From: Eubacteriales bacterium
GTDB taxonomy: Bacteria > Bacillota > Clostridia > Lachnospirales > Lachnospiraceae
Direction of reading: 5' to 3'
Length of the DNA: 64,000 nt
Assembly (NCBI GenBank): GCA_030536855.1
Contig: JAUNPK010000001.1
Location: forward strand, 130,965 to 194,964
Part shown: piece by piece, positions 1-64,000 of the stretch
Numbering within the stretch: position 1 is the stretch's first letter
Layout of the letters: each line of letters starts with the position of its first letter
Position numbers and translations under genes: made by a program
The notes under the pieces: generated by a model
What the model was told of the DNA's origin: nothing
Database searches by the model: none
The model's input: only the letters and a program-made list of their open reading frames with translations

Positions 1-1155
1 GGTTTCCGTCATTCTCTTAGCCGCTCTTCCCGTAGGAGCAGCAAGCCTTATCTCAAGACCTTCCATCTGAAAATACCTGATAATGGTATTGATGATGGTA
101 GTCTTTCCTGTTCCGGGACCTCCGGTAATAATCATAAGTCCGTTATACACTGCCTTGGTTACGGCTTCCCTCTGAATATCATCAAGGGTAATATCCTGAG
201 AGTATTCTATTCTCTTTATTCTGTCCGAAACTTCCTGTGGATTTTCATCGCATTTGATGTCCAGATTTTTTAGCATGTAGGCTATATTTTGTTCGGTGTA
301 GTAGAAAATTCCGGCATACACCTTCTCATTGCCTTCCTTATCCACCTTCACCACAATTTTTTTGTCTATGGAAAGGTCCATAAGGAACTTATCAATATTT
401 TCCAAATCCACGACCAGGAGCTCTCCCACCTGATTTTTCAGCATTTCTTTTGGAAGATATACATGTCCGTTAAGAGATGCCTGATTGAGGCAGTAAAATA
501 TTCCGCTTCGTATTCTGAAATCGGAATCCACCCTAATCCCCACTTTTGCAGCAATCTCGTCAGCAGTTTTAAAGCCGATTCCGTCAATATCATCTGCCAG
601 CTTATATGGATTTTGTTCAATTATGGTGTAAATAGAATTTCCGTACTGCTTGTAAATCTTATTGGAAAGATTCATTGGAATGCCAAATTTCTGAAGATAC
701 ATCATAGCATTACGGATATCTTTCTTATCCGAAAGCTGATTAGCAATATCCATAGCTTTAGCTTCTGTGATTCCCTTAACATTGGAAAGAAGTTCCGGTT
801 CCTCTTCTATTACGCGAAATGTATCATCTCCAAACATATCCACAATTCGTGATGCCATTTTTTCGCCTATTCCCTTGATTATTCCGGAACTAAGATAACG
901 CCGTACAGACTCCTTATCCTCCGGCGCTTTAAACTGGTAAGACGACACCTTAAACTGCATATAATACAGCGGGTGTTTTTCAAATCTGCCCTGGGCAGTA
1001 ATAAATTCACCTGCATTGATATAACTGAACATACCAACACAGGTGACAACTTCACCTTCATATTTTATATCAAAGACTGTGTATCCATTATCTTCATTAC
1101 GATAAATTATATCATCAACAAAGCCCTCAACCTGCGTTACAGACTCGTATTCCAA
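1..1155 (-). CDS. recD2: RecD2-type ATP-dependent DNA helicase, N-terminal part (runs off the window edge)
   Basis: The reading frame is open to the window edge, so about 385 N-terminal residues are present and the helicase C-terminus is missing. It reads as an SF1B 5'-3' helicase: an N-terminal OB-like region, tandem helix-hairpin-helix segments around residues 90-190 (GIGEKMASRIV, GITEAKA, GIGFKTADEIA), then Walker A GGPGTGKTT near residue 355 and LAAPTGRAAKRM. I chose a TTG start at 1155 (protein begins MEYESVTQVEG) because GGAGG lies six bases upstream; no ATG fits. It follows the rod-binding gene by about 20 bases and may be co-transcribed with the flagellar genes. RecD2 proteins act in DNA repair and recombination without RecBC. 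Family call is firm; the TTG start is inferred. Confidence 0.9.
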   Translation of the reverse strand, partial: MEYESVTQVEGFVDDIIYRNEDNGYTVFDIKYEGEVVTCVGMFSYINAGEFITAQGRFEKHPLYYMQFKVSSYQFKAPEDKESVRRYLSSGIIKGIGEKMASRIVDMFGDDTFRVIEEEPELLSNVKGITEAKAMDIANQLSDKKDIRNAMMYLQKFGIPMNLSNKIYKQYGNSIYTIIEQNPYKLADDIDGIGFKTADEIAAKVGIRVDSDFRIRSGIFYCLNQASLNGHVYLPKEMLKNQVGELLVVDLENIDKFLMDLSIDKKIVVKVDKEGNEKVYAGIFYYTEQNIAYMLKNLDIKCDENPQEVSDRIKRIEYSQDITLDDIQREAVTKAVYNGLMIITGGPGTGKTTIINTIIRYFQMEGLEIRLAAPTGRAAKRMTET

Positions 1156-1175
1156 ACTGAGTCCTCCTTCACTGT

Positions 1176-1646
1176 TTAGTTCTCATCCACCTGAATGTCC
1201 CCGGTTTCATTATCCACAATTTCATTATCTCCGGTTACAATGTCTGAAGAATAATTTCTTTTCATCTGTTCATAAAGCATCTGAGCTATTCCAAGACCTG
1301 TCCCACCATTAGATTCGGTAATAACGCTTGCATACTGGGAAATCATTTTATCTCCGAAATAACTGCCCATAGTCTTCGTAGCTGAATCTGTCTCTCCACC
1401 TAAAGATGTAAGAGAGGAGAAAAGAGATGAATCGTCATCGTCATCTCCATCCACTTTAGCCATTTTCTCCATGGTCTTTATAATCTGCTCTACAAAATAA
1501 CTCTCAAAATCCTTACACACCGACATTAATTCGTCATCTGATGCGTTGGAAAAATCTGTGCCATTTATCTTATTGGTAAGAGCTGATGATGTTGCATCGT
1601 ATGTATCCGCATAACTTGTGTTAGGTCCCGAAATCCCATTACTCAT
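1176..1646 (-). CDS. Flagellar rod-binding protein (FlgJ N-terminal-domain type)
   Basis: A 156-residue protein matching the rod-binding domain of FlgJ: the block CKDFESYFVEQIIKTM in the middle and the closing GLGIAQMLYEQMKRN are typical. The C-terminal muramidase domain of enterobacterial FlgJ is absent, which is usual in Clostridia. An acidic Asp/Ser insertion (five consecutive Asp) lies near residue 75. It probably caps or scaffolds assembly of the flagellar rod in the periplasm-equivalent space. It lies 33 bases downstream of an FlgG-type gene in the same operon. Confidence 0.85.
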   Translation of the reverse strand: MSNGISGPNTSYADTYDATSSALTNKINGTDFSNASDDELMSVCKDFESYFVEQIIKTMEKMAKVDGDDDDDSSLFSSLTSLGGETDSATKTMGSYFGDKMISQYASVITESNGGTGLGIAQMLYEQMKRNYSSDIVTGDNEIVDNETGDIQVDEN

Positions 1647-1679
1647 ATGTCAGTTCCTCCATATATCAATAATCGTGGG

Positions 1680-2495
1680 TTATCTCTTAAGTGCGTTAGC
1701 CTGTTCCATCATTGTATCTGACGTCGTAATTGCCTTAGAGCAAAGCTCATAAGCTCTCTGGGCAGTGATAAGATTTACCATCTCAGTTGCCACCTGAACA
1801 TTAGACGCCTCTAAATATCCCTGTCTTAAAGTGCTTCGTTTTCCCACTTCATCATAATCTTCATTAAGCGGTGTTCCTGACGCATCTGTCTCTGCAAGAT
1901 AATTATTCCCAAGCTTCTCAAGTCCTGAAGGATTGGTAAACTGGAATATTCCAAGTTTAATACCTGTCTTCTGTGGATTGTTGGTTTCATCCGGATAAAG
2001 AAGATTTCCGTCTGTATCAATAGTTATCTTAGATGTATTATACTCATCTGAAAAGACAATTGGTGCTCCGTCTGAACTAAGCACCGGGTATCCATCAGAT
2101 GTAGCCAACATCATACCCTCTGTCGCAGTAGCAAAATAAAAATTTCCATTACGGGTATAGACGGTATTTCCATCCAGATCCTGAATGGCAAATAAACCAT
2201 CACCTGATATGGCAAAATCTGTATTACTGTCAGTAGAATTCATTGCACCCTGTGTAAAATGTGATGTTACCGATGCAACTCTTGAGCCCAGTCCAACCTG
2301 AGCAGAAACCGGCTTGAATTCGCCGTTGGCTGAAGTTGTCTTAGACTGCAAATCCTGGTAAAGCAACGATTTAAACTCTGTGGACTCTGATTTATAACCT
2401 GTGGTATTAACATTTGCAAGATTATTGGCAATTGTATCTACGCTTGTCTGCTGCGCCATCATACCTGATGCTGCAGTCCATAATGATCTCATCAT
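1680..2495 (-). CDS. flgG: Flagellar basal-body rod protein, FlgG/FlgF family
   Basis: 271 residues. The N-terminus has the axial-protein signature (SGMMAQQTSVDTIANNLANVNTTGYK) and the C-terminus the matching block (QGYLEASNVQVATEMVNLITAQRAYELCSKAI), which pack together as coiled coils in rod and hook proteins. The central region carries DFAISGDGLFAI and YTRNGNFYF, typical of FlgG and FlgF. It follows a second paralogue, so the pair probably supplies distal and proximal rod subunits. Which is FlgG and which FlgF is not certain; the better C-terminal match made me call this one FlgG. Confidence 0.87.
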   Translation of the reverse strand: MMRSLWTAASGMMAQQTSVDTIANNLANVNTTGYKSESTEFKSLLYQDLQSKTTSANGEFKPVSAQVGLGSRVASVTSHFTQGAMNSTDSNTDFAISGDGLFAIQDLDGNTVYTRNGNFYFATATEGMMLATSDGYPVLSSDGAPIVFSDEYNTSKITIDTDGNLLYPDETNNPQKTGIKLGIFQFTNPSGLEKLGNNYLAETDASGTPLNEDYDEVGKRSTLRQGYLEASNVQVATEMVNLITAQRAYELCSKAITTSDTMMEQANALKR

Positions 2496-2557
2496 AATCT
2501 GTCACCCCTTATCAAACATTACATTTATTAAAATATTGCATTTGTTCCGACATCACA

Positions 2558-3331
2558 TTATAATCTGGAGATATCTACCACTTTGCTAAGCATATCATCA
2601 ATCGTGTTAACTATCTTCTGATTACTCTCAAATTCTCTGGCTATATTAATCATATCGACCATTTCTTCTACAACATTAATATTGGAAGCTTCAAGATATC
2701 CCTGATTGACTGTAGCATTGGATTCAGTAAGCGTTGCTCCATCCACTGCTCTGTACAGATTCTCTCCGTACGCTTCTATGTAATCGTAGTCATCAAAATC
2801 CACAAGTGCAAATGTATCCACATACTCATCACCTGCATAAATTTCTCCTGTAGGTTCCACGCTGAATTCTCCTACATCAGTAGGCAATTGAATCGGATCT
2901 CCGCTTTCCCCCAGTACATAATCACCATCCTTGGTTACCAGATAACCTTCTGAATTCATCTGGAAAGAGCCATCCCTGGTATAAAGTGTTGATGTTTCTC
3001 CTGCTTTGTTGGTAAATGAGATAGAGAAGAATCCTTTTCCGGATAACGCAAAATCATAAGTGCTTCCGGTACTCTGAAAAGCTCCCTGTTCCCAGCTTCT
3101 GTATGTCTCTCCAATCTTGGCTCCCAGACTCAGATTTCCTATATTCTGGTTAACATAATTAACTGTGGCATCCTTAACTTTAATGCCATATACAGAATCA
3201 AAAGACTGGGTAGTCATACCCTCTTTCTTATATCCTGTTGTTGTTGAATTGGCCAGATTGTTAGATACAATGTCCAGACGTTTCTGCTGATTTACCAATC
3301 CTGTGTAGGAGGTGTATAGCCCTTTTACCAT
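2558..3331 (-). CDS. Flagellar basal-body rod protein, FlgF/FlgG family
   Basis: 257 residues from the ATG at 3331 (MVKGLYTSYTGLVNQQ), chosen over an upstream in-frame start because GGAG lies six bases ahead. It has the N-terminal rod motif (LDIVSNNLANSTTTGYKKEG), the central DFALSGKGFFSI and YTRDGSFQMN, and the C-terminal QGYLEASNINVVEEMVDMINIAREFESNQKIV. It is a paralogue of the next gene and is probably the FlgF-type rod protein. Its leader contains a 10-bp RNA hairpin (about 3362-3390) after the mreB terminator, so it may have its own promoter. Confidence 0.85.
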   Translation of the reverse strand: MVKGLYTSYTGLVNQQKRLDIVSNNLANSTTTGYKKEGMTTQSFDSVYGIKVKDATVNYVNQNIGNLSLGAKIGETYRSWEQGAFQSTGSTYDFALSGKGFFSISFTNKAGETSTLYTRDGSFQMNSEGYLVTKDGDYVLGESGDPIQLPTDVGEFSVEPTGEIYAGDEYVDTFALVDFDDYDYIEAYGENLYRAVDGATLTESNATVNQGYLEASNINVVEEMVDMINIAREFESNQKIVNTIDDMLSKVVDISRL

Positions 3332-3428
3332 ATATATCTCCATTCCGGAGCGTTTAACAATGCTGTTTGTGACGCTCCCACGCAAACAGCTGTGTGAATC
3401 TGTACCTGTTGTATTTAGTACCTATAAA

Positions 3429-3461
3429 GAAAAAATGTCCGATTTATTCAATCAGACATTT
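3429..3461 (-). terminator. Rho-independent terminator after mreB
   Basis: On the minus strand a 12-bp stem (AAATGTCTGATT paired with AATCGGACATTT, one wobble) with a five-base loop is followed by a T run. It lies between mreB and the flgF-type gene, so part of the mreB transcription stops here and the rod genes may be read by leakage or from a promoter in 3332-3425. Confidence 0.7.
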
Positions 3462-3549
3462 AACCCTAAACCATTATTTTCATAATTGGTGCAGGCCGCA
3501 CTTTCCGGACAGCATGCACCATCTAAAATGTATTATAATAATTTTCGGA

Positions 3550-4542
3550 TTATTCGTCTCTATATCCTGCAAGGAATTCAATAAATTTTCCTGTACCAAT
3601 AGCAACTGCTGTCATTGGGTCTTCTGCTGTCATTGTATTGATTCCTGTCTTTGCCTCTATAAGATCCTCTAATCCTGAAAGAAGACTTCCGCCACCTGTA
3701 AGAACAATACCTCTGTCTGCAATATCAGAAGCCAATTCAGGTGGTGTCTTTTCAAGCACACTGTGAACAGCTTCAACAATCTGAGATGTTGCCTCTCTTA
3801 AAGCTTCCTCTGTCTCCTCTGATGTTACCTCTACTGTCTTAGGAAGACCTGTAACAAGATTACGTCCTCTTACATTCATAGATGTAACTTCAGCTCTTGG
3901 ATATGCTGATCCTATCTTTATCTTTATCTCCTCAGCAGTTCTTTCACCGATGAGAAGATTGTGTTTCTTTCTCATATATCTTACAAGTGCCTCATCAAAA
4001 TCATCACCTGCAATCTTAATAGATGTACTTACAACAGTTCCGCCAAGAGAAATAACTGCAATATCTGTTGTACCACCACCGATATCAACAATCATATTAC
4101 CGCAAGGTCTTGAAATATCAATGCCCGCACCGATTGCTGCTGCGATTGGCTCCTCGATAATAGCAACTTCTCTTGCTCCTGCCTGAAGAGTAGCATCCTC
4201 AACCGCCTTCTTCTCAACCTCTGTAACCCCTGAAGGTACACAGACACTGATCCTTGGTTTCTTAAGCATTCTCTTGCCGATAGCTTTCTGAATGAAATAC
4301 TTAAGCATTTTCTCAGTTACTGTATAGTCTGAGATAACGCCTTGACGAAGTGGTCTTACAGCAACGATATTACCCGGTGTTCTTCCCAGCATCAATCTTG
4401 CTTCCTCACCAATAGCCTTTATCTTGTTAGTATCTCTGTCGAAAGCAACAACTGAAGGTTCTTTTAAAACAACCCCCTTACCTTTAATATAAACAAGAAT
4501 ACTTGCAGTTCCCAAATCTATTCCAATATCTGTTGATAACAT
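3550..4542 (-). CDS. mreB: MreB/Mbl family actin-like cell-shape protein
   Basis: 330 residues from the ATG at 4542 (MLSTDIGIDLGTAS), chosen because AAGGGG precedes it while the longer frame has no ribosome-binding site. The actin-type ATPase motifs are present: phosphate-1 DIGIDLGTAS, phosphate-2 MIVDIGGGTTDIAVI and adenosine motif GIVLTGGGSLLSGL. MreB/Mbl filaments on the inner membrane guide lateral wall synthesis. Placement ahead of flagellar rod genes is a familiar arrangement in Clostridia and Lachnospiraceae. Whether this is MreB, Mbl or a third paralogue cannot be decided here. Confidence 0.93.
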   Translation of the reverse strand: MLSTDIGIDLGTASILVYIKGKGVVLKEPSVVAFDRDTNKIKAIGEEARLMLGRTPGNIVAVRPLRQGVISDYTVTEKMLKYFIQKAIGKRMLKKPRISVCVPSGVTEVEKKAVEDATLQAGAREVAIIEEPIAAAIGAGIDISRPCGNMIVDIGGGTTDIAVISLGGTVVSTSIKIAGDDFDEALVRYMRKKHNLLIGERTAEEIKIKIGSAYPRAEVTSMNVRGRNLVTGLPKTVEVTSEETEEALREATSQIVEAVHSVLEKTPPELASDIADRGIVLTGGGSLLSGLEDLIEAKTGINTMTAEDPMTAVAIGTGKFIEFLAGYRDE

Positions 4543-4760
4543 ACTTATAAACCCCTTTCTCTCTACAAAAAATCTAATATATCTTAATCCCAAATCCTTA
4601 AGAGATTTGGCGTGGCATTAATTTCACCATAGCTAATCAACATTATATACAAAGATTGGTAAATTTAAAAGTACCTTAACCAAATATTTTTAATATTTTT
4701 GGAAACAGGTCATCACAATACACAATAACCCATAAGGTATAAGATATGCTATCTACATAT

Positions 4761-4787
4761 ATATCGGAACTAATTTTTATTACTTAA
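4761..4787 (-). promoter_or_regulatory. Candidate sigma-D (sigma-28) promoter upstream of mreB-rod operon
   Basis: On the minus strand TTAA is followed after 15 bases by TCCGATAT, close to the flagellar sigma consensus TAAA-N15-GCCGATAA. It lies about 220 bases before the mreB start. The rest of the 4543-4962 gap holds AT-rich leader sequence, one copy of the dispersed palindrome and the metK terminator; I see no gene in it. Confidence 0.5.
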
Positions 4788-4861
4788 CCCTTTTATAAGA
4801 TAAAAATATAGAGAGACAAGAACTAAAAAGTTTATAAAGATTTAATGGAAATTTAATGGAG

Positions 4862-4888
4862 ATTTAATGGGGTCTGACCCCATTAAAT
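4862..4888. repeat. Dispersed palindrome, copy A (core 4869-4881)
   Basis: A perfect palindrome of 27 bases, ATTTAATGGGGTC-T-GACCCCATTAAAT, between metK and mreB. Just upstream the arm sequence recurs twice in decayed form (TTTAATGG at about 4841 and 4852). Flanks AGTTTATAAA and TTTTTATAAA match the other copies. Confidence 0.9.
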
Positions 4889-4895
4889 TTTTATA

Positions 4896-4931
4896 AAGAA
4901 AAAGGCAGGAGCCTGAACGCTATCCTGCCTC
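4896..4931 (-). terminator. Terminator of metK
   Basis: Minus-strand hairpin with arms GAGGCAGGA and TCCTGCCTT followed by TTTTC, 32 bases after the metK stop codon. Confidence 0.8.
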
Positions 4932-4962
4932 ATTTATAAATCACCTTACATATACATTCATA

Positions 4963-6153
4963 TTATGCAAGATACTTCTTTAATGTTTCTGCCTTATCTG
5001 TCTGTTCCCAAGGAAGATTAAGATCAGTTCTTCCAAAATGTCCATAGCTTGCTGTCTGTCTGTAAATAGGTCTTCTAAGATCAAGCATTTTAATAATTCC
5101 TGCCGGTCTTAAATCGAAGTTTTCTCTCACAATTTCAACAATCCTGTCATCCGAAATTTTGCCTGTTCCAAATGTATCAACCATAACTGAAGTAGGCTGT
5201 GCAACACCAATAGCGTAAGATAACTGAATTTCGCACTTATCAGCAATGCCTGATGCAACTATATTCTTTGCAACATAACGAGCTGCATAAGCTGCAGAAC
5301 GGTCAACCTTTGTGCAATCCTTTCCTGAGAAAGCTCCGCCGCCGTGACGTGCATATCCGCCATAAGTATCTACAATTATCTTTCTTCCTGTAAGTCCCGC
5401 ATCTCCATGAGGTCCACCGATTACAAATCTGCCTGTCGGATTGATGAAATATTTAGTATTCTCATCAACAAGTTCCTTAGGAAGTACCTCATCGAAGACA
5501 TACTTCTTTATATCCTTATGAATCTGTTCCTGTGTAACATCCTCATCATGCTGGGTTGAAAGAACAACAGCTTCAAGTCTTACAGGCTTTCCGTTCTCAT
5601 CATACTCTACTGAAACCTGAGTCTTTCCATCCGGTCTTAAATACTTAAGTGTTCCGTCCTTACGAACCTTGGTAAGCTGAAGTGCAAGCTTATGTGCAAG
5701 GGAAATTGGATATGGCATAAGTTCTTCTGTCTCATTTGTTGCATATCCGAACATCATTCCCTGATCTCCGGCGCCAATAGCTTCAATCTGCTCATCACTC
5801 ATTTTATTCTCTCTTGCTTCAAGAGCCTTATCAACACCCATGGCAATATCTGCTGACTGCTGGTCAAGCGCCACCATAACAGCGCATGTATTTCCGTCAA
5901 AGCCTGTCTTTGCATCGTTATAACCAATTTCATTAACAGTCTTTCTTACAATTCCAGGAATATCCAGCTGTGCCTTAGTTGTAATCTCACCCGTTACAAG
6001 TACAAAGCCTGTACAGCTGGCAGTTTCACAAGCCACACGGCTCATTGGGTCCTGTGCCATGCAGGCATCAAGAATGGCATCTGAAATCGCATCGCACATT
6101 TTATCCGGATGTCCCTCTGTTACCGATTCCGAAGTAAATAATCTTTTCTCCAT
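4963..6153 (-). CDS. metK: S-adenosylmethionine synthetase
   Basis: 396 residues, the usual length for MetK. It makes S-adenosylmethionine from methionine and ATP in the cytoplasm. Signature motifs are GHPDKMCD near the start, [28 protein letters not shown] and the phosphate loop GGGAFSGKD. The start at 6153 ([18 protein letters not shown]) has GGAGG six bases upstream; a longer frame begins inside the riboswitch and is not the protein. A SAM-I riboswitch and terminator precede it, giving feedback by its own product. Confidence 0.98.
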
Positions 6154-6219
6154 TAATATCCTCCATTCCGCGTATCTGTCTTTACGCATAATTCTAAGAA
6201 CATTGCTTATATCTTTAGC

Positions 6220-6370
6220 TAAAAAAACGGGCCCTTCAAAAGGACCCGACATCATCAAGATTCGAAATCCTCTTATTGTTCGAATAATCGCTCAGGTTGG
6301 CACCTTCCTGAAAAAGGGGTTGCCGGGCTTCACAGATCCTATGTATCTCCACCACTCTAAATAAGGGATA
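6220..6370 (-). promoter_or_regulatory. SAM-I (S-box) riboswitch with terminator hairpin
   Basis: On the minus strand the S-box core is readable in order: CTTATTTAGAGTGGTGGAG, GGATCTGTGAAGCCCGGCAA, AGGTGCCAACCTGAGCGA. It is followed by a terminator (arms CGGGTCCTT and AAGGGCCCG, then seven T at 6227-6221). SAM binding should favour the terminator and shut off metK, whose start codon is about 65 bases downstream. The aptamer covers roughly 6270-6368. Confidence 0.95.
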
Positions 6371-6432
6371 TAATCAATATTCAGTTTAATGTTACAAAAT
6401 GCATCATTTCTCAACAATACATCTCTCACTAG

Positions 6433-6461
6433 ATACTACACAATTAATATCTTTTAGTCAA
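6433..6461 (-). promoter_or_regulatory. Sigma-A promoter of metK riboswitch transcript
   Basis: Minus strand TTGACT, 17-base spacer, TAGTAT. It would place the transcript start about 60 bases before the S-box. It stands back to back with the promoter of the HD-GYP gene; their -35 elements are eight bases apart. Confidence 0.7.
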
Positions 6462-6469
6462 TAGCCGAA

Positions 6470-6498
6470 TTGACATTTTTATATATAAACTCTATAAT
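6470..6498 (+). promoter_or_regulatory. Consensus sigma-A promoter of the HD-GYP gene
   Basis: TTGACA, 17-base spacer, TATAAT: a perfect consensus, about 50 bases before the start codon at 6546. Confidence 0.85.
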
Positions 6499-6545
6499 CT
6501 ATTTATATTTTATAAAAGTTTACGCACGTTACGGGGACAGAAATT

Positions 6546-7646
6546 ATGAACGAAAAGACAATATTTATATTTGATGCAGAAGAGGGAATGCGCATATCAC
6601 AAGATGTTATCCTGCCTGACGGCAACATTTTGGTAAAAAAGGGGACCGCTTTGGATATGAACCTTATATCTACCATATCCGGATATCACATTCTGGAAAT
6701 CAATGTCTATGATGAAGTTGCCGAGAACTATGATGCCAATTACAGTGCATCATCTTCCTTAGGCGAAAGCGAACAGTATTACGATAAGATTCGTAATTCA
6801 AAGGAATTCGAAATTTTCAATGAGAGTTACAAAGCTAATGTTGATATGGTTAAACAACAGCTTAACCATGTTGTCACCACCGGTGCTCCTATCGATCCGG
6901 ATGAGCTTCTTAAAGGAACAATGAAGATTGTTGCTACAAACACCAACAGTCTCCAGCTTTTTGACATGCTTCATGTCATGCGTCACATGGATGACCTTAC
7001 ATATGTTCATTCGATTAATGTAGCTCTTATCAGTTCGGTTATCGGAAAGTTAATGAATTACAGCGAAGAAGAAATTAAGCTCCTTACTCTTTGCGGGCTT
7101 CTCCATGATATAGGAAAGCTCCTTATCCCTGATGAAATTCTTAACAAGCCGGGAAAGCTAACAGACAACGAATACGCAATAATGAAAAAGCATGTTAACC
7201 TGGGTTATGAGCAGTTAAAAACTCAGAATCTGGATATAAGAATCAAGGAAGTCTCTCTGTTGCACCACGAAAAATGTGACGGCACCGGATATCCTTTCGG
7301 ATTGAAAAGCAAAGATATTCCAGCCTGCGCCAAGATTGTCACTATTGCAGATGTGTACGATGCAATGACAGCTAACAGAGTTTATCGTGGTTCCATCTGC
7401 CCGTTTGAGGTAATTGATATTATGCAGGCAGATGCTTTTACAAAATATGATCCTATTTATATCATTCCGTTTCTTAAGAAGGTGGCAGGTTCCTATATTC
7501 ATACAGACGTGAAACTGTCAGACGGAAGAACAGGCAAAGTAATTCTTATTAACGACAATGCTTTACACAAACCATCAGTACTTGTAGGTAACGAATTAAT
7601 AGACCTTTCAAAAAAGAAAGATTTAAAAATAATTTCCATGTTATAA
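6546..7646 (+). CDS. HD-GYP domain phosphodiesterase (probable c-di-GMP hydrolase)
   Basis: 366 residues. The C-terminal two thirds is an HD-GYP domain: HSINVALIS, LCGLLHDIGKLLIP with the metal-binding His-Asp pair, HHEKCDGTGYP matching the HHExxDGxGYP signature, and the IVTIADVYDAMTANRVYR block. Such enzymes degrade the second messenger cyclic di-GMP, which controls motility and surface attachment. The first 150 residues lack a recognised sensor domain and no membrane segment is seen, so it is probably cytoplasmic. It is monocistronic with a strong promoter and its own terminator, and it may act opposite to the GGDEF protein at 34.2 kb. Confidence 0.93.
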   Translation: MNEKTIFIFDAEEGMRISQDVILPDGNILVKKGTALDMNLISTISGYHILEINVYDEVAENYDANYSASSSLGESEQYYDKIRNSKEFEIFNESYKANVDMVKQQLNHVVTTGAPIDPDELLKGTMKIVATNTNSLQLFDMLHVMRHMDDLTYVHSINVALISSVIGKLMNYSEEEIKLLTLCGLLHDIGKLLIPDEILNKPGKLTDNEYAIMKKHVNLGYEQLKTQNLDIRIKEVSLLHHEKCDGTGYPFGLKSKDIPACAKIVTIADVYDAMTANRVYRGSICPFEVIDIMQADAFTKYDPIYIIPFLKKVAGSYIHTDVKLSDGRTGKVILINDNALHKPSVLVGNELIDLSKKKDLKIISML

Positions 7647-7769
7647 CATATTGTATTTCACGGTGTTTTCACCTCATATATGTTCACTTAAAGAAGAGCC
7701 GTCGCGCTAATTATTGATTCGCCCCTCCGGGTAGACATATTTTTATTATCTTACTTGTTTACACGGAAG

Positions 7770-7803
7770 GAGCAGCTCAGATTCAGCGTGACTGCTCTTT
7801 TTT
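7770..7803 (+). terminator. Terminator after the HD-GYP gene
   Basis: Arms GAGCAG and CTGCTC with an inner TCA/TGA pairing, followed by TTTTTT. The 120 bases before it (7650-7769) contain no open frame I can support. Confidence 0.75.
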
Positions 7804-7809
7804 AATCAA

Positions 7810-8061
7810 TTACGAAACATGTGCATATTTTTCTTTTGTTGCCATTCCTCCTCGAATGTGTCTTTCCTGCTTATTTACCTCTAACACCTTTCTAACCTCT
7901 GCCGCAAGCAACGGATTAATTTGTTCAAGTCTGGCAGTAACATCCTTATGGGCAGTGCTTTTACTCACCCCAAAATGTTTTGCAGTACTACGCACAGTTG
8001 CTTTATTTTCTATTATGTAATATGCAAGTTCAACAGCTCTTTCTTCTATATATTCCCTCAT
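7810..8061 (-). CDS. spoIIID: Stage III sporulation transcriptional regulator SpoIIID
   Basis: 83 residues, the usual size of this DNA-binding protein, which tunes sigma-E and sigma-K gene expression in the mother cell during sporulation. It aligns with the known family along its length: an opening YIEERAVELAYYIIE, the helix-turn-helix TVRSTAKHFGVSKSTAHKDV and the basic tail segment RHIRGGMATKEKY. The start codon directly abuts the T run of the preceding gene's terminator, and the only ribosome-binding-like bases (AGGG) are in the 3' arm of that hairpin. Together with spoIIR and the SPOCS protein it argues for a sporulating ancestry. Confidence 0.95.
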   Translation of the reverse strand: MREYIEERAVELAYYIIENKATVRSTAKHFGVSKSTAHKDVTARLEQINPLLAAEVRKVLEVNKQERHIRGGMATKEKYAHVS

Positions 8062-8106
8062 AAAAAAATGCCCTGCATAGTATCGTTTTTACAATCTATG
8101 CAGGAC
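8062..8106 (-). terminator. Terminator of the AIM24 gene overlapping the spoIIID translation start
   Basis: Minus strand arms GTCCTGCATAG and CTATGCAGGGC (11 bp) then seven T, ending one base pair before the spoIIID ATG. The 3' arm contains the only plausible Shine-Dalgarno bases for spoIIID. Confidence 0.85.
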
Positions 8107-8126
8107 ATACAATTATTATTCTGTAA

Positions 8127-8861
8127 TTATAAAGGTGCGAGAAGAACTTTTCCAACTCCACGATATACATTAACAAATCTTTCAGCATCTTCAGGCGCAT
8201 TGGTAGCTCTCTCAACTGTGTAGCTAAGACTCTGGCTTCTTGCTACAACATAATCCCCATCCACCTTAAGCTCATCATTATTAAGCATAACCTCAATCAA
8301 TTCTTCTCTTGGATACTGGGACTGGATTACCACGAGACCTGAACCCACAAGGCAAGTGTCAAAAACTCCTTCCATCACTCTGGAATCCGCACCTTTTCTG
8401 GCAATTGTGCTCACTCCTACTGTCGCGTTGCAAGCATAGAAGTTCTTATCATTGATTACCATTCCGTTCCACATTCCAACATCTTCAATAATCAAATTAT
8501 TATAAGTTGCATCAAACATAATCAGTCCATTACCCTGATATAAATGCTTTGCAGCTGAACGTGCAGCATCCGCATCTCCCAACATCTGTTTTGCATAATC
8601 ACTTATTTCACTGTAATTAGATGCTATCTGAATCTGACCTGCTGACCACTGTAATGCTCCTGCCCTTCCTATTACTGAATTATACTGGTCTACTCCGAAA
8701 GAAGCCTGCCTTTTCCTTGTCTCTGTCTGAGAAGCATAGTATATGCTTTCAGCTTTATCCAAATCAGAAACCACCTCACGGTTATATTCAAAAATACTAA
8801 TATTCCCCTTCTGAGATACTAATCGTCTGTTTCTTGTATTAGCGATGTTTATATTATACAT
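8127..8861 (-). CDS. AIM24 family protein
   Basis: 244 residues from the ATG at 8861, which has GGGAGG five bases upstream. The repeated beta-rich pattern with AGALQWSAGQIQI, YQGNGLIMFDATYNNLIIEDVG-type turns and GLVVIQSQYPREEL is typical of the AIM24 (formerly DUF124) family, which is widespread in Firmicutes. Function in bacteria is not established. No signal peptide or membrane segment is seen. It is followed by a strong terminator that runs into spoIIID. Confidence 0.75.
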   Translation of the reverse strand: MYNINIANTRNRRLVSQKGNISIFEYNREVVSDLDKAESIYYASQTETRKRQASFGVDQYNSVIGRAGALQWSAGQIQIASNYSEISDYAKQMLGDADAARSAAKHLYQGNGLIMFDATYNNLIIEDVGMWNGMVINDKNFYACNATVGVSTIARKGADSRVMEGVFDTCLVGSGLVVIQSQYPREELIEVMLNNDELKVDGDYVVARSQSLSYTVERATNAPEDAERFVNVYRGVGKVLLAPL

Positions 8862-8997
8862 AAGAACCTCCCTTTTTCTGTACAGCCTCAACGCGCCTTC
8901 TGGCTCATAACCAGTGTAAGCAGGCACAAATCCCGTTTATTATAACATGATTTCCATGAGGTGAACACCTTTTTAAACCAAAACATTTTTACATTAT

Positions 8998-9052
8998 ATT
9001 TTTTTATAATTTTTTAATGGGGTCTGACCCCATTAAAAAATTATAAAAAAAT
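8998..9052. repeat. Dispersed palindrome, copy B: perfect 55-base inverted repeat
   Basis: Arms of 27 bases are perfectly complementary around a single T at 9025; the core GGGGTCTGACCCC is at 9019-9031. It ends at the stop codon of the XRE-cupin gene and could act as its terminator, since the arms contain A and T runs. Confidence 0.95.
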
Positions 9053-9609
9053 TAACGGCCATAGTCCAGGAAAAAGCATATAAAACTTGTCTTTACTTTG
9101 CCCTCATTTCTGTATTCATGCCGGCTATCCGTCTCAAATCGATACATCTGGTTGGTTTCCACCGTCTGAATCACTCCCTTGCTCTCCACTGTAAGAGTTC
9201 CTTCTGTCACAGAAAGATATTCTCTTGTCTTCTCGCCATGGGCTCCGCTCACATATACCCCGCCCGGTTCTATATCAATCCTGTAAATTTCAGCCTTATG
9301 ATTATCCTCATAAGGAAAACAGGTCCAAACCTTATATTTACCTTCCAGCTCTTTTGTAGGAACAGTCTCCTCAGGGGAGACAAGACAAAAATCCACCGGT
9401 GGAGTATCAACCAGTTCCTGAAAACTTATCCTGAGACCGCTGGCAATTTTGCCAAGTACTCCCAGAGATGGATTAGCCGTTCCCTTTTCAATCTGAGCCA
9501 GCATGCTTTTACTTACCCCAGTCTGTTCTGAAACAACATCGAGGCTCATCCCTTTCCCCATTCTTATACGATTCAAATTAACTGCGACATTATGTGCAAG
9601 ATATTCCAT
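9052..9609 (-). CDS. XRE-family transcriptional regulator with cupin domain
   Basis: 185 residues. Residues 8-65 form a Cro/C1-type helix-turn-helix (NLNRIRMGKGMSLDVVSEQTG, SKSMLAQIEKGTANPSL). Residues about 105-182 form a small cupin barrel (GGVYVSGAHGEKTREYLSVTEGTLTV). Regulators of this layout usually respond to a small metabolite and often control transport or amino-acid and polyamine metabolism. No neighbouring target is obvious. Its stop codon lies at the end of a long palindrome. Confidence 0.88.
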   Translation of the reverse strand: MEYLAHNVAVNLNRIRMGKGMSLDVVSEQTGVSKSMLAQIEKGTANPSLGVLGKIASGLRISFQELVDTPPVDFCLVSPEETVPTKELEGKYKVWTCFPYEDNHKAEIYRIDIEPGGVYVSGAHGEKTREYLSVTEGTLTVESKGVIQTVETNQMYRFETDSRHEYRNEGKVKTSFICFFLDYGR

Positions 9610-9769
9610 GACTATTTGCCTCCTCGCTATTACTCGCGAAAATATTTCTATATTCTAAAAAAATATTTTTCTACTTAAAATTAATATTACTTTCCGCTAA
9701 AAAAAGCAAGCACAAAAGATGAGAAATATTCTTCCAATGTTTCAAAGGCAAACAGGGATGTTTTTGTAC

Positions 9770-9798
9770 TTGATTTTGTACAATCCATTATATATAAT
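9770..9798 (+). promoter_or_regulatory. Sigma-A promoter of ispE
   Basis: TTGATT, 17-base spacer, TATAAT, about 65 bases upstream of the ispE start. The surrounding TTGTAC and GTACAA bases form a small inverted repeat over the -35 region. Confidence 0.65.
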
Positions 9799-9863
9799 AA
9801 AAAATGTGTATACAATGTTTTATTGTCTAACAGTATATGACAATGACAACATGGAGGCGGGAT

Positions 9864-10730
9864 ATGAATTCTATAAGATTAAAAGCAAGAGCCAAAATAA
9901 ATTTAGGCTTGGATGTTCTTAGAAAACGAGAAGACGGTTATCATGAAGTCCGAATGATAATGCAGACTATAGGCATTTATGACCGTATTATTCTCGACAA
10001 AATACCCGAAGAAGATATAAGAATCAAAACCAATCTGGGTTTTCTGCCTGTTAATGAGAACAATCTTATATACAAAGCAATTAAGCTGATGAAAGATGAA
10101 TACAACCTTCCCGGAGGAATAGAAGTAGACCTTAACAAGTTTATTCCGGTTGCTGCAGGAATGGCAGGAGGAAGTACCGATGCCGCATCAACACTTTTTG
10201 GCATCAATAAATTATTCAACCTTAAACTCCCTATGGAAAAACTTATGGAACTTGGGGTTAATATAGGCGCAGATGTACCATACTGTATAATGCGTGGAAC
10301 TGCTCTTGCAGAGGGAATTGGAGAAAAACTTACCAAACTCTCACCTATGCCACACTGTCATATATTAATTGCGAAACCTCCTATTAATGTATCAACAAAA
10401 ATGGTATACGAAAACCTGGATTCTAAAGAAATCACAAAACATCCTGATATTGACGGCATAATTGATGCAATAAATGAAGGTGATATAAACAAAATAGCTG
10501 CCCGTATGGGTAATGTACTTGAAGATGTTACCATTCCACTCTATCCTGTAATCAATACCATCAAACAGGATATGCTTAATCACGGAGCTATTAATGCAAT
10601 GATGAGTGGAAGCGGACCAACAGTATTTGGAATCTTCCCGGACGAGCAGACTGCACTTGACTGTCAGCATTTTCTTAAAGAAAAGAAGGATGCAAGACAG
10701 GTATACATAACTGAATCCTTTAATTGCTAA
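9864..10730 (+). CDS. ispE: 4-diphosphocytidyl-2-C-methyl-D-erythritol kinase
   Basis: 288 residues from the ATG at 9864 (MNSIRLKARAKINLGLDV), selected because GGAGG lies six bases before it. A GHMP-kinase: substrate motif AKINLGLDV, ATP loop PVAAGMAGGSTDAA and the C-terminal MMSGSGPTVFGIF. It phosphorylates the methylerythritol intermediate in the non-mevalonate isoprenoid pathway. A GntR regulator follows after 73 bases on the same strand and spoIIR after that, an order common in Clostridia. Confidence 0.97.
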   Translation: MNSIRLKARAKINLGLDVLRKREDGYHEVRMIMQTIGIYDRIILDKIPEEDIRIKTNLGFLPVNENNLIYKAIKLMKDEYNLPGGIEVDLNKFIPVAAGMAGGSTDAASTLFGINKLFNLKLPMEKLMELGVNIGADVPYCIMRGTALAEGIGEKLTKLSPMPHCHILIAKPPINVSTKMVYENLDSKEITKHPDIDGIIDAINEGDINKIAARMGNVLEDVTIPLYPVINTIKQDMLNHGAINAMMSGSGPTVFGIFPDEQTALDCQHFLKEKKDARQVYITESFNC

Positions 10731-10803
10731 ATAACAGAGGGGGCAACTTTACTGACTATAATTAAATGTCAAAGGGTAAATGCACAAATGGAGGTAAAGA
10801 ACT

Positions 10804-11472
10804 ATGAAAGGTGAATTAAAAATGGACGTCAATGAATATCTTCCACTTCGGGATGTGGTATTCAATACATTGAGACAGGCTATACTACGCGGAGAAATGG
10901 AACCTGGCGAACGTCTTATGGAAATACAACTGGCATCAAAACTGGGAGTCAGTAGAACGCCAATAAGAGAGGCAATCAGAAAGCTTGAACTTGAAGGTCT
11001 TGTTGTAATGATTCCAAGAAAGGGTGCGGAAGTTGCACACATTACAGAAAAAGACATGAGAGATGTCTTGGAAGTACGTTCAACACTTGAAGAACTAGCC
11101 GTTACTCTGGCATGTAAAAATGTAACCCCTGAACGCATCCAAGATCTCAAAACCGCTAACAAAGTATTTGAGTCTTCCATTGTTTCAAAAGATGTAGTTA
11201 ATATTGTAGACGCAGACGTTTCTTTCCATGACATAATATATTCCATGACCAATAACCAGCGCCTCATTCAGATTATTAACAATCTTCGTGAGCAAATGTA
11301 CCGTTACAGACTTGAATATGTCAAAGATGCAAGAACCCACTCTATCTTAATCAGCGAACACAACGACATAATAAAACAGCTTGCCGATTGTAATGTTGAT
11401 GAAGCTAAAATAGTTGTACGTCAACACATCAACAATCAGGAGAAAGGTATTGTCCGTCTCCTTAATAAATAG
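10804..11472 (+). CDS. GntR family regulator, FadR/FCD type
   Basis: 222 residues. The N-terminal winged helix (LRQAILRGEMEPGERLMEIQLASKLGVSRTPIREAIRKLELEGLV) is a textbook GntR domain, and the rest is the all-helical FCD ligand-binding domain (RSTLEELAVTLAC, FHDIIYSMTNNQRL, EHNDIIKQLADCN). Such proteins bind small carboxylates and usually repress. It probably shares the ispE transcript. A start at the Met at 10822 (MDVNEYLPLRD) is possible, but the first ATG follows GGAGGTAAAGAACT and is acceptable. Confidence 0.92.
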   Translation: MKGELKMDVNEYLPLRDVVFNTLRQAILRGEMEPGERLMEIQLASKLGVSRTPIREAIRKLELEGLVVMIPRKGAEVAHITEKDMRDVLEVRSTLEELAVTLACKNVTPERIQDLKTANKVFESSIVSKDVVNIVDADVSFHDIIYSMTNNQRLIQIINNLREQMYRYRLEYVKDARTHSILISEHNDIIKQLADCNVDEAKIVVRQHINNQEKGIVRLLNK

Positions 11473-11649
11473 TGATTTGACAGCATCAAGTTTTAAGGTA
11501 CCATTTTTATCATAGTAAGCTTAATAATGAATTTAATATTAATAAATTCTGATGTATAGTGTATATATTAGAAAAATGTGTCAATAATCTCCGTAGAAAC
11601 CAAGAGACTTAAATATAAGTCTTGAATATGTTTTTATGGAGGTTATTTT

Positions 11650-12303
11650 ATGAAAAAAAGATTTGCAAAAATACTTTTCTGGCTGGTTGCAATCACATCA
11701 GTTGTCATATCAGGATTCGTTATAGCTCAATGCAATCGTGAAGCAAAATTGCAGGCAGGAATAGCAGATGAAATAATCAGATTTCATGTAAGAGCTAATA
11801 GCGATTCCGACGAAGACCAAAAGATAAAAATGGAAGTCAAGAAAAATGTTGTAGATTACATATGTCCGATTCTTTCAAATTCCAATTCTGTTGAAGAGTC
11901 AAAAAACATTTTGCTTAACCATCAGGATGACATAAAGGAAGTTGCTCTTAACACCCTTAAATCTATGAACTGTGATTACGATGTTTCTGTGTATATGGAA
12001 AAGTCCTATTTCCCTATGAAAAGCTATGGTGACATAATGCTGCCTCCGGGAGATTATGAAGCTTTCAGAATAGACATTGGTGAAGCATCCGGCAAAAACT
12101 GGTGGTGTGTGCTCTTTCCTCCTTTATGCTTTGTGGATGTTACCTACGGCGTAGTACCGGAGGACTCCAAAGCCCAGTTAAAACAGGTTCTCACGGAGGA
12201 TGAATACAACGTTGTAACCGGTTCCTCCAATGAAAATATCACGTATAAATTTAAGTACTTTACATTTCTTAATAAATTGATTGAGAAGAGTGGTAAGGGA
12301 TAA
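11650..12303 (+). CDS. spoIIR: Stage II sporulation protein R
   Basis: 217 residues with an N-terminal membrane segment (residues 7-25). The block ADEIIRFHVRANSDSDEDQKIKMEVKKNV and the later KNWWCVLFPPLCFVDVTYG are diagnostic of SpoIIR, the secreted forespore signal that triggers SpoIIGA to activate pro-sigma-E. GGAGG lies eight bases before the start. A small hairpin (AGACTT/AAGTCT) precedes the ribosome-binding site in the 177-base gap after the GntR gene. I could not identify a convincing sigma-F promoter by eye. Confidence 0.95.
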   Translation: MKKRFAKILFWLVAITSVVISGFVIAQCNREAKLQAGIADEIIRFHVRANSDSDEDQKIKMEVKKNVVDYICPILSNSNSVEESKNILLNHQDDIKEVALNTLKSMNCDYDVSVYMEKSYFPMKSYGDIMLPPGDYEAFRIDIGEASGKNWWCVLFPPLCFVDVTYGVVPEDSKAQLKQVLTEDEYNVVTGSSNENITYKFKYFTFLNKLIEKSGKG

Positions 12304-12328
12304 GAATTGTATAGAAATGGAGAAAAAT

Positions 12329-12799
12329 ATGAAAAAAACAGTATATGTTAAAATTAAAGGTATGTCAGATGAAGGATTAAGAACGTCCTCAACCCCAAAT
12401 ACATCAGAATCCTCAGATGAGGCTATAGAAGTTATCAGTGTTGCAAACTATGCAAAGATTGGTAACTCTGAATGCATAAAATATGACGAAGTATACGATG
12501 GCATTTCCCAGAAAACTACAAACATCATAAAAATATCAGAAGACAAAGTTGAGGTGACGAAAAAAGGAGCTGTCACAACTCACATGACATATATCAAAAA
12601 TAAACAGACAACTGCAGTTTATGAAACTCCTTTTGGCAATATGAATTTTTCAATATTCACAAGAAAGATGGATATAGACAGAACCGAAGACAGCCTCAAA
12701 GCTACCATCGAGTATTCTATGGACATAAACGGCCAGCCGGTCTCAGAAAATTGGATAGAAATCGAAGCGACCAGCCAGGGGCCATTGAATTTGTTATAA
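12329..12799 (+). CDS. DUF1934 (YwiB-like) protein
   Basis: 156 residues from the ATG at 12329, chosen for the GGAG six bases upstream. The beta-barrel pattern with IKYDEVYDGISQKTTNIIKI, KKGAVTTHMTY and ETPFGNMNFSIFTRKM fits DUF1934, a calycin-like family of unknown function common in Firmicutes. It starts about 26 bases after spoIIR and is probably co-transcribed. Confidence 0.82.
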   Translation: MKKTVYVKIKGMSDEGLRTSSTPNTSESSDEAIEVISVANYAKIGNSECIKYDEVYDGISQKTTNIIKISEDKVEVTKKGAVTTHMTYIKNKQTTAVYETPFGNMNFSIFTRKMDIDRTEDSLKATIEYSMDINGQPVSENWIEIEATSQGPLNLL

Positions 12800-12811
12800 A
12801 AAATTTGTGAT

Positions 12812-12852
12812 TTTCTACATAGTACTTAATGTCACTGTAGAAATAAATATTT
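12812..12852. terminator. Bidirectional terminator between convergent genes
   Basis: Stem TTTCTACA/TGTAGAAA with flanking A and T runs on both sides, serving the DUF1934 gene on the plus strand and the phosphatase gene on the minus strand. Confidence 0.65.
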
Positions 12853-12871
12853 TTGGGAAAGAAGACGGCAC

Positions 12872-13339
12872 TTATAGTTCCTCCTTTAGTACTTCCAGCA
12901 ATCCCTTGCAACCTTTCAAAATATCAGTATATGTTGTGTCAAAATCGCCACTGTACCAAGGGTCCGCTACATCCATTCCCGAGCCTGCAAATGTAAGCAG
13001 CTTGTATATCTTCTCATCAGGATCACCTCCGGATATACGTTGCATATTACGGATATTCTCCGTATCCATCCCAATAAGATAATCATAATTATTATAATCA
13101 TCAAGCGTCATCTGCACTGCCCTATGCGGAATTACCGGAATCCCCTCTGCATTGAGCTTACTAACCGTTCCATGATGCGGACCATTGCCAATTTCCTCAC
13201 GGCTTGTGGCCGCCGAATTGATATAGAACTCCCCTTCCAATCCTTCATTTTTAACCAAATATGTCATTATGCTTTCTGCCATTGTACTGCGGCAGATATT
13301 GCCGTGGCAAACAAATAGCACTTTTATTTTGTCTTTCAT
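12872..13339 (-). CDS. Low-molecular-weight protein tyrosine phosphatase
   Basis: 155 residues, normal family length. The catalytic P-loop CHGNICRS (C-X5-R-S) is at residues 11-18 and the general-acid loop DPWYSGDF near residue 126. It removes phosphate from protein tyrosine or arginine. The integrative element at 13.3-23.4 kb has joined here: the att core at 13299-13309 encodes the Cys-His-Gly-Asn of the P-loop, so the first 11 or so codons and the upstream region now come from the element. The displaced original 5' end is at 23434-23475. Confidence 0.93.
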   Translation of the reverse strand: MKDKIKVLFVCHGNICRSTMAESIMTYLVKNEGLEGEFYINSAATSREEIGNGPHHGTVSKLNAEGIPVIPHRAVQMTLDDYNNYDYLIGMDTENIRNMQRISGGDPDEKIYKLLTFAGSGMDVADPWYSGDFDTTYTDILKGCKGLLEVLKEEL

Positions 13340-13424
13340 AACTTCTTATAACCTTTCAAAGTGTTGATTTTACTGGGTTTGCGAGTTTTTCTTATTTCTC
13401 CGCATAACTTATTTCTTTTCTCAT

Positions 13425-13504
13425 TTGTACACCTTTTCCCATATCTTCCCTCATTTTTTCGGGCAAAAGGTGTACGAAAGGTGTACAAATCGAGGTGTAT
13501 TTTA
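13425..13504. repeat. Left-end integrase arm-type sites
   Basis: Repeated AAAGGTGTAC(AAA): inverted copy at 13425-13437, direct copies at 13466-13475 and 13477-13489 and GAGGTGTATTTTA at 13492-13504, the last overlapping the integrase stop codon. Matching copies occur at the right end (23361-23385). Confidence 0.7.
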
Positions 13505-14701
13505 CTGATTCACCGCTCTCATTTTCTCTAATTCCTTACGTGCATCATCCAGTCCCATATGAGTATAAACATTCAATGTAACAGCAATGTCTGAATGTCC
13601 CATCAGATACTGAAGTGCCTTCGGATTCATACCTTCTTTCGCCTTCTCACTGCAGAATGTGTGTCTGCAAACATGAGGTGTTATCTTAGGCATTAGAACC
13701 TTATGCGTTCGATTGTACTTGTTCACAGCATACTCGAAATACTTCTCCCAATGCAGTGCTACTCGCGGCATATCATTCTTGTCATAGAATAGAAAACCAG
13801 ATGCTCCTTTGATTACTTTCTCAACCTTTGGTTTTCTACGATTCTGAATAATACGTTTGCAAATCGCTTCGATTTCATCATCCATTGGAAAATCTCTCTT
13901 TCCACTGGAAGTCTTAGTCGTCTCAATATAGTATTCCATATCGCTATGACGAACCAACTGCTTATTCACATGAATCACCTTATTCTTGAAATCCAAATCT
14001 CTGGTTGTAAGTCCACAGAATTCTGAGATTCGAAGTCCTGTCGCAAACAGTAAGCAAAACGCATCGTAGTACTGCTTATAATGATTGTCTGCTCTCACGA
14101 AAGCTAAAAAATTCTCCTTCTCTTCTGTGGTGATTGCCTCTCGTTTCTTGCTATCGTTTTGAATCACAGTACCCATCTCAAATCCAAAAGGATTTTTCAT
14201 AATAAGGTCATCATCTACTGCCAACTGAAATGCCGGTCTAAGCACACCTCTGATGTTGTGAATCGAACTGTAGCTCATCCCTTTTTCTCGTTGCAAATGG
14301 ATTAGAAAAAGCTTTGCATCTGAAATCTTGATAGAATCAATTCTTCTAAGTGCAAACGGCTCTTTCTTCAAGTTACTTATCACAGTCTGGTACCCCTGCT
14401 GTGTGGACTTCTTCACTCCAGTCTTAAGGGTAATATAACGTTCCACCAAGTCAAGAACTGTCATATCTGAACCAGATATTCCCTTGAACTGTAAAAGCAT
14501 TGCTGCTTCCTCTTTTTCACGAAGTGATTTGTCCCTTCGCCTACCCGCAGGTGTTGGATCTGCCTCGGTAAGTCTCCAACTATAAAGCTCTCTTCTTTTA
14601 CCTAAGATATCAATATATCGATAACGATATCTTCCGGATTCTTCCTGGATTTCTCCATTCAAAAGAACCCTTCCTTTGTTGTCACGTCTTTTTGTGCTCA
14701 T
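13502..14701 (-). CDS. int: Site-specific tyrosine integrase (Tn916/phage type)
   Basis: 399 residues. The N-terminus (NKGRVLLNGEIQEESGRYRYRY, then YSWRLTEADPTP) is the arm-binding domain seen in Tn916-like integrases. A SAM-like core-binding domain follows (residues 80-175), then the catalytic domain: Arg in ATGLRISEFCGL, Lys in TTKTSSGKRDFPM, HVCRHTF box, GHSDIAVTLNVYTH with the nucleophile Tyr. All key residues are intact, so it is probably active. GGAGG precedes the start. It would cut at the phosphatase P-loop codons. Confidence 0.95.
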   Translation of the reverse strand: MSTKRRDNKGRVLLNGEIQEESGRYRYRYIDILGKRRELYSWRLTEADPTPAGRRRDKSLREKEEAAMLLQFKGISGSDMTVLDLVERYITLKTGVKKSTQQGYQTVISNLKKEPFALRRIDSIKISDAKLFLIHLQREKGMSYSSIHNIRGVLRPAFQLAVDDDLIMKNPFGFEMGTVIQNDSKKREAITTEEKENFLAFVRADNHYKQYYDAFCLLFATGLRISEFCGLTTRDLDFKNKVIHVNKQLVRHSDMEYYIETTKTSSGKRDFPMDDEIEAICKRIIQNRRKPKVEKVIKGASGFLFYDKNDMPRVALHWEKYFEYAVNKYNRTHKVLMPKITPHVCRHTFCSEKAKEGMNPKALQYLMGHSDIAVTLNVYTHMGLDDARKELEKMRAVNQ

Positions 14702-14943
14702 TTTCTACCTCCACTTCAAGGCGTGACATGGCATATAAACATTATAACACGTCAGGCCTCTTCTTTCCTCAACTTTTACAAAATTTCTCAAGTACTTAAT
14801 ATGTATGATTCGTCCTCTATTAAATACTTGAAGCCTTAAAAAGCTGATTTCAAATTTTCTTGTATCTCTTTATAAGTTCTCATCTACTCCTTACACAATA
14901 CATTTGGGTTGAAAAAAAGCTAATTACTAAATTGGGCAGAAAA

Positions 14944-14976
14944 AAATGCCTCCTAGAAATTCTAGAAGACATTTTT
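14944..14976 (-). terminator. Terminator of the HigBA-type operon
   Basis: Minus strand hairpin (ATGTCTTCTAGAA with TTCTAGGAGGCAT, wobble pairs) followed by seven T. The rest of the 14702-15014 gap is AT-rich and I see no gene in it. Confidence 0.65.
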
Positions 14977-15014
14977 ATGCATTTTCGCTATTTTCTCCGA
15001 AGAGTAAAACATAT

Positions 15015-16121
15015 TTATGAAATCACATATTTGATTTTCAAACTGTTCAAATTAGTTTGATATGTTAAGTACTGGTCCTGTTGTAATCTTCCGACAACGA
15101 TGCCCGGAAGAATATTTATTTTTTTAGCAAATGCTCTGACAGAATCTGAAGTAAATCCTCTCGGATTATCCTCTATGAATTCCAAGTACTCATCTTTCGG
15201 AATAAGTGTATCCTGTGAAAATAAGTCTGCTTCCGTCTCTAATTTCTGAATCAAAGCATCAGTTTCTAATCCAGCCTTATTCTTTTCGCTTACAAGAAGA
15301 ACCTTTACTCTCTGCTGTAATACATGACCTAATTCATGGAATAAGGCAAACCAAAAAGTATCTGCGTATTTTCTTCTATCATTCAAGGCCAAAACAACTT
15401 TATCTTTGCCAAGCCATTTAACAGCACCATTAACACCACAGTTCTTAAGATTAGGAAGAAGCACCAAAGCCACACCACAACTTGCCAGCAGTTCTTTCAG
15501 TCTAGGATAGAACTTCTTCGGATCCTGTACTGTCATACTTCTTATCTCTGGAATAGCTGCTGATAATTTTTTCTTGTCATAAGATTCAACATCCATTCCT
15601 GACCCAATATTGATAGCAGTCTGAACCCATGCATTTGCATTGATTACATTAACATCAGTAACCTCTGGCACACTAGTTCTATACTGTACCAAGAAATCAC
15701 GTTCACTTAAAACACTTAATGAAGAAACCTTGAAATAGCGTTGTAATTCCATGACCTTTTCCGTTGCAACTCGTGTTGCCTTAGCCAATCCCAATTCAAC
15801 CCAGAATTTATATTCAATCTGGCGAACAAGCTCACATTCCTTATCCAACTGTATTCTTTTCTCAATTTCAAGTTTCTTCTCAATATATTTCTGATTTAAG
15901 TTAAGCCACATCGTAGTTGAAGTTCCAAAAACAATGGACAACTTTAAGACCATCTCATCAGTAAGATTTATTCTTCCATTTACCAAATCACTTACATATT
16001 TTGGAGTCGTCTGAAGGCGTTTCGCTAACTCTTCCTGAGTAATGCCTTGATCTTCAATATAATCCTTTACATAGTAACCAGGATGAAATGCAATCAACTC
16101 TTCATATTCAATCTTATTCAT
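15015..16121 (-). CDS. HigA-like antitoxin: XRE helix-turn-helix plus ImmA/IrrE metallopeptidase
   Basis: 368 residues. Residues 1-80 are a HigA/VapI-type HTH (FHPGYYVKDYIEDQGITQEELAKRLQTTPKYVSDLVNGRINLT). The C-terminal half is an ImmA/IrrE-type zinc peptidase-like domain with FHELGHVLQQ (HExxH) near residue 265 and a downstream Glu-rich ETEADLFSQDTLIP. It overlaps the upstream toxin gene by eight bases, so the pair is translationally coupled. It probably represses its promoter through the palindrome at 16494 and neutralises the toxin; the protease-like domain may mediate regulated cleavage. Confidence 0.88.
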   Translation of the reverse strand: MNKIEYEELIAFHPGYYVKDYIEDQGITQEELAKRLQTTPKYVSDLVNGRINLTDEMVLKLSIVFGTSTTMWLNLNQKYIEKKLEIEKRIQLDKECELVRQIEYKFWVELGLAKATRVATEKVMELQRYFKVSSLSVLSERDFLVQYRTSVPEVTDVNVINANAWVQTAINIGSGMDVESYDKKKLSAAIPEIRSMTVQDPKKFYPRLKELLASCGVALVLLPNLKNCGVNGAVKWLGKDKVVLALNDRRKYADTFWFALFHELGHVLQQRVKVLLVSEKNKAGLETDALIQKLETEADLFSQDTLIPKDEYLEFIEDNPRGFTSDSVRAFAKKINILPGIVVGRLQQDQYLTYQTNLNSLKIKYVIS

Positions 16122-16467
16122 AGTGATTAGACACCTCCCATGCTATTATTATTTCCGTGGATTTATAAACAATATTCACATCTTTTTCTTTACATTCATT
16201 TCCATCGGCATCTACGGGAATGATGATTAAGCGATATCCTGCCCTACGACCTGCAATATCAAGAGCATACTGTCCAGCTCTTTTTCCTTGTAGGGGATGC
16301 AGATGATAAATCTGCATTTCTGCTATATCCTGCAAATTTGCTGAGCTCTCAATCAAGTTTATCAGCGCATGAAGCTTCTCTGCAACATTAGCCGGCAAAT
16401 CTTTCTTGGCCTTTTTCAAATCTGTACATAGCTTCTTTACTGTATTGTCATGATATCGAATTTCTAT
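16114..16467 (-). CDS. higB: HigB/RelE-type mRNA-interferase toxin, start apparently an ATA codon
   Basis: The body (AKKDLPANVAEKLHALINLIE, MQIYHLHPLQGKRAGQYALDI, YRLIIIPV, IIIAWEVSNHYE) is HigB. The conserved family N-terminus (IEIRYHDNTVKKLCTDLKK) is encoded in frame upstream of the first possible standard start, a TTG at 16419. Following homology, translation should begin at 16465-16467, which is ATA, eight bases after a strong AAGGAGG. Either an unusual start keeps toxin levels low or the start codon has mutated. Toxins of this family cut mRNA on the ribosome. The stop overlaps the antitoxin gene. Confidence 0.75.
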   Translation of the reverse strand: MEIRYHDNTVKKLCTDLKKAKKDLPANVAEKLHALINLIESSANLQDIAEMQIYHLHPLQGKRAGQYALDIAGRRAGYRLIIIPVDADGNECKEKDVNIVYKSTEIIIAWEVSNHYE

Positions 16468-16493
16468 AACTGCATCCTCCTTTCTAAAATAAA

Positions 16494-16547
16494 ATTACCA
16501 AAATGGTAATTTTTCTTTATCATAGCACCATTCATCCAGAATTTCAA
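16494..16547 (-). promoter_or_regulatory. Promoter and operator of the HigBA-type operon
   Basis: Minus strand TTGAAA (16542-16547), 17-base spacer, TATGAT (16519-16524). Just downstream at the expected transcript start is the perfect palindrome ATTACCA-AAA-TGGTAAT (16494-16510), a likely site for autorepression by the HTH antitoxin. Confidence 0.75.
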
Positions 16548-16596
16548 CCTCTTTTCACTTATGATTACTGATAGGTTTCTTCTAGTTACAATGATT

Positions 16597-16692
16597 CTAC
16601 ACCGCACTCAGCGTATCCACAAACGCTTCAAACTTCTCCCTCTTAATCTGCACCCTATTTCCATTCCAAAGCAGATAATCCGCTCTTGGATT
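16597..16692 (-). pseudogene. Remnant of an unidentified gene's C-terminus
   Basis: A 31-codon stretch after an in-frame stop, ending ...REKFEAFVDTLSAV, reads like the end of a real protein (NPRADYLLWNGNRVQIKR) with no start of its own. I cannot name the parent gene. It sits just downstream of the Nudix gene at the end of the cargo operon. Confidence 0.35.
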
Positions 16693-16706
16693 CTCCTAAA
16701 CTAGTC

Positions 16707-17108
16707 TTACATTGCTTTTCTAATCTTCTCAATAAGTGTAATATCCGCCGGCAACCATTCCACATCATCCAACTGTTCCTTGGTTAACCATCTCGCATCT
16801 TCATGTTCCTTTAATACCAGATCACCTTTCACAATCTCACACCAGAAACAATCCATGGAAAGATGAAACTCTGGATAATCATACTCAATCGTATCTATCA
16901 ATTCTCCGACTGATATCTCTGTATCAAGTTCTTCCATAATTTCACGCTTCAATGCTTCCTGTGGTGTTTCACCTACTTCTATTTTTCCTCCAGGAAATTC
17001 CCAACCACCTTTGAGCTCACCATATCCACGCTGAGTTGCAAAAATGATTGTTTCTCCGCTCTCATTAACAGCTTTTATTACCGCTGCAACTACTCTTATT
17101 ATTTTCAT
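16707..17108 (-). CDS. Nudix hydrolase, MutT-like
   Basis: 133 residues from the ATG at 17108 (MKIIRVVAAVIK), preferred because GGAGG lies five bases upstream; an ATG four codons earlier overlaps the previous stop codon. The Nudix box GGKIEVGETPQEALKREIMEEL is complete. The sequence WEFPGGK and C-terminal KEHEDARWLTKEQL fit 8-oxo-dGTP or CTP pyrophosphohydrolases. It is the last gene of the helicase-nuclease operon, where it may clean or deplete nucleotides rather than do housekeeping repair. Confidence 0.9.
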   Translation of the reverse strand: MKIIRVVAAVIKAVNESGETIIFATQRGYGELKGGWEFPGGKIEVGETPQEALKREIMEELDTEISVGELIDTIEYDYPEFHLSMDCFWCEIVKGDLVLKEHEDARWLTKEQLDDVEWLPADITLIEKIRKAM

Positions 17109-17120
17109 CTGTTCCTCCAT

Positions 17121-20105
17121 TTAAGAATTTACAATGTATTCATAGATATCTTCTCTTACTGGCACGTCAAGAATCCATTCTATTTCCACCGCAGTTTTTT
17201 CTGTATTTGCCATTGTAAATTCTTTTGTATTTCCACTAGCTGTCATATGACCAAGATAGTAAAACTCTTTCGAAATCTTATCATCCTTATTTTTGCGTAC
17301 AAAAAGTTCTACCTGAATTCCACGTTCCTTGGCTTTAAGGAAGTTCTGTACATCCTCAGACTGTAGGCTTCTTCCAGATTTAGAAATTGCAATCAAACGA
17401 TCTCTAAAGCCTGGAACAAAATGGTCTTCATATTTTGTGGTATCACTAATATCATCTGATTTGTCGTAGTTAATAAACACTGGAAATGTTTTTGTCTTTT
17501 TATCAAACTTGTAACCACCAATATTTAATGGCACCTCATTTTGTTCCCAATTCAGCAGCCGGCAAACATCTTCATAAGTATATTTCTGATATAAAACCAA
17601 ATCAGTTTGATCATAAGTCTGTCTATAATCCCTTTCATAACGACTTATACCAAAATCCACAAGTTCTTTTAGAACATTGTAAAATTCGTCATTTGACAAC
17701 AGCTCCAAAAATGCTTTTGTTGGTTTATAGTCAGCCCCTTCTTTTTCAATAAACACGCACTGAGAATAAGTTTTCTTACTAGCGCCTGCAGGGAATTCAT
17801 TCGTCATAACATTTACAATGTTTTCTTTCTGATCCTGACTGATTTCTTTTCCATACTCTTTCATATCTACAGAAAGTCCTGCAAATAAACCAAGTTTAGA
17901 CAGTCCATGAGCATATGCCAGCATTCTTTTTAATAATTGCAGTTCCTGTATGCGTTTTCCATTAGCTAATTTCTTGGATACGAATTCAATTACTTTCTCT
18001 TCATCCTCCGATAAACGAACCTTATATTCTTTCTCATATTTCACTAAGAATTTGTAGTATGAACCAAGGCTATTGTTATCAAAGATACGGAGAACATCCA
18101 TCTCACCATAATCATCAAAATCACGAAGTTTGGGAATTCTTCCAAGCTTATTCTTTAGATTCGTATAATTCTCTCTGATGAGTTTAATATCACTGAAGTT
18201 TGCATTGTCTACAGAAGCAAAGATTCTCTTTCTACTAATCTCATCAAAGTGTACCGTAGAAGCTCCAGGTATTACTCTTCCACCTTCCATTATGTATCTT
18301 CGAATATTGTCTTTGTTGTATGTTCTATCTCCCGATAACGCAATTGGAATCATAAAATTATTATTGTAGTTCCCAATGAAATCCAAGATAACAACATACT
18401 CTTTTCCAGTTGCTTTTCTAAGACCTCTACCAAGTTGTTGAATAAATACAATTGGAGACTGAGTCGGTCTGAGCATAATAACCTGATTAACTTCAACAAT
18501 ATCAACACCTTCATTCAAGATTTCAACAGAGAATATATAATCCAATGGCTGATTATCAGCAGTTGCTTCATCCTCATTCATTGCCAATCTTTCAAAAGCA
18601 TTTTGTCTTTCCATTTCCGAAGCACTCCCATTAAGTGCTATTGTTCTAAAAAGACATCCCGTAGAAGGATTAATCATCTGATTAAACTTTGCAGACAATT
18701 CTTCAGTTTCTTTTATGCTACTACAAAAGATCAGACCTTTTACTTTATCTCCACTGTACCCATAATAATCAGCTTGTGTAATAATATGCTTTACTCTCTC
18801 ATCACTAGTAAGCATCGAGAAGTCTCGACTGGCTTCTTCATTATCACCAATAATTGATAAATCTGTTATTCCAAAATAGTGAAATGGACACAGGAGATTT
18901 TCTTCCATTGCCTGTTGTAAACGAATCTCGTATGCGATCTGGTAATTGAATAGTTCATAAACATTTCTGCCTTCTACATTATCATCTCTTTTATCTGGAG
19001 TCGCAGTCATTCCCAACCAAAGCTTTGGCGTAAAATGTTTCATTACTTTCTGATATGTATCAGCCGGAACATGATGAGCTTCATCTAAAACAATGCAATC
19101 AAATGCATCTTTTTCATATTGAAGTAAATGCTCATCACGATTCAACGTCTGAACTGTTGCAAAAACATAGTCTGCATCGTATTCGTGATAACCAGCTCCT
19201 ACAAGTCCCATGGAGACAGAATTTGCAAAAACTTTTTCATAAGATTTCTTTGTCTGTCTTGCTAATTGGCCTCTATGAACTAGAAATAAGACTCTCTTAA
19301 AACCTAATTCTCTCATTGCAAATGCTGATGCATAAGTTTTACCTGTACCTGTAGCAGAAATTAAGAGTGCTCTATCTTCTCCTGCTTCAAGTATTTTCTT
19401 TAGATTTGTAATAAATCCAACCTGCATACTATTAGGTTGCAACTTATACTTTTCAATCGAAGTAATCTCTTCTTGTTTTGCAACCTCTCTTTGATGTTTA
19501 ATGATGCTATATCGAGCTTTATAATTCTCATAAAAATCATCAAAAGATAACGCATATTTTGAGTTCCACAACTGATTGAACTCAGCAACTATTTCTTTAG
19601 CCACTTCACCTTGTTCCGTTGAAATCAGCTTTGTATTCCACTCTCTATTGCTTGTGAGTGCTGCACTTGTAATATTTGAACTGCCAATGATAATACGATA
19701 GATCTCGTCCTTTTTAAAAATATATCCTTTTGTATGAAATCCTTCGTCAGCAACTTCAACATCATACATTTTGAGTGTAATATTTGATAACTCGTTAAGC
19801 CTTTTCAAAGCTCTTGGCTCACTAAAATTCAAATAATTCGTTGTCAGAATTTCGCCTTTGATATTCTTCTTTTCCAGTTCCTTCAATGTCTGAAGAAGCG
19901 GAGTGATACCACTCATTGTAATGAAAGCCACACTAATCTGAAAACCATCGCATGCCAAAAGCTCATCCTCTATGGATGAGAGTACTTTCTTTCCTTCTCT
20001 ATGGTTGTTTGACACAAACTGTGGTCGATATACACTACTTGAAACAACAGAGCCATCTATATATGCAGTTTCAAAGCCTAATCGCACTTCATCAATCTTA
20101 CTCAT
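17121..20105 (-). CDS. PLD-nuclease, DEAD-box helicase and DUF3427 fusion
   Basis: 994 residues from the ATG at 20105; a GTG three codons earlier lacks spacing for the GGAG. Domains in order: phospholipase-D-like nuclease (residues about 40-190, with FHTKGYIFKKDE and IIGSSNITSAAL, the HxK...GSSN signature), superfamily-2 helicase (Walker A SATGTGKTYAS near 255, DEAH box LDEAHHVPADTY, motif VI QQLGRGLRKATGKEYV), and a DUF3427-type C-terminus. Such fusions occur in bacterial defence and repair islands. It is co-directional and tightly spaced with MazG-like, DUF2075 and Nudix genes. The exact substrate is unknown. Confidence 0.92.
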   Translation of the reverse strand: MSKIDEVRLGFETAYIDGSVVSSSVYRPQFVSNNHREGKKVLSSIEDELLACDGFQISVAFITMSGITPLLQTLKELEKKNIKGEILTTNYLNFSEPRALKRLNELSNITLKMYDVEVADEGFHTKGYIFKKDEIYRIIIGSSNITSAALTSNREWNTKLISTEQGEVAKEIVAEFNQLWNSKYALSFDDFYENYKARYSIIKHQREVAKQEEITSIEKYKLQPNSMQVGFITNLKKILEAGEDRALLISATGTGKTYASAFAMRELGFKRVLFLVHRGQLARQTKKSYEKVFANSVSMGLVGAGYHEYDADYVFATVQTLNRDEHLLQYEKDAFDCIVLDEAHHVPADTYQKVMKHFTPKLWLGMTATPDKRDDNVEGRNVYELFNYQIAYEIRLQQAMEENLLCPFHYFGITDLSIIGDNEEASRDFSMLTSDERVKHIITQADYYGYSGDKVKGLIFCSSIKETEELSAKFNQMINPSTGCLFRTIALNGSASEMERQNAFERLAMNEDEATADNQPLDYIFSVEILNEGVDIVEVNQVIMLRPTQSPIVFIQQLGRGLRKATGKEYVVILDFIGNYNNNFMIPIALSGDRTYNKDNIRRYIMEGGRVIPGASTVHFDEISRKRIFASVDNANFSDIKLIRENYTNLKNKLGRIPKLRDFDDYGEMDVLRIFDNNSLGSYYKFLVKYEKEYKVRLSEDEEKVIEFVSKKLANGKRIQELQLLKRMLAYAHGLSKLGLFAGLSVDMKEYGKEISQDQKENIVNVMTNEFPAGASKKTYSQCVFIEKEGADYKPTKAFLELLSNDEFYNVLKELVDFGISRYERDYRQTYDQTDLVLYQKYTYEDVCRLLNWEQNEVPLNIGGYKFDKKTKTFPVFINYDKSDDISDTTKYEDHFVPGFRDRLIAISKSGRSLQSEDVQNFLKAKERGIQVELFVRKNKDDKISKEFYYLGHMTASGNTKEFTMANTEKTAVEIEWILDVPVREDIYEYIVNS

Positions 20106-20121
20106 TTGCTTCACTCCATTT

Positions 20122-20442
20122 TTATAACTGATCGTACTTATCTGATTTTCCTTTTGCTTTCTCTACTGGATACTTTTCCTCATTCATAGTCATCTTCATA
20201 TTTACAATCTCATCCGCATCCAAACCGAGCTTATCAAGCAGATTCTGACTATATACCATGACATCCGCTAACTCTTCTTTAATATGCTTCAAGTCATACT
20301 CCTCATCCGACCATTGAAAACATTCCAATAATTCTGCAGCTTCAATGACAATTGATTTTGCCAAATTTGCTGGCGAATGAAATTGATCCCAATCACGATC
20401 CTCTGTAAATTTCCTAATTCTGTCTATGGTTTCTTTTTTCAT
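20122..20442 (-). CDS. MazG-like nucleotide pyrophosphohydrolase
   Basis: 106 residues, a short all-helical MazG-type protein. The metal-binding pattern is present: EAAELLECFQW (ExxE) and LADVMVYSQNL (ExxD with the preceding KEE). The segment DWDQFHSPANLAKSIVIEAAEL is typical of the DUF/RS21-C6-like subgroup. These enzymes hydrolyse nucleoside triphosphates. Gaps of 10 and about 16 bases to its neighbours indicate a shared transcript with the two helicase-nucleases, suggesting nucleotide depletion or sanitising as part of the same response. Confidence 0.9.
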   Translation of the reverse strand: MKKETIDRIRKFTEDRDWDQFHSPANLAKSIVIEAAELLECFQWSDEEYDLKHIKEELADVMVYSQNLLDKLGLDADEIVNMKMTMNEEKYPVEKAKGKSDKYDQL

Positions 20443-20452
20443 AATTACCTCT

Positions 20453-22318
20453 CTATTTCAGGCATTCTCTTAAATGATCTGCCAAATTTTTATCTGTACA
20501 GTACACATAACATCCCTTCATTCCTCTGGTCATTAGGGTACGATATGTATTTTTAATGATCTCGTCCGCTTCTTTTAAAGCAAACTCTGGATTTTCTTTA
20601 TATAATTTTTTAATACCTTTTAAAGATTGATCTGTTTTAGCCCTCTTAGTAAAATCAGTAACTATATGACCATTTTCATATCTCATATCATCACCGATAA
20701 TTACACCTGCATAATCAAATTCAAGTCCTTGAGACGTATGGATACAACCAACTTCATTCACAGAGTTCTCATCAATTGCAAAAGTTGAAGTATTGCCAAG
20801 ATTCCAACTCATTTCAAAATCGCCTATTTTTATATCATGAACATCAGAGTTGTTCTGGCCTTCTTTTAACCATGCCCAACAATATCCTGCCAAAATTCTT
20901 GATTGATTTCTTGTTTTATTACACTCTATTATTAAATCTCGAACCTCGTTTGGTGAATCCATAATACGGATGTCATAATCTATATCTTTCAAATCAAAAT
21001 TTGCAGTTTCTCTGATTTCCAAAACGTCATCCAGCCATGCCAAGTAGCCGTCAGAGCCATCACACCTAAACTGTGATACAAGCTCCATCTCCTGCACTTC
21101 CGAATCGAGTTCATCTGCCCACTTTACAATTTCAGAAACAGTACCAATATCACTAAGTGTTACACGTTGACTCTCATCAATGAAGAAAACGCTACAGAGA
21201 CTTGCATTAATAATTTCCTTAATCTGATTTTCTCCAGCAATTTTGGGCCCAAGCTGAGTCTTTGCTGTAAGTCTATGCCCTTCATCACAGATAATGGTAT
21301 CTACAATATTGGGTTCAGCTTCAATGTAAGATCCTGCACCTTTAAACATATTTTTAATACTACTTTTCTTATGGCCTGTTAACTTCTTTTCATACACATT
21401 TCGTGGCGCACTATTCTTCGATGTATACTGTGCAAATAGTCCTTCATTTGTAAGCTTGGCTAAAAGATTAATTGCTACAACTGTTTTACCTGTTCCCGGC
21501 CCACCTTTCACAATAACAGTGCGCTTTTTCTGATCTGACATACATTTTAACGCCGTCTTTATTATTTCCTCATATACAACCTTTTGCTCATCCAGCATTA
21601 TGAATTCCTGATTGCCCTCAATCATGCTTTTGATAGAGTTCTGTAGGCTTTTTGAAGGCTTGATTTTTCCATTATCAATATCATACAAAAGTTGTTTATC
21701 ATCACCTACTTTTACCGATTGCTTAATAAACTCACGCAGTTTTGAAACTTCACCTCTTGCAAAAATAGGTGCGTCCTCAACATATTCCTTGTATTGGTTT
21801 TGTTCTAGTTTCTCCGGATTACTTTTTCTATAATTGTGCATATATGCGCATGGATGAAGAACGATATTTCCCATCTGCACATTTTGATTATAGTCGTAAA
21901 TCATTGCAGCATATGACCATGCTTGATAAGATGGATGTACAACTTTACGCACTGCCCCACCAGTATAGGTTTCAACTAATGCATCCTGACCTTCCACAAC
22001 CTCGACTTTATCCCATTGCTTCAATTCGATGATTACCACATTCGGATCTTGTTTTTCTCCATATCCCGAAATAATGAAATCCACTCTCTTGGAAGTCTGT
22101 GGAATGTTGTATTCTATTGCCACTCCAGAATTCTCTGGAATTGCAGTATCATTCAAAACCTTATACATATATTCTAAGGAGTTTTCCCATGAACGAAATT
22201 CATTTTGGGCAGTTCTTCTATGCATTTTATTATAAATATTTTCTTCTATTTCAGCAGCAATTGAATCCTGTTCTACTGCAGTTAAAAAGTCTCTTTTTAT
22301 CCCAGAATATACTATCAT
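20453..22318 (-). CDS. DUF2075 (Schlafen-like) helicase with N-terminal PD-(D/E)XK nuclease domain
   Basis: 621 residues. The N-terminal 230 residues contain a nuclease core (KRVDFIISGYG ... NVVIIELKQWDKVE, the D...ExK pair). The C-terminal part is a superfamily-1-like DUF2075 ATPase: Walker A VKGGPGTGKTVVAINL near 270, Walker B TIICDEGHRLT, FFIDESQRV, SQFRCDGSDGYLAWL, HTSQGLEFDYAGVIIGDD and the final YRTLMTRGMKGCYVYC. It probably unwinds and cuts nucleic acid. The start codon directly follows the stop of the small HTH gene. Confidence 0.92.
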   Translation of the reverse strand: MIVYSGIKRDFLTAVEQDSIAAEIEENIYNKMHRRTAQNEFRSWENSLEYMYKVLNDTAIPENSGVAIEYNIPQTSKRVDFIISGYGEKQDPNVVIIELKQWDKVEVVEGQDALVETYTGGAVRKVVHPSYQAWSYAAMIYDYNQNVQMGNIVLHPCAYMHNYRKSNPEKLEQNQYKEYVEDAPIFARGEVSKLREFIKQSVKVGDDKQLLYDIDNGKIKPSKSLQNSIKSMIEGNQEFIMLDEQKVVYEEIIKTALKCMSDQKKRTVIVKGGPGTGKTVVAINLLAKLTNEGLFAQYTSKNSAPRNVYEKKLTGHKKSSIKNMFKGAGSYIEAEPNIVDTIICDEGHRLTAKTQLGPKIAGENQIKEIINASLCSVFFIDESQRVTLSDIGTVSEIVKWADELDSEVQEMELVSQFRCDGSDGYLAWLDDVLEIRETANFDLKDIDYDIRIMDSPNEVRDLIIECNKTRNQSRILAGYCWAWLKEGQNNSDVHDIKIGDFEMSWNLGNTSTFAIDENSVNEVGCIHTSQGLEFDYAGVIIGDDMRYENGHIVTDFTKRAKTDQSLKGIKKLYKENPEFALKEADEIIKNTYRTLMTRGMKGCYVYCTDKNLADHLRECLK

Positions 22319-22495
22319 TTATTTTTCCTTCCTCATCTTGCGTGGATCTCCTGGTTTTTTTGCATCAATTGGCAAAAACCATCGATTCCCAATCAACTCT
22401 GCCCCTGGTACACGTCCTTCTTTGCAATAAATCGCCACTCTTCTCTGGGTAATTCCCCATTCTTCTGCTTTTACTGATGATGGTACAAAGTTCAT
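22319..22495 (-). CDS. Small helix-turn-helix protein (excisionase or MerR-like)
   Basis: 58 residues from the ATG at 22495, which has GGAGG six bases upstream. The pattern EEWGITQRRVAIYCKEGRVPGAELIGNRWFLPIDAKKP is the winged helix of MerR-like and excisionase-like proteins. It is the first gene of the cargo operon and lies opposite the membrane-protein gene, so it may regulate the operon, direct excision, or both. Confidence 0.8.
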   Translation of the reverse strand: MNFVPSSVKAEEWGITQRRVAIYCKEGRVPGAELIGNRWFLPIDAKKPGDPRKMRKEK

Positions 22496-22534
22496 ACATT
22501 TCCTCCGTATATAAAACAACAATACACTACCTTT

Positions 22535-22563
22535 AGTATATTCCTTATTGCAAATAGTTTCAA
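22535..22563 (-). promoter_or_regulatory. Promoter of the HTH-DUF2075-MazG-DUF3427-Nudix operon
   Basis: Minus strand TTGAAA, 17-base spacer, TATACT. Direct repeats (GCAAATAGTTT at about 22550 and GCGAATAGTTT at about 22583) overlap and precede it and could be operators for the small HTH protein. Confidence 0.6.
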
Positions 22564-22659
22564 CGAGTTTTATTCTTGATCGCGAATAGTTTTTCCTCTT
22601 TCCTTTTACATCAAGTTAATATAAAATAAGCAATAGAAAACAAAAGAAAGGAAATCAAA

Positions 22660-23172
22660 ATGAACGAAGTATTAGCAACTGGAATCTTTACTCTTGTTGG
22701 AGTTATTATTGGAGCCATTATTAACGGATTAATATCTTTCTATTCAGAAAAACGCCAAAAAAAAGAGCAACTTTATCAAAAGCAAATTTCTATTTGCCTT
22801 GACCTATTAGAATGTTTGGATAATATGATTTCCAACCTACCTGATACAAAACAAGATTTAGATGATTACCATGCTTTTTTGAAAAGTCCTGAAAACTCAT
22901 ATAAACCCAAAACAACAAATAGTGAAATGTTGCTATATCTTTCTGAAGATATTCGCACCTCCTTTTTGGTCGCATATACATTTCCACAATGTGCACTAGA
23001 TGATGGAATGAGTCCCGAGAATGTCAAATCAAATACTTATATATATCGAAACACATTTATAAGAATGATTCGAGAAGACATGAATATTCCTGTTCAAGAA
23101 AACATTACCAAAGAACAAAATAAACGTTTTGATAAATATTTTGATGAAGAAAAAAAGAAGTTATGTAACTAG
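22660..23172 (+). CDS. Membrane-anchored protein of unknown function
   Basis: 170 residues. One N-terminal membrane helix (TGIFTLVGVIIGAIINGLIS), then a basic stop-transfer (SEKRQKKEQ) and a cytoplasmic helical region rich in charged residues. AGGAAATCAAA precedes the start. It is transcribed away from the helicase operon within the same element. Proteins of this shape are frequent in defence and phage-related loci but I recognise no domain. Confidence 0.7.
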   Translation: MNEVLATGIFTLVGVIIGAIINGLISFYSEKRQKKEQLYQKQISICLDLLECLDNMISNLPDTKQDLDDYHAFLKSPENSYKPKTTNSEMLLYLSEDIRTSFLVAYTFPQCALDDGMSPENVKSNTYIYRNTFIRMIREDMNIPVQENITKEQNKRFDKYFDEEKKKLCN

Positions 23173-23179
23173 TCAATTT

Positions 23180-23252
23180 AAAAAACCCAGCCGCTCCCAT
23201 CAAGTCTCTCACATCATCATGGTCATCTTGACAGTCCCGCCTGGGTTTGTTG
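23180..23252 (+). terminator. Hairpin terminator after the membrane-protein gene
   Basis: Arms AAACCCAG and CTGGGTTT enclose about 50 bases and are followed by TTGTTG. The remaining gap up to 23484 holds the right-end integrase sites (AAAGGTGTAC, 23361-23385) and the att core; I see no intact gene. Confidence 0.55.
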
Positions 23253-23360
23253 TGTAGTAATCAACCGCTTAAGGATAAGCGTGTTTCATTCACTTTTTTC
23301 AATTAAATTTTTGCCATGCCACACCCATTTTCATCATCCATAACATACTAACAAAAATCG

Positions 23361-23385
23361 AAAGGTGTACAAAAGGTGTATTTTA
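23361..23385. repeat. Right-end integrase arm-type sites
   Basis: Tandem AAAGGTGTAC and AAAAGGTGTATTTTA, the same motif and order as found beside the integrase gene at the left end. Confidence 0.65.
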
Positions 23386-23433
23386 AAATCCCCAAGTTCT
23401 ACATCCCTTGATTTTCCTAGCTTCCCGGAAAAA

Positions 23434-23475
23434 TCACCAGATGTTGCCGTGGCAGATAAATAAGACTTTTATCAT
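23434..23475 (-). pseudogene. Displaced 5' end of a phosphatase gene containing the attR core
   Basis: The frame MIKVLFICHGNIW then stop is the start of a low-molecular-weight phosphatase cut inside its P-loop. The core TTGCCGTGGCA is at 23444-23454. It begins 10 bases after the hydrolase remnant's stop codon, with AAAAGGAG nearby, so hydrolase and phosphatase were an operon before insertion. Confidence 0.85.
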
Positions 23476-23484
23476 AGTAATTGT

Positions 23485-23988
23485 TTACTCCTTTTTGCCC
23501 GGAAATGCCCTGTTTTCTAGGATTATTGATATTTGCTCATTACGCAACTCCTGCATCCATTTATCCAAAAATCTCATCTGTTCCTCCGTATGAAACCAGT
23601 GTTCTCCGCCCTCCATTACCGTAAGCCCGGCACCGGTTTTCTGCACAAAATCATTCATTGTATCTATTGATTGCAGATTATCATTGCTTCCATAAAGTAT
23701 TTCTGTTGGTACATTCCAGCTAATCCTATGATTTCTAACATATTGAAGATATTCCCAAGATAAATCATCGCCAAAACCAACAGGAATCACTTTTCTGTCT
23801 TCTAACTCTCCTTCAGTTGTGCCTGCCCGGGAAATCATATCAACTATCAGCCTTTCAAGATTCACAATCGGGGAAATGAAGTATGCTTTTTCAATATAAT
23901 CACAAATTTCTGCATTCATGGAAAAGTAAGCTCCTATGCTTCCGGCGACAAGAACTATCTTACTATAAGTTTTAGTCACTTCCTTAAT
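23485..23988 (-). pseudogene. Truncated C-terminal copy of the GNAT-hydrolase fusion gene
   Basis: Encodes only the last 160 or so residues of the hydrolase domain (KTYSKIVLVAGSIGAYFSM ... GGEHWFHTEEQMRFLDKWMQELRNE) with the longer tail QISIILENRAFPGKKE. It is nearly identical to the end of the complete gene at 30716-31867. This copy probably keeps the original 3' end, because the phosphatase start follows at once. There is no credible start of its own. Confidence 0.85.
23534..23988. repeat. 455-bp direct repeat, left copy
   Basis: Matches 30723-31177 at constant offset with one difference that I can see (G at 23947 against A at 31136). The two copies bound the FtsZ-containing island. Confidence 0.95.
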
Positions 23989-23991
23989 ATA

Positions 23992-24996
23992 TTAAATATT
24001 ATATTTTGCCAACAGAAAATCTATTACTTTTTTTGATTCTTCAACCGAAAGATACGGAACCTTTGTTGTTTTAGCCCAAAAGAAATTTTTGTTTAATAAT
24101 TCTCTTAATTCAGCAACAGTCACATACTCAAGATCATCTTCACAAGAAACTACTGGAGTAAGCAATTCAACATCCAAATACAGTTCTTCCTTTGCTTTAT
24201 TCTCTTTTGCTTTTGATGACTTTACTATACCAGCACCAACTACCCCATATCCCTTATGATAATACAAAACGTAATCACCTTTATTAAAGGATTTTACACA
24301 TGTTTTTACACTACCATAGGCACTGACTTTGCTATTCTTAAACATATCCCAAATATCATTAGGTCCATATGTCTTATTTGTATCAAACAAAATGCCTTTT
24401 GTATCTGCTACGTTAATATGATAATCATATGGCTTTGCAAAAAACTCAAAATAAGTTTCACCTTGAATTTTATAAAATCTATACGGAATATAATCAATAT
24501 CTATTCCACTATGTCGCCAATAATCAATGGCATCCATTAAATATGAATCAACCGAACTACCTATTACTACCAACTTCTGCTTTCGATTAAATTCCTCAAT
24601 CTGAAGCGGATTATCAAGTCCAAATGCCTCTGCATGCGCTTCTCTCAAATCGTCATTACCAGTATATGTATTATATAGTTTTGCCAATTCGAAATAACTC
24701 TTTTGTCCGTAATCTTGACAATAACGCATTACTTGAATTGTAGTATCACCTGGAACAAGCGCACGCTTTAATTCAAAAATAATCAAATTACCGTCTTTAT
24801 CAAGCGCACATAGATCTGGTTCACTTTGCCAATTTCTTTCTCGGAAAATAGGCATAAGTTGCCCATCCTCAGAGTATAAGTCTGCAAGGTTATTTGCCAA
24901 CAAATCTTCTAAATCTTTTTCTAGCCCACCCAAATCTTCATAATTGTAACTTGGAAGCATTTCAATATTATCTTTTCCATTGTATCTATAGAGCAT
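23992..24996 (-). CDS. NucS/DUF91-like endonuclease with PUA/EVE-like C-terminal domain
   Basis: 334 residues. The N-terminal half has LEKDLEDLLANNLADL, then EPDLCALDKDGNLIIFELKRALVPGDTTIQVMRYCQDY, the D...ExK core of NucS-type nucleases. The C-terminal part (KGDYVLYYHKGYGVVGAGIVKS, then ELYLDVELLTPV) resembles the PUA/EVE fold that binds modified bases. It may cut modified or mismatched DNA. It is the last gene of the minus-strand set in the island; its end is at the repeat boundary. Nuclease call is good, EVE-like call is tentative. Confidence 0.75.
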   Translation of the reverse strand: MLYRYNGKDNIEMLPSYNYEDLGGLEKDLEDLLANNLADLYSEDGQLMPIFRERNWQSEPDLCALDKDGNLIIFELKRALVPGDTTIQVMRYCQDYGQKSYFELAKLYNTYTGNDDLREAHAEAFGLDNPLQIEEFNRKQKLVVIGSSVDSYLMDAIDYWRHSGIDIDYIPYRFYKIQGETYFEFFAKPYDYHINVADTKGILFDTNKTYGPNDIWDMFKNSKVSAYGSVKTCVKSFNKGDYVLYYHKGYGVVGAGIVKSSKAKENKAKEELYLDVELLTPVVSCEDDLEYVTVAELRELLNKNFFWAKTTKVPYLSVEESKKVIDFLLAKYNI

Positions 24997-25065
24997 AATC
25001 TCACCTACTTTAATTTGATAATTGCATTATACTACAGAAAGATATTCTCGTAAACACAATAATGG

Positions 25066-25215
25066 CTAATTGTTAATAATCCTCTCGTACCTCTCAGCAT
25101 GAAGAATGGTTACTTCCTTCTCATCCTTGTACTGAATCTGGTAAATCTCATCTTCCAGCTTCTCCACACAAAGAATCTCCTTGCATTCCACATCCCAAAG
25201 ACCATCAACGTGCAT
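25066..25215 (-). pseudogene. Possible small gene or remnant between nuclease and AAA+ genes
   Basis: A 49-codon frame beginning MHVDGLWDVECKEILCVEKL and ending ILHAERYERIINN has protein-like, charged composition but no ribosome-binding site. The frame continues upstream to a stop at about 25250 without another start. It is probably the end of a decayed gene. The overlapping frame 25110-25325 in another phase looks less protein-like. Confidence 0.35.
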
Positions 25216-25314
25216 TGCATTAAAAAAGGTAAGCCAGCATACTTTCGAATCATTTCATCTGACCACATTTGGACTAATTGCCAATTATATGCTTCCATTA
25301 CATTGACTATTACA

Positions 25315-27342
25315 TTAAAATCCAATTACTTTACGTTCTTTCTCTGCGGTTTCCTTAATTCCAAGATCATTAAAATCTTCTGCTACTAACGTTCTCAGCT
25401 CTTTTTCTGAAGGCTGCTCTGTATTTTTTGCTATTCTCAATGTTTGATTCATTAATGCCTGTTCATATATATTTCTGACAAAACGCCCATTTCCGAAGTC
25501 TTTATGTTTGCATGCGTGTCCGAATATTTCAATAACTTTATCATGAACATCCTCAGATAGTTTCACACCTGACTTTGTCGCCATTGATACTAATATTTCA
25601 TATAACTCTTCTTCTGTATAATCATCGAAATTAATATGAAACGCTATCCTGCTTGTAAGACCCGGATTCGTATCAAGAAATTGCTGCATCCTATCCGGAT
25701 ATCCTGCAAGTATAACAATAATATCTTCCCTGTTATTCTCCATCTCCTGAACAAGAGTATTAATCGCTTCATCTCCATATAAACCTCTTCTGTCATCCAC
25801 AAGAGAATAAGCCTCATCAATAAACAAAACATTTCCCTTAGCCCTTCTGAACAAACTCTTAACTTTAGGCGCCGTCTGTCCTACATATTCCCCTACAAGA
25901 TCAGCTCTTCCCGCCTCTATTAATGCTCCTTCTGATAGTATTTTATTGTCTTTAAAAATGTCAGCAAATAATCGTGCAACTGTTGTCTTTGCAGTACCTG
26001 GATTACCGGTAAACACCATATGTACAGCACTTAAAGGTGGTTTCATCCCATTCGCACGATATATTTCTCTTGTATTATAATAACTTATAATCTTATCTAT
26101 AATGTTTTTAGGCTTGTTAAGGCCTATCATAGATTTAAGTTCCTGATATGCATTTCCTTCTCGTTCTTTAATCCGTTCTATATGTTTTGTCTGATACTCT
26201 GCATACTGGGAATATATATCTGAACACAAAATGTTTCCCAGGCATTTATGTATTCTTGCATCAAGTTCATCTGGATAATAATCTATATCATCTGCTATAT
26301 CTATTTTGTCTCCAACCGATTCATCTATGTTCTTTTCTATCAAATCTCTTCTTATATATTCTCTTGCTTCACATCCTCTGTATGTATTTTGTTTTATTTC
26401 ACAAAAATTAGTGTTAGGAGCACTATCCTTAATCAAATCCTTTATTCTTTCGCTACCACGCTTAACAAAAACAAATGTCAGTACATTTGACGAATGTTCC
26501 TCTATCATCAATCCCATCTTATCTGCTGCCTTACGCAATCTATTCTTGTCATACTCATTATCAATATCTCTAATATTAGGAATAACAATCCCTACACTTG
26601 AGGCCTCACAATAAGAGTATCCATATGTTTCATCCTGATCCGTCAGTAATCCCGATATCCATATTCTGCTACTTTTTAACCTGTTCTGCTTATACAATGC
26701 TGCCATTATAATTTTTGCAATCTCATATCCTACACCATTTTTATTGCATATTATTATATATTGCACCGGATTTCCCAGATAATTAGTAGAATTTCTGTTA
26801 GTAAATATTCTTTCCAATTCCGGAAGCAATGTCTCTGAACAATTAAGTTTTACTGCTTTATCGTATAATTGTTTCTTTAAAATTTTTGTATCAACATTTA
26901 TTTCACGACACTTATTTCTTCTCTCTCCATTTTTCATAAAATCACAACTAAAAAATCTGTCTATTACATCATAGTCAAGATGAAACAATCTGCTTTTCAT
27001 TTTACTAACCCGTTCATATGTAGTCTCTCGAATATTAAAATCATATATTTTCATGCCACATTTTTCAGTATACCCATATATATGCTTAGCAGCATCTTCT
27101 TTATAATTTTTAGAAATAACCCTGAATTCTACTCTGCCATTAGATGTATCCGTATCTATATAACACACGAATACAACAACACTATACTCATGTTCACTGG
27201 AATACTCTATTGCGTAATCCTCCAATTCGCACCATATTTCCTCCTGATGTTTAGACGCACTTCTTTCTTCATCATTATTTTTTAAATATTTTTCTAAAAT
27301 TCTGCAACTTTCAATCTTAGCAGAAGCCTCGTAAAATAACAT
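25315..27342 (-). CDS. CbbX/SpoVK-like AAA+ ATPase with long N-terminal region
   Basis: 675 residues. The C-terminal 280 residues are a CbbX-type AAA+ module: Walker A FTGNPGTAKTTVARLF near residue 425, pore-loop region RADLVGEYVGQTAPKVKS, Walker B VLFIDEAYSLVDD, sensor ILAGYPDRM, arginine finger region NPGLTSRI, and second region GNGRFVRNIYEQAL. Residues about 185-270 (IIICNKNGVGYEIAKIIMAAL ... VGIVIPNI) look like a degenerate first AAA domain without a true Walker A. The first 150 residues are unrecognised. Members remodel protein complexes. A clear -10 TATAAT but weak -35 lies in the 27343-27478 gap, which could need the WYL regulator. Confidence 0.88.
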   Translation of the reverse strand: MLFYEASAKIESCRILEKYLKNNDEERSASKHQEEIWCELEDYAIEYSSEHEYSVVVFVCYIDTDTSNGRVEFRVISKNYKEDAAKHIYGYTEKCGMKIYDFNIRETTYERVSKMKSRLFHLDYDVIDRFFSCDFMKNGERRNKCREINVDTKILKKQLYDKAVKLNCSETLLPELERIFTNRNSTNYLGNPVQYIIICNKNGVGYEIAKIIMAALYKQNRLKSSRIWISGLLTDQDETYGYSYCEASSVGIVIPNIRDIDNEYDKNRLRKAADKMGLMIEEHSSNVLTFVFVKRGSERIKDLIKDSAPNTNFCEIKQNTYRGCEAREYIRRDLIEKNIDESVGDKIDIADDIDYYPDELDARIHKCLGNILCSDIYSQYAEYQTKHIERIKEREGNAYQELKSMIGLNKPKNIIDKIISYYNTREIYRANGMKPPLSAVHMVFTGNPGTAKTTVARLFADIFKDNKILSEGALIEAGRADLVGEYVGQTAPKVKSLFRRAKGNVLFIDEAYSLVDDRRGLYGDEAINTLVQEMENNREDIIVILAGYPDRMQQFLDTNPGLTSRIAFHINFDDYTEEELYEILVSMATKSGVKLSEDVHDKVIEIFGHACKHKDFGNGRFVRNIYEQALMNQTLRIAKNTEQPSEKELRTLVAEDFNDLGIKETAEKERKVIGF

Positions 27343-27478
27343 AATCCCACACCTTTCATATAGCTAATAACTTTTGTATCTGTTATTAATTATACGAAAG
27401 ACATGGGACTATATTGGTACATGATATTTTGAGTTAATATTCTTTTTTTGCATTCCATCATTCCATCCTCATTGTATT

Positions 27479-28516
27479 TTATTTATACCGCTCTAACGCC
27501 TGTCGAAAATCCTCGATGACCTGTTCTACAAGACTATCCGGACTCACAATCGTAATATGTCTTGCATATTGTGTTGCAAAACATCTCATAGCCATAATAT
27601 TTGCATGAACTGTTACCATTACCTCATCTTCTGAATAATCAGAAAATTTGATATCTTTTCCAAACCAGTCAAGAAGCTCAGATATAATATATCGATATGC
27701 CCTGAAACGGACCATTCCACTTTCGCCGGAAAACATATATATATGGTCAGCCATATGCTTTGAAAGATTTAATCCATTCTCCAACCCTTTAACTTTCTTC
27801 ATTGTTTTTCTTTTCGTGTCTAACAGCTCAATATCCGTTATCCAGTCAATCCTGTAATTGGCATAATTATCATATTTATCATAATTGCATATTAAATAAT
27901 ACCTACCATTCGTAGCAACCATCTGATATGGATTAATTATATATTCCCTTGGCACCCCTTCACTATTACTTCTATTATGAAGCTTATAATCCGTATCATA
28001 ATAGTTATAACGAAACTTTACCTGTTTTCCTTTACTTATTGCCTCATCTAATATTTCAATATTGTAAAACAGCTGCTTATTAATAAGTGGATTTTCCTGT
28101 AGATTGCATATATGTTTCACACTTGACTTAAAATAACGATTTGACAGACTTTCTAATTTTTCAATAAGTTCAGAACACTGTTTGTATGGTATTGATTTTG
28201 AAAAAAGCAGACTATCTATAAGAAGTCTCAACTCTGAATTACTGAATGTTCTCTCTATATACCAATCTGTGTATATTGTCTCATGGTCTCCATTCTTCTT
28301 TATTCGAACCTGCTCTGAATATTCAATATCATAACCACATTCTAAAAGATATGACAGATTTCTTCTTACCGCTTTCCTGTCTACTTCCATACTGTAATCT
28401 CTTCTAAGAATATCAATAAAATCTTTCTGTTTTAATCTGTGTTCAGCATCTGAATATTTGTTAAGAATATCAAGTATATTAACAATCAGTAGTTTTTTCG
28501 GCATTGCTTCATACAT
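27479..28516 (-). CDS. WYL-domain transcriptional regulator
   Basis: 345 residues. N-terminal winged helix (LNKYSDAEHRLKQKDFIDILRRDYSMEVDRKAVRRNLSYL), then a WYL ligand-sensing domain (GKQVKFRYNYYD, REYIINPYQMVATNGRYYLICNYDKYDNYANYRIDWI). The C-terminal WCX extension (YRYIISELLDWFG ... CFATQYARHITIVSPDSL) is present. WYL proteins control defence islands and often sense nucleic acids or nucleotides. It starts 12 bases after the protease gene, so it belongs to the XRE-protease operon, and it may control the AAA+ and nuclease genes downstream. Confidence 0.92.
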   Translation of the reverse strand: MYEAMPKKLLIVNILDILNKYSDAEHRLKQKDFIDILRRDYSMEVDRKAVRRNLSYLLECGYDIEYSEQVRIKKNGDHETIYTDWYIERTFSNSELRLLIDSLLFSKSIPYKQCSELIEKLESLSNRYFKSSVKHICNLQENPLINKQLFYNIEILDEAISKGKQVKFRYNYYDTDYKLHNRSNSEGVPREYIINPYQMVATNGRYYLICNYDKYDNYANYRIDWITDIELLDTKRKTMKKVKGLENGLNLSKHMADHIYMFSGESGMVRFRAYRYIISELLDWFGKDIKFSDYSEDEVMVTVHANIMAMRCFATQYARHITIVSPDSLVEQVIEDFRQALERYK

Positions 28517-28527
28517 ATTATTATCCT

Positions 28528-28956
28528 CTATTCTTCAACTACAATATTATAATCAAGAACCTGCTTAAGCAGATAATTACTCATATTTAACACTTTAATA
28601 TTAAAATCACTTTCGTTAAATAATAAAGATACCGCAAAGAGATTAGCCTCATATTCAACATTTCTAAATGCATTCTTACTTGTTACTGCAAAATTATTAA
28701 TATCGTCTGAATGAAGCAGTGCATGTCCTAATTCATGCGCACATAATACCATCTGACTTCTACGCTCATATCTACCATTAATAATTATTATAGTAGGATA
28801 ATTATCAGACTTTATCGTATATGCTTTTCTATCAACTGGAAGCATTTCACTTACAACTACCCTTATTCCAAATCTTTCTGCTAATTTAAAAGGGTCTCTT
28901 GTGTTATAATTCTCCCTTAAATCTTCCGCCAGTTTCTTTACATCTTTGGCCTTCAT
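28528..28956 (-). CDS. ImmA/IrrE-type metallopeptidase
   Basis: 142 residues. The zinc-binding motif CAHELGHALLHS (HExxH) is intact near residue 73, followed by the third ligand in NVEYEANLFAVSLL. Enzymes of this type cleave an XRE-family repressor on a stress signal, as ImmA does to ImmR in ICEBs1 and IrrE/PprI to DdrO. The gene starts just 9 bases after the XRE gene ends, the arrangement expected of a repressor and its protease. Cytoplasmic. Confidence 0.93.
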   Translation of the reverse strand: MKAKDVKKLAEDLRENYNTRDPFKLAERFGIRVVVSEMLPVDRKAYTIKSDNYPTIIIINGRYERRSQMVLCAHELGHALLHSDDINNFAVTSKNAFRNVEYEANLFAVSLLFNESDFNIKVLNMSNYLLKQVLDYNIVVEE

Positions 28957-28964
28957 ACTGTCAC

Positions 28965-29372
28965 CTACCTGTACTTATAACTTACAAGCTGTAACTGCTG
29001 TAAGATTTCATTTGCAAATGCAACCATTGTTTCATCATCCATCTTAGACGGATCATATCCTCCATATGCTGCCACAGTTGGAAGCTTAAGCAAGAACTCC
29101 ATAGCTTCTTTAGGATCTTCAAATTTTTCTGAAAGTTTATCATCATTATCACTTTCAGAATGTGACTTTTCTGGTACATTTCCCATCATCTCTGCCGGTG
29201 TTGTTCCAAGAATATTACACATTTTTTCAAATGTTGAGACAGGAATCTTAACAATACTTAAATCCTCATATCTATACACTGTGGATACTGATACGCCTAA
29301 CTCTTTTGCAATATACTCTACAGATATCTTCTTTTCTTTTCTCTTTGCCTTTAGTCTCTGCCCTAATTCCAT
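28965..29372 (-). CDS. XRE-family repressor
   Basis: 135 residues. N-terminal Cro/C1-type helix-turn-helix (LGQRLKAKRKEKKISVEYIAKELGVSVSTVYRYED), a Pro/Ser/Asp linker near residues 70-90 that could hold the cleavage site, and a helical C-terminus. It sits beside an ImmA-type protease and opposite the ftsZ-like gene, with four palindromic operators between. It is probably the repressor of both directions. Confidence 0.92.
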   Translation of the reverse strand: MELGQRLKAKRKEKKISVEYIAKELGVSVSTVYRYEDLSIVKIPVSTFEKMCNILGTTPAEMMGNVPEKSHSESDNDDKLSEKFEDPKEAMEFLLKLPTVAAYGGYDPSKMDDETMVAFANEILQQLQLVSYKYR

Positions 29373-29412
29373 ATATGCTTAATCTCCTAAACACTCTTTT
29401 TATATTAAATTA

Positions 29413-29521
29413 ATTGTACTATTTCTCTGCATTTATGCAAGTATTTTTTGCAATAATGCAATTATATGTTGACATATTTGCATTATTGCATTATATTTTT
29501 TTTATAATTAGCATTTATGCA
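29413..29521. promoter_or_regulatory. Divergent promoters with four TGCA-N4-TGCA operators
   Basis: Operators: TGCATTTATGCA 29428-29439, TGCAATAATGCA 29449-29460, TGCATTATTGCA 29479-29490 and AGCATTTATGCA 29510-29521. The ftsZ-side promoter is TTGACA (29469-29474), 17 bases, TATATT (29492-29497); operator three fills its spacer. The xre-side promoter on the minus strand is TTGCAT (29435-29440), 16 bases, TACAAT (29413-29418); operator one covers its -35. This predicts tight repression in both directions by the XRE protein. Confidence 0.85.
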
Positions 29522-29552
29522 AATCTAATAAGAACATTTAAGGAGAATAAAA

Positions 29553-30677
29553 ATGCTTGAAATAATCAATACAGACTATCAATCATCAAATATGCCTATT
29601 ATTAAAGTTATCGGCGTCGGTGGTTGCGGTAATAATGCAATTAACAGACTGGCACACCAGACTCCATACCCTATTCAATTCATTGCTATTAACACTGATC
29701 AGATGGTACTTGACAGATCTGGAGCGGACACATGTATTACTATTGGGAAAAAAATTACCGGCGGTTTTGGTGCCGGTGGAAATCCAGAAATTGCGTATGC
29801 TGCCGCCGAAGAAAGTGCAGACGAAATTAAAGAGATTGTAAATGATGCAAATATGGTAATTCTCACTGCCGGTATGGGAGGGGGCACAGGTACTGGTGCT
29901 CTACCATATATTGCTAAGATATGTAAGGACTTAGGAATACTTACTGTTGCTGTTGTTACCACCCCATTTAGTTTTGAAAATACCAACCGTTCTGATGTCG
30001 CACATGCAGGTATCCAAAAACTTGAAAAATGTGTTGACACTTTACTTGTAATCTCCAATGATAAACTACTTACATCCAATGAAAAAATAGTAACAATGTC
30101 ATCTGCATTTACTCTTGCAGACTCTGTATTAAAGAATTCAATTGACACTATTACCAATATTGTGTTTAACTGTGGTACTGTCAATCTCGACTTCAATGAC
30201 TTAAAAACTGTTCTTGGAGACAAGGGGTATGGACACTTAGGTATAGGATATGCCGATGAGAACACCTCTATTACCGATGCTATCAAACAGGCTATTAATT
30301 CGCCTCTACTAAACACCAATCTTTCCGGTGCAAAATATGTTATGATTAATTCATCCGGAGATGTTAATCTTGTTGAACTTAATAATGCAATCCGATATAT
30401 TCAGGAAATTGTCGGAACTGATGCTAAAATAATGTGGGGAACCGTCTCTTCTAAGGAGCAATTAGACGATAATAAAAATTCTCTTATAACTATTATTGCA
30501 ACGGGTCTTGATGGAACTTATGATCCTAATAGAATTAGCCTGAAAAACTGTTCTGTAAAAAGCACTCATGATCCTGTTAAAACATCATCTGCCATAAATG
30601 ATCTTTTAGCCAAATCTGAAAAAAAAGAAAATGAACTCGTTATTCCAACTTTCCTGCAATCAAGAATGAGAAAATAG
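29553..30677 (+). CDS. Accessory FtsZ paralogue in a genomic island
   Basis: 374 residues, FtsZ-like over its length. The tubulin signature GMGGGTGTGALP is intact, nucleotide loop IGVGGCGNNAINRL is present, and the synergy loop reads NLDFNDLKTVL, close to the NxDFxD needed for GTP hydrolysis between subunits. The C-terminus VIPTFLQSRMRK resembles the conserved peptide by which FtsZ binds FtsA, ZipA-like or SepF partners, after a very short linker. AAGGAG precedes the start. No division genes are near; it is divergent from an XRE-ImmA pair. It could co-polymerise with host FtsZ and disturb division. Confidence 0.93.
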   Translation: MLEIINTDYQSSNMPIIKVIGVGGCGNNAINRLAHQTPYPIQFIAINTDQMVLDRSGADTCITIGKKITGGFGAGGNPEIAYAAAEESADEIKEIVNDANMVILTAGMGGGTGTGALPYIAKICKDLGILTVAVVTTPFSFENTNRSDVAHAGIQKLEKCVDTLLVISNDKLLTSNEKIVTMSSAFTLADSVLKNSIDTITNIVFNCGTVNLDFNDLKTVLGDKGYGHLGIGYADENTSITDAIKQAINSPLLNTNLSGAKYVMINSSGDVNLVELNNAIRYIQEIVGTDAKIMWGTVSSKEQLDDNKNSLITIIATGLDGTYDPNRISLKNCSVKSTHDPVKTSSAINDLLAKSEKKENELVIPTFLQSRMRK

Positions 30678-30715
30678 GGGACCCCACGGATATACTTTAC
30701 CTTAATCGTAATTCA

Positions 30716-31867
30716 TCATATATGCTCATTACGCAACTCCTGCATCCATTTATCCAAAAATCTCATCTGTTCCTCCGTATGAAACCAGTGTTCTCCGCCC
30801 TCCATTACCGTAAGCCCGGCACCGGTTTTCTGCACAAAATCATTCATTGTATCTATTGATTGCAGATTATCATTGCTTCCATAAAGTATTTCTGTTGGTA
30901 CATTCCAGCTAATCCTATGATTTCTAACATATTGAAGATATTCCCAAGATAAATCATCGCCAAAACCAACAGGAATCACTTTTCTGTCTTCTAACTCTCC
31001 TTCAGTTGTGCCTGCCCGGGAAATCATATCAACTATCAGCCTTTCAAGATTCACAATCGGGGAAATGAAGTATGCTTTTTCAATATAATCACAAATTTCT
31101 GCATTCATGGAAAAGTAAGCTCCTATGCTTCCGGCAACAAGAACTATCTTACTATAAGTTTTAGTCACTTCCTTAATCTTTGCCAAAAATTCTTCTTTAG
31201 CATCCCACGGATTCTCAGATTTATAATCAAAGCCGTATACATCAAAACCTTCGAAAAACTGTCTGTAATGTTCCGATTCGATTGCGCTGCCACCTTTTCC
31301 GTGAATATAAAGAACTAACTTCTTATCCTGATTATTTTTCCACTGCTCTTTCGTAAGATACGTAAAATGTTCAGTTCTTACATCTCCCATGAGCACACAA
31401 GGCTTATTTTCTTCCGTGTGATGATACGTGAAACCACACTTCTCCTGGCATCGTTTTGACCTTTCATTTCCATCATAATAACCACACCACATAGCATTGC
31501 ATCCCAAATCTAAAAATGCATGCTTCTGTAATTCTCGGACCGCCTCCGGAATCAGCCCTCGTCCCCAGAAAGGAACGCCTATCCAATATCCAATTTCTAT
31601 TTCTTCGTCAGCTGCTTCTGTATGTGACTGAGCCGGTGGAATTAATCCAATACTTCCAATTGGTACATTATCTTCTTTCAAGCATACAGCATAGGTTTCA
31701 TCTGCTGATAAAACACTCTTGATAATTTCCCTGCTATTTTCTACACTTGTATGCACCGGCCATCCAGCTATGGGACCAACTCTGGGATCTTTCGCATATT
31801 TATATAAGCTAGTTGCATCATCCTCTTTCCATGGACGAAGTATCAATCTTTCTGTTTCAAAAATCAT
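30716..31867 (-). CDS. GNAT acetyltransferase fused to an alpha/beta hydrolase
   Basis: 383 residues. Residues 1-175 are a GNAT N-acetyltransferase of the RimJ/RimL type (TERLILRPWKEDDATSLYKYA, GYWIGVPFWGRGLIPEAVREL, GYYDGNERSKRCQEKCGF). Residues about 190-383 are a small alpha/beta hydrolase (LVLYIHGKGGSAIESEHYRQF, nucleophile-elbow-like VAGSIGAYFSM, late EGGEHWFHTEEQ with a His). The 3' end was replaced by insertion of the island: this copy ends RNEHI, while the original tail survives in the left repeat. Substrate unknown. Confidence 0.85.
   Translation of the reverse strand: MIFETERLILRPWKEDDATSLYKYAKDPRVGPIAGWPVHTSVENSREIIKSVLSADETYAVCLKEDNVPIGSIGLIPPAQSHTEAADEEIEIGYWIGVPFWGRGLIPEAVRELQKHAFLDLGCNAMWCGYYDGNERSKRCQEKCGFTYHHTEENKPCVLMGDVRTEHFTYLTKEQWKNNQDKKLVLYIHGKGGSAIESEHYRQFFEGFDVYGFDYKSENPWDAKEEFLAKIKEVTKTYSKIVLVAGSIGAYFSMNAEICDYIEKAYFISPIVNLERLIVDMISRAGTTEGELEDRKVIPVGFGDDLSWEYLQYVRNHRISWNVPTEILYGSNDNLQSIDTMNDFVQKTGAGLTVMEGGEHWFHTEEQMRFLDKWMQELRNEHI
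30723..31177. repeat. 455-bp direct repeat, right copy
   Basis: Partner of 23534-23988; lies within the 3' half of the complete GNAT-hydrolase gene. Confidence 0.95.
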
Positions 31868-31870
31868 AAT

Positions 31871-32121
31871 CTACTCCTTTATCAATTGCTTCCTAATATG
31901 ATTGGTAATCGAATCAAATACTTCAGGTGTCATGCTTACAATCCGGCTCCACATTCGAACTCCCTGGTAAGCATAAAGAATTACATTTACAATCTCATCT
32001 CTCATCAGCGTAAGAGCACGATTAAACATGTGTCGATTTTGTCAAGAAAAATAAGCCTGCGAATATCAGGATTTCTCCCAACATCCCCAGGCGCAATCTC
32101 GTTGCCATATTTACTTACACT
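31871..32121 (-). pseudogene. Decayed gene upstream of the GNAT-hydrolase gene
   Basis: Two protein-like fragments in different frames overlap: GNEIAPGDVGRNPDIRRLIF-type residues (about 32121-32005), then MFNRALTLMRDEIVNVILYA to HIRKQLIKE ending at 31871, three bases before the next start codon. This looks like one gene broken by a frameshift. I cannot name the family. The rest of 31868-32205 shows nothing else. Confidence 0.45.
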
Positions 32122-32205
32122 CTTTGGGAAGTCTCAATTAACGATAATACTATCGCGACAAATATCCCTGCTTTCGTACTTTTTTTGAACTTATATTTAA
32201 TCTAT

Positions 32206-32487
32206 CTAATACACTTTCTTTATCTTATAAATCTTTAAAAATGAGAATCCAATCAAACAAACCAATAAAAGATAGATTATTCCCCACATCCAAAATGGCA
32301 ATGTTTCAGGCGCTTTAATATTCATAAAAGCAAATATAAAACAGACAGCAACACAAATACCAATTAAAAATCGCCATGGTTTACATTCATTTTTCTTTTG
32401 AATTTTAAATTCTTCTTCTGTCAACTCTTTTTCACGCTCTCCGGTATCAATTGAATATAGATTAATGGGCATTCTTTCATCATTCAT
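32206..32487 (-). CDS. Small membrane protein of unknown function
   Basis: 93 residues with a charged N-terminal 38 residues (REKELTEEEFKIQKKNE) and two membrane helices (FLIGICVAVCFIFAFM and MWGIIYLLLVCLIGFSFL). AGGAAG lies five bases before the ATG. No family recognised; a single-gene unit between the decayed gene and the ferredoxin-like gene. Confidence 0.7.
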   Translation of the reverse strand: MNDERMPINLYSIDTGEREKELTEEEFKIQKKNECKPWRFLIGICVAVCFIFAFMNIKAPETLPFWMWGIIYLLLVCLIGFSFLKIYKIKKVY

Positions 32488-32610
32488 TTCAACTTCCTCC
32501 TTAAGAATCTTACTAACTAATAATAGTATAACATATGTGGATTTAAATGTGTTAGTTACTTTAGTTATGCATTTAAGAAGGAATTTCTTGTTTCTCCATT
32601 AAGATACAGA

Positions 32611-33315
32611 TTACAAACAAGGAGGTAAATGTTTACTTCCGTCAGTTGCAATAATCACCACATTCCACGGAATAAATTTGCCGCTATCGTGCAATGCTGT
32701 TTTTACAGCATTTTCTATGCCTCCGCAACAAGGTACCTCCATACGTACCACCGTGACACTACGGATATCGTTATTACGGATAATCTCAGTCAATTTAATT
32801 GCATAATCCACCGCATCCAGCTTAGGGCATCCTACCAAAGTGATGTGTCCCTTAATAAAATCCCTATGGAAGTTGGCATAGGCATAAGCTGTACAGTCAG
32901 CAGCCACCAAAAGTTTTGCGCCATCAAACCATGGAGCCTTCACAGGTACCAGCTTTATCTGGACCGGCCACTGCCGAAGCTCAGACTCCTGTTGTACAGC
33001 TGTTACACAAGCTTCCTCTTGACGTTTGATAACTTTTGCCGCTGAACCAGGGCAACCACAAAGCAACGCATGTTCCTTTTTTGCTTTTGCGGCCAGAACA
33101 GCCTCTTCATCATAAGCAGCAGCCTCCCTCATAACAAATGAGATTGCTCCCGTAGGACAAGATGGAAGGCAGTCTCCAAGACCGTCGCAGTAGTCATCTC
33201 TAAGTAATTTTGCTTTACCGTCTACCATACCGATGGCTCCTTCATGGCAGGCAGAAGCGCAGGCTCCGCACCCGTTACATTTTTCTTCATCTATTTGGAT
33301 AATTTTACGAACCAT
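32611..33315 (-). CDS. 4Fe-4S ferredoxin-like protein
   Basis: 234 residues. Two iron-sulfur motifs at the N-terminus, CNGCGACASAC and CDGLGDCLPSC, each followed by a Gly-Ala-Ile block. The C-terminal part has further Cys clusters (LLCGCPGS, LVGCPKLD, VPCCGG), suggesting more metal or redox sites. Proteins of this type often occur opposite a Crp/Fnr regulator and act in anaerobic or nitrosative stress electron transfer. GGAGGAAATAT precedes the start. Exact partner unknown. Confidence 0.87.
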   Translation of the reverse strand: MVRKIIQIDEEKCNGCGACASACHEGAIGMVDGKAKLLRDDYCDGLGDCLPSCPTGAISFVMREAAAYDEEAVLAAKAKKEHALLCGCPGSAAKVIKRQEEACVTAVQQESELRQWPVQIKLVPVKAPWFDGAKLLVAADCTAYAYANFHRDFIKGHITLVGCPKLDAVDYAIKLTEIIRNNDIRSVTVVRMEVPCCGGIENAVKTALHDSGKFIPWNVVIIATDGSKHLPPCL

Positions 33316-33386
33316 TATATTTCCTCCTGATATTTACTATACTTGACGTTACGAGCTTATTTTATTACTCTGATAACAAAATGTCT

Positions 33387-33400
33387 GTTGGAATTCCAAC
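33387..33400. promoter_or_regulatory. Perfect palindrome between the ferredoxin and Crp/Fnr genes
   Basis: GTTGGAATTCCAAC, a 14-base palindrome in the shared intergenic region, 27 bases before the regulator start. A likely binding site for the Crp/Fnr protein. Confidence 0.6.
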
Positions 33401-33427
33401 ATAAATGTTCCTGGAATGGAGATTTTT

Positions 33428-34105
33428 ATGAAAGATTTTTTTGAGATATTATCCCAATGCCCATTATTTCACGGCATTGAACAATCAGATTTGAATTCTA
33501 TGATATCATGTCTGGATGGTAAGACCATTCATGTCCCGAAAGGTAATCCGGTATTTCTTGAGGGCTCTCCTGCCCGGTTTGTAGGTGTTGTTCTATCCGG
33601 TACCGTTCAGGTAGTACGGGAAGATTATTACGGAAACAGGATTATAATGACAATCCTGCAGCCCGGAGAATTATTTGCAGAAGTATTTTCTTTTGCAGGA
33701 CTTGAAACCATGCCCGTAAGCGCTATTGCCATTAAGCACAGTGAAATTCTCCTTCTGGATAGCAGTCGTATTCTAACCCCATGCTCCAATTCCTGTCATT
33801 TTCATAGTCTTTTATTGAAAAATTTGCTACAGGGAATGGCGCAGAAAAATCTGGAGCTGTCCCGGAAAATCCGATATATGTCGCAGAAATCAACAAAAGA
33901 AAAGCTAATGGCCTTTCTATTAGATCAGGCAAAACAACACAAAAGTACAGAGTTTGTTATTCCCTATGACCGTCAGGCACTTGCTGATTATCTGGGTGTA
34001 GAACGCAGTGCCATGTCCACTGAAATCGGTAAGCTGAAAAAATCCGGTGAGATTGATACAAAAGGGGCATGGTTTTGCATAAAATGTGCAGGAAGTAACA
34101 CATAA
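33428..34105 (+). CDS. Crp/Fnr family transcriptional regulator
   Basis: 225 residues from the ATG at 33428, with GGAG six bases upstream. N-terminal cyclic-nucleotide-like barrel (FHGIEQSDLNSMIS, GTVQVVREDYYGNRIIMTILQPGELFAE) and C-terminal winged helix (DRQALADYLGVERSAMSTEIGKLKKSGEI). Only scattered Cys residues are seen, so it does not look like a classical Fnr iron-sulfur sensor. It is divergent from the ferredoxin-like gene, which it probably controls. Confidence 0.9.
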   Translation: MKDFFEILSQCPLFHGIEQSDLNSMISCLDGKTIHVPKGNPVFLEGSPARFVGVVLSGTVQVVREDYYGNRIIMTILQPGELFAEVFSFAGLETMPVSAIAIKHSEILLLDSSRILTPCSNSCHFHSLLLKNLLQGMAQKNLELSRKIRYMSQKSTKEKLMAFLLDQAKQHKSTEFVIPYDRQALADYLGVERSAMSTEIGKLKKSGEIDTKGAWFCIKCAGSNT

Positions 34106-34230
34106 CCGCAATGATGTAATTACTTACTCAATTCTGAGAGTGTGCTATGATAAATTCCTCAAACTCTCTGTATGTAACCTTTCTGTTGTACTGTTGTTTA
34201 TCAAATATATTTGTTTTGGGACCGGTTGAA

Positions 34231-35352
34231 TCATCTTCCTGCCTTTTCACTTCTCTTATTTTGATACATTTTTTCATCCGCCTCTTTTACGATAGCGACA
34301 ACATCCTCACCTTTTCCAAACGCAATGCCCACTGCACTTGATATTTTAATTGCTTCTTTGGCATTAATTTTCTCAATCCTGCCCCTTACGCTTTCTACAA
34401 GCTTCTCAGCCTCGTGTTTTCCTGGATTGTCTATAATCAAAAGGAATTCATCCCCGCCTATTCTGTATATGCGGTGCCTGTCATCAGAATAATCATACAA
34501 AATGGATGACAATTTCTCTATCGCCCTGTCGCCTGCATTGTGATTATACTGGTCATTAATCATTTTAAGGTTGTTAATATCCCAAAATGTAACTGCTATC
34601 CTTTCTACACCGGGATAATAATCACTAACCATTTCCTCATATTTATTTTTATTGAATGCTTTGGTCATTAAATCGGTATCCTTAAGATATGTAAGCTGAG
34701 TTATTCTCAATGCATCTTCATTACTGCTTATAAGTGCATATTGCAAAATGATAGCAATTACAAGTAAAATAATGCATCTTGGAAACACCTCGAAAAACAA
34801 TATAATAAAAATATGATTTTGATTTAAGGAAATATTTATAGCATTATTTTCAATCTGGCTCATATACCATTCTTTTACATGCTGGCTTTTGAGAAGAATA
34901 TTCAAATCACATATACCATAATAAAAACTTGCAAGAGAACCTATTGCAGATGTGATTACATTAACAGCATACGCAAACCATAATACAGTTTTTCTTCTAT
35001 ATTGAACCGCAAACAATAAAGGCATCACAAAAACCAAAGCTGCATGAAAAGACAAGACTGAAAAAACGAATGCAGTATCTATGCATATCATGGTCAAAAA
35101 AATATATTTTAGCCACGCATTTGATAAATCTCCCCTATAATAAATACATGCAGCAGGAATTAACAGAATAAATGTGGATACAAATACTATTGTAATCAAT
35201 CGTATATTTACCTCGAATAAACCTGTCACAGTAAGCAGCCACATAAATGCAACCCCCACAACAAACCAGGCAAAACCTTTTAACGTAAATTGATTGGATT
35301 TTATTTCCTGATAAGCCAATTCCTGACTATATTTTTCCTTAAAATCATCCAT
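34231..35352 (-). CDS. Membrane diguanylate cyclase (GGDEF), probably C-terminally truncated by a frameshift
   Basis: 373 residues: six or so membrane helices (residues 25-210), then a GGDEF domain (TDLMTKAFNKNKYEE, FWDINNLKMINDQYNHNAGD, RIYRIGGDEFLLI). It makes cyclic di-GMP. The position of the inhibitory RxxD site is not matched. Just after the annotated end, a shifted frame continues with protein-like residues (DDSTGPKTNIFDKQQYNRK, then YREFEEFIIAHSQN) to 34128; one extra A in the AAAA run near 34238 would explain it. Thus about 40 residues may have been lost. Confidence 0.92.
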   Translation of the reverse strand: MDDFKEKYSQELAYQEIKSNQFTLKGFAWFVVGVAFMWLLTVTGLFEVNIRLITIVFVSTFILLIPAACIYYRGDLSNAWLKYIFLTMICIDTAFVFSVLSFHAALVFVMPLLFAVQYRRKTVLWFAYAVNVITSAIGSLASFYYGICDLNILLKSQHVKEWYMSQIENNAINISLNQNHIFIILFFEVFPRCIILLVIAIILQYALISSNEDALRITQLTYLKDTDLMTKAFNKNKYEEMVSDYYPGVERIAVTFWDINNLKMINDQYNHNAGDRAIEKLSSILYDYSDDRHRIYRIGGDEFLLIIDNPGKHEAEKLVESVRGRIEKINAKEAIKISSAVGIAFGKGEDVVAIVKEADEKMYQNKRSEKAGR

Positions 35353-35534
35353 ATGCCATCCTCATTTCTCAACTACATACTGTCAGAGAGCGTACATTCC
35401 CACAATTGCAACTCTTAATCACTTCTCATAATATTTAATTTCGCCCAAAACAAAAAAATTAATTTTTTTCTAAGTATACGATATACCGAGAGAATTTCCA
35501 ACACATTTCGACATAAAAGTTAAGGTGGTTAAAA

Positions 35535-35617
35535 AAAAGGGGGTCTGACCCCATTAAAAAACTATAAACAATTTCATAAAAAGTTTATAAAAATTTAATG
35601 GGGTCAGACCCCCTTTT
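35535..35617. repeat. Dispersed palindrome, copy C: two cores in inverted orientation
   Basis: Cores at 35540-35552 and 35600-35612. The 35-base arms (35535-35569 and 35583-35617) are inverted copies with four mismatches around a 13-base centre, and each arm contains its own palindrome. It lies between the GGDEF and MATE genes. Confidence 0.92.
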
Positions 35618-35632
35618 CGACCCTTTACCATC

Positions 35633-37015
35633 TTACAATTCTTTTTCGGCAATTTTTATTGTGGATTTTTTCCATATTCCTGTCCAATAGAGAACATAGA
35701 GTATAACCGCTGAAGTTGCATTACTTACTACAACTGCATACCAGACGCTTTCAACTCCCATTTTAAGTATGGATGAGCATACCCATAATGTCAGGAAACG
35801 GAATACCCAGATTCTCGTAGCGTCCACCGCCATGGTTATCATTGTGTGCCCACTGCCCTGGAACAACCCCTGGGTTACATTGTAAAATGCATTGGTCCAG
35901 CAGCACAACGCCATTATAGACAGAAAATCCGTTGCAAGAGGCACAACCTGTTCATCCGAAGTGAAAAATCTCACCATAGGTTCAGCAATAAATCTTCTGG
36001 ACAGAATCATACCGCATACAAAAAGAAACACAGCACCAATCCTCAAGGCTATATGATATGCCTTATCCGTTCTTTTAACATTGCCGGCACCCATATTCTG
36101 ACCAACCACTGTTGATATGGCAGAACCCAATCCATTTGCAGGCATTGTTATAATACTGTTTATTTTATTTCCGATACCGTAGGCCGTTGTTGCAATCGGT
36201 CCGTAAGCATTTACATTTTTTGTCATCAAAAGAAATCCAAGCTGCATGGTGCTTCCCCCCACCGCAGTAGGAAGTCCGATTTTTACAATCGCTGCAACTT
36301 TAGAAGCTTCAAATCTAAATCCTTTAAAACTAATTCTAACCAGCTGATTCTTACCTCTCAATGCAATAAATCCTACAACCGCACTTGGTATCTTTGCCAG
36401 AAGTGTAGCAAGAGCTGCCCCTCCGATTCCCCATTTAAACACAACCAGAAATAACGGGTCCAGAATCAAATTCACGGAAACACCCAGAATATTCAGCAGA
36501 AGCGGTCTCACTGTATCTCCCTGGCTCTGCTTAACCGATGTGTATAAATTTATTGTAAATAAAAACGGAAGATCCAACACAACAATTCTTAAGTATGTAA
36601 GTCCATAGTTGTATATTTCACCTTCAGCACCAAGCCATCCCACCAAAAAAGGCGAAACAAGCCATGAAATGGCCGCACATAACACGGAAAATCCCAGAGA
36701 TGTAATGCATATATGATTAGCCATTGAATTGGCCTGCTTATCCTCCCTGGCTCCCAGATATTGGGATATTAGTATAGCACCGGCGGTGGTAATTCCTGCT
36801 CCGAAATTAATCAGGATATTTTGAAATGGTGATACCAATGTTATCGCTGCCTGATTATCCGTTCCGATTTTTCCAAGCCAAAATGTATCTGTCAGATTAT
36901 ACATTGACTGAATAAAGCTGTTTATCATAACCGGAACAGCTAAAGTAAGAATAGCTTTGATAAGATTTCCGTTTAGAATTTCTTCTCTTTTACCGGCACT
37001 GATAGATTTTGCCAT
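35633..37015 (-). CDS. MATE family multidrug efflux transporter
   Basis: 460 residues with 12 membrane helices in two related halves, the normal size for MATE transporters. Family features include AVPVMINSFIQSMYNLTDTFWLG near the start, PFQNILINFGAGITTAGAILISQYLGA, and the second-half repeat PANGLGSAISTVVGQNMGAGN. It probably exports cationic drugs or metabolites using a sodium or proton gradient. The divergent AraC regulator at 37231 may control it. Confidence 0.93.
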   Translation of the reverse strand: MAKSISAGKREEILNGNLIKAILTLAVPVMINSFIQSMYNLTDTFWLGKIGTDNQAAITLVSPFQNILINFGAGITTAGAILISQYLGAREDKQANSMANHICITSLGFSVLCAAISWLVSPFLVGWLGAEGEIYNYGLTYLRIVVLDLPFLFTINLYTSVKQSQGDTVRPLLLNILGVSVNLILDPLFLVVFKWGIGGAALATLLAKIPSAVVGFIALRGKNQLVRISFKGFRFEASKVAAIVKIGLPTAVGGSTMQLGFLLMTKNVNAYGPIATTAYGIGNKINSIITMPANGLGSAISTVVGQNMGAGNVKRTDKAYHIALRIGAVFLFVCGMILSRRFIAEPMVRFFTSDEQVVPLATDFLSIMALCCWTNAFYNVTQGLFQGSGHTMITMAVDATRIWVFRFLTLWVCSSILKMGVESVWYAVVVSNATSAVILYVLYWTGIWKKSTIKIAEKEL

Positions 37016-37230
37016 TATCTTCTCCCCCTTGTTTTTAAAAAATATATTGCAAATTTATATTTTTTTATTTACTATAATATTAGCATAAAAAACAGTGATT
37101 TCTACTAATTAATGCCTTTGTTTTTGTAAGATTACAGATTATGTATTCTATATCAAAACATCCGGATTATCATACAATGAGGGGAACATAATTCGGACAT
37201 GGCGCAGCTCCCTTACATGAGGTTAGAGAT

Positions 37231-38064
37231 ATGGAATTTCAGGATATGAACAAAAAATTTGATATAAAAAGAATAAAGCGAACCTCTGGATTTAAGATGC
37301 AGGAGTCCCACAGTCATCCCTTCCATGAACTGTTTTATCTGGAAAGTGGCGAATGCACCGCATTTATCGACCATAATATTTACACATTTTCCAAAGGGGA
37401 CTTTGTTATTGTTCCCGCGGGAACCATTCACAGAACCGATTACACCGGCGAAGGAGTTCACCAGAGAATAGTAATCAGTTTCAAGACTTCATTTACCGAC
37501 TGGATAAGTAACATTGTAGGCGAAGATATTGTTGCCAGCTGCATGGAAACCGGTGTAGTAAGAATCCCCGAGAAACGCAGGGATTATATCGAATCAATCA
37601 TGGAAAAACTTCTTTTTGAAAATGAAGGCCAGGATCCTCTTTCTCCGGGTTTTATCAACGTGGCACTGGTGGAGCTTATTCTTTTTATTTTCAGGTGCAA
37701 ACGTTATGAATCTAATATTATAAAAGAAATAGATGTTAATAATCAGATAATGCAGGAGATTGCCACATATATTTACACTCATTACAATGAAAAACTTGTC
37801 CTTGAGGATATGGCGCGGCAATTTAATCTCAGCCGCTCATATCTCTCAAAGAAATTCAAGAGTTCCACAGGTTTCGGATTTAAGGAATATATTATCAATG
37901 TGAGAATACAGCATGCCTGCTCACTTCTTCTTGAAACCAACAAATCAATAACTGACATTGCATTTGAGTGTGGCTTCAATGATAGCAACTACTTTGGCGA
38001 TGCCTTCAGAAGAATCAAGGGCATATCTCCAAACAAATATCGCAAAAATAAAGAAAATGTATAA
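37231..38064 (+). CDS. AraC family transcriptional regulator with cupin domain
   Basis: 277 residues. N-terminal AraC-type cupin (HSHPFHELFYLESGECTAFI, KGDFVIVPAGTIHRTDY) and C-terminal double helix-turn-helix (LEDMARQFNLSRSYLSKKFKSSTG, then ITDIAFECGFNDSNYFGDAFRRIKGISPNKYR). The cupin suggests a sugar or other small ligand. It is divergent from the MATE gene. A copy of the dispersed palindrome begins at the stop codon and may terminate it. Confidence 0.92.
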   Translation: MEFQDMNKKFDIKRIKRTSGFKMQESHSHPFHELFYLESGECTAFIDHNIYTFSKGDFVIVPAGTIHRTDYTGEGVHQRIVISFKTSFTDWISNIVGEDIVASCMETGVVRIPEKRRDYIESIMEKLLFENEGQDPLSPGFINVALVELILFIFRCKRYESNIIKEIDVNNQIMQEIATYIYTHYNEKLVLEDMARQFNLSRSYLSKKFKSSTGFGFKEYIINVRIQHACSLLLETNKSITDIAFECGFNDSNYFGDAFRRIKGISPNKYRKNKENV

Positions 38065-38083
38065 TTAGGGGTCTGACCCCCTA
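38065..38083. repeat. Dispersed palindrome, copy D (core 38068-38080)
   Basis: TTAGGGGTCTGACCCCCTAA with one extra C, immediately after the AraC gene stop codon; the flank AGTATAAACTTTATAAA matches other copies loosely. Confidence 0.85.
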
Positions 38084-38123
38084 AAAAAAGTATAAACTTT
38101 ATAAAATAATTATAAATTGGGGT

Positions 38124-38150
38124 TAAGTTTTGGAATGGTTATGTCGATAT
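38124..38150 (+). promoter_or_regulatory. Candidate sigma-D (sigma-28) promoter
   Basis: TAAG, 15-base spacer, GTCGATAT, close to the TAAA-N15-GCCGATAA flagellar consensus. About 70 bases upstream of the next gene's start. Confidence 0.55.
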
Positions 38151-38219
38151 GTATTTTACAATGAAGTCAGATTGACTATATCTCATTTCTAAATATTTAA
38201 CCAAGGAGGGTTGAAAGTT

Positions 38220-38834
38220 ATGGAATTAAATGGAGTTAATTCAAACTATGCAGCGTATGAGGCTACGTCCGCATATGCATCTACGAAGAACAGCTCAACA
38301 TCTAAGACGGAATCTAAGACTTCCCAGTCATACAGTGATGTTGCGGCTACTTACGAAGCTTCTTCAAAAACAGTATCCACTACAACAAGTAAAACAGACA
38401 GATCCGCTGTGATTGCGCAGCTTAAGGCTGATCAGGAAAGCCGCATGGCACAAATGCAGTCTTTAGTTACACAAATGTTCAGCAAGCAGGGAATCAAGAT
38501 CGGAACTGCCGATGATATGTGGAAAGTCCTTGCAAGTGGTAACTTCACCGCTGATGCAGATACTATTGCTCAGGCCAAAGAAGACATTTCCGAAAACGGA
38601 TACTGGGGTGTTAAACAGACATCTGAAAGAATCTTTGATTTTGCTCAGGCTTTAGCCGGCGATGATGAAGAAAGCATGGAAAAAATGAAGGCTGCCGTTG
38701 AGAAGGGCTTCAAAGAAGCCACAAAAGCATGGGGTAAATCCCTTCCAAGCATCTCAAATGACACTTATGATGCAGTTATGAAAAAATTTGATGATTACTT
38801 TGCAGCAAAGAAATCAGCCGCAGAAAATCAGTGA
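38220..38834 (+). CDS. Unknown protein, probably in the flagellar regulon
   Basis: 204 residues from the ATG at 38220; the GGAGGG is 10 bases upstream and an in-frame TTG directly follows it. The first 70 residues are Ser/Thr-rich and unstructured-looking (NSSTSKTESKTSQSYSD). The rest is helical (LKADQESRMAQMQSLVTQMF, GYWGVKQTSERIFDFAQAL, FDDYFAAKK). No signal peptide. The sigma-D-like promoter suggests export or function with flagella; I recognise no family. Confidence 0.75.
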   Translation: MELNGVNSNYAAYEATSAYASTKNSSTSKTESKTSQSYSDVAATYEASSKTVSTTTSKTDRSAVIAQLKADQESRMAQMQSLVTQMFSKQGIKIGTADDMWKVLASGNFTADADTIAQAKEDISENGYWGVKQTSERIFDFAQALAGDDEESMEKMKAAVEKGFKEATKAWGKSLPSISNDTYDAVMKKFDDYFAAKKSAAENQ

Positions 38835-38990
38835 AATAAAGAATAATAATTTCACTTAATTTAGAGAATATTTTATTTTTATAATTTTTTACTTTAATAA
38901 TTTCAAGAACAGTTACTTTATAGACTCCTATTTAGGAAAACTTTTCTTTATTATTTTTTACTTTTAAATTACTTTTGCTTTTTCAATACA

Positions 38991-39044
38991 AAGTGGGCAA
39001 GATAGGAAGACTCATAGTTTTCTCCTTATTTTGCCCACTTTTTT
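38991..39044 (+). terminator. Terminator between convergent genes
   Basis: Arms AAGTGGGCAA and TTGCCCACTT with an inner AGGA/TCCT pairing, then TTTTTT. It stands about 150 bases after the flagellar-type unknown gene and overlaps the end of the SPOCS/LysM gene. Confidence 0.8.
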
Positions 39045-40638
39045 ATATGCTTTCACTACATTTTACAAGAAGTAATTTTGTTCCTTTTGATACCATATCC
39101 CAGTCTTTGAGGTGTTCTGCCGCCTTTGGATTTCCGCTTCTGATTTTGTCACAGGTTGTGTGATACCGTTTGGCAACATTCCAGAGATTGCTTCTGCCAT
39201 CCGCCATATATCCCACCATTGACGGAAGCTTGGCATAATCTTCTTTATCTATATCACATACCTCACACTCATCAATCACCTCAATATTCATATTTTCCAT
39301 AATCAAGGCATCTAAGGAAACTACAGCCTTAATGTCTACCTGATTATTGCCGCTCATGGAAGTCTGAAGCTGATCCACATTTCCAATCACTCTGTAATCC
39401 ACATTTTCCGGGTTACAATTTCCATACTCAATCTTATTACTAAATGGAATTACAGTTCCCACACTTCCCATTGGAGACGCATCATCTGATGTCATGTACA
39501 GAACATTTACCATAACCGCACCATATATCATTAACCCATCCTTGTCTTTCGTATAATCATCAATAATAACAGACGCCGTACTGTTCACAATCTGCATCAT
39601 TGAAATATAATCCTCAACCTTAAGATTTCCCGACACTCTGCATCTGGAATTATTGCGAACCACAAGCTTATGAAGATTTTTTTCTGTTTTAGATAATTTT
39701 AAATCTTTGCAGGGATAATACATATCTTCCACTGCCTGCTTGTTGCATTCCTCATAAGCCTTAATATCCATATCAAGAGCCATCTCAAGGGCAACATCCC
39801 TCATCTCTCCATCGTAGTCTGCCTTAGGCTCAATGGATTTATCCCTTACTTCTGCTGCCACATAGCAAATACAATCCGGATTACATCCGCTGATATCCAC
39901 ATTTCCTGTAAATGGTACAGTTGTTTCATACCACTGCACCGACTGACCCTCTCCGCTTTCCATATACATTATAAAAATGTTTAAATCACCGCTTACACCC
40001 AGACCCTCATCCGTTATTCTTGTGTTCACATTCCTAAGAGAAATATCATCCCATATAATTTCTCCTATATTAGGCTTTCCGGCAGGAAGTGAGATATTTT
40101 CCCTTATTCTTAGATTATCCTTCATATTCACTGCCATCTGAAGATATTCAAAATTTCTATGCAATATCTGAGGATTGCACTCCTCATCCACCACTCCGGT
40201 AACAACTCTTACGTTATCCAACTCCTCACATATCACATTAAGTGACACAATGGCTTTTACACTTATTTTTCTGGAATTAATTGTTTTGATTGTAATATCT
40301 TCAATATACGCTTTACAGCTTACCTGGGCATCCTTTGCTTCGCAGGAAAGGTTCACATTTTCCGAAAAATGTATTTTCCCCTCCATTCGTATAGGAACCC
40401 TTCTGTCATCACTCTCCCTTTTTCCTATATAAAGCATTGAAAAATGTAGCATTCCATCCACTACAGCCTTTTCCTGTCCGGTTTTTACGCCGTCAATAAC
40501 AACTTCTCCCCACTCTTTTACAACATTTTCGATATCTGGCTTATTGTCACTGACATTAAAATCATCGTCCAGGGTTATCTGAAGTTTGTTGTTACATTTT
40601 TCCATGTACTCATGAATATTCTCATGCTTTAATTCCAA
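39043..40638 (-). CDS. SPOCS (DUF3794) and LysM domain protein
   Basis: 531 residues. Several SPOCS/DUF3794 repeats (LQITLDDDFNVSDNKPDIENVVKEWGEV, and later LRVTG-like strands such as CRVSGNLKVEDYISMMQIV) and a C-terminal LysM (SNLWNVAKRYHTTCDKIRSGN, then VSKGTKLLLV). Proteins of this layout are linked to spore coat or cortex in Clostridia. No signal peptide, as expected for a mother-cell coat protein. It fits with spoIIID and spoIIR nearby. Confidence 0.87.
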   Translation of the reverse strand: MELKHENIHEYMEKCNNKLQITLDDDFNVSDNKPDIENVVKEWGEVVIDGVKTGQEKAVVDGMLHFSMLYIGKRESDDRRVPIRMEGKIHFSENVNLSCEAKDAQVSCKAYIEDITIKTINSRKISVKAIVSLNVICEELDNVRVVTGVVDEECNPQILHRNFEYLQMAVNMKDNLRIRENISLPAGKPNIGEIIWDDISLRNVNTRITDEGLGVSGDLNIFIMYMESGEGQSVQWYETTVPFTGNVDISGCNPDCICYVAAEVRDKSIEPKADYDGEMRDVALEMALDMDIKAYEECNKQAVEDMYYPCKDLKLSKTEKNLHKLVVRNNSRCRVSGNLKVEDYISMMQIVNSTASVIIDDYTKDKDGLMIYGAVMVNVLYMTSDDASPMGSVGTVIPFSNKIEYGNCNPENVDYRVIGNVDQLQTSMSGNNQVDIKAVVSLDALIMENMNIEVIDECEVCDIDKEDYAKLPSMVGYMADGRSNLWNVAKRYHTTCDKIRSGNPKAAEHLKDWDMVSKGTKLLLVKCSESI

Positions 40639-40803
40639 GCCAAAACCTCCTTCATGCTTAATACCTATGTACTTGCCTTGCAGTAAGTTACATTAAATAT
40701 ATGACTGTATTTAACCATATATGACTAAACATTAAATACACTCCGTTTTACCTTTGGACTACATTTATATTTCCTTATTTCCATTCAGACTTCCAAGTGT
40801 AGA

Positions 40804-41238
40804 CTACATCTTAAACACCACCGGTTCCTCCCGTTTCTCAATCTTAATAACTATATAAGGAGTTGTTGCAACCTCATTTACCTGTTCATCCTTTCCCGGT
40901 CCCAACAAATCAATATCAGCATAAAGATTGTCATTGCTTGTATACACTCCGTTTACCTTTATACTGTATCCGGAGGTCTCCTTTGTTCCATACCCCGCAA
41001 CAACATAAGTATAATCTTTCGTTGTATATGTCATTCTGAGAGTCTTATCTTTCTTTGTATCAATAAGCTTCTTAAGTTCTGCAGGTAAATCCTCATTTTC
41101 TACCACTGTAAATTCAATATCTTTCCTGTCACCGGAATCCTCCGAGCCTTTAACACATCCCACAAGCCCGGTAAAGCTTAATCCGGTCATTATAAACAAA
41201 AGAATTGTACAGCATAGAATTTTTTGTAATTTTCTCAT
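40804..41238 (-). CDS. PrcB-domain lipoprotein
   Basis: 144 residues. A lipoprotein signal with lipobox LVGC at residues 25-28, then an exported domain (YTYVVAGYGTKETSGYSIKVNGVY ... PYIVIKIEKRE) of the PrcB C-terminal type, described as a protease-associated domain. It lies downstream of the phosphoglucosamine-mutase-type gene but is separated by the paired palindrome. Function unknown; it sits on the outer face of the membrane. Confidence 0.78.
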   Translation of the reverse strand: MRKLQKILCCTILLFIMTGLSFTGLVGCVKGSEDSGDRKDIEFTVVENEDLPAELKKLIDTKKDKTLRMTYTTKDYTYVVAGYGTKETSGYSIKVNGVYTSNDNLYADIDLLGPGKDEQVNEVATTPYIVIKIEKREEPVVFKM

Positions 41239-41312
41239 AACCTACCAACATCACCCTTTCAAATATTCAGCTATTACTAGCATACTATTCTGATGAGGTT
41301 GCCAATATACCG

Positions 41313-41393
41313 GAAAGGGGTCAGACCCCATAAAATTTTTATAAACTTTTTCTGGAAAAGTTTATAAAAATTTTATGGGGTCTGACCCCTTTC
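41313..41393. repeat. Dispersed palindrome, copy E: perfect 38-bp inverted arms
   Basis: Arms 41313-41350 and 41356-41393 are perfectly complementary with a five-base loop TCTGG. Each arm contains a core (41317-41329 and 41377-41389). Lies directly after the sugar-phosphate mutase gene. Confidence 0.97.
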
Positions 41394-41406
41394 TCCCTTT
41401 CTCCAA

Positions 41407-42759
41407 CTAAACTGCGTATCCTTTTGATTTAATCACATCTATTACTTCATCCACGTATTTCTCACATTCCTCAGTAGAACCGGCTTCCACCATAACTCTT
41501 ACCACAGGCTCCGTACCGCTCTCACGGACAAGAATACGTCCATTTTCACCTAATTCCTGTGCAACCTTTTCTACGCTGGCTTTTACATCAGGATCATTTT
41601 GTGCCTCTGTCTTATCAGTCACCCTGATATTTTTAAGCACCTGAGGATATATATGAAGAGGTGCTGCAAGCTGGGACAAAGTCTTCTTATTGGCAATCAT
41701 TGCCTCCATCATCTTCAGGGCAGTTAAAATACCGTCCCCTGTAGTTGCATATTTACTGAAGATTATGTGTCCTGACTGCTCACCGCCGAGACGATAACCA
41801 TTTTCAGCCATACACTCATAAACGTACTTATCACCAACCTTAGTCTTTTCGTACTCTATTCCTGCCGCATCAAATGCTTTGTAAAGTCCGAAATTGGACA
41901 TAACTGTTGTAACAACTTTGTTGTAAAGAAGCTTATCTCTCTTCTTTAAGTAGCATCCATATATGTAAAGAATATGATCTCCTGTGATTACGTCACCATT
42001 TTCATCTACACATAAACATCTGTCTGCATCGCCGTCAAATGCAAATCCCACATCAAGATGCTCTCTTTTTACAAGCTCCTGCAATCCTTCAATATGGGTT
42101 GATCCACAATTGGTATTAATGTTTGTTCCGTCAGGATTAGCATTTATAACATAAGTCTTGGCTCCAAGGGCATCAAATACAGCTTTAGCCAAAGTCCATG
42201 CACTTCCGTTAGCAGCATCCAATCCCACTCTTATTCCCTTAAAAGAATGAATTGCAAGGCTCATAAGGTAACCCATATATCTGTTACGTCCTGCCGTATA
42301 ATCCACAGTGCATCCAATTTTCTCCTTAGTCGCATACGGGATTTCTTCTGCTTCACCATCAAGATACTTCTCGATTTCATCAATCACGTCCTCTCTCATT
42401 TTCTCACCCTTTGAGTTAATGAGCTTGATACCATTATCATAAAATGGATTATGACTTGCAGAAATCATAATTCCGCAGTCAAAATCATCAATTCTTGCAA
42501 TATAGGAAACACTTGGTGTTGTAGTAACATGAAGAAGATAAACATCTGCTCCTGAGGCTGTAAGACCCGCAACTAAAGAATACTCAAACATATAACTACT
42601 ACGTCTTGTATCCTTACCGATAACCACCTTCGCCTTGCCGTCCTCATGTTCCTTTCCATAAAACCAGCCTAAGAATCTTCCCACCTTAAAAGCGTGATCT
42701 ACTGTTAAATTTACATTTGCTTCCCCACGGAAACCATCAGTACCAAAATACTTACCCAT
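41407..42759 (-). CDS. glmM: Phosphoglucosamine mutase-type phosphohexomutase
   Basis: 450 residues from the ATG at 42759 with AAGGAG eight bases ahead. All four phosphohexomutase motifs are present: catalytic serine ISASHNPFYDNGIK, metal loop FAFDGDADRCLCVDE, sugar-specificity loop GGEQSGHII and phosphate-binding RESGTEPVVRVM. GEQSGH favours glucosamine-6-phosphate as substrate, feeding UDP-GlcNAc and wall synthesis. It is co-directional with galE and the glycosyltransferases. A second, housekeeping glmM could exist elsewhere. Confidence 0.9.
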   Translation of the reverse strand: MGKYFGTDGFRGEANVNLTVDHAFKVGRFLGWFYGKEHEDGKAKVVIGKDTRRSSYMFEYSLVAGLTASGADVYLLHVTTTPSVSYIARIDDFDCGIMISASHNPFYDNGIKLINSKGEKMREDVIDEIEKYLDGEAEEIPYATKEKIGCTVDYTAGRNRYMGYLMSLAIHSFKGIRVGLDAANGSAWTLAKAVFDALGAKTYVINANPDGTNINTNCGSTHIEGLQELVKREHLDVGFAFDGDADRCLCVDENGDVITGDHILYIYGCYLKKRDKLLYNKVVTTVMSNFGLYKAFDAAGIEYEKTKVGDKYVYECMAENGYRLGGEQSGHIIFSKYATTGDGILTALKMMEAMIANKKTLSQLAAPLHIYPQVLKNIRVTDKTEAQNDPDVKASVEKVAQELGENGRILVRESGTEPVVRVMVEAGSTEECEKYVDEVIDVIKSKGYAV

Positions 42760-42761
42760 AT

Positions 42762-42869
42762 TCAAATCTCCTTATATCCTGCCGTTATTCAGCTTATATC
42801 CCGTAACTATATCCTTATATCTCTGACAATCACTTTATCTCTCGTAATCACTTCTTATATCTCTTGTGA
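42762..42869. repeat. Degenerate ~21-bp tandem repeats between galE and glmM
   Basis: On the minus strand about five units share the ending AGAGATATAAG or GGGATATAAG, with starts such as AATCACA, ATTACG, ATTGTC, ATAGTTA and AATAACGG. The last unit provides the Shine-Dalgarno (ATATAAGGAG) of the mutase gene. Fills the whole gap after the galE stop codon. Confidence 0.75.
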
Positions 42870-43886
42870 TTATTCAGCGTATCCGTTAGGATTATTTTTC
42901 TGCCATCTCCATGAATCCTCACACATTTTCTTAAGGTCACGCTCTGCAACCCAATGAAGTTCTTCTTTGGCTTTACTTGCGTCACAATAATATGTGGCAA
43001 TATCTCCCGGTCTTCTGTCCTTGATTGTATAAGGAATCTTAACTCCGGATGCAGCCTCAAAATTTTTAACTATATCAAGAACCGAATATCCATGTCCTGT
43101 ACCAAGATTATAAATCTTAAGTCCCGGATTCTCTTTGAGTTTTTCCACTGCTCTTATGTGTCCTATTGCAAGGTCTACAACATGAATGTAATCCCTGACT
43201 CCGGTTCCGTCAGGAGTATCATAATCATTTCCAAATACTCCAAGCTCCTTAAGCTTTCCCACTGCAACCTGAGTAATATAAGGCATAAGATTATTAGGAA
43301 TTCCATTAGGATTCTCCCCTATTGTTCCGCTTTCATGAGCACCGATAGGATTAAAATATCTAAGAAGGATGACATTCCACTCCGGATCTGCCTTCTGAAT
43401 ATCAGTAAGAATTTCCTCCAGCATTCCCTTTGTTTTTCCATAAGGATTAGTTATCTCTCCCTTAGGGCACTCTTCTGTAATAGGCACAAATGCCGGGTCT
43501 CCGTAAACTGTTGCCGATGATGAAAAAATAATATTTTTAACGCCGTGATTTCTCATAACATCAAAAAGTACTAAAGAACCGGAAATGTTATTAGCATAAT
43601 ATTCCAGAGGTTTTGCCACCGACTCTCCAACAGCCTTAAGTCCTGCAAAATGTATAACACTTTCTATATTTTCTTTATCAAATATCTCATCAAGAGCTTT
43701 TCTGTCATTGATGTCAGCTTTATAGAAAGCAGCCTTCTTTCCTGTGATTTTCTCAACTCTTTCCATCGACTTTTCACTTGAATTAACAAGGTTATCTACA
43801 ATAACCACATCGTAACCTGCATTCTGAAGTTCTACAACTGTATGGCTGCCAATATAACCGGCTCCCCCTGTAACTAAAATAGACAT
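42870..43886 (-). CDS. galE: UDP-glucose 4-epimerase
   Basis: 338 residues, standard for GalE. Rossmann NAD motif [10 protein letters not shown] at the start, catalytic Ser/Thr in SSSATVYGD, the YxxxK pair in [12 protein letters not shown], and the sugar-binding [15 protein letters not shown]. It interconverts UDP-glucose and UDP-galactose and so supplies the galactose donor. UDP-galactopyranose mutase (glf) at the right edge of the window would then make the furanose form. GGAGG precedes the start. Confidence 0.97.
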
Positions 43887-43954
43887 AAATCCTCCGTCCT
43901 CTCTAAAGGAATCCCATTCCCAATAAGCAATCTAAAATTTTATTTCATACACAA

Positions 43955-43987
43955 GAAATCAGGCATGCATACTGCGTGTCTGATTTC
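43955..43987 (-). terminator. Hairpin after the family-2 glycosyltransferase gene
   Basis: Arms GAAATCAG and CTGATTTC with partial inner pairing (ACGCAGTATGCAT). The T run is poor, so it is a weak terminator or mRNA-stabilising hairpin; the 121-base gap contains nothing else. Confidence 0.5.
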
Positions 43988-44007
43988 CTAATTGATTAAC
44001 TATCCAA

Positions 44008-44748
44008 TTATTCTGCCATCATTTTTTCTGTTGACCATATCTCAACTTCGTACTTATTGGCTTTATTATATCTCTTGCGAAGGTTCTTTAACTGCTTTAA
44101 GTATTCCATTGTAACCTTGCCTGAAAGCTTTGATTCTCCCTCTGTTCTCTGCTGGAACTTGTAAGGAATCTCGATTACCTTCTTATATGTACCCATAGCA
44201 AGAACCTCAACCATAATCTTCCATCCTATTGGCTGAAGGTCTGCATTTTCAATAACTTCACGTCTAAACATAAACAATCCGCTGGTAGGATCTGAAATCT
44301 TTCTTAAACATGGAAGCATCCACTGCCCAATCTTACGAGCTGTACCTGACACAAACTTTCTGTACCAGTTAAGTCCGCCATCATCACCACCCGGAATGAG
44401 ACGGCTTGGTATACAGAAATCCGCACCACTCTCCATAGCTTTATACATATATTTTAACACAATAGGAGGGTGCTGAAGATCAGCATCCATACATGCCATA
44501 TATTCGCCCTTTGCAAGCTTAAATCCTTTAAGAACGGCGGTGGCAAGACCTGATTCATTAGTTCTATGTTCCATTCTTACATTTGGAAAATCCTTAGCCA
44601 CTTCCATAATAATCTCAGGAGTATTGTCTTTGCTGTCGTCAACAAATAACAATTCATAATCAATACCCTTTAAGGCATCATCAACCTGTGTAACCAGATT
44701 TCTAATATTCTTACCTTCATTAAATGTAGGCACAATGACCGATAACAT
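44008..44748 (-). CDS. Family 2 glycosyltransferase, dolichol-phosphate mannosyltransferase type
   Basis: 246 residues without membrane helices. GT-A fold motifs: VIVPTFNEGKNIRNLV, LFVDDSKDNTPEI, acceptor/metal motif MDADLQHPP, and the later DPTSGLFMFRREV. It probably transfers mannose or glucose to a polyprenyl phosphate at the inner face of the membrane, giving the donor used by the multi-helix enzymes encoded next (PIG-V-like and YfhO). Confidence 0.9.
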   Translation of the reverse strand: MLSVIVPTFNEGKNIRNLVTQVDDALKGIDYELLFVDDSKDNTPEIIMEVAKDFPNVRMEHRTNESGLATAVLKGFKLAKGEYMACMDADLQHPPIVLKYMYKAMESGADFCIPSRLIPGGDDGGLNWYRKFVSGTARKIGQWMLPCLRKISDPTSGLFMFRREVIENADLQPIGWKIMVEVLAMGTYKKVIEIPYKFQQRTEGESKLSGKVTMEYLKQLKNLRKRYNKANKYEVEIWSTEKMMAE

Positions 44749-44875
44749 AATAATCCTCCATTCTCGCGATTTGGATATATTTATTAAAACTTAATAAGTA
44801 TAATACCAATTAAACAAGATATCAAGTTTTTTGAAAAAATTCACCCCTGTAAATTGATTGTCTGCCCTGTTTATG

Positions 44876-46099
44876 CTACATAAGTAACGCATTCCAGAAA
44901 TACCACATTCCTATCATAAATATTTCCAGAATCACTAAGCCTGCTGTCACTACTATTCTTACCCATTTTCTGCTTTTTGCCAGTAATTCAAACACTCCTA
45001 TATACATTACAAAAGAACCCATAATAAATCTCATAGTGCTCATAACATGGGATGTAAGAGGAACTGCAAGGGATATTATACCAAATACCGCCATGGAATA
45101 GTGTGACTTCATAAACATATAAATATAAAGGCATATAATAGCTATACAGTAATATCCCATTATTGTATAATTCACTCCCAGCTGTCCGGTACATGCTTTA
45201 AAAAGAACCCCAATTACCGGAAACATACTTTCCTTTCTCCATGCCACCTGAACACTGTAAAATGCCCATGCATCCCCACACAGAAATTTAAGGTAAACCA
45301 TATAAGCAAATATTCCCACTGGACATATTGCAATGGCAAATACATCCTTTATATCAGACATTATCATTTTCCATGTGCCTTTAAATAGCTGCATGCCTCT
45401 TATAGGCGGTAATCCCTCATTTTCTGCATTATCCATTTTTTCAATAAGGCGGTACCTTCTACTGATATACATCTCAACAATCATGGCAGCTATAAGCGTA
45501 CATCCTACAATCCTTGTGGCACTTGCCAACGCTGCCCATACCCCTGCTACTACAAAGCGTTGCTGTACGGCATAGTAAAAAAACAGAACCACACACATAA
45601 TAAACAGTGCCTCAGTATACATAGACCCTGCATAGAAAGCAAAGGGACCTGCCATCATGAGTACTACCAGATACGGCCATTTTGACGCATAATCCGGGCA
45701 CTCATATTTTAATAACTTTACCGCATAAAATGTGGCAATAATAATACATACATTGGAAACCATCATACCGATAACATAGGTATTTATCAGTCCAAAACTC
45801 AACGTCTTTATCAATGTACACACAATTGGATAAAGAGGGAAAAATGCCCAATTTGCCATACCTGATGATGTCTTGGCCTGACAATATCCCCCATCCACAA
45901 TTCCGGCATACCATTCCGCATCCCACGGATTCATATAATATATTATATTGTGAGGCTCATCAGCAAATATATTCATCACCGGAACCATAAGAAGCATTAT
46001 AATTCTTGAAAATATCCAAATTATGAGAACTGTTGACATAATCCTGAAGTTCTCATTACTATGATACTTTTTCTTTAGTGTTAAAATTATTTTCTGCAT
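44876..46099 (-). CDS. PIG-V-like integral membrane mannosyltransferase
   Basis: 407 residues with about nine membrane helices. The motif NPWDAEWYAGIVDGGYCQ (WDxxWY) in the first outer loop and GMANWAFFPLYP are typical of the PIG-V/GPI mannosyltransferase-2 group of GT-C enzymes, which use polyprenyl-phosphate mannose. It likely adds a sugar to a surface polymer or protein outside the cell. It is in the same run as the GT2, YfhO and GtrA genes. Confidence 0.85.
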   Translation of the reverse strand: MQKIILTLKKKYHSNENFRIMSTVLIIWIFSRIIMLLMVPVMNIFADEPHNIIYYMNPWDAEWYAGIVDGGYCQAKTSSGMANWAFFPLYPIVCTLIKTLSFGLINTYVIGMMVSNVCIIIATFYAVKLLKYECPDYASKWPYLVVLMMAGPFAFYAGSMYTEALFIMCVVLFFYYAVQQRFVVAGVWAALASATRIVGCTLIAAMIVEMYISRRYRLIEKMDNAENEGLPPIRGMQLFKGTWKMIMSDIKDVFAIAICPVGIFAYMVYLKFLCGDAWAFYSVQVAWRKESMFPVIGVLFKACTGQLGVNYTIMGYYCIAIICLYIYMFMKSHYSMAVFGIISLAVPLTSHVMSTMRFIMGSFVMYIGVFELLAKSRKWVRIVVTAGLVILEIFMIGMWYFWNALLM

Positions 46100-46109
46100 A
46101 TCTTCCCAA

Positions 46110-48908
46110 TTATATAAATGTCAAATTAAAGAATAAGGAGCATATAAACGGTATCGCAAACATAACTACAGCCAGAATTGCAATAATTACCAGATATATC
46201 ACTGATGCCGTGGTTTCACACCATGATGGAACAACTATATTTTTCTTATGGTTTATCAACATTAAAGTAACCATAATTATAAGAATTATCAGTGAAATAA
46301 TGAATGCTTTATTCTTGGTATTTGGCTCAAACGTAAATATAATTTCATTTTCGCCCTCATCCAGCGTTATGCCTGTAAACAATCCTGTAATATCCTGGGT
46401 TTCAACGACTTTGCCGTTTACTTTGCAAGTCCAGTTATCAGACTTAACAAGAGGAACCAATGCATAATTATTCTCAGAAGTTCCATTCACCTTTATTGTA
46501 ACTGAGTTATTGGTATAAGATGTCTCACATTTCTGATTGCTGTACTGCCTGCACATACTTTCCATCTTACCCATGTTAAGTCCGCCAACGGTTAATATAC
46601 TGTTTTCATCCTTCACAGCATTCTTGGCAGTGATTGTTATTGTAATTGTCTCATCCTGAAATACTCCCAGGTAAACAAGATTATTATTATAATTCTCAGT
46701 ATAATACAGATTTTCGTTTGCCCCCATTGTAGGGATATATACATCTTTTCCATTAACGGATATAGTGGTATTCATGTAACCGCTGAAAGAGTCCGCATTA
46801 AGGTTTGCAGCATACTTGTCTATATAGTTCATATAAACTGCCTGTCTACCCTTTACATCAACGGTATAATTAACGACTCTTCCTCCATCATTGGTCTTAA
46901 TGTCCGAAACCATATCAGCATCATACTCTGTAACTAATTTTTCGTCATCTCCTGTAAGGGCAGTATACATATAATTATGCATATATATCCAATCCTTACC
47001 TGAGTTATTGTACTTATATGTATCTTCAGTAAGGGATTTATCTTCCGATAAAGCCTGGATTTTCGTGTAATCCTTTGAAAAATCCATCTTAGAAACCTTA
47101 TCATTTGTAACCATGGCAAATGGCATTACATAGTTAGCTGAATAAAGATCTACACCTGTGGTAGTTGTGCCCGTCTTTTTCAACGTATAGATTTCACTGT
47201 CCAGTTCATTAATATTTACAGCCTCTGTCACATGAAGAAGAGCATTGGTAAATACCGTTCCACCTGAATCCAAAGTCCATATAAAATATCTTGAATAACC
47301 CCATCTCTTAGCCTGCTCCTGAGTTCCGTTTTGAAGAGCTGCCGTAAATGATGATAAAGCTCCACGTTTCATAAACAACGGATAATTAGCATTCAGGCAC
47401 AAATCCGGATTACTTATCCTGTCTATTGGAGAACTTTCTATATCAAGATCTTCTGTAGCTTCTATTGCCATTTGATCATAATCGCCGAACTGATAAGCCT
47501 GATAATTATAGAACTTAGGCGGTCCTGTGAGAGCAAATGCCCCTGCAAACACCTCAAATGCAACCAAACCCATTACAAGTTTATAATTATAATTGCCCTT
47601 CATTTTTCCAATAATAATGGCATGAATAACAATCATCAGAATAAATATAACACCAAAAAGAGTGATTGCCGATGCATAGTTATTAATTGGTGCATTATTG
47701 TAAATAATTATATATGCAGCAACCCCAACAGCAGTGATAACAGTCTCCAGGATAATCTGCTTTGATGTAAGCTTCTTATCTTCAAACATTTTCTCCCCAT
47801 AATAAGCTGTTATGCATATTAGAGTAAATGTTATCATAAAACCGTTACGTAATGTATATCCATTATACGATCCAAAATGCCATATAATATTGGTTCCTTC
47901 TGAAATAACCGGTACAAGAACAACGACCAGAAGACTGATAATAAATCCTTTTTCTTTCTTGTCCTTTGTGTACTTAACAAGCCCTACTGCAATAATCACC
48001 AGAAGAAAAGCTGTTCCATATATCATCATAGCTCTCTGGAATTCTCCCAGTTCCATCCCATTGAAAGATGAAAATGTAATCCATGAAAAATACTGTTTTA
48101 TATAACTCTCGGAGGCTCCGCCTCTCTGTGACTGTGAGAGATGATGAATAACAGGAATAAGAACAAATGCTGAAAGCCCCACTCCTGTAAATGTACCTAT
48201 ACCAACATTCCAGGCAAACTTCTTTCTCTGTTCCTTTCCCCATCTGAAAATCATGAATACTCCGCCGATTAACAGAATATATACAAGGGACATGGCAGCA
48301 ATATAATAGTTAATAATAAACATTACAGCAACCATAATGATATAAAAGAGTTTCTTTCCCGTTTTGGCAAGATTATCAAACGCCATCATAAGAAGTGGGA
48401 ATAAAGCCACCATATCCATCCATGGTGTAAAGCATGATGCATATAAAAGTACATATGCACCAAATGCATACATTACAGATAACATAGCTTTTAATCCATA
48501 CTGAAGATTTCCGTATCTTGAGTTAAGAAAAGCATACATGGTAACCGCCATAACTCCCATCTTCACAACTGTCATGACAGAAATAAACTCAAGAATCAGT
48601 CCTCTCGGGCAAAGATATAGCATAAGATTAAAGGGACTAAGCATTGAAAATGCTGAAATACTCATAGTTACACTGGTACCAAGCCCGGTATACCAGTCAA
48701 ACCATAAATCCGCCTGACCATGCATCCAATCCCATAAATGAGTATAAAGAGGCGCCACCTGCTGCATATTATCAAACAAATCTATTCTGTTACTCCCGAA
48801 TGGCCATATGCCCTTCACCACAAGAATTAAAAGCATAATTACTACAGTTATACCCCCGGGCAGAAGGTATCTCCCTATAGCTCCGGTCTTATTTTTCGTT
48901 TCTTTCAT
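46110..48908 (-). CDS. YfhO family membrane glycosyltransferase
   Basis: 932 residues from the ATG at 48908 (MKETKNKTGAIGRYLLPGG), with GGAG ahead; an earlier start overlaps the upstream gene. About 13 membrane helices with the hallmark first outer loop DLFDNMQQVAPLYTHLWDWM and YTGLGTSVTMSISAF, then a large outside domain (residues 480-890) and a last membrane helix. YfhO proteins of Firmicutes are thought to glycosylate teichoic acids or lipids with polyprenyl-phosphate donors. Probably works with the GT2 and GtrA proteins. Confidence 0.9.
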   Translation of the reverse strand: MKETKNKTGAIGRYLLPGGITVVIMLLILVVKGIWPFGSNRIDLFDNMQQVAPLYTHLWDWMHGQADLWFDWYTGLGTSVTMSISAFSMLSPFNLMLYLCPRGLILEFISVMTVVKMGVMAVTMYAFLNSRYGNLQYGLKAMLSVMYAFGAYVLLYASCFTPWMDMVALFPLLMMAFDNLAKTGKKLFYIIMVAVMFIINYYIAAMSLVYILLIGGVFMIFRWGKEQRKKFAWNVGIGTFTGVGLSAFVLIPVIHHLSQSQRGGASESYIKQYFSWITFSSFNGMELGEFQRAMMIYGTAFLLVIIAVGLVKYTKDKKEKGFIISLLVVVLVPVISEGTNIIWHFGSYNGYTLRNGFMITFTLICITAYYGEKMFEDKKLTSKQIILETVITAVGVAAYIIIYNNAPINNYASAITLFGVIFILMIVIHAIIIGKMKGNYNYKLVMGLVAFEVFAGAFALTGPPKFYNYQAYQFGDYDQMAIEATEDLDIESSPIDRISNPDLCLNANYPLFMKRGALSSFTAALQNGTQEQAKRWGYSRYFIWTLDSGGTVFTNALLHVTEAVNINELDSEIYTLKKTGTTTTGVDLYSANYVMPFAMVTNDKVSKMDFSKDYTKIQALSEDKSLTEDTYKYNNSGKDWIYMHNYMYTALTGDDEKLVTEYDADMVSDIKTNDGGRVVNYTVDVKGRQAVYMNYIDKYAANLNADSFSGYMNTTISVNGKDVYIPTMGANENLYYTENYNNNLVYLGVFQDETITITITAKNAVKDENSILTVGGLNMGKMESMCRQYSNQKCETSYTNNSVTIKVNGTSENNYALVPLVKSDNWTCKVNGKVVETQDITGLFTGITLDEGENEIIFTFEPNTKNKAFIISLIILIIMVTLMLINHKKNIVVPSWCETTASVIYLVIIAILAVVMFAIPFICSLFFNLTFI

Positions 48909-48948
48909 ATAAACTCCATTCTGGTTTTTGTATGCCCTGCATACTTTT

Positions 48949-51318
48949 TTATACGTGGGTAACAACACATGTTGTCTTACCCTTAATAATCACATTTCGC
49001 TTTCCTGCACTTATGAAGAAACTTTCTCCACCCTTGAATTCCATTTCGTCTTCATAATCATCTGTGAATATAGTTCCTGTGCCGTCAAAGAAAACTACTG
49101 AAACAAAAGAAGATTCATCTACCGGTATCTTGGCTTCATCTTCTATGTCATACTTAACTACCTCGAAATACTTGCACTGTACAAGTCTCTTTGCTGTAAA
49201 GTGCTCATTATGACTAATAACAACTTCCGACTTGGAATCCTTTACATACTTAGTTGGAACTACAACATCAAGGGATTTTCCAACATGAAGTTCTCTTGGA
49301 TTGCCAAATTTATCTCTTCTGTCATAATCATACATCCTGTAAGTACAGTTAGAATTCTGCTGAATTTCACATATAAATATTCCGGCTCCGATGGCATGGA
49401 TTGTTCCTGCCTTAACCATAACCACATCACCGCGCTTTACTTCTATCTTATTAAGTATCTCTGTAATAGTGTTATTTTCTATTCTCTGTTCAATCTCTTC
49501 CTTAGAAGCATCTCTTGAAAGGCCACAATAAAGGAATGCGCCAGGCTCAGCATCAAGCACATACCACATTTCATTTTTTCCAAACTCATTCTCGTTCTCA
49601 AGAGCATACTCATCATCCGGGTGAATCTGAATTGAAAGCGCCTGTTTTGCATCAATAAACTTAATCAAAATTGGGAATCTATCCAATGCCTGACACTTCC
49701 AGCCTAATGATCCCTTTCCGATAATTGTAAGATAATCATTAAAGAGCATTCCTTTATAATTACCTGCTGCTATACGGCTTTGTCCGTCAGGATGTGCTGA
49801 CAATTCCCAGCTTTCACCAATAACATCGAAATCGCACTTCTTACCATATACATCTCTAATCTTAGTTCCACCCCAGAGATTATCCTTAAATGCAGGATCC
49901 AGTTTAACAATAGGGCTGTTATCCGTACGGACATAATTACTCTCACTTGTTGCGGAATCAGAATTATATATCTTTACAAGGTCACTTTCAAGAATGTTAT
50001 CTCCTATACCCACCTCAATTATGACCACATTTTTGTCTGTTTTATTAGCAACTTTATGCTTTGCACCTACAGGAACAAAGACACTTTCATACTTATGATA
50101 ATCCTTAGTTTCACTACCTAATGTGATAGTTGCAACACCTTCTACTACAGACCAATACTCAGCACGTAGTTCATGCTGATGAAGATTCATAGCCATACCT
50201 GGGAACACTGTAACCTTTTTAACCTTATATCCCTGTGAATAATTAAGAAGTTCGTGTATTCCCCAAGGTCTGTAGGAAATTCTGTTGTAATCAAAAAATG
50301 CTTCATATCTATCCATATTATCACGGATAATTTCCTTAATCCCGTCAGCTGAACGCATAGATGATACATATACGGCATCTTCAGTATTAACAACCACAAC
50401 ATCTCTTAAATCATTGGCAACTACCAGCTGTCTCTGTGCATTGTTAATAACCGACACATTACTACAATCATTTTTTATAACATATTCGAGTCTTCCCTCT
50501 GACTGTGAAGGTTCAATATCGCATACATTATCTATATCTTTCCATGTGACATCGGCCTCCATTACCATAATTCTGTAGCAATGTTCAAGTATTATCTTTT
50601 CAATACTTCCGTGAGGAATATCTCTCATAACAGATTCAGGAAAACGAATTGCTCTTCTGATAGCCGGAACCTTTCTCTTGGCTGTTTTACATGCAGAATA
50701 AAGCACGGGTTCTATACGTTTCACCGTATTAATCATATCCCCTGCTCTAAACACTAATATTCCACTATTCCACAGATAACCTTCTCCATAGGAATAACTT
50801 GAATCAACTTCTGACATGTTGTCAAAATCCACTTTGGATATAAATCTCTTAACATCGTTGCCGTCTCTTAATATATACCCCAAGTTCTTTGCCTGATTTT
50901 TTGGTTTTATACCCACAGTAACAATGGCACCTGTTTTTGCCATCTCCTTAGCACCAATAATAGCATCTTTATATCCGTCACCATCAATAAAATTATCAGA
51001 ATTAACCACAAGGACATATTCTGACTGGTTAGCAAAAAGAGTTCCCAGCATAATTGCCGCAGCAGTTCCTCTTGCAGCTCCTTCAAGAATAACCCTGTAT
51101 TTTAAGCTTTGGAATACCTTCATCTGTCCGTTTACAATATTCTTGTAGCCCTCATTGGTTACAATAATGAACTCATCGCAATAAGGCATATTTCTTACAA
51201 CCGTCTCCTGTAACAGTGAACGTCCTTCTTTAAATTTCATAAACTGTTTAGGATAATTTTTTCTTGAGAGTGGCCATAAACTGTCACCGCTGCCACCGGC
51301 AAGGATGATGCATTTCAT
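48949..51318 (-). CDS. Three-domain mannose-1-P guanylyltransferase / type II and type I phosphomannose isomerase fusion
   Basis: 789 residues. Residues 1-280: nucleotidyltransferase of the mannose-1-phosphate guanylyltransferase family (LAGGSGDSLWPLSRKNYPKQF). Residues 340-455: type II isomerase cupin (RPWGIHELLNY, MNLHQHELRAEYWSVVEG). Residues 470-789: type I phosphomannose isomerase (FKDNLWGGTKIRD, IQIHPDDEYALENE, KNEMWYVL, AGTIHAIGAG with the zinc ligands). The usual GxGTRLWP signature reads GSGDSLWP, losing the Arg, so the guanylyltransferase may be altered or inactive. Makes GDP-mannose precursors for the neighbouring transferases. Confidence 0.92.
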   Translation of the reverse strand: MKCIILAGGSGDSLWPLSRKNYPKQFMKFKEGRSLLQETVVRNMPYCDEFIIVTNEGYKNIVNGQMKVFQSLKYRVILEGAARGTAAAIMLGTLFANQSEYVLVVNSDNFIDGDGYKDAIIGAKEMAKTGAIVTVGIKPKNQAKNLGYILRDGNDVKRFISKVDFDNMSEVDSSYSYGEGYLWNSGILVFRAGDMINTVKRIEPVLYSACKTAKRKVPAIRRAIRFPESVMRDIPHGSIEKIILEHCYRIMVMEADVTWKDIDNVCDIEPSQSEGRLEYVIKNDCSNVSVINNAQRQLVVANDLRDVVVVNTEDAVYVSSMRSADGIKEIIRDNMDRYEAFFDYNRISYRPWGIHELLNYSQGYKVKKVTVFPGMAMNLHQHELRAEYWSVVEGVATITLGSETKDYHKYESVFVPVGAKHKVANKTDKNVVIIEVGIGDNILESDLVKIYNSDSATSESNYVRTDNSPIVKLDPAFKDNLWGGTKIRDVYGKKCDFDVIGESWELSAHPDGQSRIAAGNYKGMLFNDYLTIIGKGSLGWKCQALDRFPILIKFIDAKQALSIQIHPDDEYALENENEFGKNEMWYVLDAEPGAFLYCGLSRDASKEEIEQRIENNTITEILNKIEVKRGDVVMVKAGTIHAIGAGIFICEIQQNSNCTYRMYDYDRRDKFGNPRELHVGKSLDVVVPTKYVKDSKSEVVISHNEHFTAKRLVQCKYFEVVKYDIEDEAKIPVDESSFVSVVFFDGTGTIFTDDYEDEMEFKGGESFFISAGKRNVIIKGKTTCVVTHV

Positions 51319-51335
51319 TTAAAATCCCTCCGTAA

Positions 51336-51866
51336 TCAATCTTCCTTCTTCTCTTCCTGTTTGTAAGCCCAGAATTTATTAATAAGAAAATTAAGTGGTA
51401 TTGAAACTATCATGTTAATAAACCATCCGGCATTGCTTGAAAATGTTTCCGGATCTCCTAAAAATCCAATATGGATACTTGCAAAAAATGTGATAACCGG
51501 TCCACAGTACTTCGCTATATCTATTACATTTGTCCAGAGAAATAACATAATATTGTTAAGAATTAGTCCTGTAAATGCATATGTCATATAAGTCTTTATG
51601 AGTGCCTTCCACCATACTCTCTTCTCTTTTGTCTCGTCTTCCTTGAATACAAAAATATTCTGTATAAAATATGCCCAAAGTACGGATATCACCCAGCTTA
51701 CCACGCTGGCTACAATCCATACTCCCGGAAGAATAACAGAGTTAAGTACAAAATAAATTATTCCGGAAATTACAGTGTTAGAAACCCCTACTAAACCAAA
51801 TTTTATAAATTGAATAAATACTTGTCCAAGAGACTCTTTGTTTTTATCCTTAATATCGTTAGTCAT
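51336..51866 (-). CDS. GtrA-like membrane protein
   Basis: 176 residues with four membrane helices (FIKFGLVGVSNTVISGIIYFVL, WIVASVVSWVISVLWAYFIQ, a third and a fourth near the end). The GtrA family is thought to flip or present polyprenyl-phosphate sugars for surface glycosylation. It lies 17 bases from the mannose-nucleotide gene and is in the same direction. Charged cytoplasmic ends (NKESL, KQEEKKED). Confidence 0.9.
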   Translation of the reverse strand: MTNDIKDKNKESLGQVFIQFIKFGLVGVSNTVISGIIYFVLNSVILPGVWIVASVVSWVISVLWAYFIQNIFVFKEDETKEKRVWWKALIKTYMTYAFTGLILNNIMLFLWTNVIDIAKYCGPVITFFASIHIGFLGDPETFSSNAGWFINMIVSIPLNFLINKFWAYKQEEKKED

Positions 51867-51896
51867 AAATCCACCTGTTTCTTTTTTATTACATTT

Positions 51897-53273
51897 TTAT
51901 GGAATTGCAGGCGATGCTGCTGTGGTTGTTTCCTGAGATGAAGCCCCAGTTGTCGCAGTTGTTGCAGTTGCTGCTGTGGTTGTTTCCTGGGCAGCTGTTG
52001 TGGTCTCTGAAACTACAGTTGTGGTCTCTTCACTTCCTGCTGTTGTTTCTGATGAGGTATCTTCTGATGAAGTTTCTGTCTCATTCTCCGATGAACTCTC
52101 ATCTTCATTTTCTGACTCCTTACTGGTCTCCTCAGTATTATTATTATTATTATTATTGTTATTAGTTGTTGTTTTCTTAGTTGTCGCCTCTGTAGCCTTA
52201 TTATCGTCCTTGGATGCTGCAGTTGTGCTATTAGACTTCTCCGTTGATGACTGCTTTGTCTCTGACTGGGTTGTAACTGCCTGAGTTCCTGTCTGAGTCT
52301 TGTTACTACTCTTATCCGACTTACCACCCAATATAACTGAAGTAATAATTACCGCAACAAGAGTAATTAAGACAACTCCTCCTGCTGCCCAAAGTACAAT
52401 CATTCTCATTGGAAGTGTAAGTGCAGGGAATAACCTTTTTAACAATATTGTGGCTGGATTTTCATGAATAATGAAGTTACCTATTCTTGCTGTATTGCTT
52501 CTCTTTCCCTTTCCTCTGTGTACCTTATCTGACCGGGAAGCTGCTACTCTTCTGTTTTCCCTCTCATCCTCAAGATCCAGTTCATCCGCTTCTTCCCTCA
52601 ATGATTCTTCATCTGCATCTGAATCCTCTTCCTGTGACATCTTATCTTCATCCTCTTCATCTAAGTCTGCCAGAGATGCCTCCTCTAATATGTCCTTACT
52701 GATAATTGGACCGCCTACCACAATATCCTTTGTGTCAGCAATCCAGCTTGCAACAAATGTGCTGTCAATATCTGTTAAATCCTCAATCTCATCAACAGAT
52801 CTCATCTCATATGCATACAGTTCAAGGATTGCCAACTGAATATCTGTAAGGCTCTTAATGTTGTCATCGGCCTCTTCAAAATCTTTGGCACTTCTAAATG
52901 CAACAGCCTTCTCTCTCATTATCTGAAGGAACTCGTCATCCTCTTTGATTCTTGAAAATTCATATTCCTTAAGATTTGTCTTTTTCTTTAATTCTTCTTC
53001 ATGTTTATTTACAGCCTCTTCCAACAGATATGCTGATGTAATTGTGGCTATCTGTCTGTGGACATTCTTATTAACATCTATATCATCTAATTTCTTGCAT
53101 ATCTCAATAAGAATTTTCTTGGAAACACTTACACTCTCACTCTTATTTCTGTACAAAGGATAAACAAGTCCATAAACCTCTTTATATATACTGTTACAAA
53201 ATTCTCTTTTATCCCCATGTCCTTTACGAATCTGCTTAATAAGCAGAATAAGTTCTTCATCTCTATTACCCAT
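51897..53273 (-). CDS. Membrane-tethered sigma-factor-like protein with Ser/Thr-rich outer tail
   Basis: 458 residues from the ATG at 53273 (MGNRDEELILLIKQ), with GGAG six bases ahead. Residues 10-60 resemble ECF sigma region 2 (EFCNSIYKEVYGLVYPLYRNK) and residues 140-185 a region-4 helix-turn-helix (LTDIQLAILELYAYEMRSVDEIEDLTDID). An acidic linker (residues about 205-240), one membrane helix (MIVLWAAGGVVLITLVAVIIT) and a low-complexity Ser/Thr/Glu tail with nine Asn follow. It could sense the envelope and signal inward. DNA binding is inferred only. Confidence 0.7.
   Translation of the reverse strand: MGNRDEELILLIKQIRKGHGDKREFCNSIYKEVYGLVYPLYRNKSESVSVSKKILIEICKKLDDIDVNKNVHRQIATITSAYLLEEAVNKHEEELKKKTNLKEYEFSRIKEDDEFLQIMREKAVAFRSAKDFEEADDNIKSLTDIQLAILELYAYEMRSVDEIEDLTDIDSTFVASWIADTKDIVVGGPIISKDILEEASLADLDEEDEDKMSQEEDSDADEESLREEADELDLEDERENRRVAASRSDKVHRGKGKRSNTARIGNFIIHENPATILLKRLFPALTLPMRMIVLWAAGGVVLITLVAVIITSVILGGKSDKSSNKTQTGTQAVTTQSETKQSSTEKSNSTTAASKDDNKATEATTKKTTTNNNNNNNNNTEETSKESENEDESSSENETETSSEDTSSETTAGSEETTTVVSETTTAAQETTTAATATTATTGASSQETTTAASPAIP
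52136..52164. repeat. Trinucleotide microsatellite coding a poly-Asn tract
   Basis: Consecutive ATT/AAT triplets (with one GTT) encode nine Asn in the outer tail of the sigma-like protein. Copy number changes would alter length without shifting frame. Confidence 0.85.
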
Positions 53274-53407
53274 GATAATCTCCATTTCTGTAGTTACATT
53301 TCTGTAGTCACAATTCCGCCTCATTATATCACTTAATATTATAAATGTCACTAGATGTAAGTATTTGCCATTATTTCTATAAAATTATGATTTTCCATAC
53401 TAACAGT

Positions 53408-54979
53408 CTAAAAATTAGCATATATAAAATCTGTTGTACCGGAAGTACTTCCATAAAGCAGTATAAACATAATAAGCCCTATATAAAGGCTCCATCTTAT
53501 TACTATATTTTTCCCTGCAACAGACTCTCGTATGTTTACTCCTCTTTCCTTTAATACGCTTACAATAAAAAGTATAAAACACCCTATAAGCACCACAATT
53601 AAATCTGCCTGCTTTAACCCAATTGAAGTAAGTGTACTGAGAGACAGCTGTGATATATGCGCTTTGGTAAAGCACTCTGTAAGCATTCTGTTAGCAGCAT
53701 AAAGTTCCGGTGCTATATCATAAAAGTTTGTTATATTTACAATTATAAATGTCCTGACAATCATAAAGCACTGATACCACTTACATTTGGGATTAATATG
53801 CAGCTTCTTATGAATGCTTTCATACACAGGTGCCAGCATACCGCTGGCAGCAATAATCACACCATTGATCATACCGTAAACTATGTACTTCCATGCTGCT
53901 CCGTGCCATATACCTACAATAAAGAAAACCAGCAGATTTCCCAGACTTACAGGCATTAATTTCCCTACATTGTTTCCAAATGTCTTTTTGCACCATTTTC
54001 CAAACTTGTGCATTCCCTTTGACAAGGAAAACGGATAGAATACATAATCCTTCATCCATAAACCTAAGCTTATGTGCCATCTGCGCCAAAATTCGCTTAT
54101 TGATCTGGCAAAATAAGGCTGCCTGAAATTTTCATCCAATGTAATTCCAAGCATCTGCGCCACTCCGATTACAATATCTATTCCTCCCGAGAAATCCGCA
54201 TAAAGTTCAACCGTGTACATAAGAATGGCAAAAACATTAGTCCATCCGCCGTAATTTCCATAGTTATAAAAAACTTTGTTTACCGGAGATGTCAAACGGT
54301 CAGCTATGACCATTTTCTTAAAAAAGCCCCATAAAATTCTCTGGGCTCCCAACTGCAGATTTTTAAGATTATATGAATGTCCTTCATATAATTGTCCTGC
54401 CAACCTGTCATATCTTCCAATAGGCCCCTGCAAAAGCTGTGGAAAAAATGTTACAAACAAAGAATATTTAAAAAAGTTTCTCTGAGCTTTTACTTTTGCT
54501 CTGTACACATCAATAACATAACTTATGGATTGGAATGTGTAAAAGGAAATTCCTAAAGGGAGTGTTATGGTTAATAAACTGATTCTCCCGGTTCCCTTAA
54601 ACAAGCCAATAACAGAATTAATATTTTTAATTGCAAAATTAGTATACTTTACCCCTGCAAGAATTCCGAAGCACAGAACAAGAGCCCAGACCACCACACA
54701 TTTTTTCTTATGTGCGATTCTTTTCTTGAATAATTTCTTATCCTCACCCAAATCACCTTCGTCGGGTTTCTCTTCGTTAATTTTTTCCAATGCAATTCCG
54801 CAGCTATATGTTACTACAGTTGTAAACAGCAAAAGCACAACTGTTTTGAAACTATATGTAAAGTAGTAATAGTAGCTTAAAATAAGCAGCCATACCCACT
54901 GCACTTTCTTCGGAATAATGTAGTAAACTATAACTCCCACAATCAGAAACAGAAAAAAATGAAACGATGTAAATGACAT
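53408..54979 (-). CDS. MBOAT family membrane O-acyltransferase
   Basis: 523 residues with about ten membrane helices. MBOAT/AlgI/DltB features are GRISLLTITLPLGISFYTFQSISYVIDVYR, FFPQLLQGPIGRYD, RRWHISLGLWMKDYVFYPF and the catalytic His in VGIWHGAAWKYIVYG. It transfers acyl groups across the membrane to a polysaccharide or wall polymer. The next gene encodes an SGNH-type partner one base away, the usual pairing for acetylation machines. Confidence 0.93.
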   Translation of the reverse strand: MSFTSFHFFLFLIVGVIVYYIIPKKVQWVWLLILSYYYYFTYSFKTVVLLLFTTVVTYSCGIALEKINEEKPDEGDLGEDKKLFKKRIAHKKKCVVVWALVLCFGILAGVKYTNFAIKNINSVIGLFKGTGRISLLTITLPLGISFYTFQSISYVIDVYRAKVKAQRNFFKYSLFVTFFPQLLQGPIGRYDRLAGQLYEGHSYNLKNLQLGAQRILWGFFKKMVIADRLTSPVNKVFYNYGNYGGWTNVFAILMYTVELYADFSGGIDIVIGVAQMLGITLDENFRQPYFARSISEFWRRWHISLGLWMKDYVFYPFSLSKGMHKFGKWCKKTFGNNVGKLMPVSLGNLLVFFIVGIWHGAAWKYIVYGMINGVIIAASGMLAPVYESIHKKLHINPKCKWYQCFMIVRTFIIVNITNFYDIAPELYAANRMLTECFTKAHISQLSLSTLTSIGLKQADLIVVLIGCFILFIVSVLKERGVNIRESVAGKNIVIRWSLYIGLIMFILLYGSTSGTTDFIYANF

Positions 54980-54980
54980 A

Positions 54981-56099
54981 TTAATACTCCTTCCATTCCT
55001 TACCTGTAGTCAGCAGATAATCTTCTCTCATATTTTTATACATCTCCTGATAAGACGGATAAAAATAGCTGCTCATATCCACCTCTCCGTCTCTTGCATC
55101 TGCCAGAAATTCTGCCAGAACCTCTGAATAAAGTTCAGCAAGTTCACCGTACATATGTCCTTCTGCATCAACGTAATCCGAATCATCCCTTGGCAGCACT
55201 GACATAAGTGTTTTATTAAAATCATAATACTCTATACCATAACCCGCAAAAAGATCTGCTATTTTTTTATAAGCCTTATCCACCTCTGCATCCTCAAAAG
55301 CGTCAGGCGTTATAGGTGTAGTAATTGCTATAAGTTCTATTCCATTATCCTTACAATAATTGTACATTCTCTCAAACTGGGCAATAACGTTCTTATCAAT
55401 AGTTTTATTGGCGGCCGTTTTCATGGTCTTAACATATTCAGGATTTCCCGGAACCTCATTAATCCTGTATCTGTAACAGAAACCTTTTCCAAGATATGGA
55501 CCTCCTGCTGTAGGAAAATACCCGTCGTCTTCTACTGCCGCCTCCATCTCATATTTTTCATATTCCTCTGAATTCTTAAGGTCTGCATTATCCTCTGCCT
55601 CTTTCAAAGACACTTTCCATGTGAGACGTCTCGAAAATACATTTCTTATATCAATATTATCTTTGTTATTCCATAAATACTCTGCCTTAACATCTGTATC
55701 ATTCATCTGTTGATATATAAAAGATTTGGAAAAATGATTCTGTGATTGTCCATTCATCCAATAATAATAGTCAACATCCATAATCACCGTCTTTACATCA
55801 TTATCCTTACAGATTGACTTAAGAACGTAATAAAAATCATCTACGGTCTCTCCCGGAATTCCGATATTAAATGAATTCACGCCAAGAGCCTCATCCAGAT
55901 ATCTGCAATCCACGCTGCACCTGGTATGAGAAGAACCAATTACAATAGTATCAAAATTCTCTTCTGTTTCTTTTACTTCATGCAAAATATAACGGATATA
56001 ACCGCTTTCTGAGAAAAAATAATCACATGTCCCAATCAAGATGGACAGCACTAAAAGAAATGCCACACATCTAATATGGGCTATAACCTTAACCTTCAT
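54981..56099 (-). CDS. SGNH/DltD-like exported protein, partner of the MBOAT acyltransferase
   Basis: 372 residues. N-terminal signal-anchor (CVAFLLVLSILIGTCDYFF), then an SGNH-type block FDTIVIGSSHTRCSVDCRYLD with Ser in GSSH, a later FNIGIPGETVDDFYY, and VIMDVDYYYWMNG. The late EGHMYGELAELYSEVL may supply the His. Such proteins complete acyl transfer outside the cell with an MBOAT partner. It begins the two-gene unit; the gap to the next gene (56100-56348) holds a structured terminator region. Confidence 0.82.
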   Translation of the reverse strand: MKVKVIAHIRCVAFLLVLSILIGTCDYFFSESGYIRYILHEVKETEENFDTIVIGSSHTRCSVDCRYLDEALGVNSFNIGIPGETVDDFYYVLKSICKDNDVKTVIMDVDYYYWMNGQSQNHFSKSFIYQQMNDTDVKAEYLWNNKDNIDIRNVFSRRLTWKVSLKEAEDNADLKNSEEYEKYEMEAAVEDDGYFPTAGGPYLGKGFCYRYRINEVPGNPEYVKTMKTAANKTIDKNVIAQFERMYNYCKDNGIELIAITTPITPDAFEDAEVDKAYKKIADLFAGYGIEYYDFNKTLMSVLPRDDSDYVDAEGHMYGELAELYSEVLAEFLADARDGEVDMSSYFYPSYQEMYKNMREDYLLTTGKEWKEY

Positions 56100-56242
56100 T
56101 AAAAACCACCTATTTTTTACATTTCGGTATCCGGCTTACCGCAAAATATGTACTTTTCAGATTAAATGTCCGATACCCGCAGGTATTATAACACTAACCT
56201 TATACAAAGTTGTGAACATTATGTAAATTTTAACAAAAACAA

Positions 56243-56321
56243 AGAGTCCTGACAGCAGAACCACTCCCCTGTGTTAAATCCTTAATTTAACAAATGAAAT
56301 TTTCTCCTGTATCAGGACTCT
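56243..56321 (-). terminator. Structured terminator after the GH25 gene
   Basis: Outer stem AGAGTCCTGA/TCAGGACTCT closes about 60 bases that contain an inner hairpin TGTTAAAT/ATTTAACA (56272-56279 and 56285-56292). On the minus strand it is followed by TTTGTTTTTG. Larger than a simple terminator. Confidence 0.6.
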
Positions 56322-56348
56322 AATATTATTTTATGTATTTGCATCTGC

Positions 56349-58055
56349 CTACGAATTACCTGAATTTGAATTTGCATATGAATTCGAATTTGAACCGGCT
56401 GATTCTTTTGATTGTGTCTTTTCCGTTGAGCCTGTTGAACTGGAACTCTCAGACGGTTTTGTATTTTCTGACGAATTGCTGCTTTCTGAAGGATTAGTAG
56501 TACTTTCCGATGGATTGGTGTTCTCTGACGAACTAGTACTTTCCGACGAAGATGTTGACTCCGATGGAGTTGTACTTTCCGGCTGTGTAGGTTTTTCCTT
56601 GACCACTAAAGTTACTTCCTTATACTTCATTCCTGACTTAGGATCTTTCATCTCATATGTAATCTTATAAGTTCCCGGCTTGTCTATTCTTATCTTAATA
56701 CTCTCTCCGTAATCCTCATACTCGTCATCAATTTCCGAATAAGTCAGATAATAGGTATCTTCATCATTATTATAAATATCACCTTTTGAATCGGTAACCT
56801 TATATCCTACAGCATTTCTGTAACCGATTGAGTTAGTACCCTTAACCCCGCTTAACGGTGCAAATTCATCACCTGCATAAACAGTTATTGAATCTTTCGA
56901 GGTCTTAATCTGCGCCTCCTGCAGATTGTTAATATTATAGTTATCATAAGAGAAAAATGCGATATTCATATCCACATTTCCCTTTATTCCCGGAACACTT
57001 CCTGTCGATGTATACTGCCACATCTGATAGTTAAAATCCACATTAGGAATATCATCCCCGTTCTGCCATAATCTTCCCGTGTAATAATAATCGTTCCAAT
57101 ACCATGCAAGCCAAGATTTATACTTAGAAGTCAGTCTTGCTGCATCTACACTATTGTACCAGTCATTCTTGCTGAAATAAATCATTGGCTGATATCCATT
57201 CTTTGCCACCAAATCACAGAAAGCTTCACATATTTCTGTAAGCTGACTTGAATTTAATTTACCGGCTACTCTGTAACCTCCTGCTGACTCCCAGTCGAAT
57301 ATAACAGGATATGTAATCTGATATCCCTGAATCTTCTCCAGGATAAGAGATGCCTCTTCTCTCGCTTCATCTACGGTAAGAGCCTGTGAGAAGAAATAAA
57401 CTCCCACCTGAAGGCCGTTGGCTATTGCCCCCTGAAGATTCTTCTCATAATAATCATCTACATAAAGATTTCCATCATTACCAATAGAACGTCCTGCAAC
57501 CTTAATTATTGCAAACTTATAACCTGCTGCTGCCACCTGGGACCAGTCAATATCCCCTTGCCAGTGAGATACATCCACACCATAAACCAGGTTATTAACT
57601 TCATAAACAGATTTTGATGCTTCCGGTTCCGGATCAGATACTTCTACCGCATCACCCATCTGAGTTGTTGATGTATCTTCAACAATGACCAGTTCTTCTA
57701 TCGGAACAACATCTACCAATTCCTTTACAGGTACCTGGGTCTCTACCTCTGCAGTTGTCTCTTCCTGTGTCTCCTCCTCTGTAGTTGTCTCTTCCTGGGT
57801 TGTTGCAACTGTAGCCAAAGATACTCTGCTTCCGTCATTGGTTTCCGGCTGTGTCTCTCTTGTCTCTTCTGCCGTCACAACCGTTGAATTATTATTATTA
57901 ATATTTATTGCCACTACCGTACCAATACCGGCTATACCTGCAGTTGCTATACATCCTCCAATAACGCATGCTTTTGTGTTGGCAATTACAAATACCTTAA
58001 CGGCTTTTCCTGCCACCGAAAATTTACTGCCTAACGCAGCAAGTATATTCTTCAT
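56349..58055 (-). CDS. GH25 lysozyme-type muramidase, membrane-anchored, with Ser-rich tail
   Basis: 568 residues from the ATG at 58055, with GGAG six bases upstream. N-terminal membrane segment (residues 20-50), a Thr/Glu-rich linker, then a GH25 domain (YGVDVSHWQGDIDWSQVAAAGYKFAIIKVAG, GLQVGVYFFSQAL, catalytic VIFDWESAG, YQMWQYTSTGSVPGIKGNVDMN). A bacterial Ig-like segment follows (residues 390-490) and a Ser/Thr/Asn-rich end. It cleaves peptidoglycan glycan strands at the cell surface, probably for wall remodelling. Confidence 0.93.
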   Translation of the reverse strand: MKNILAALGSKFSVAGKAVKVFVIANTKACVIGGCIATAGIAGIGTVVAININNNNSTVVTAEETRETQPETNDGSRVSLATVATTQEETTTEEETQEETTAEVETQVPVKELVDVVPIEELVIVEDTSTTQMGDAVEVSDPEPEASKSVYEVNNLVYGVDVSHWQGDIDWSQVAAAGYKFAIIKVAGRSIGNDGNLYVDDYYEKNLQGAIANGLQVGVYFFSQALTVDEAREEASLILEKIQGYQITYPVIFDWESAGGYRVAGKLNSSQLTEICEAFCDLVAKNGYQPMIYFSKNDWYNSVDAARLTSKYKSWLAWYWNDYYYTGRLWQNGDDIPNVDFNYQMWQYTSTGSVPGIKGNVDMNIAFFSYDNYNINNLQEAQIKTSKDSITVYAGDEFAPLSGVKGTNSIGYRNAVGYKVTDSKGDIYNNDEDTYYLTYSEIDDEYEDYGESIKIRIDKPGTYKITYEMKDPKSGMKYKEVTLVVKEKPTQPESTTPSESTSSSESTSSSENTNPSESTTNPSESSNSSENTKPSESSSSTGSTEKTQSKESAGSNSNSYANSNSGNS

Positions 58056-58188
58056 CCTTATCTCCAATCTGTTCTTCATAGGTTATATTAATTTTTCGTT
58101 CCAATTGTGTTTTATGTTACCCCCTTAAACCACTGATGTCAAGGACAACAGCCGCTAAAATATAGGAAAATAGTGGTAAATTCAGGAA

Positions 58189-58809
58189 TTATTTTGTAAT
58201 TAACGTTATAAAGAAAATAATTGATGAAACTACAAACACAGATATTAAGATTATTATTCCCATCACCGATGTGACAAGCTGCCATAATTTTATAAAGATT
58301 TTAAGATATTCAGGCATTACGAACATAGCGTTATTGCATGCAACATTAATTGCCTCTATGACACTTTCATCCAGAATATCAAGGATATTACCGGCAATAA
58401 TCCTGGTTATCTCCTTGCGTAAATTCCCCTGCCCTTCCGTCAGGGACTCCACCAGATTATTCCCGTAATTGTTAAGATAATTCTCCGCGGCTGTGCTATC
58501 CAAAAATGGAGATACGTCATAATAATTATTGCAGATTCCCTGTATAACCGCATCCGCATACAATAACGAAAGTTGGTTTATATTATCATCAGTGTAAACA
58601 GAATTCATTATTGTACTCTTTTGACTATCTGTAATAAGTGGATCCATGTCATTCATTTTATCCCTTATTTTCTCTGCTACAACCTGCTCAACAACTATAT
58701 TCTTAACAACAACATATTTAATATTATCTTTGAAAAAGTTAATGCTAAGCAAACATAATGACGCAAGCATTATTATTATTGCAAAAAATCTGACTATTAT
58801 TTTTCTCAT
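58189..58809 (-). CDS. Membrane protein of unknown function, two terminal helices
   Basis: 206 residues. Membrane helices at each end (FFAIIIMLASLCLLSINFF and VTSVMGIIILISVFVVSSIIFFI) enclose about 130 outside residues of helical, polar character. The start codon follows the T run of the pectate lyase terminator by four bases, and the only ribosome-binding-like bases are in that hairpin. Its family is not recognised. Confidence 0.75.
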   Translation of the reverse strand: MRKIIVRFFAIIIMLASLCLLSINFFKDNIKYVVVKNIVVEQVVAEKIRDKMNDMDPLITDSQKSTIMNSVYTDDNINQLSLLYADAVIQGICNNYYDVSPFLDSTAAENYLNNYGNNLVESLTEGQGNLRKEITRIIAGNILDILDESVIEAINVACNNAMFVMPEYLKIFIKLWQLVTSVMGIIILISVFVVSSIIFFITLITK

Positions 58810-58811
58810 AA

Positions 58812-58883
58812 TAAAAAATCCCTGCCCCTCTGATTTTTACTGACACTAATATATCGCGTCACCTTCAAAGGAGCAAGGAATTT
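58812..58883 (-). terminator. Terminator of the pectate lyase gene abutting the next start codon
   Basis: Long imperfect stem (ATTCCTTGCTCCTTTGA with TCAGAGGGGCAGGGAT, wobble pairs) followed by TTTTTT, then ATTATG, the start of the next gene. The GGGG and AGGG of the 3' arm are the only Shine-Dalgarno candidates. Confidence 0.75.
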
Positions 58884-58927
58884 TAATTAAAATTAATTAT
58901 TGTATACCAATTACCGGATATTAATTA

Positions 58928-61900
58928 TTAATTTTGTGTTCTCTTTTTTCTCTTCATTATTACTGCTACTAAAGCACCAACAGCTATTACTGCAGCTGCA
59001 ACCACAATAATGATAATTATCACATTTACATTTGAAGAAGAGATATCTTTAGCTTTTGGAATATCTCTTGAAACTCCCATTTGCTCAAGAATCTTATCCA
59101 TTGAGTATTCTTCATTATCAATACGTGCTCCTGCAGTTGATGGAGCTTTTGATGTAAGTTTTAAAATCTGACCCATATTCAGCGTTCCGTCATCGTTACG
59201 TGTTGGAAGCACCGTTGTCTTTGTACTCTCAAACCATGATGCGTTGGCTGTTGTACCTTTCTGTTCCTTAGCGTTAGCTGCTGCCACCTCAGTCCAGAAG
59301 AAATTATTCGCCGTTGATAAAGCATCCTGGCCTGAAAGCTTTAACTGCTCTGAAACCTCTGTTGATGAGTCTTTATAGGAAATGATACCATCTGCCTTAA
59401 AGGCGGTTGTAATTCCTGTATTAGAATAAAGCGCTACATTATAAGATTTATTGTTGTAAGATGTACAATCATACACTTCAATATCAGGGCAGGAATTAGA
59501 ATCCAGACCTTTTGCCTTATTGTTGTAAGCATAACAATTCTTTAATACATGATGCCCCGAAAGTGCTGAGCCACCCATTTTAAATCCATTTCCATTTCCG
59601 GCTTCCTTACCATCAAGGAGATAACCGTTCTTATATGCAACGGAATTGATAACTGTTACGGCACCAATAGGTCCTGTGGCCGTCTTAGCAAAACAATCCC
59701 ATCCGTCATCTGCATTATTGTAAGCCAGACATCCGTAGAATACATTGCCCTCTCCTACAGTAAGCTTGGCTGCAAATCCGTCCGCATCCTCCATAGCCGC
59801 ATCACTGTTGTTATATGAAGTACAATTAAGTATAAGATTATTAGCCGGCCATTTTTCAAAAGGATCTGTAGACTGTCCGCTAATCTGAAGACCTGTGTTA
59901 CCATTTTTATATGTCTTAACAAGTTCAAATACATTGTTATTTCCGGCAACCTGGATACCCTTTTGTCCGTCAGCGGTATTAGTTACCGCAATACCCTTTA
60001 CATACCAGTAATCGCCCCAGAAAGCAAAACCTTTTCCTTTTCCCTGGAAGTCAAATACAGCTGCGTTATCATCCTCCGGATCTGACAGCAGGTAGATTCT
60101 TTTATCCTTGGTACCATCAATACCATTTTCAACTTTAATACCATCGTTAAGCTTGTATGTACCTGACTTGCAGATAATCTGCTGTCCCGGCTGAACGAAC
60201 TTAATTGCAGTCTCAATATCAAGAGGGCTGTCCTGGGTTCCCTTACCTTCTGAATTACCATCCGGTGAAACTATAATTTTTTCTCCGGATTTTCCGTAAG
60301 ATTTGTAAGTTACAGTCTTTTCTACATTTACTGTTTCATAAGAATCCATCACCTTATTATCTCCCGGTGTGTAATCTGAATCAGGTGTAAATGTTGCTGT
60401 AAATTTATTCTCACCTTTGGAAAGACTCACCTCTTTGGTAAAGTCTTCTCCTGCCTTTATTTCCGTCTCTTTGACAATGATTGAGTTGCCTTTCTTTACT
60501 ACAAGACGTCCATCCGCATTAGCAGAAAATGTAAAATTATATTTTTTGCTTCCTGAAGTTGAAGCTGAAGAAATTGTATAGTTAGCTGCCACAGCTTCTG
60601 CCGGTTCACCTTCATCAGCAGGATCCGTTGATGGATTAGATGTTGTGAATGAAATATCTTTAACTGTTACATTACATCCTCTGGCTGATGCAAATCCTAC
60701 ATAAACATTTTCCTTATCAATCTGTAAAAGTTTACTCTTTCCATAGAGCGTCTGTATCTGCTCATTTCCTGATGAATCCTTATAGATTACTCTGTAACCT
60801 GTATTATCCATCTTTACTGTAAATGTATAAGATTCACCCTGTTTAATTGTGAGCTTTTTATCAAATGCCCCACTTACTACATTAACCTGTCCCGTCTTTG
60901 GAGTGTCCGTAGCAGAGGTTACTCCTGAGTAAAATCTGTAACCAATTCCATCCTTGATGCTCTTAACCGCTCCATCATCATTAGTATACTGGACTTTGGA
61001 TGCAATAGCCGTAGCCGAATTAGTATAATACGCACATGAGTTATCCCCATTCTTACCGACGCTGTCTCTTACTATAATACCAAATCCTTCCTGTCCGTCA
61101 GGTGTAGGATTAAGGTAATCAATTGTAAACGTACCTGTAATAACAAAATTTTCTTTAGTCGGGTCTACTTTGGTGTAGTAATATGTAATTCCGTCATAAG
61201 GGTCACTGGCATTTAATTTACCGCCCTTTTTGTCTATGTTTCCATTGTCCTTATAAGTACATGAATATAACTTTAAACCGTCATAAATATTACCCTCTAC
61301 CCTGTTAGCCTCATCAGAGGTAGATGTACCGAATCTTGATGCAATCCAGTCTCTTTCAGCTTCGTTTCTAACTATACAGCCTGTAACTTCTCCTGCCGCT
61401 GAAACGTCGCTTCCACGTTTTGCTATAACTTTAAAATCATATTTATTTCCCTTAGTAAGTCCTGCTTTAGTAACAGATGAATCCGTTCCGGAAGAGGCTT
61501 TTACATTTTCTATAAGCTCATAATCCGAATTTGCCTTTATATAAACATCATAACTTTCAGCCTCTGGAACATTTCCCCACAAAATCTTCATAGTTCCGTT
61601 ATTGTCTGCAGTCATAGCACGAACAACCGGTGTTGCGAGAGGAAGTACGAAACCTGCCGATATGCTGTTAGATGTCTTGATATCGGTTTCTGCCTTTCTT
61701 GATGCCTCTGCCTTAAATGTGTAATTTCCTGAAGCTGTAGGTGTAAATTCCACTGAACCGGAATCACCCTTTTTAGCTACACTTTCTCTTGTAACTTCCT
61801 TGCCATCCTTGTCATACATGATGATATCCAATTTATCACAGGCATCTTCCACACGGGAACCTATTTTCATTGAATAATTAACTGTAATCTTACCTGAGCC

Positions 61901-62524
61901 GTTATCACTTGCTGAAGTAAGAGATGGAGTCATAACCAAGCTCCACGGTGTTCTCTGAATTTCTTCCATCTGGCCCATGGAAATATAATAAATATTAATA
62001 CCTGCACTTACAGAAGCAAAATAATATGTACCCGCTTCTTCTATCTCAAATTCCTGAGCAGGAATAATGCTTCCCGCAGCCTTAACTTCCTGTTGAGAAA
62101 CCAAGGTTCCATCATCTTTAAAAAGGCCAAGATATCGTGTTGCATCACCTGAACTTACAGCATAAGTTGTGATTTTCGTTGCCTCTGTTGGCTTAATGAT
62201 AATACTCTTAGAACTGATTGAACCTGCTCCTGAAAATTTAATTCTCTTTGTTACTGATGTTCCACTTTCCAAAGTCTTTGCATTGTCATCAATGACAACA
62301 TCCTTTGTAAGGGTAAATCCGTTAATTTCCTTATTTTCTGTGATTGTTGCATTAGATAAATCACTGGCATTAATGGTTTTTACATCATCCGCTTTAACGG
62401 TGACACTCACAAAATTATCAGGTATAAAACCTAATTCCGACACAAAACCCAATTCAGGCATAAGTCCGAACACGAGTATTATAGCCGTTAATAATGCGAG
62501 AATTTTTCTGATAGATTTCTTCAT
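58928..62524 (-). CDS. Surface-anchored family 9 pectate lyase
   Basis: 1198 residues. Signal peptide (residues 1-48), beta-rich domains, a fibronectin-III-like unit near 300-390 (ATPVVRAMTADNNGTMKILW), a beta-sandwich region 400-650, then a parallel beta-helix at about 745-1080. Residues match Erwinia Pel9A by spacing: Asp in DADGFAAKL, NADDGWD (calcium) and Lys in NGFKMGG (base). The C-terminus has a membrane helix and basic stop (MKRKKRTQN), so it is anchored rather than released. It cleaves polygalacturonate by beta-elimination. Confidence 0.93.
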   Translation of the reverse strand: MKKSIRKILALLTAIILVFGLMPELGFVSELGFIPDNFVSVTVKADDVKTINASDLSNATITENKEINGFTLTKDVVIDDNAKTLESGTSVTKRIKFSGAGSISSKSIIIKPTEATKITTYAVSSGDATRYLGLFKDDGTLVSQQEVKAAGSIIPAQEFEIEEAGTYYFASVSAGINIYYISMGQMEEIQRTPWSLVMTPSLTSASDNGSGKITVNYSMKIGSRVEDACDKLDIIMYDKDGKEVTRESVAKKGDSGSVEFTPTASGNYTFKAEASRKAETDIKTSNSISAGFVLPLATPVVRAMTADNNGTMKILWGNVPEAESYDVYIKANSDYELIENVKASSGTDSSVTKAGLTKGNKYDFKVIAKRGSDVSAAGEVTGCIVRNEAERDWIASRFGTSTSDEANRVEGNIYDGLKLYSCTYKDNGNIDKKGGKLNASDPYDGITYYYTKVDPTKENFVITGTFTIDYLNPTPDGQEGFGIIVRDSVGKNGDNSCAYYTNSATAIASKVQYTNDDGAVKSIKDGIGYRFYSGVTSATDTPKTGQVNVVSGAFDKKLTIKQGESYTFTVKMDNTGYRVIYKDSSGNEQIQTLYGKSKLLQIDKENVYVGFASARGCNVTVKDISFTTSNPSTDPADEGEPAEAVAANYTISSASTSGSKKYNFTFSANADGRLVVKKGNSIIVKETEIKAGEDFTKEVSLSKGENKFTATFTPDSDYTPGDNKVMDSYETVNVEKTVTYKSYGKSGEKIIVSPDGNSEGKGTQDSPLDIETAIKFVQPGQQIICKSGTYKLNDGIKVENGIDGTKDKRIYLLSDPEDDNAAVFDFQGKGKGFAFWGDYWYVKGIAVTNTADGQKGIQVAGNNNVFELVKTYKNGNTGLQISGQSTDPFEKWPANNLILNCTSYNNSDAAMEDADGFAAKLTVGEGNVFYGCLAYNNADDGWDCFAKTATGPIGAVTVINSVAYKNGYLLDGKEAGNGNGFKMGGSALSGHHVLKNCYAYNNKAKGLDSNSCPDIEVYDCTSYNNKSYNVALYSNTGITTAFKADGIISYKDSSTEVSEQLKLSGQDALSTANNFFWTEVAAANAKEQKGTTANASWFESTKTTVLPTRNDDGTLNMGQILKLTSKAPSTAGARIDNEEYSMDKILEQMGVSRDIPKAKDISSSNVNVIIIIIVVAAAVIAVGALVAVIMKRKKRTQN

Positions 62525-62640
62525 TACTAAATCCTCCTTTGAATTTGCACATCTTAATTAATATTCTTTTGTACAACGAATAATTTGTTTAATTATATAA
62601 CATTACAAATAGTTCATCAACTTGATTAATTACATTTCTC

Positions 62641-62672
62641 AGATGGGATGACTTTCATTTTTGAGATGGGAT
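62641..62672. promoter_or_regulatory. Direct repeats upstream of the pectate lyase gene
   Basis: AGATGGGAT at 62641-62649 and 62664-62672, 23 bases apart (about two turns of DNA), about 120-150 bases before the start codon. A candidate activator site. The rest of 62525-62998 is AT-rich with a terminator at 62681. Confidence 0.5.
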
Positions 62673-62680
62673 TAGAATAG

Positions 62681-62727
62681 AAAAATCCTTGTCAAAGAAA
62701 CAGTTTAATTGTTTGACCTTGACAAGG
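62681..62727 (-). terminator. Terminator of the 88-residue gene
   Basis: Arms CCTTGTCAA and TTGACAAGG with an inner AAACA/TGTTT pairing, followed on the minus strand by ATTTTTC. Confidence 0.7.
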
Positions 62728-62998
62728 AAAATTTTAAATGCAGACGATAATAACATTTTTAACGAGGAAAGAGACCTTTACATTTATACCAAATAATATG
62801 TACCGCTATATTGATACAATATATCTTCCGGGAGGGTGGATTTTGATTATATTTCGGTTATGTTTTGATTATGTGTTGATTATTATATTTCGATTATTTA
62901 TGTCCACTTTAGCTTTTTATGCCTGAATTGCAACTTATGTAAAATGGCACACGGCTTGCCCCTTTCCTCATAGATGAATAGCAAGCAGTGTCTGAATT

Positions 62999-63265
62999 TC
63001 AACCTGCTTTTTCTGCAAGTTCTATTAAGTACAAATATTCCTTCAGAAGATTTTGACGATAAATATCCCTCGCTTCCCAATAATTCATATTAGAATAACT
63101 TAAGTTACTGTTTACAACATTTCTAATTCCTTCGTACTTATCTTCCATGATTTCGGATATATTTTTCATTGTTAATGGTTCATTGCCTAAAAAGGCTGAT
63201 TTTACTATGCAAATGTCATTCATTAATGCATTACTTTCCGGTATGTATGCGTAATTTTTATCCAT
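62999..63265 (-). CDS. Small protein of unknown function
   Basis: 88 residues, predicted helical (IPESNALMNDICIVKSAFLG, IMEDKYEGIRNVVNSNLS, YWEARDIYRQNLLKEYLYLIELAEKAG). AAAGGGG lies five bases before the ATG and a terminator follows, so it is likely a real gene. No signal peptide or known domain. Confidence 0.65.
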   Translation of the reverse strand: MDKNYAYIPESNALMNDICIVKSAFLGNEPLTMKNISEIMEDKYEGIRNVVNSNLSYSNMNYWEARDIYRQNLLKEYLYLIELAEKAG

Positions 63266-63497
63266 AAATTCCCCTTTCCCAGGAAAATATTCCTTTCGCA
63301 GATAATATCGTATATCTAATTTAATTTTAATGTATTTTGATAATTATCTCGAAAGTAATTCTTCCTGCACCATATTTGATACATTCAAAGCAACATTCAA
63401 ATAACGCGAAAAGTGTCGAAACAGGTACTTACGCATAAAAAAACTAAAAATTTAAAGTTAATGTGTGTCTGTCTTTTGGTCTGTGGGGTCTGTCGGT

Positions 63498-63594
63498 GGG
63501 GTCTGACCCCTGAAAAAATTTATAAAAAAAGTCGCCAAGAATTTATAAAAATTTAATGGGGTCAGACCCCATTAAATTTTTATAAACTCCTGGC
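63498..63594. repeat. Dispersed palindrome, copy F: two cores
   Basis: Cores at 63498-63510 and 63558-63570. The second forms a 61-base palindrome (63534-63594, 30-base arms with two mismatches around A63564). A partial core (TGGGGTCTG at 63484) precedes. The 63266-63621 gap otherwise holds only AT-rich sequence. Confidence 0.93.
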
Positions 63595-63621
63595 AATTAT
63601 TTATTGAGATATTAGCTGTTA

Positions 63622-64000
63622 TTACCATGACTGCTCTTCACATTTAGCAAGGGCTGCTGCCACTACTGCATCCATATCATAGTATTTGTATTCTCCAAGA
63701 CGGCCTCCGAATATTACTTTTTCTTCTTTATCCGCCATTTCTTTGTATGATTCGTAGAGTTTTCCGTTCTTTTCATCATTTACCGGATAGTACGGCTCAT
63801 CTCCCCGCTTCCATTCTGAACTGTACTCTCGGCTGATAACTGTCTTTGGAAGCTCGTTTCCTTCCTCGTCCTTACCAAATTCAAACCATTTATGCTCTAT
63901 TATTCTTGTCCATGGTGTGTCACTGTCTGTGTAATTTACTGCCGCATTTCCCTGAAAATTTGGTTTATCCAGAATTTCATTTTCAAATCTCACTGAGCGG
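63622..64000 (-). CDS. glf: UDP-galactopyranose mutase, C-terminal part (runs off the window edge)
   Basis: About 125 C-terminal residues; the frame is open beyond the window (…RSVRFENEILDK). Features of Glf are the NFQGNAAVNYTD loop, TRIIEHKWF, VISREYSSEWKRGDEPYYPV, and the end FGGRLGEYKYYDMDAVVAAAL that binds FAD. It interconverts UDP-galactopyranose and the furanose form, so galactofuranose is likely in the surface polymer. A paired palindrome (copy F) follows its stop codon. Confidence 0.93.
   Translation of the reverse strand, partial: RSVRFENEILDKPNFQGNAAVNYTDSDTPWTRIIEHKWFEFGKDEEGNELPKTVISREYSSEWKRGDEPYYPVNDEKNGKLYESYKEMADKEEKVIFGGRLGEYKYYDMDAVVAAALAKCEEQSW

What the first reader, a model, noticed from the sequence alone, without database searches (positions are those of the whole stretch)
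23992..30677. Candidate undescribed system: accessory FtsZ with XRE, ImmA/IrrE protease, WYL regulator, AAA+ ATPase and NucS-like nuclease
Seen: one island codes for an FtsZ with intact GTPase loop and C-terminal peptide, divergent from a repressor-protease-WYL operon, followed by a CbbX-like AAA+ with a degenerate extra AAA domain and a nuclease with PUA/EVE-like tail. Known: ImmA/IrrE proteases cut XRE repressors upon stress; WYL regulators mark defence loci; FtsZ is a common target of division-blocking toxins and phage proteins. Inferred: on infection or DNA damage the repressor is cut, the second FtsZ floods the cell and poisons or decoys the division ring, while AAA+ and nuclease act on invading DNA.
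Basis: partly seen in the sequence, partly recalled or inferred. Interest (0 to 1): 0.88.

Follow-up and report, generated by a model that had tools for sequence, protein, structure and literature searches.

The report
Second FtsZ with repressor-protease switch
Some bacteria of the gut family Lachnospiraceae carry a spare copy of the cell-division protein FtsZ that seems to be locked behind its own repressor and repressor-cutting protease, which suggests a stress-triggered way to change cell division.

Summary
But the conserved unit is three genes: ftsZ2, divergent from an XRE repressor-ImmA protease pair. In an 84,980-species scan with the XRE, 20 of 21 loci (all Lachnospiraceae by title or kinship) have ftsZ2 directly divergent from it. 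In 397 family genomes the full-length XRE and ftsZ2 were found in the same 5. FtsZ2 is one clade (100/99) apart from 40 other FtsZ; catalytic residues are kept, but a set of positions near the T7 loop and interdomain cleft is consistently changed. The shared promoter region carries GCA-N4-TGC operators (62 in 23 loci, 2.0 expected) and a sigma-A-like ftsZ2 promoter (21 of 23, 0.4 expected). WYL, AAA+ and nuclease are an add-on in Lachnospira, with the nuclease swapped between species. Best reading: a stress switch (ImmA cuts XRE, by analogy on ssDNA) that releases FtsZ2 to change the Z ring, perhaps as a division brake. Regulation is inferred from sequence; signal and effect on division are not shown. 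Paper listings seen show no such module.

The parts
29553..30677 (+). ftsZ2: accessory FtsZ, 374 aa, core of the module
   Evidence: second FtsZ of the genome; one clade with 22 other FtsZ2
29469..29497 (+). sigma-A-like promoter of ftsZ2 (TTGACA, 17-base spacer, TATATT), with one operator in the spacer
   Evidence: a promoter of this kind in 21 of 23 loci, shuffle mean 0.4
29429..29520 (.). four GCA-N4-TGC operator-like palindromes at 29429, 29450, 29480 and 29511 between ftsZ2 and XRE
   Evidence: 62 sites in 23 loci, 2.0 expected; the only cluster of three or more within 200 bases in the window
28965..29372 (-). XRE repressor, 135 aa, with conserved C-terminal part (AAYGGYD...FANEIL..LVSYKY)
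28528..28956 (-). ImmA/IrrE-type (M78) zinc protease, 142 aa, HELGH motif
   Evidence: only PDB match at E 0.01 or better is CapP 7t5t
27479..28516 (-). WYL regulator, 345 aa; part of the add-on module
25315..27342 (-). SpoVK/CbbX-like AAA+ ATPase, 675 aa; part of the add-on module
25110..25325 (-). truncated remnant of a 206-208-aa gene that is intact in L023 and L024
   Evidence: DNA homology to L024 ends at 25252
23992..24996 (-). PDC-S11-type nuclease, 334 aa, weakly NucS/EVE-like; differs from the PDC-S02 protein of L. eligens
23529..23988 (.). left copy of the 460-bp direct repeat (3' part of the GNAT-hydrolase gene)
30718..31177 (.). right copy of the 460-bp repeat, inside intact GNAT-hydrolase gene 30716-31867(-)

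Best explanation
A self-contained stress switch whose output is a second FtsZ. In growing cells the XRE protein binds GCA-N4-TGC operators in the shared promoter region and keeps both ftsZ2 and its own XRE-ImmA operon low (inferred from operator and promoter sequences). Under stress, most likely single-stranded DNA from DNA damage or infection, ImmA cuts XRE (by analogy with ImmA/ImmR, IrrE/DdrO and CapP/CapH). The sigma-A-like promoter then makes a burst of FtsZ2. FtsZ2 keeps the GTPase and the C-terminal peptide, so it should enter or compete with the host Z ring. Its changed residues near the T7 loop and interdomain cleft should give filaments of different dynamics, which I take to slow or reshape division until the stress is over (a guess). 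In Lachnospira the same switch has also captured a WYL-AAA+-nuclease module, so those genes would be switched on with it.
For: Linkage: XRE scan of 84,980 species gave 21 loci, 20 with ftsZ2 directly divergent. In 397 family genomes the full-length XRE (E 1e-18 or better) and FtsZ2 (E 1e-141 or better, one FtsZ1 false hit removed) lie in the same 5, each of which also has another FtsZ. FtsZ2 clade 100/99, in 100% of 200 bootstrap trees. Operators 62 against 2.0 expected, promoter 21 of 23 against 0.4. The strict motif has 7 rows in the whole genome: 4 rows (3 sites) here, 3 elsewhere, reversed control 0. dN/dS 0.05-0.10 for five genes. FtsZ2-XRE distance correlation 0.72, Mantel p 0.0002, n 18. 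GTPase residues and both T7 aspartates kept; 12-residue signature 10-12 of 12 in 24 FtsZ2 rows (one a duplicate) and at most 3 in the other FtsZ. Literature passages: ssDNA activates PprI/IrrE and CapP (PMC10904395; PMC13373217); ImmRA-type switches respond to DNA damage (PMC10233336).
Against: No expression, binding, cleavage or division data. The signal is by analogy only: ImmA's one PDB match is CapP, weakly (E 0.0019), and its best PADLOC match is RmrA, not CapP (4.6e-15 against 8e-12). L086 has XRE and ftsZ2 but no ImmA in the 2.3 kb held beyond the XRE; L085 has an XRE without ftsZ2; L058 has a truncated ftsZ2 without XRE. A complete operator overlaps the promoter in only 4 of the 21 loci with a promoter. 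L070 has no perfect operator. Three of the 12 signature residues (F186, T297, V298) are also what S. aureus FtsZ has. The mirror-tree correlation is partly due to common descent. The cleft changes could equally serve resistance to an inhibitor.
Confidence: 0.45

Rival explanations
1. Backup ring: FtsZ2 is a substitute that keeps division going when FtsZ1 is blocked by a phage protein, a host peptide or a plant compound. A changed interdomain cleft makes it insensitive.
For: Five of the 12 signature positions align with S. aureus FtsZ residues named as contacts of the inhibitor berberine in the interdomain cleft (Asp199, Leu200, Val203, Met226, Val297; passage of PMC7167804, alignment); at four of the five FtsZ2 differs from S. 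aureus. C-terminal peptide and GTPase residues are kept.
Against: At the fifth position (V298) FtsZ2 has the S. aureus residue, and T297 and F186 also match it; I lowered this rival from 0.22 to 0.20 for that. The literature passages tie ImmA-type switches to DNA damage rather than to division block. No inhibitor or phage link was found; the viral-contig scan gave no relative.
Confidence: 0.2
2. Abortive-infection effector: FtsZ2 poisons the ring on infection so that the cell dies or stops before phage release, alongside the nuclease and AAA+.
For: The window copy lies beside a type IV restriction enzyme and an SLFN-type helicase and next to WYL, AAA+ and PDC nuclease genes. CapH-CapP pairs control immune operons (passages).
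Against: Many other carriers have ftsZ2-XRE-ImmA alone beside what look like housekeeping genes (by eye). A simple poison would not need intact GTPase, T7 and C-terminal peptide (inference).
Confidence: 0.15
3. Specialised division mode: FtsZ2 serves a developmental or asymmetric division, and the repressor-protease pair responds to a physiological cue other than DNA damage.
For: Apparently the same site in L077 and L079 (by eye). Strong purifying selection.
Against: Patchy occurrence: 5 of 397 family genomes and 3 of 22 genomes of the genus, at mostly different sites.
Confidence: 0.1
4. Maintenance or spread gene of a mobile element (a TubZ/PhuZ-like role), and FtsZ2 is cargo of that element.
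For: The window copy is bracketed by a 460-bp direct repeat. The L. eligens copy is on a 627-kb plasmid.
Against: It is a true FtsZ, not TubZ/PhuZ (NCBIfam 2.5e-95 against PHROG PhuZ 0.0014). I saw no integrase, relaxase or rep gene directly beside the three genes (by eye, not searched). The viral-contig scan gave none.
Confidence: 0.05

Closest known systems
ImmR-ImmA of ICEBs1/TnSmu1, CapH-CapP, DdrO-IrrE/PprI
   Same: XRE-type repressor with adjacent M78 protease (HExxH), operator-like repeats at a shared promoter region; works like a derepression switch
   Different: The divergent gene is an FtsZ; no conjugation, CBASS or DNA-repair genes in the three-gene unit. Close full-length relatives of this XRE were found only in Lachnospiraceae; plasmid and phage records give near-full-length matches only at about 30% identity
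Housekeeping FtsZ of Lachnospiraceae
   Same: GTPase site, T7 aspartates, C-terminal peptide
   Different: Separate clade, own residue signature, mostly shorter linker, stand-alone gene beside its own repressor
Dual FtsZ systems (chloroplast FtsZ1/FtsZ2, archaeal FtsZ1/FtsZ2; search listing and starts of abstracts only)
   Same: Two FtsZ types in one cell, possibly with different filament dynamics
   Different: Here the second FtsZ is accessory, patchy and probably stress-induced, in bacteria
SulA/YneA-type SOS division inhibitors (recalled, no call)
   Same: Possible role: halt division during DNA damage
   Different: Those are inhibitors or membrane peptides; here the candidate modulator is an FtsZ itself and control does not appear to be by LexA
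Makarova-Koonin FtsZ-like families (PMC2875224, one passage and start of abstract seen)
   Same: FtsZ superfamily members beside the housekeeping FtsZ
   Different: Those are described as new, diverged families; FtsZ2 is above the NCBIfam cut-off for FtsZ proper

Membership tests
ImmR-ImmA / CapH-CapP / DdrO-IrrE switch | XRE-type HTH repressor adjacent to an M78 protease in one operon | tested here: met
   side by side in 17 of 21 loci; 2 more cut by contig ends after the XRE, 2 without ImmA found
ImmR-ImmA / CapH-CapP / DdrO-IrrE switch | Zinc-binding HExxH in the protease | tested here: met
   HELGH invariant in the 7 aligned proteins
ImmR-ImmA / CapH-CapP / DdrO-IrrE switch | Repressor operators at its own and the target promoter | tested here: inconclusive
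   Operator-like repeats and ftsZ2 promoter found by sequence; full overlap in 4 of 21; XRE's own promoter not scored; binding not shown
ImmR-ImmA / CapH-CapP / DdrO-IrrE switch | Protease cuts the repressor, stimulated by ssDNA or DNA damage | not testable with these tools
   Needs biochemistry
CapH-CapP of CBASS | Close relation to CapH/CapP and control of a CBASS operon | tested here: not met
   CapH 1.8e-4 and CapP 8e-12 in PADLOC, both behind other families; 7t5t E 0.0019; no CBASS gene named among the 15 proteins scanned
FtsZ | NCBIfam TIGR00065 above cut-off; GTPase and T7 catalytic residues | tested here: met
   319.8 against 295.2 bits; conserved residues
FtsZ | Essential division protein of its host | not testable with these tools
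   Another FtsZ is present in 7 of 7 module carriers searched, so probably accessory
TubZ/PhuZ | Closer to TubZ/PhuZ than to FtsZ | tested here: not met
   PHROG PhuZ E 0.0014 against FtsZ 2.5e-95
NucS endonuclease | Curated NucS score | tested here: not met
   27.1 bits against 216; Pfam NucS_C 13.5 against 24
   No WYL or AAA+ match in the other module loci except L023/L071 and L024 (flanks of limited length); WYL+AAA+ occur without ftsZ2

The most novel reading that the evidence does not exclude
An SOS-independent division checkpoint made of an FtsZ paralogue: a three-gene cassette in which proteolytic loss of a dedicated repressor releases a second FtsZ that co-assembles with the host ring through a changed longitudinal interface and interdomain cleft, halting or re-timing division during DNA damage or infection, and which has become a landing place for defence modules.
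Probability: 0.35. Interest if true: 0.9.

Novelty: new variant of a known kind. Interest (0 to 1): 0.76.

Why it matters
Most bacteria are thought of as dividing with one FtsZ, held back in stress by inhibitors of it. A dedicated, repressed second FtsZ would be a different way of controlling division, would give a natural variant for studying Z-ring dynamics, and would extend the known outputs of repressor-protease DNA-damage switches from mobile elements, repair and immunity to the division machine. L. eligens ATCC 27750, a cultured gut bacterium, carries it, so it can be tested directly.

Tried and rejected
The six-gene order as the unit: rejected, because WYL and AAA+ lie within 5 kb of each other in 7 of the 27 genomes with the best WYL hits (G324, G350, G317, G123, G399, G384, G148) and none of these 7 has an intact FtsZ2 (G399 has a truncated one on another contig, L058), while ftsZ2-XRE-ImmA stands alone in other genera.

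Phage origin: 24 phage records match FtsZ at under 60%. The four of 24 fetched (H1, H2, H3, H5) are 'UNVERIFIED' faecal scaffolds whose FtsZ have 0 of 12 FtsZ2 signature residues and no XRE or ImmA match, so they look like ordinary bacterial FtsZ; the other 20 were not looked at. The viral-contig scan gave none. XRE matches 16 phage records, 1 of them over 80% of its length, at 28%.

Empty site of the window insertion: not resolved; at the DNA level the GNAT-hydrolase region is absent from 18 of 22 genus genomes and only partial in 3 others.

G248 appeared as a borderline FtsZ2 hit; its residues and neighbours show an ordinary FtsZ. G341 matches the XRE only over residues 4-95 and has one FtsZ.

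Limits of the counts: the XRE and FtsZ2 family searches score at most 10 and 4 first-look candidates per genome with strict E-values, so misses are possible. Rows dropped before the tree and signature choice: truncated L058, partial L021 and L022, divergent L113, and L087 as a duplicate of L057; L023, L068 and L069 were left out as duplicates of L071, L073 and L080. One search listed 14 positions conserved in FtsZ2 and rare in the others; I used 12 and left out P15 and C124. The signature was chosen on the same rows it scores; only L136, the four phage-labelled and the three outgroup rows are independent (0-3 of 12). Linker length could not be read in 1 of 23 FtsZ2 and 7 of 40 FtsZ1 rows.

Paper searches matched parts of unrelated words (such as 'immature') and are of little value.
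Full report
What is there. The genome (G000, 2.40 Mb, 54 contigs) has a second FtsZ on contig C27. The genus includes [Eubacterium] eligens: genome G001 carries the cassette on a contig of the same length and at the same coordinates as plasmid NC_012780.1 of ATCC 27750, where the genes are annotated as ftsZ (WP_012740536.1), helix-turn-helix regulator, ImmA/IrrE protease, WYL protein, hypothetical protein and AAA ATPase. The window is therefore from a Lachnospira (inference from kinship).

What is conserved. In the 22 genomes held of the genus, close (90%) relatives of the window's FtsZ occur in two more, G013 and G001; the other FtsZ are about 45-52% identical. G008 keeps only a scar: the last 45 residues of FtsZ2 and part of the 206-aa gene between the same flanking genes. 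Both full relatives have ftsZ | XRE-ImmA-WYL, then a 336-aa protein (PDC-S02 in L024), then AAA+ and a 206-208-aa gene. The window lacks the PDC-S02 gene and has only a remnant of the last gene, with a PDC-S11 nuclease instead. So the nuclease slot varies.

The core. An XRE profile (4 rows) searched in 397 genomes of the family matched 6 at E 1e-18 or better: five full length and one partial (G341). All five, and not G341, have a second FtsZ directly divergent from the XRE and ImmA after the XRE. The reverse search with an FtsZ2 profile at E 1e-141 or better found those same five plus G248, and G248's hit is an ordinary FtsZ. Both searches score a limited number of candidates per genome. 20 of 21 have FtsZ2 beside the XRE; ImmA is beside it in 17 of 21, two are cut by contig ends, and in L085 and L086 none was found. 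Four of these loci have the contig lengths of G handles (L071=G013, L073=G163, L080=G059, L087=G376), so the counts are not additive. A class-wide search (391 genomes) found no full-length XRE outside the family, only partial matches over residues 1-80. The scan depends on two short peptide patterns, so more distant relatives could be missed.

Where it sits. The sites differ: antiporter-like genes (L068), glyS-like and other housekeeping genes (L069), KAP-NTPase-like and hsdR-like genes (L070), metabolic genes (L072, L074), an apparently shared site in strain C7 and Lachnobacterium bovis (L077, L079), and a 627-kb plasmid in L. eligens (apart from the plasmid, names are by eye from the sequences). 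Among the loci WYL and AAA+ are attached only in the window genus. WYL-AAA+ pairs exist without intact FtsZ2 in 7 of 27 family genomes examined; in the two neighbourhoods read a DUF2779/Cas4-like protein lies between them (the L059 protein by Pfam and PADLOC; the L060 one by likeness).

The FtsZ2 clade. A maximum-likelihood tree of 23 FtsZ2, 40 other Lachnospiraceae FtsZ and 3 outgroups puts all FtsZ2 on one side of a branch (100/99; 100% of 200 bootstrap trees), with the outgroups on the other side. Several branches are long and the root is not known. GTP-binding residues, the T7 aspartates (D213, D216) and P365/F367 of the C-terminal peptide are conserved in both groups. Fourteen positions are conserved in FtsZ2 and rare in FtsZ1; leaving out P15 and C124, twelve lie from 186 on: F186, I197, N202, I203, N206, N215, L217, L221, L229, W295, T297, V298. 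FtsZ2 rows have 10-12 of the twelve, the FtsZ1 rows at most 3 (the signature was chosen on most of these rows). By the alignment to S. aureus FtsZ five of them correspond to residues listed as interdomain-cleft contacts of berberine (passage of PMC7167804); at four of these five FtsZ2 differs from S. aureus, while V298, T297 and F186 are the S. aureus residues. N215 lies between the two aspartates. Passages of PMC8456036 say that the T7 loop inserts into the next subunit and that the cleft size varies with nucleotide state. The linker is mostly shorter: 31-107 against 61-134 residues (1 of 23 and 7 of 40 not readable).

The switch. The intergenic regions of 23 loci (L089 cut to 220 bases) carry 62 GCA-N4-TGC palindromes; dinucleotide shuffles give a mean of 2.0 and at most 7 in 200. 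22 of 23 have at least one; L070 has none. In the window the four sites are the only cluster; nine GCAW4TGC sites are in the window in all. The strict form TTGCAWWWWTGCA has 7 rows in the whole genome: 4 rows (3 distinct sites) here and 3 single sites elsewhere, against 0 for the reversed control. A TTGAC-N17 to N19-TAnnnT promoter facing ftsZ2 is present in 21 of 23 (shuffle mean 0.4, maximum 3 of 23). A full operator overlaps it in 4 of those 21; in others half-sites overlap or the operators lie beside it. The window's promoter and sites were read back in the sequence. Between the window and L. eligens, ftsZ2, XRE, ImmA, WYL and AAA+ show dN/dS of 0.05-0.10 at similar dS of 0.71-0.87. FtsZ2-XRE, FtsZ2-ImmA and XRE-ImmA distances correlate over 18 loci (r 0.72, 0.46, 0.73), which fits inheritance as a unit but is confounded by descent.

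How it probably works. Shown by sequence: physical linkage, operator-like repeats, promoter, intact catalytic motifs, purifying selection, a distinct clade. Inferred: XRE represses both operons and ImmA cleaves XRE. By analogy only: the trigger is ssDNA, as for PprI/IrrE and CapP (passages of PMC10904395 and PMC13373217), or DNA damage, as for ImmRA elements (passages of PMC10233336). Guess: FtsZ2 slows or re-times division. The cleft changes keep a backup ring, insensitive to FtsZ inhibitors, as the strongest rival.

What is known. Searches for FtsZ with ImmA/IrrE (162 papers, 25 listed), second or dual FtsZ (48 papers, 25 listed), accessory FtsZ with repressor terms (0 papers), CapH-CapP (8 papers) and L. 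eligens with ftsZ (22 papers, 8 listed) showed no title or abstract start on a bacterial ftsZ-XRE-ImmA module; searches matched mostly unrelated words. Only open-licence PMC papers were searched. The repressor-protease switch is a known kind; an FtsZ as its output is, as far as these listings go, new.

The window insertion. The island lies between 460-bp repeats, one inside an intact GNAT-hydrolase gene and one a detached 3' part. This looks like integration by single crossover of a circle carrying the gene end, or a duplication; no relative with the empty site was found. The left neighbours are a type IV restriction enzyme, a MazG-like gene and an SLFN-type helicase.

Noticed in passing
window 23529-23988 and 30718-31177: 460-bp direct repeat (458 of 460 identical) brackets the island; one copy completes the GNAT-hydrolase gene, the other is a detached 3' part. 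Possible single-crossover integration.
   Followed up: partly
window 17121-22318 (-): Type IV methyl-directed restriction enzyme (PADLOC 1.2e-211), MazG-like protein and SLFN-g3/DUF2075 helicase in a row: a likely defence neighbourhood.
   Followed up: partly
L059 3419-8258; L060 4135-9164: An AAA+ - DUF2779/Cas4-like - WYL module in other Lachnospiraceae, without ftsZ2; AAA+ and WYL lie within 5 kb in 7 of 27 genomes examined.
   Followed up: partly
L075 3085-8847: Two XRE-ImmA pairs 3.6 kb apart with one ftsZ2, a partial PDC-S02 match and an ATPase-like gene between them: looks like a duplication of the control pair.
   Followed up: no
L025 5537-6079 (G008:C67): Scar of a lost cassette: remnants of the 206-aa gene and of the FtsZ2 C-terminus between the same flanking genes as in L. 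eligens.
   Followed up: partly
L058 7972-8691 (G399:C27): Truncated FtsZ2-like gene without XRE or ImmA beside it; probably a remnant.
   Followed up: no
window 4862-4901, 8998-9053, 35535-35618, 41313-41395, 63498-63602: Family of similar short inverted repeats, perhaps MITE-like elements.
   Followed up: no
G000 C20:102069, C21:21768, C26:36668: Three single strict operator-like sites elsewhere in the genome; they may or may not belong to the XRE regulon.
   Followed up: no
L089 1930-4245: Module with swapped order, ImmA before XRE, ftsZ2 still divergent.
   Followed up: no
window 6270-6367 (-): SAM riboswitch (RF00162, 66.6 bits).
   Followed up: no
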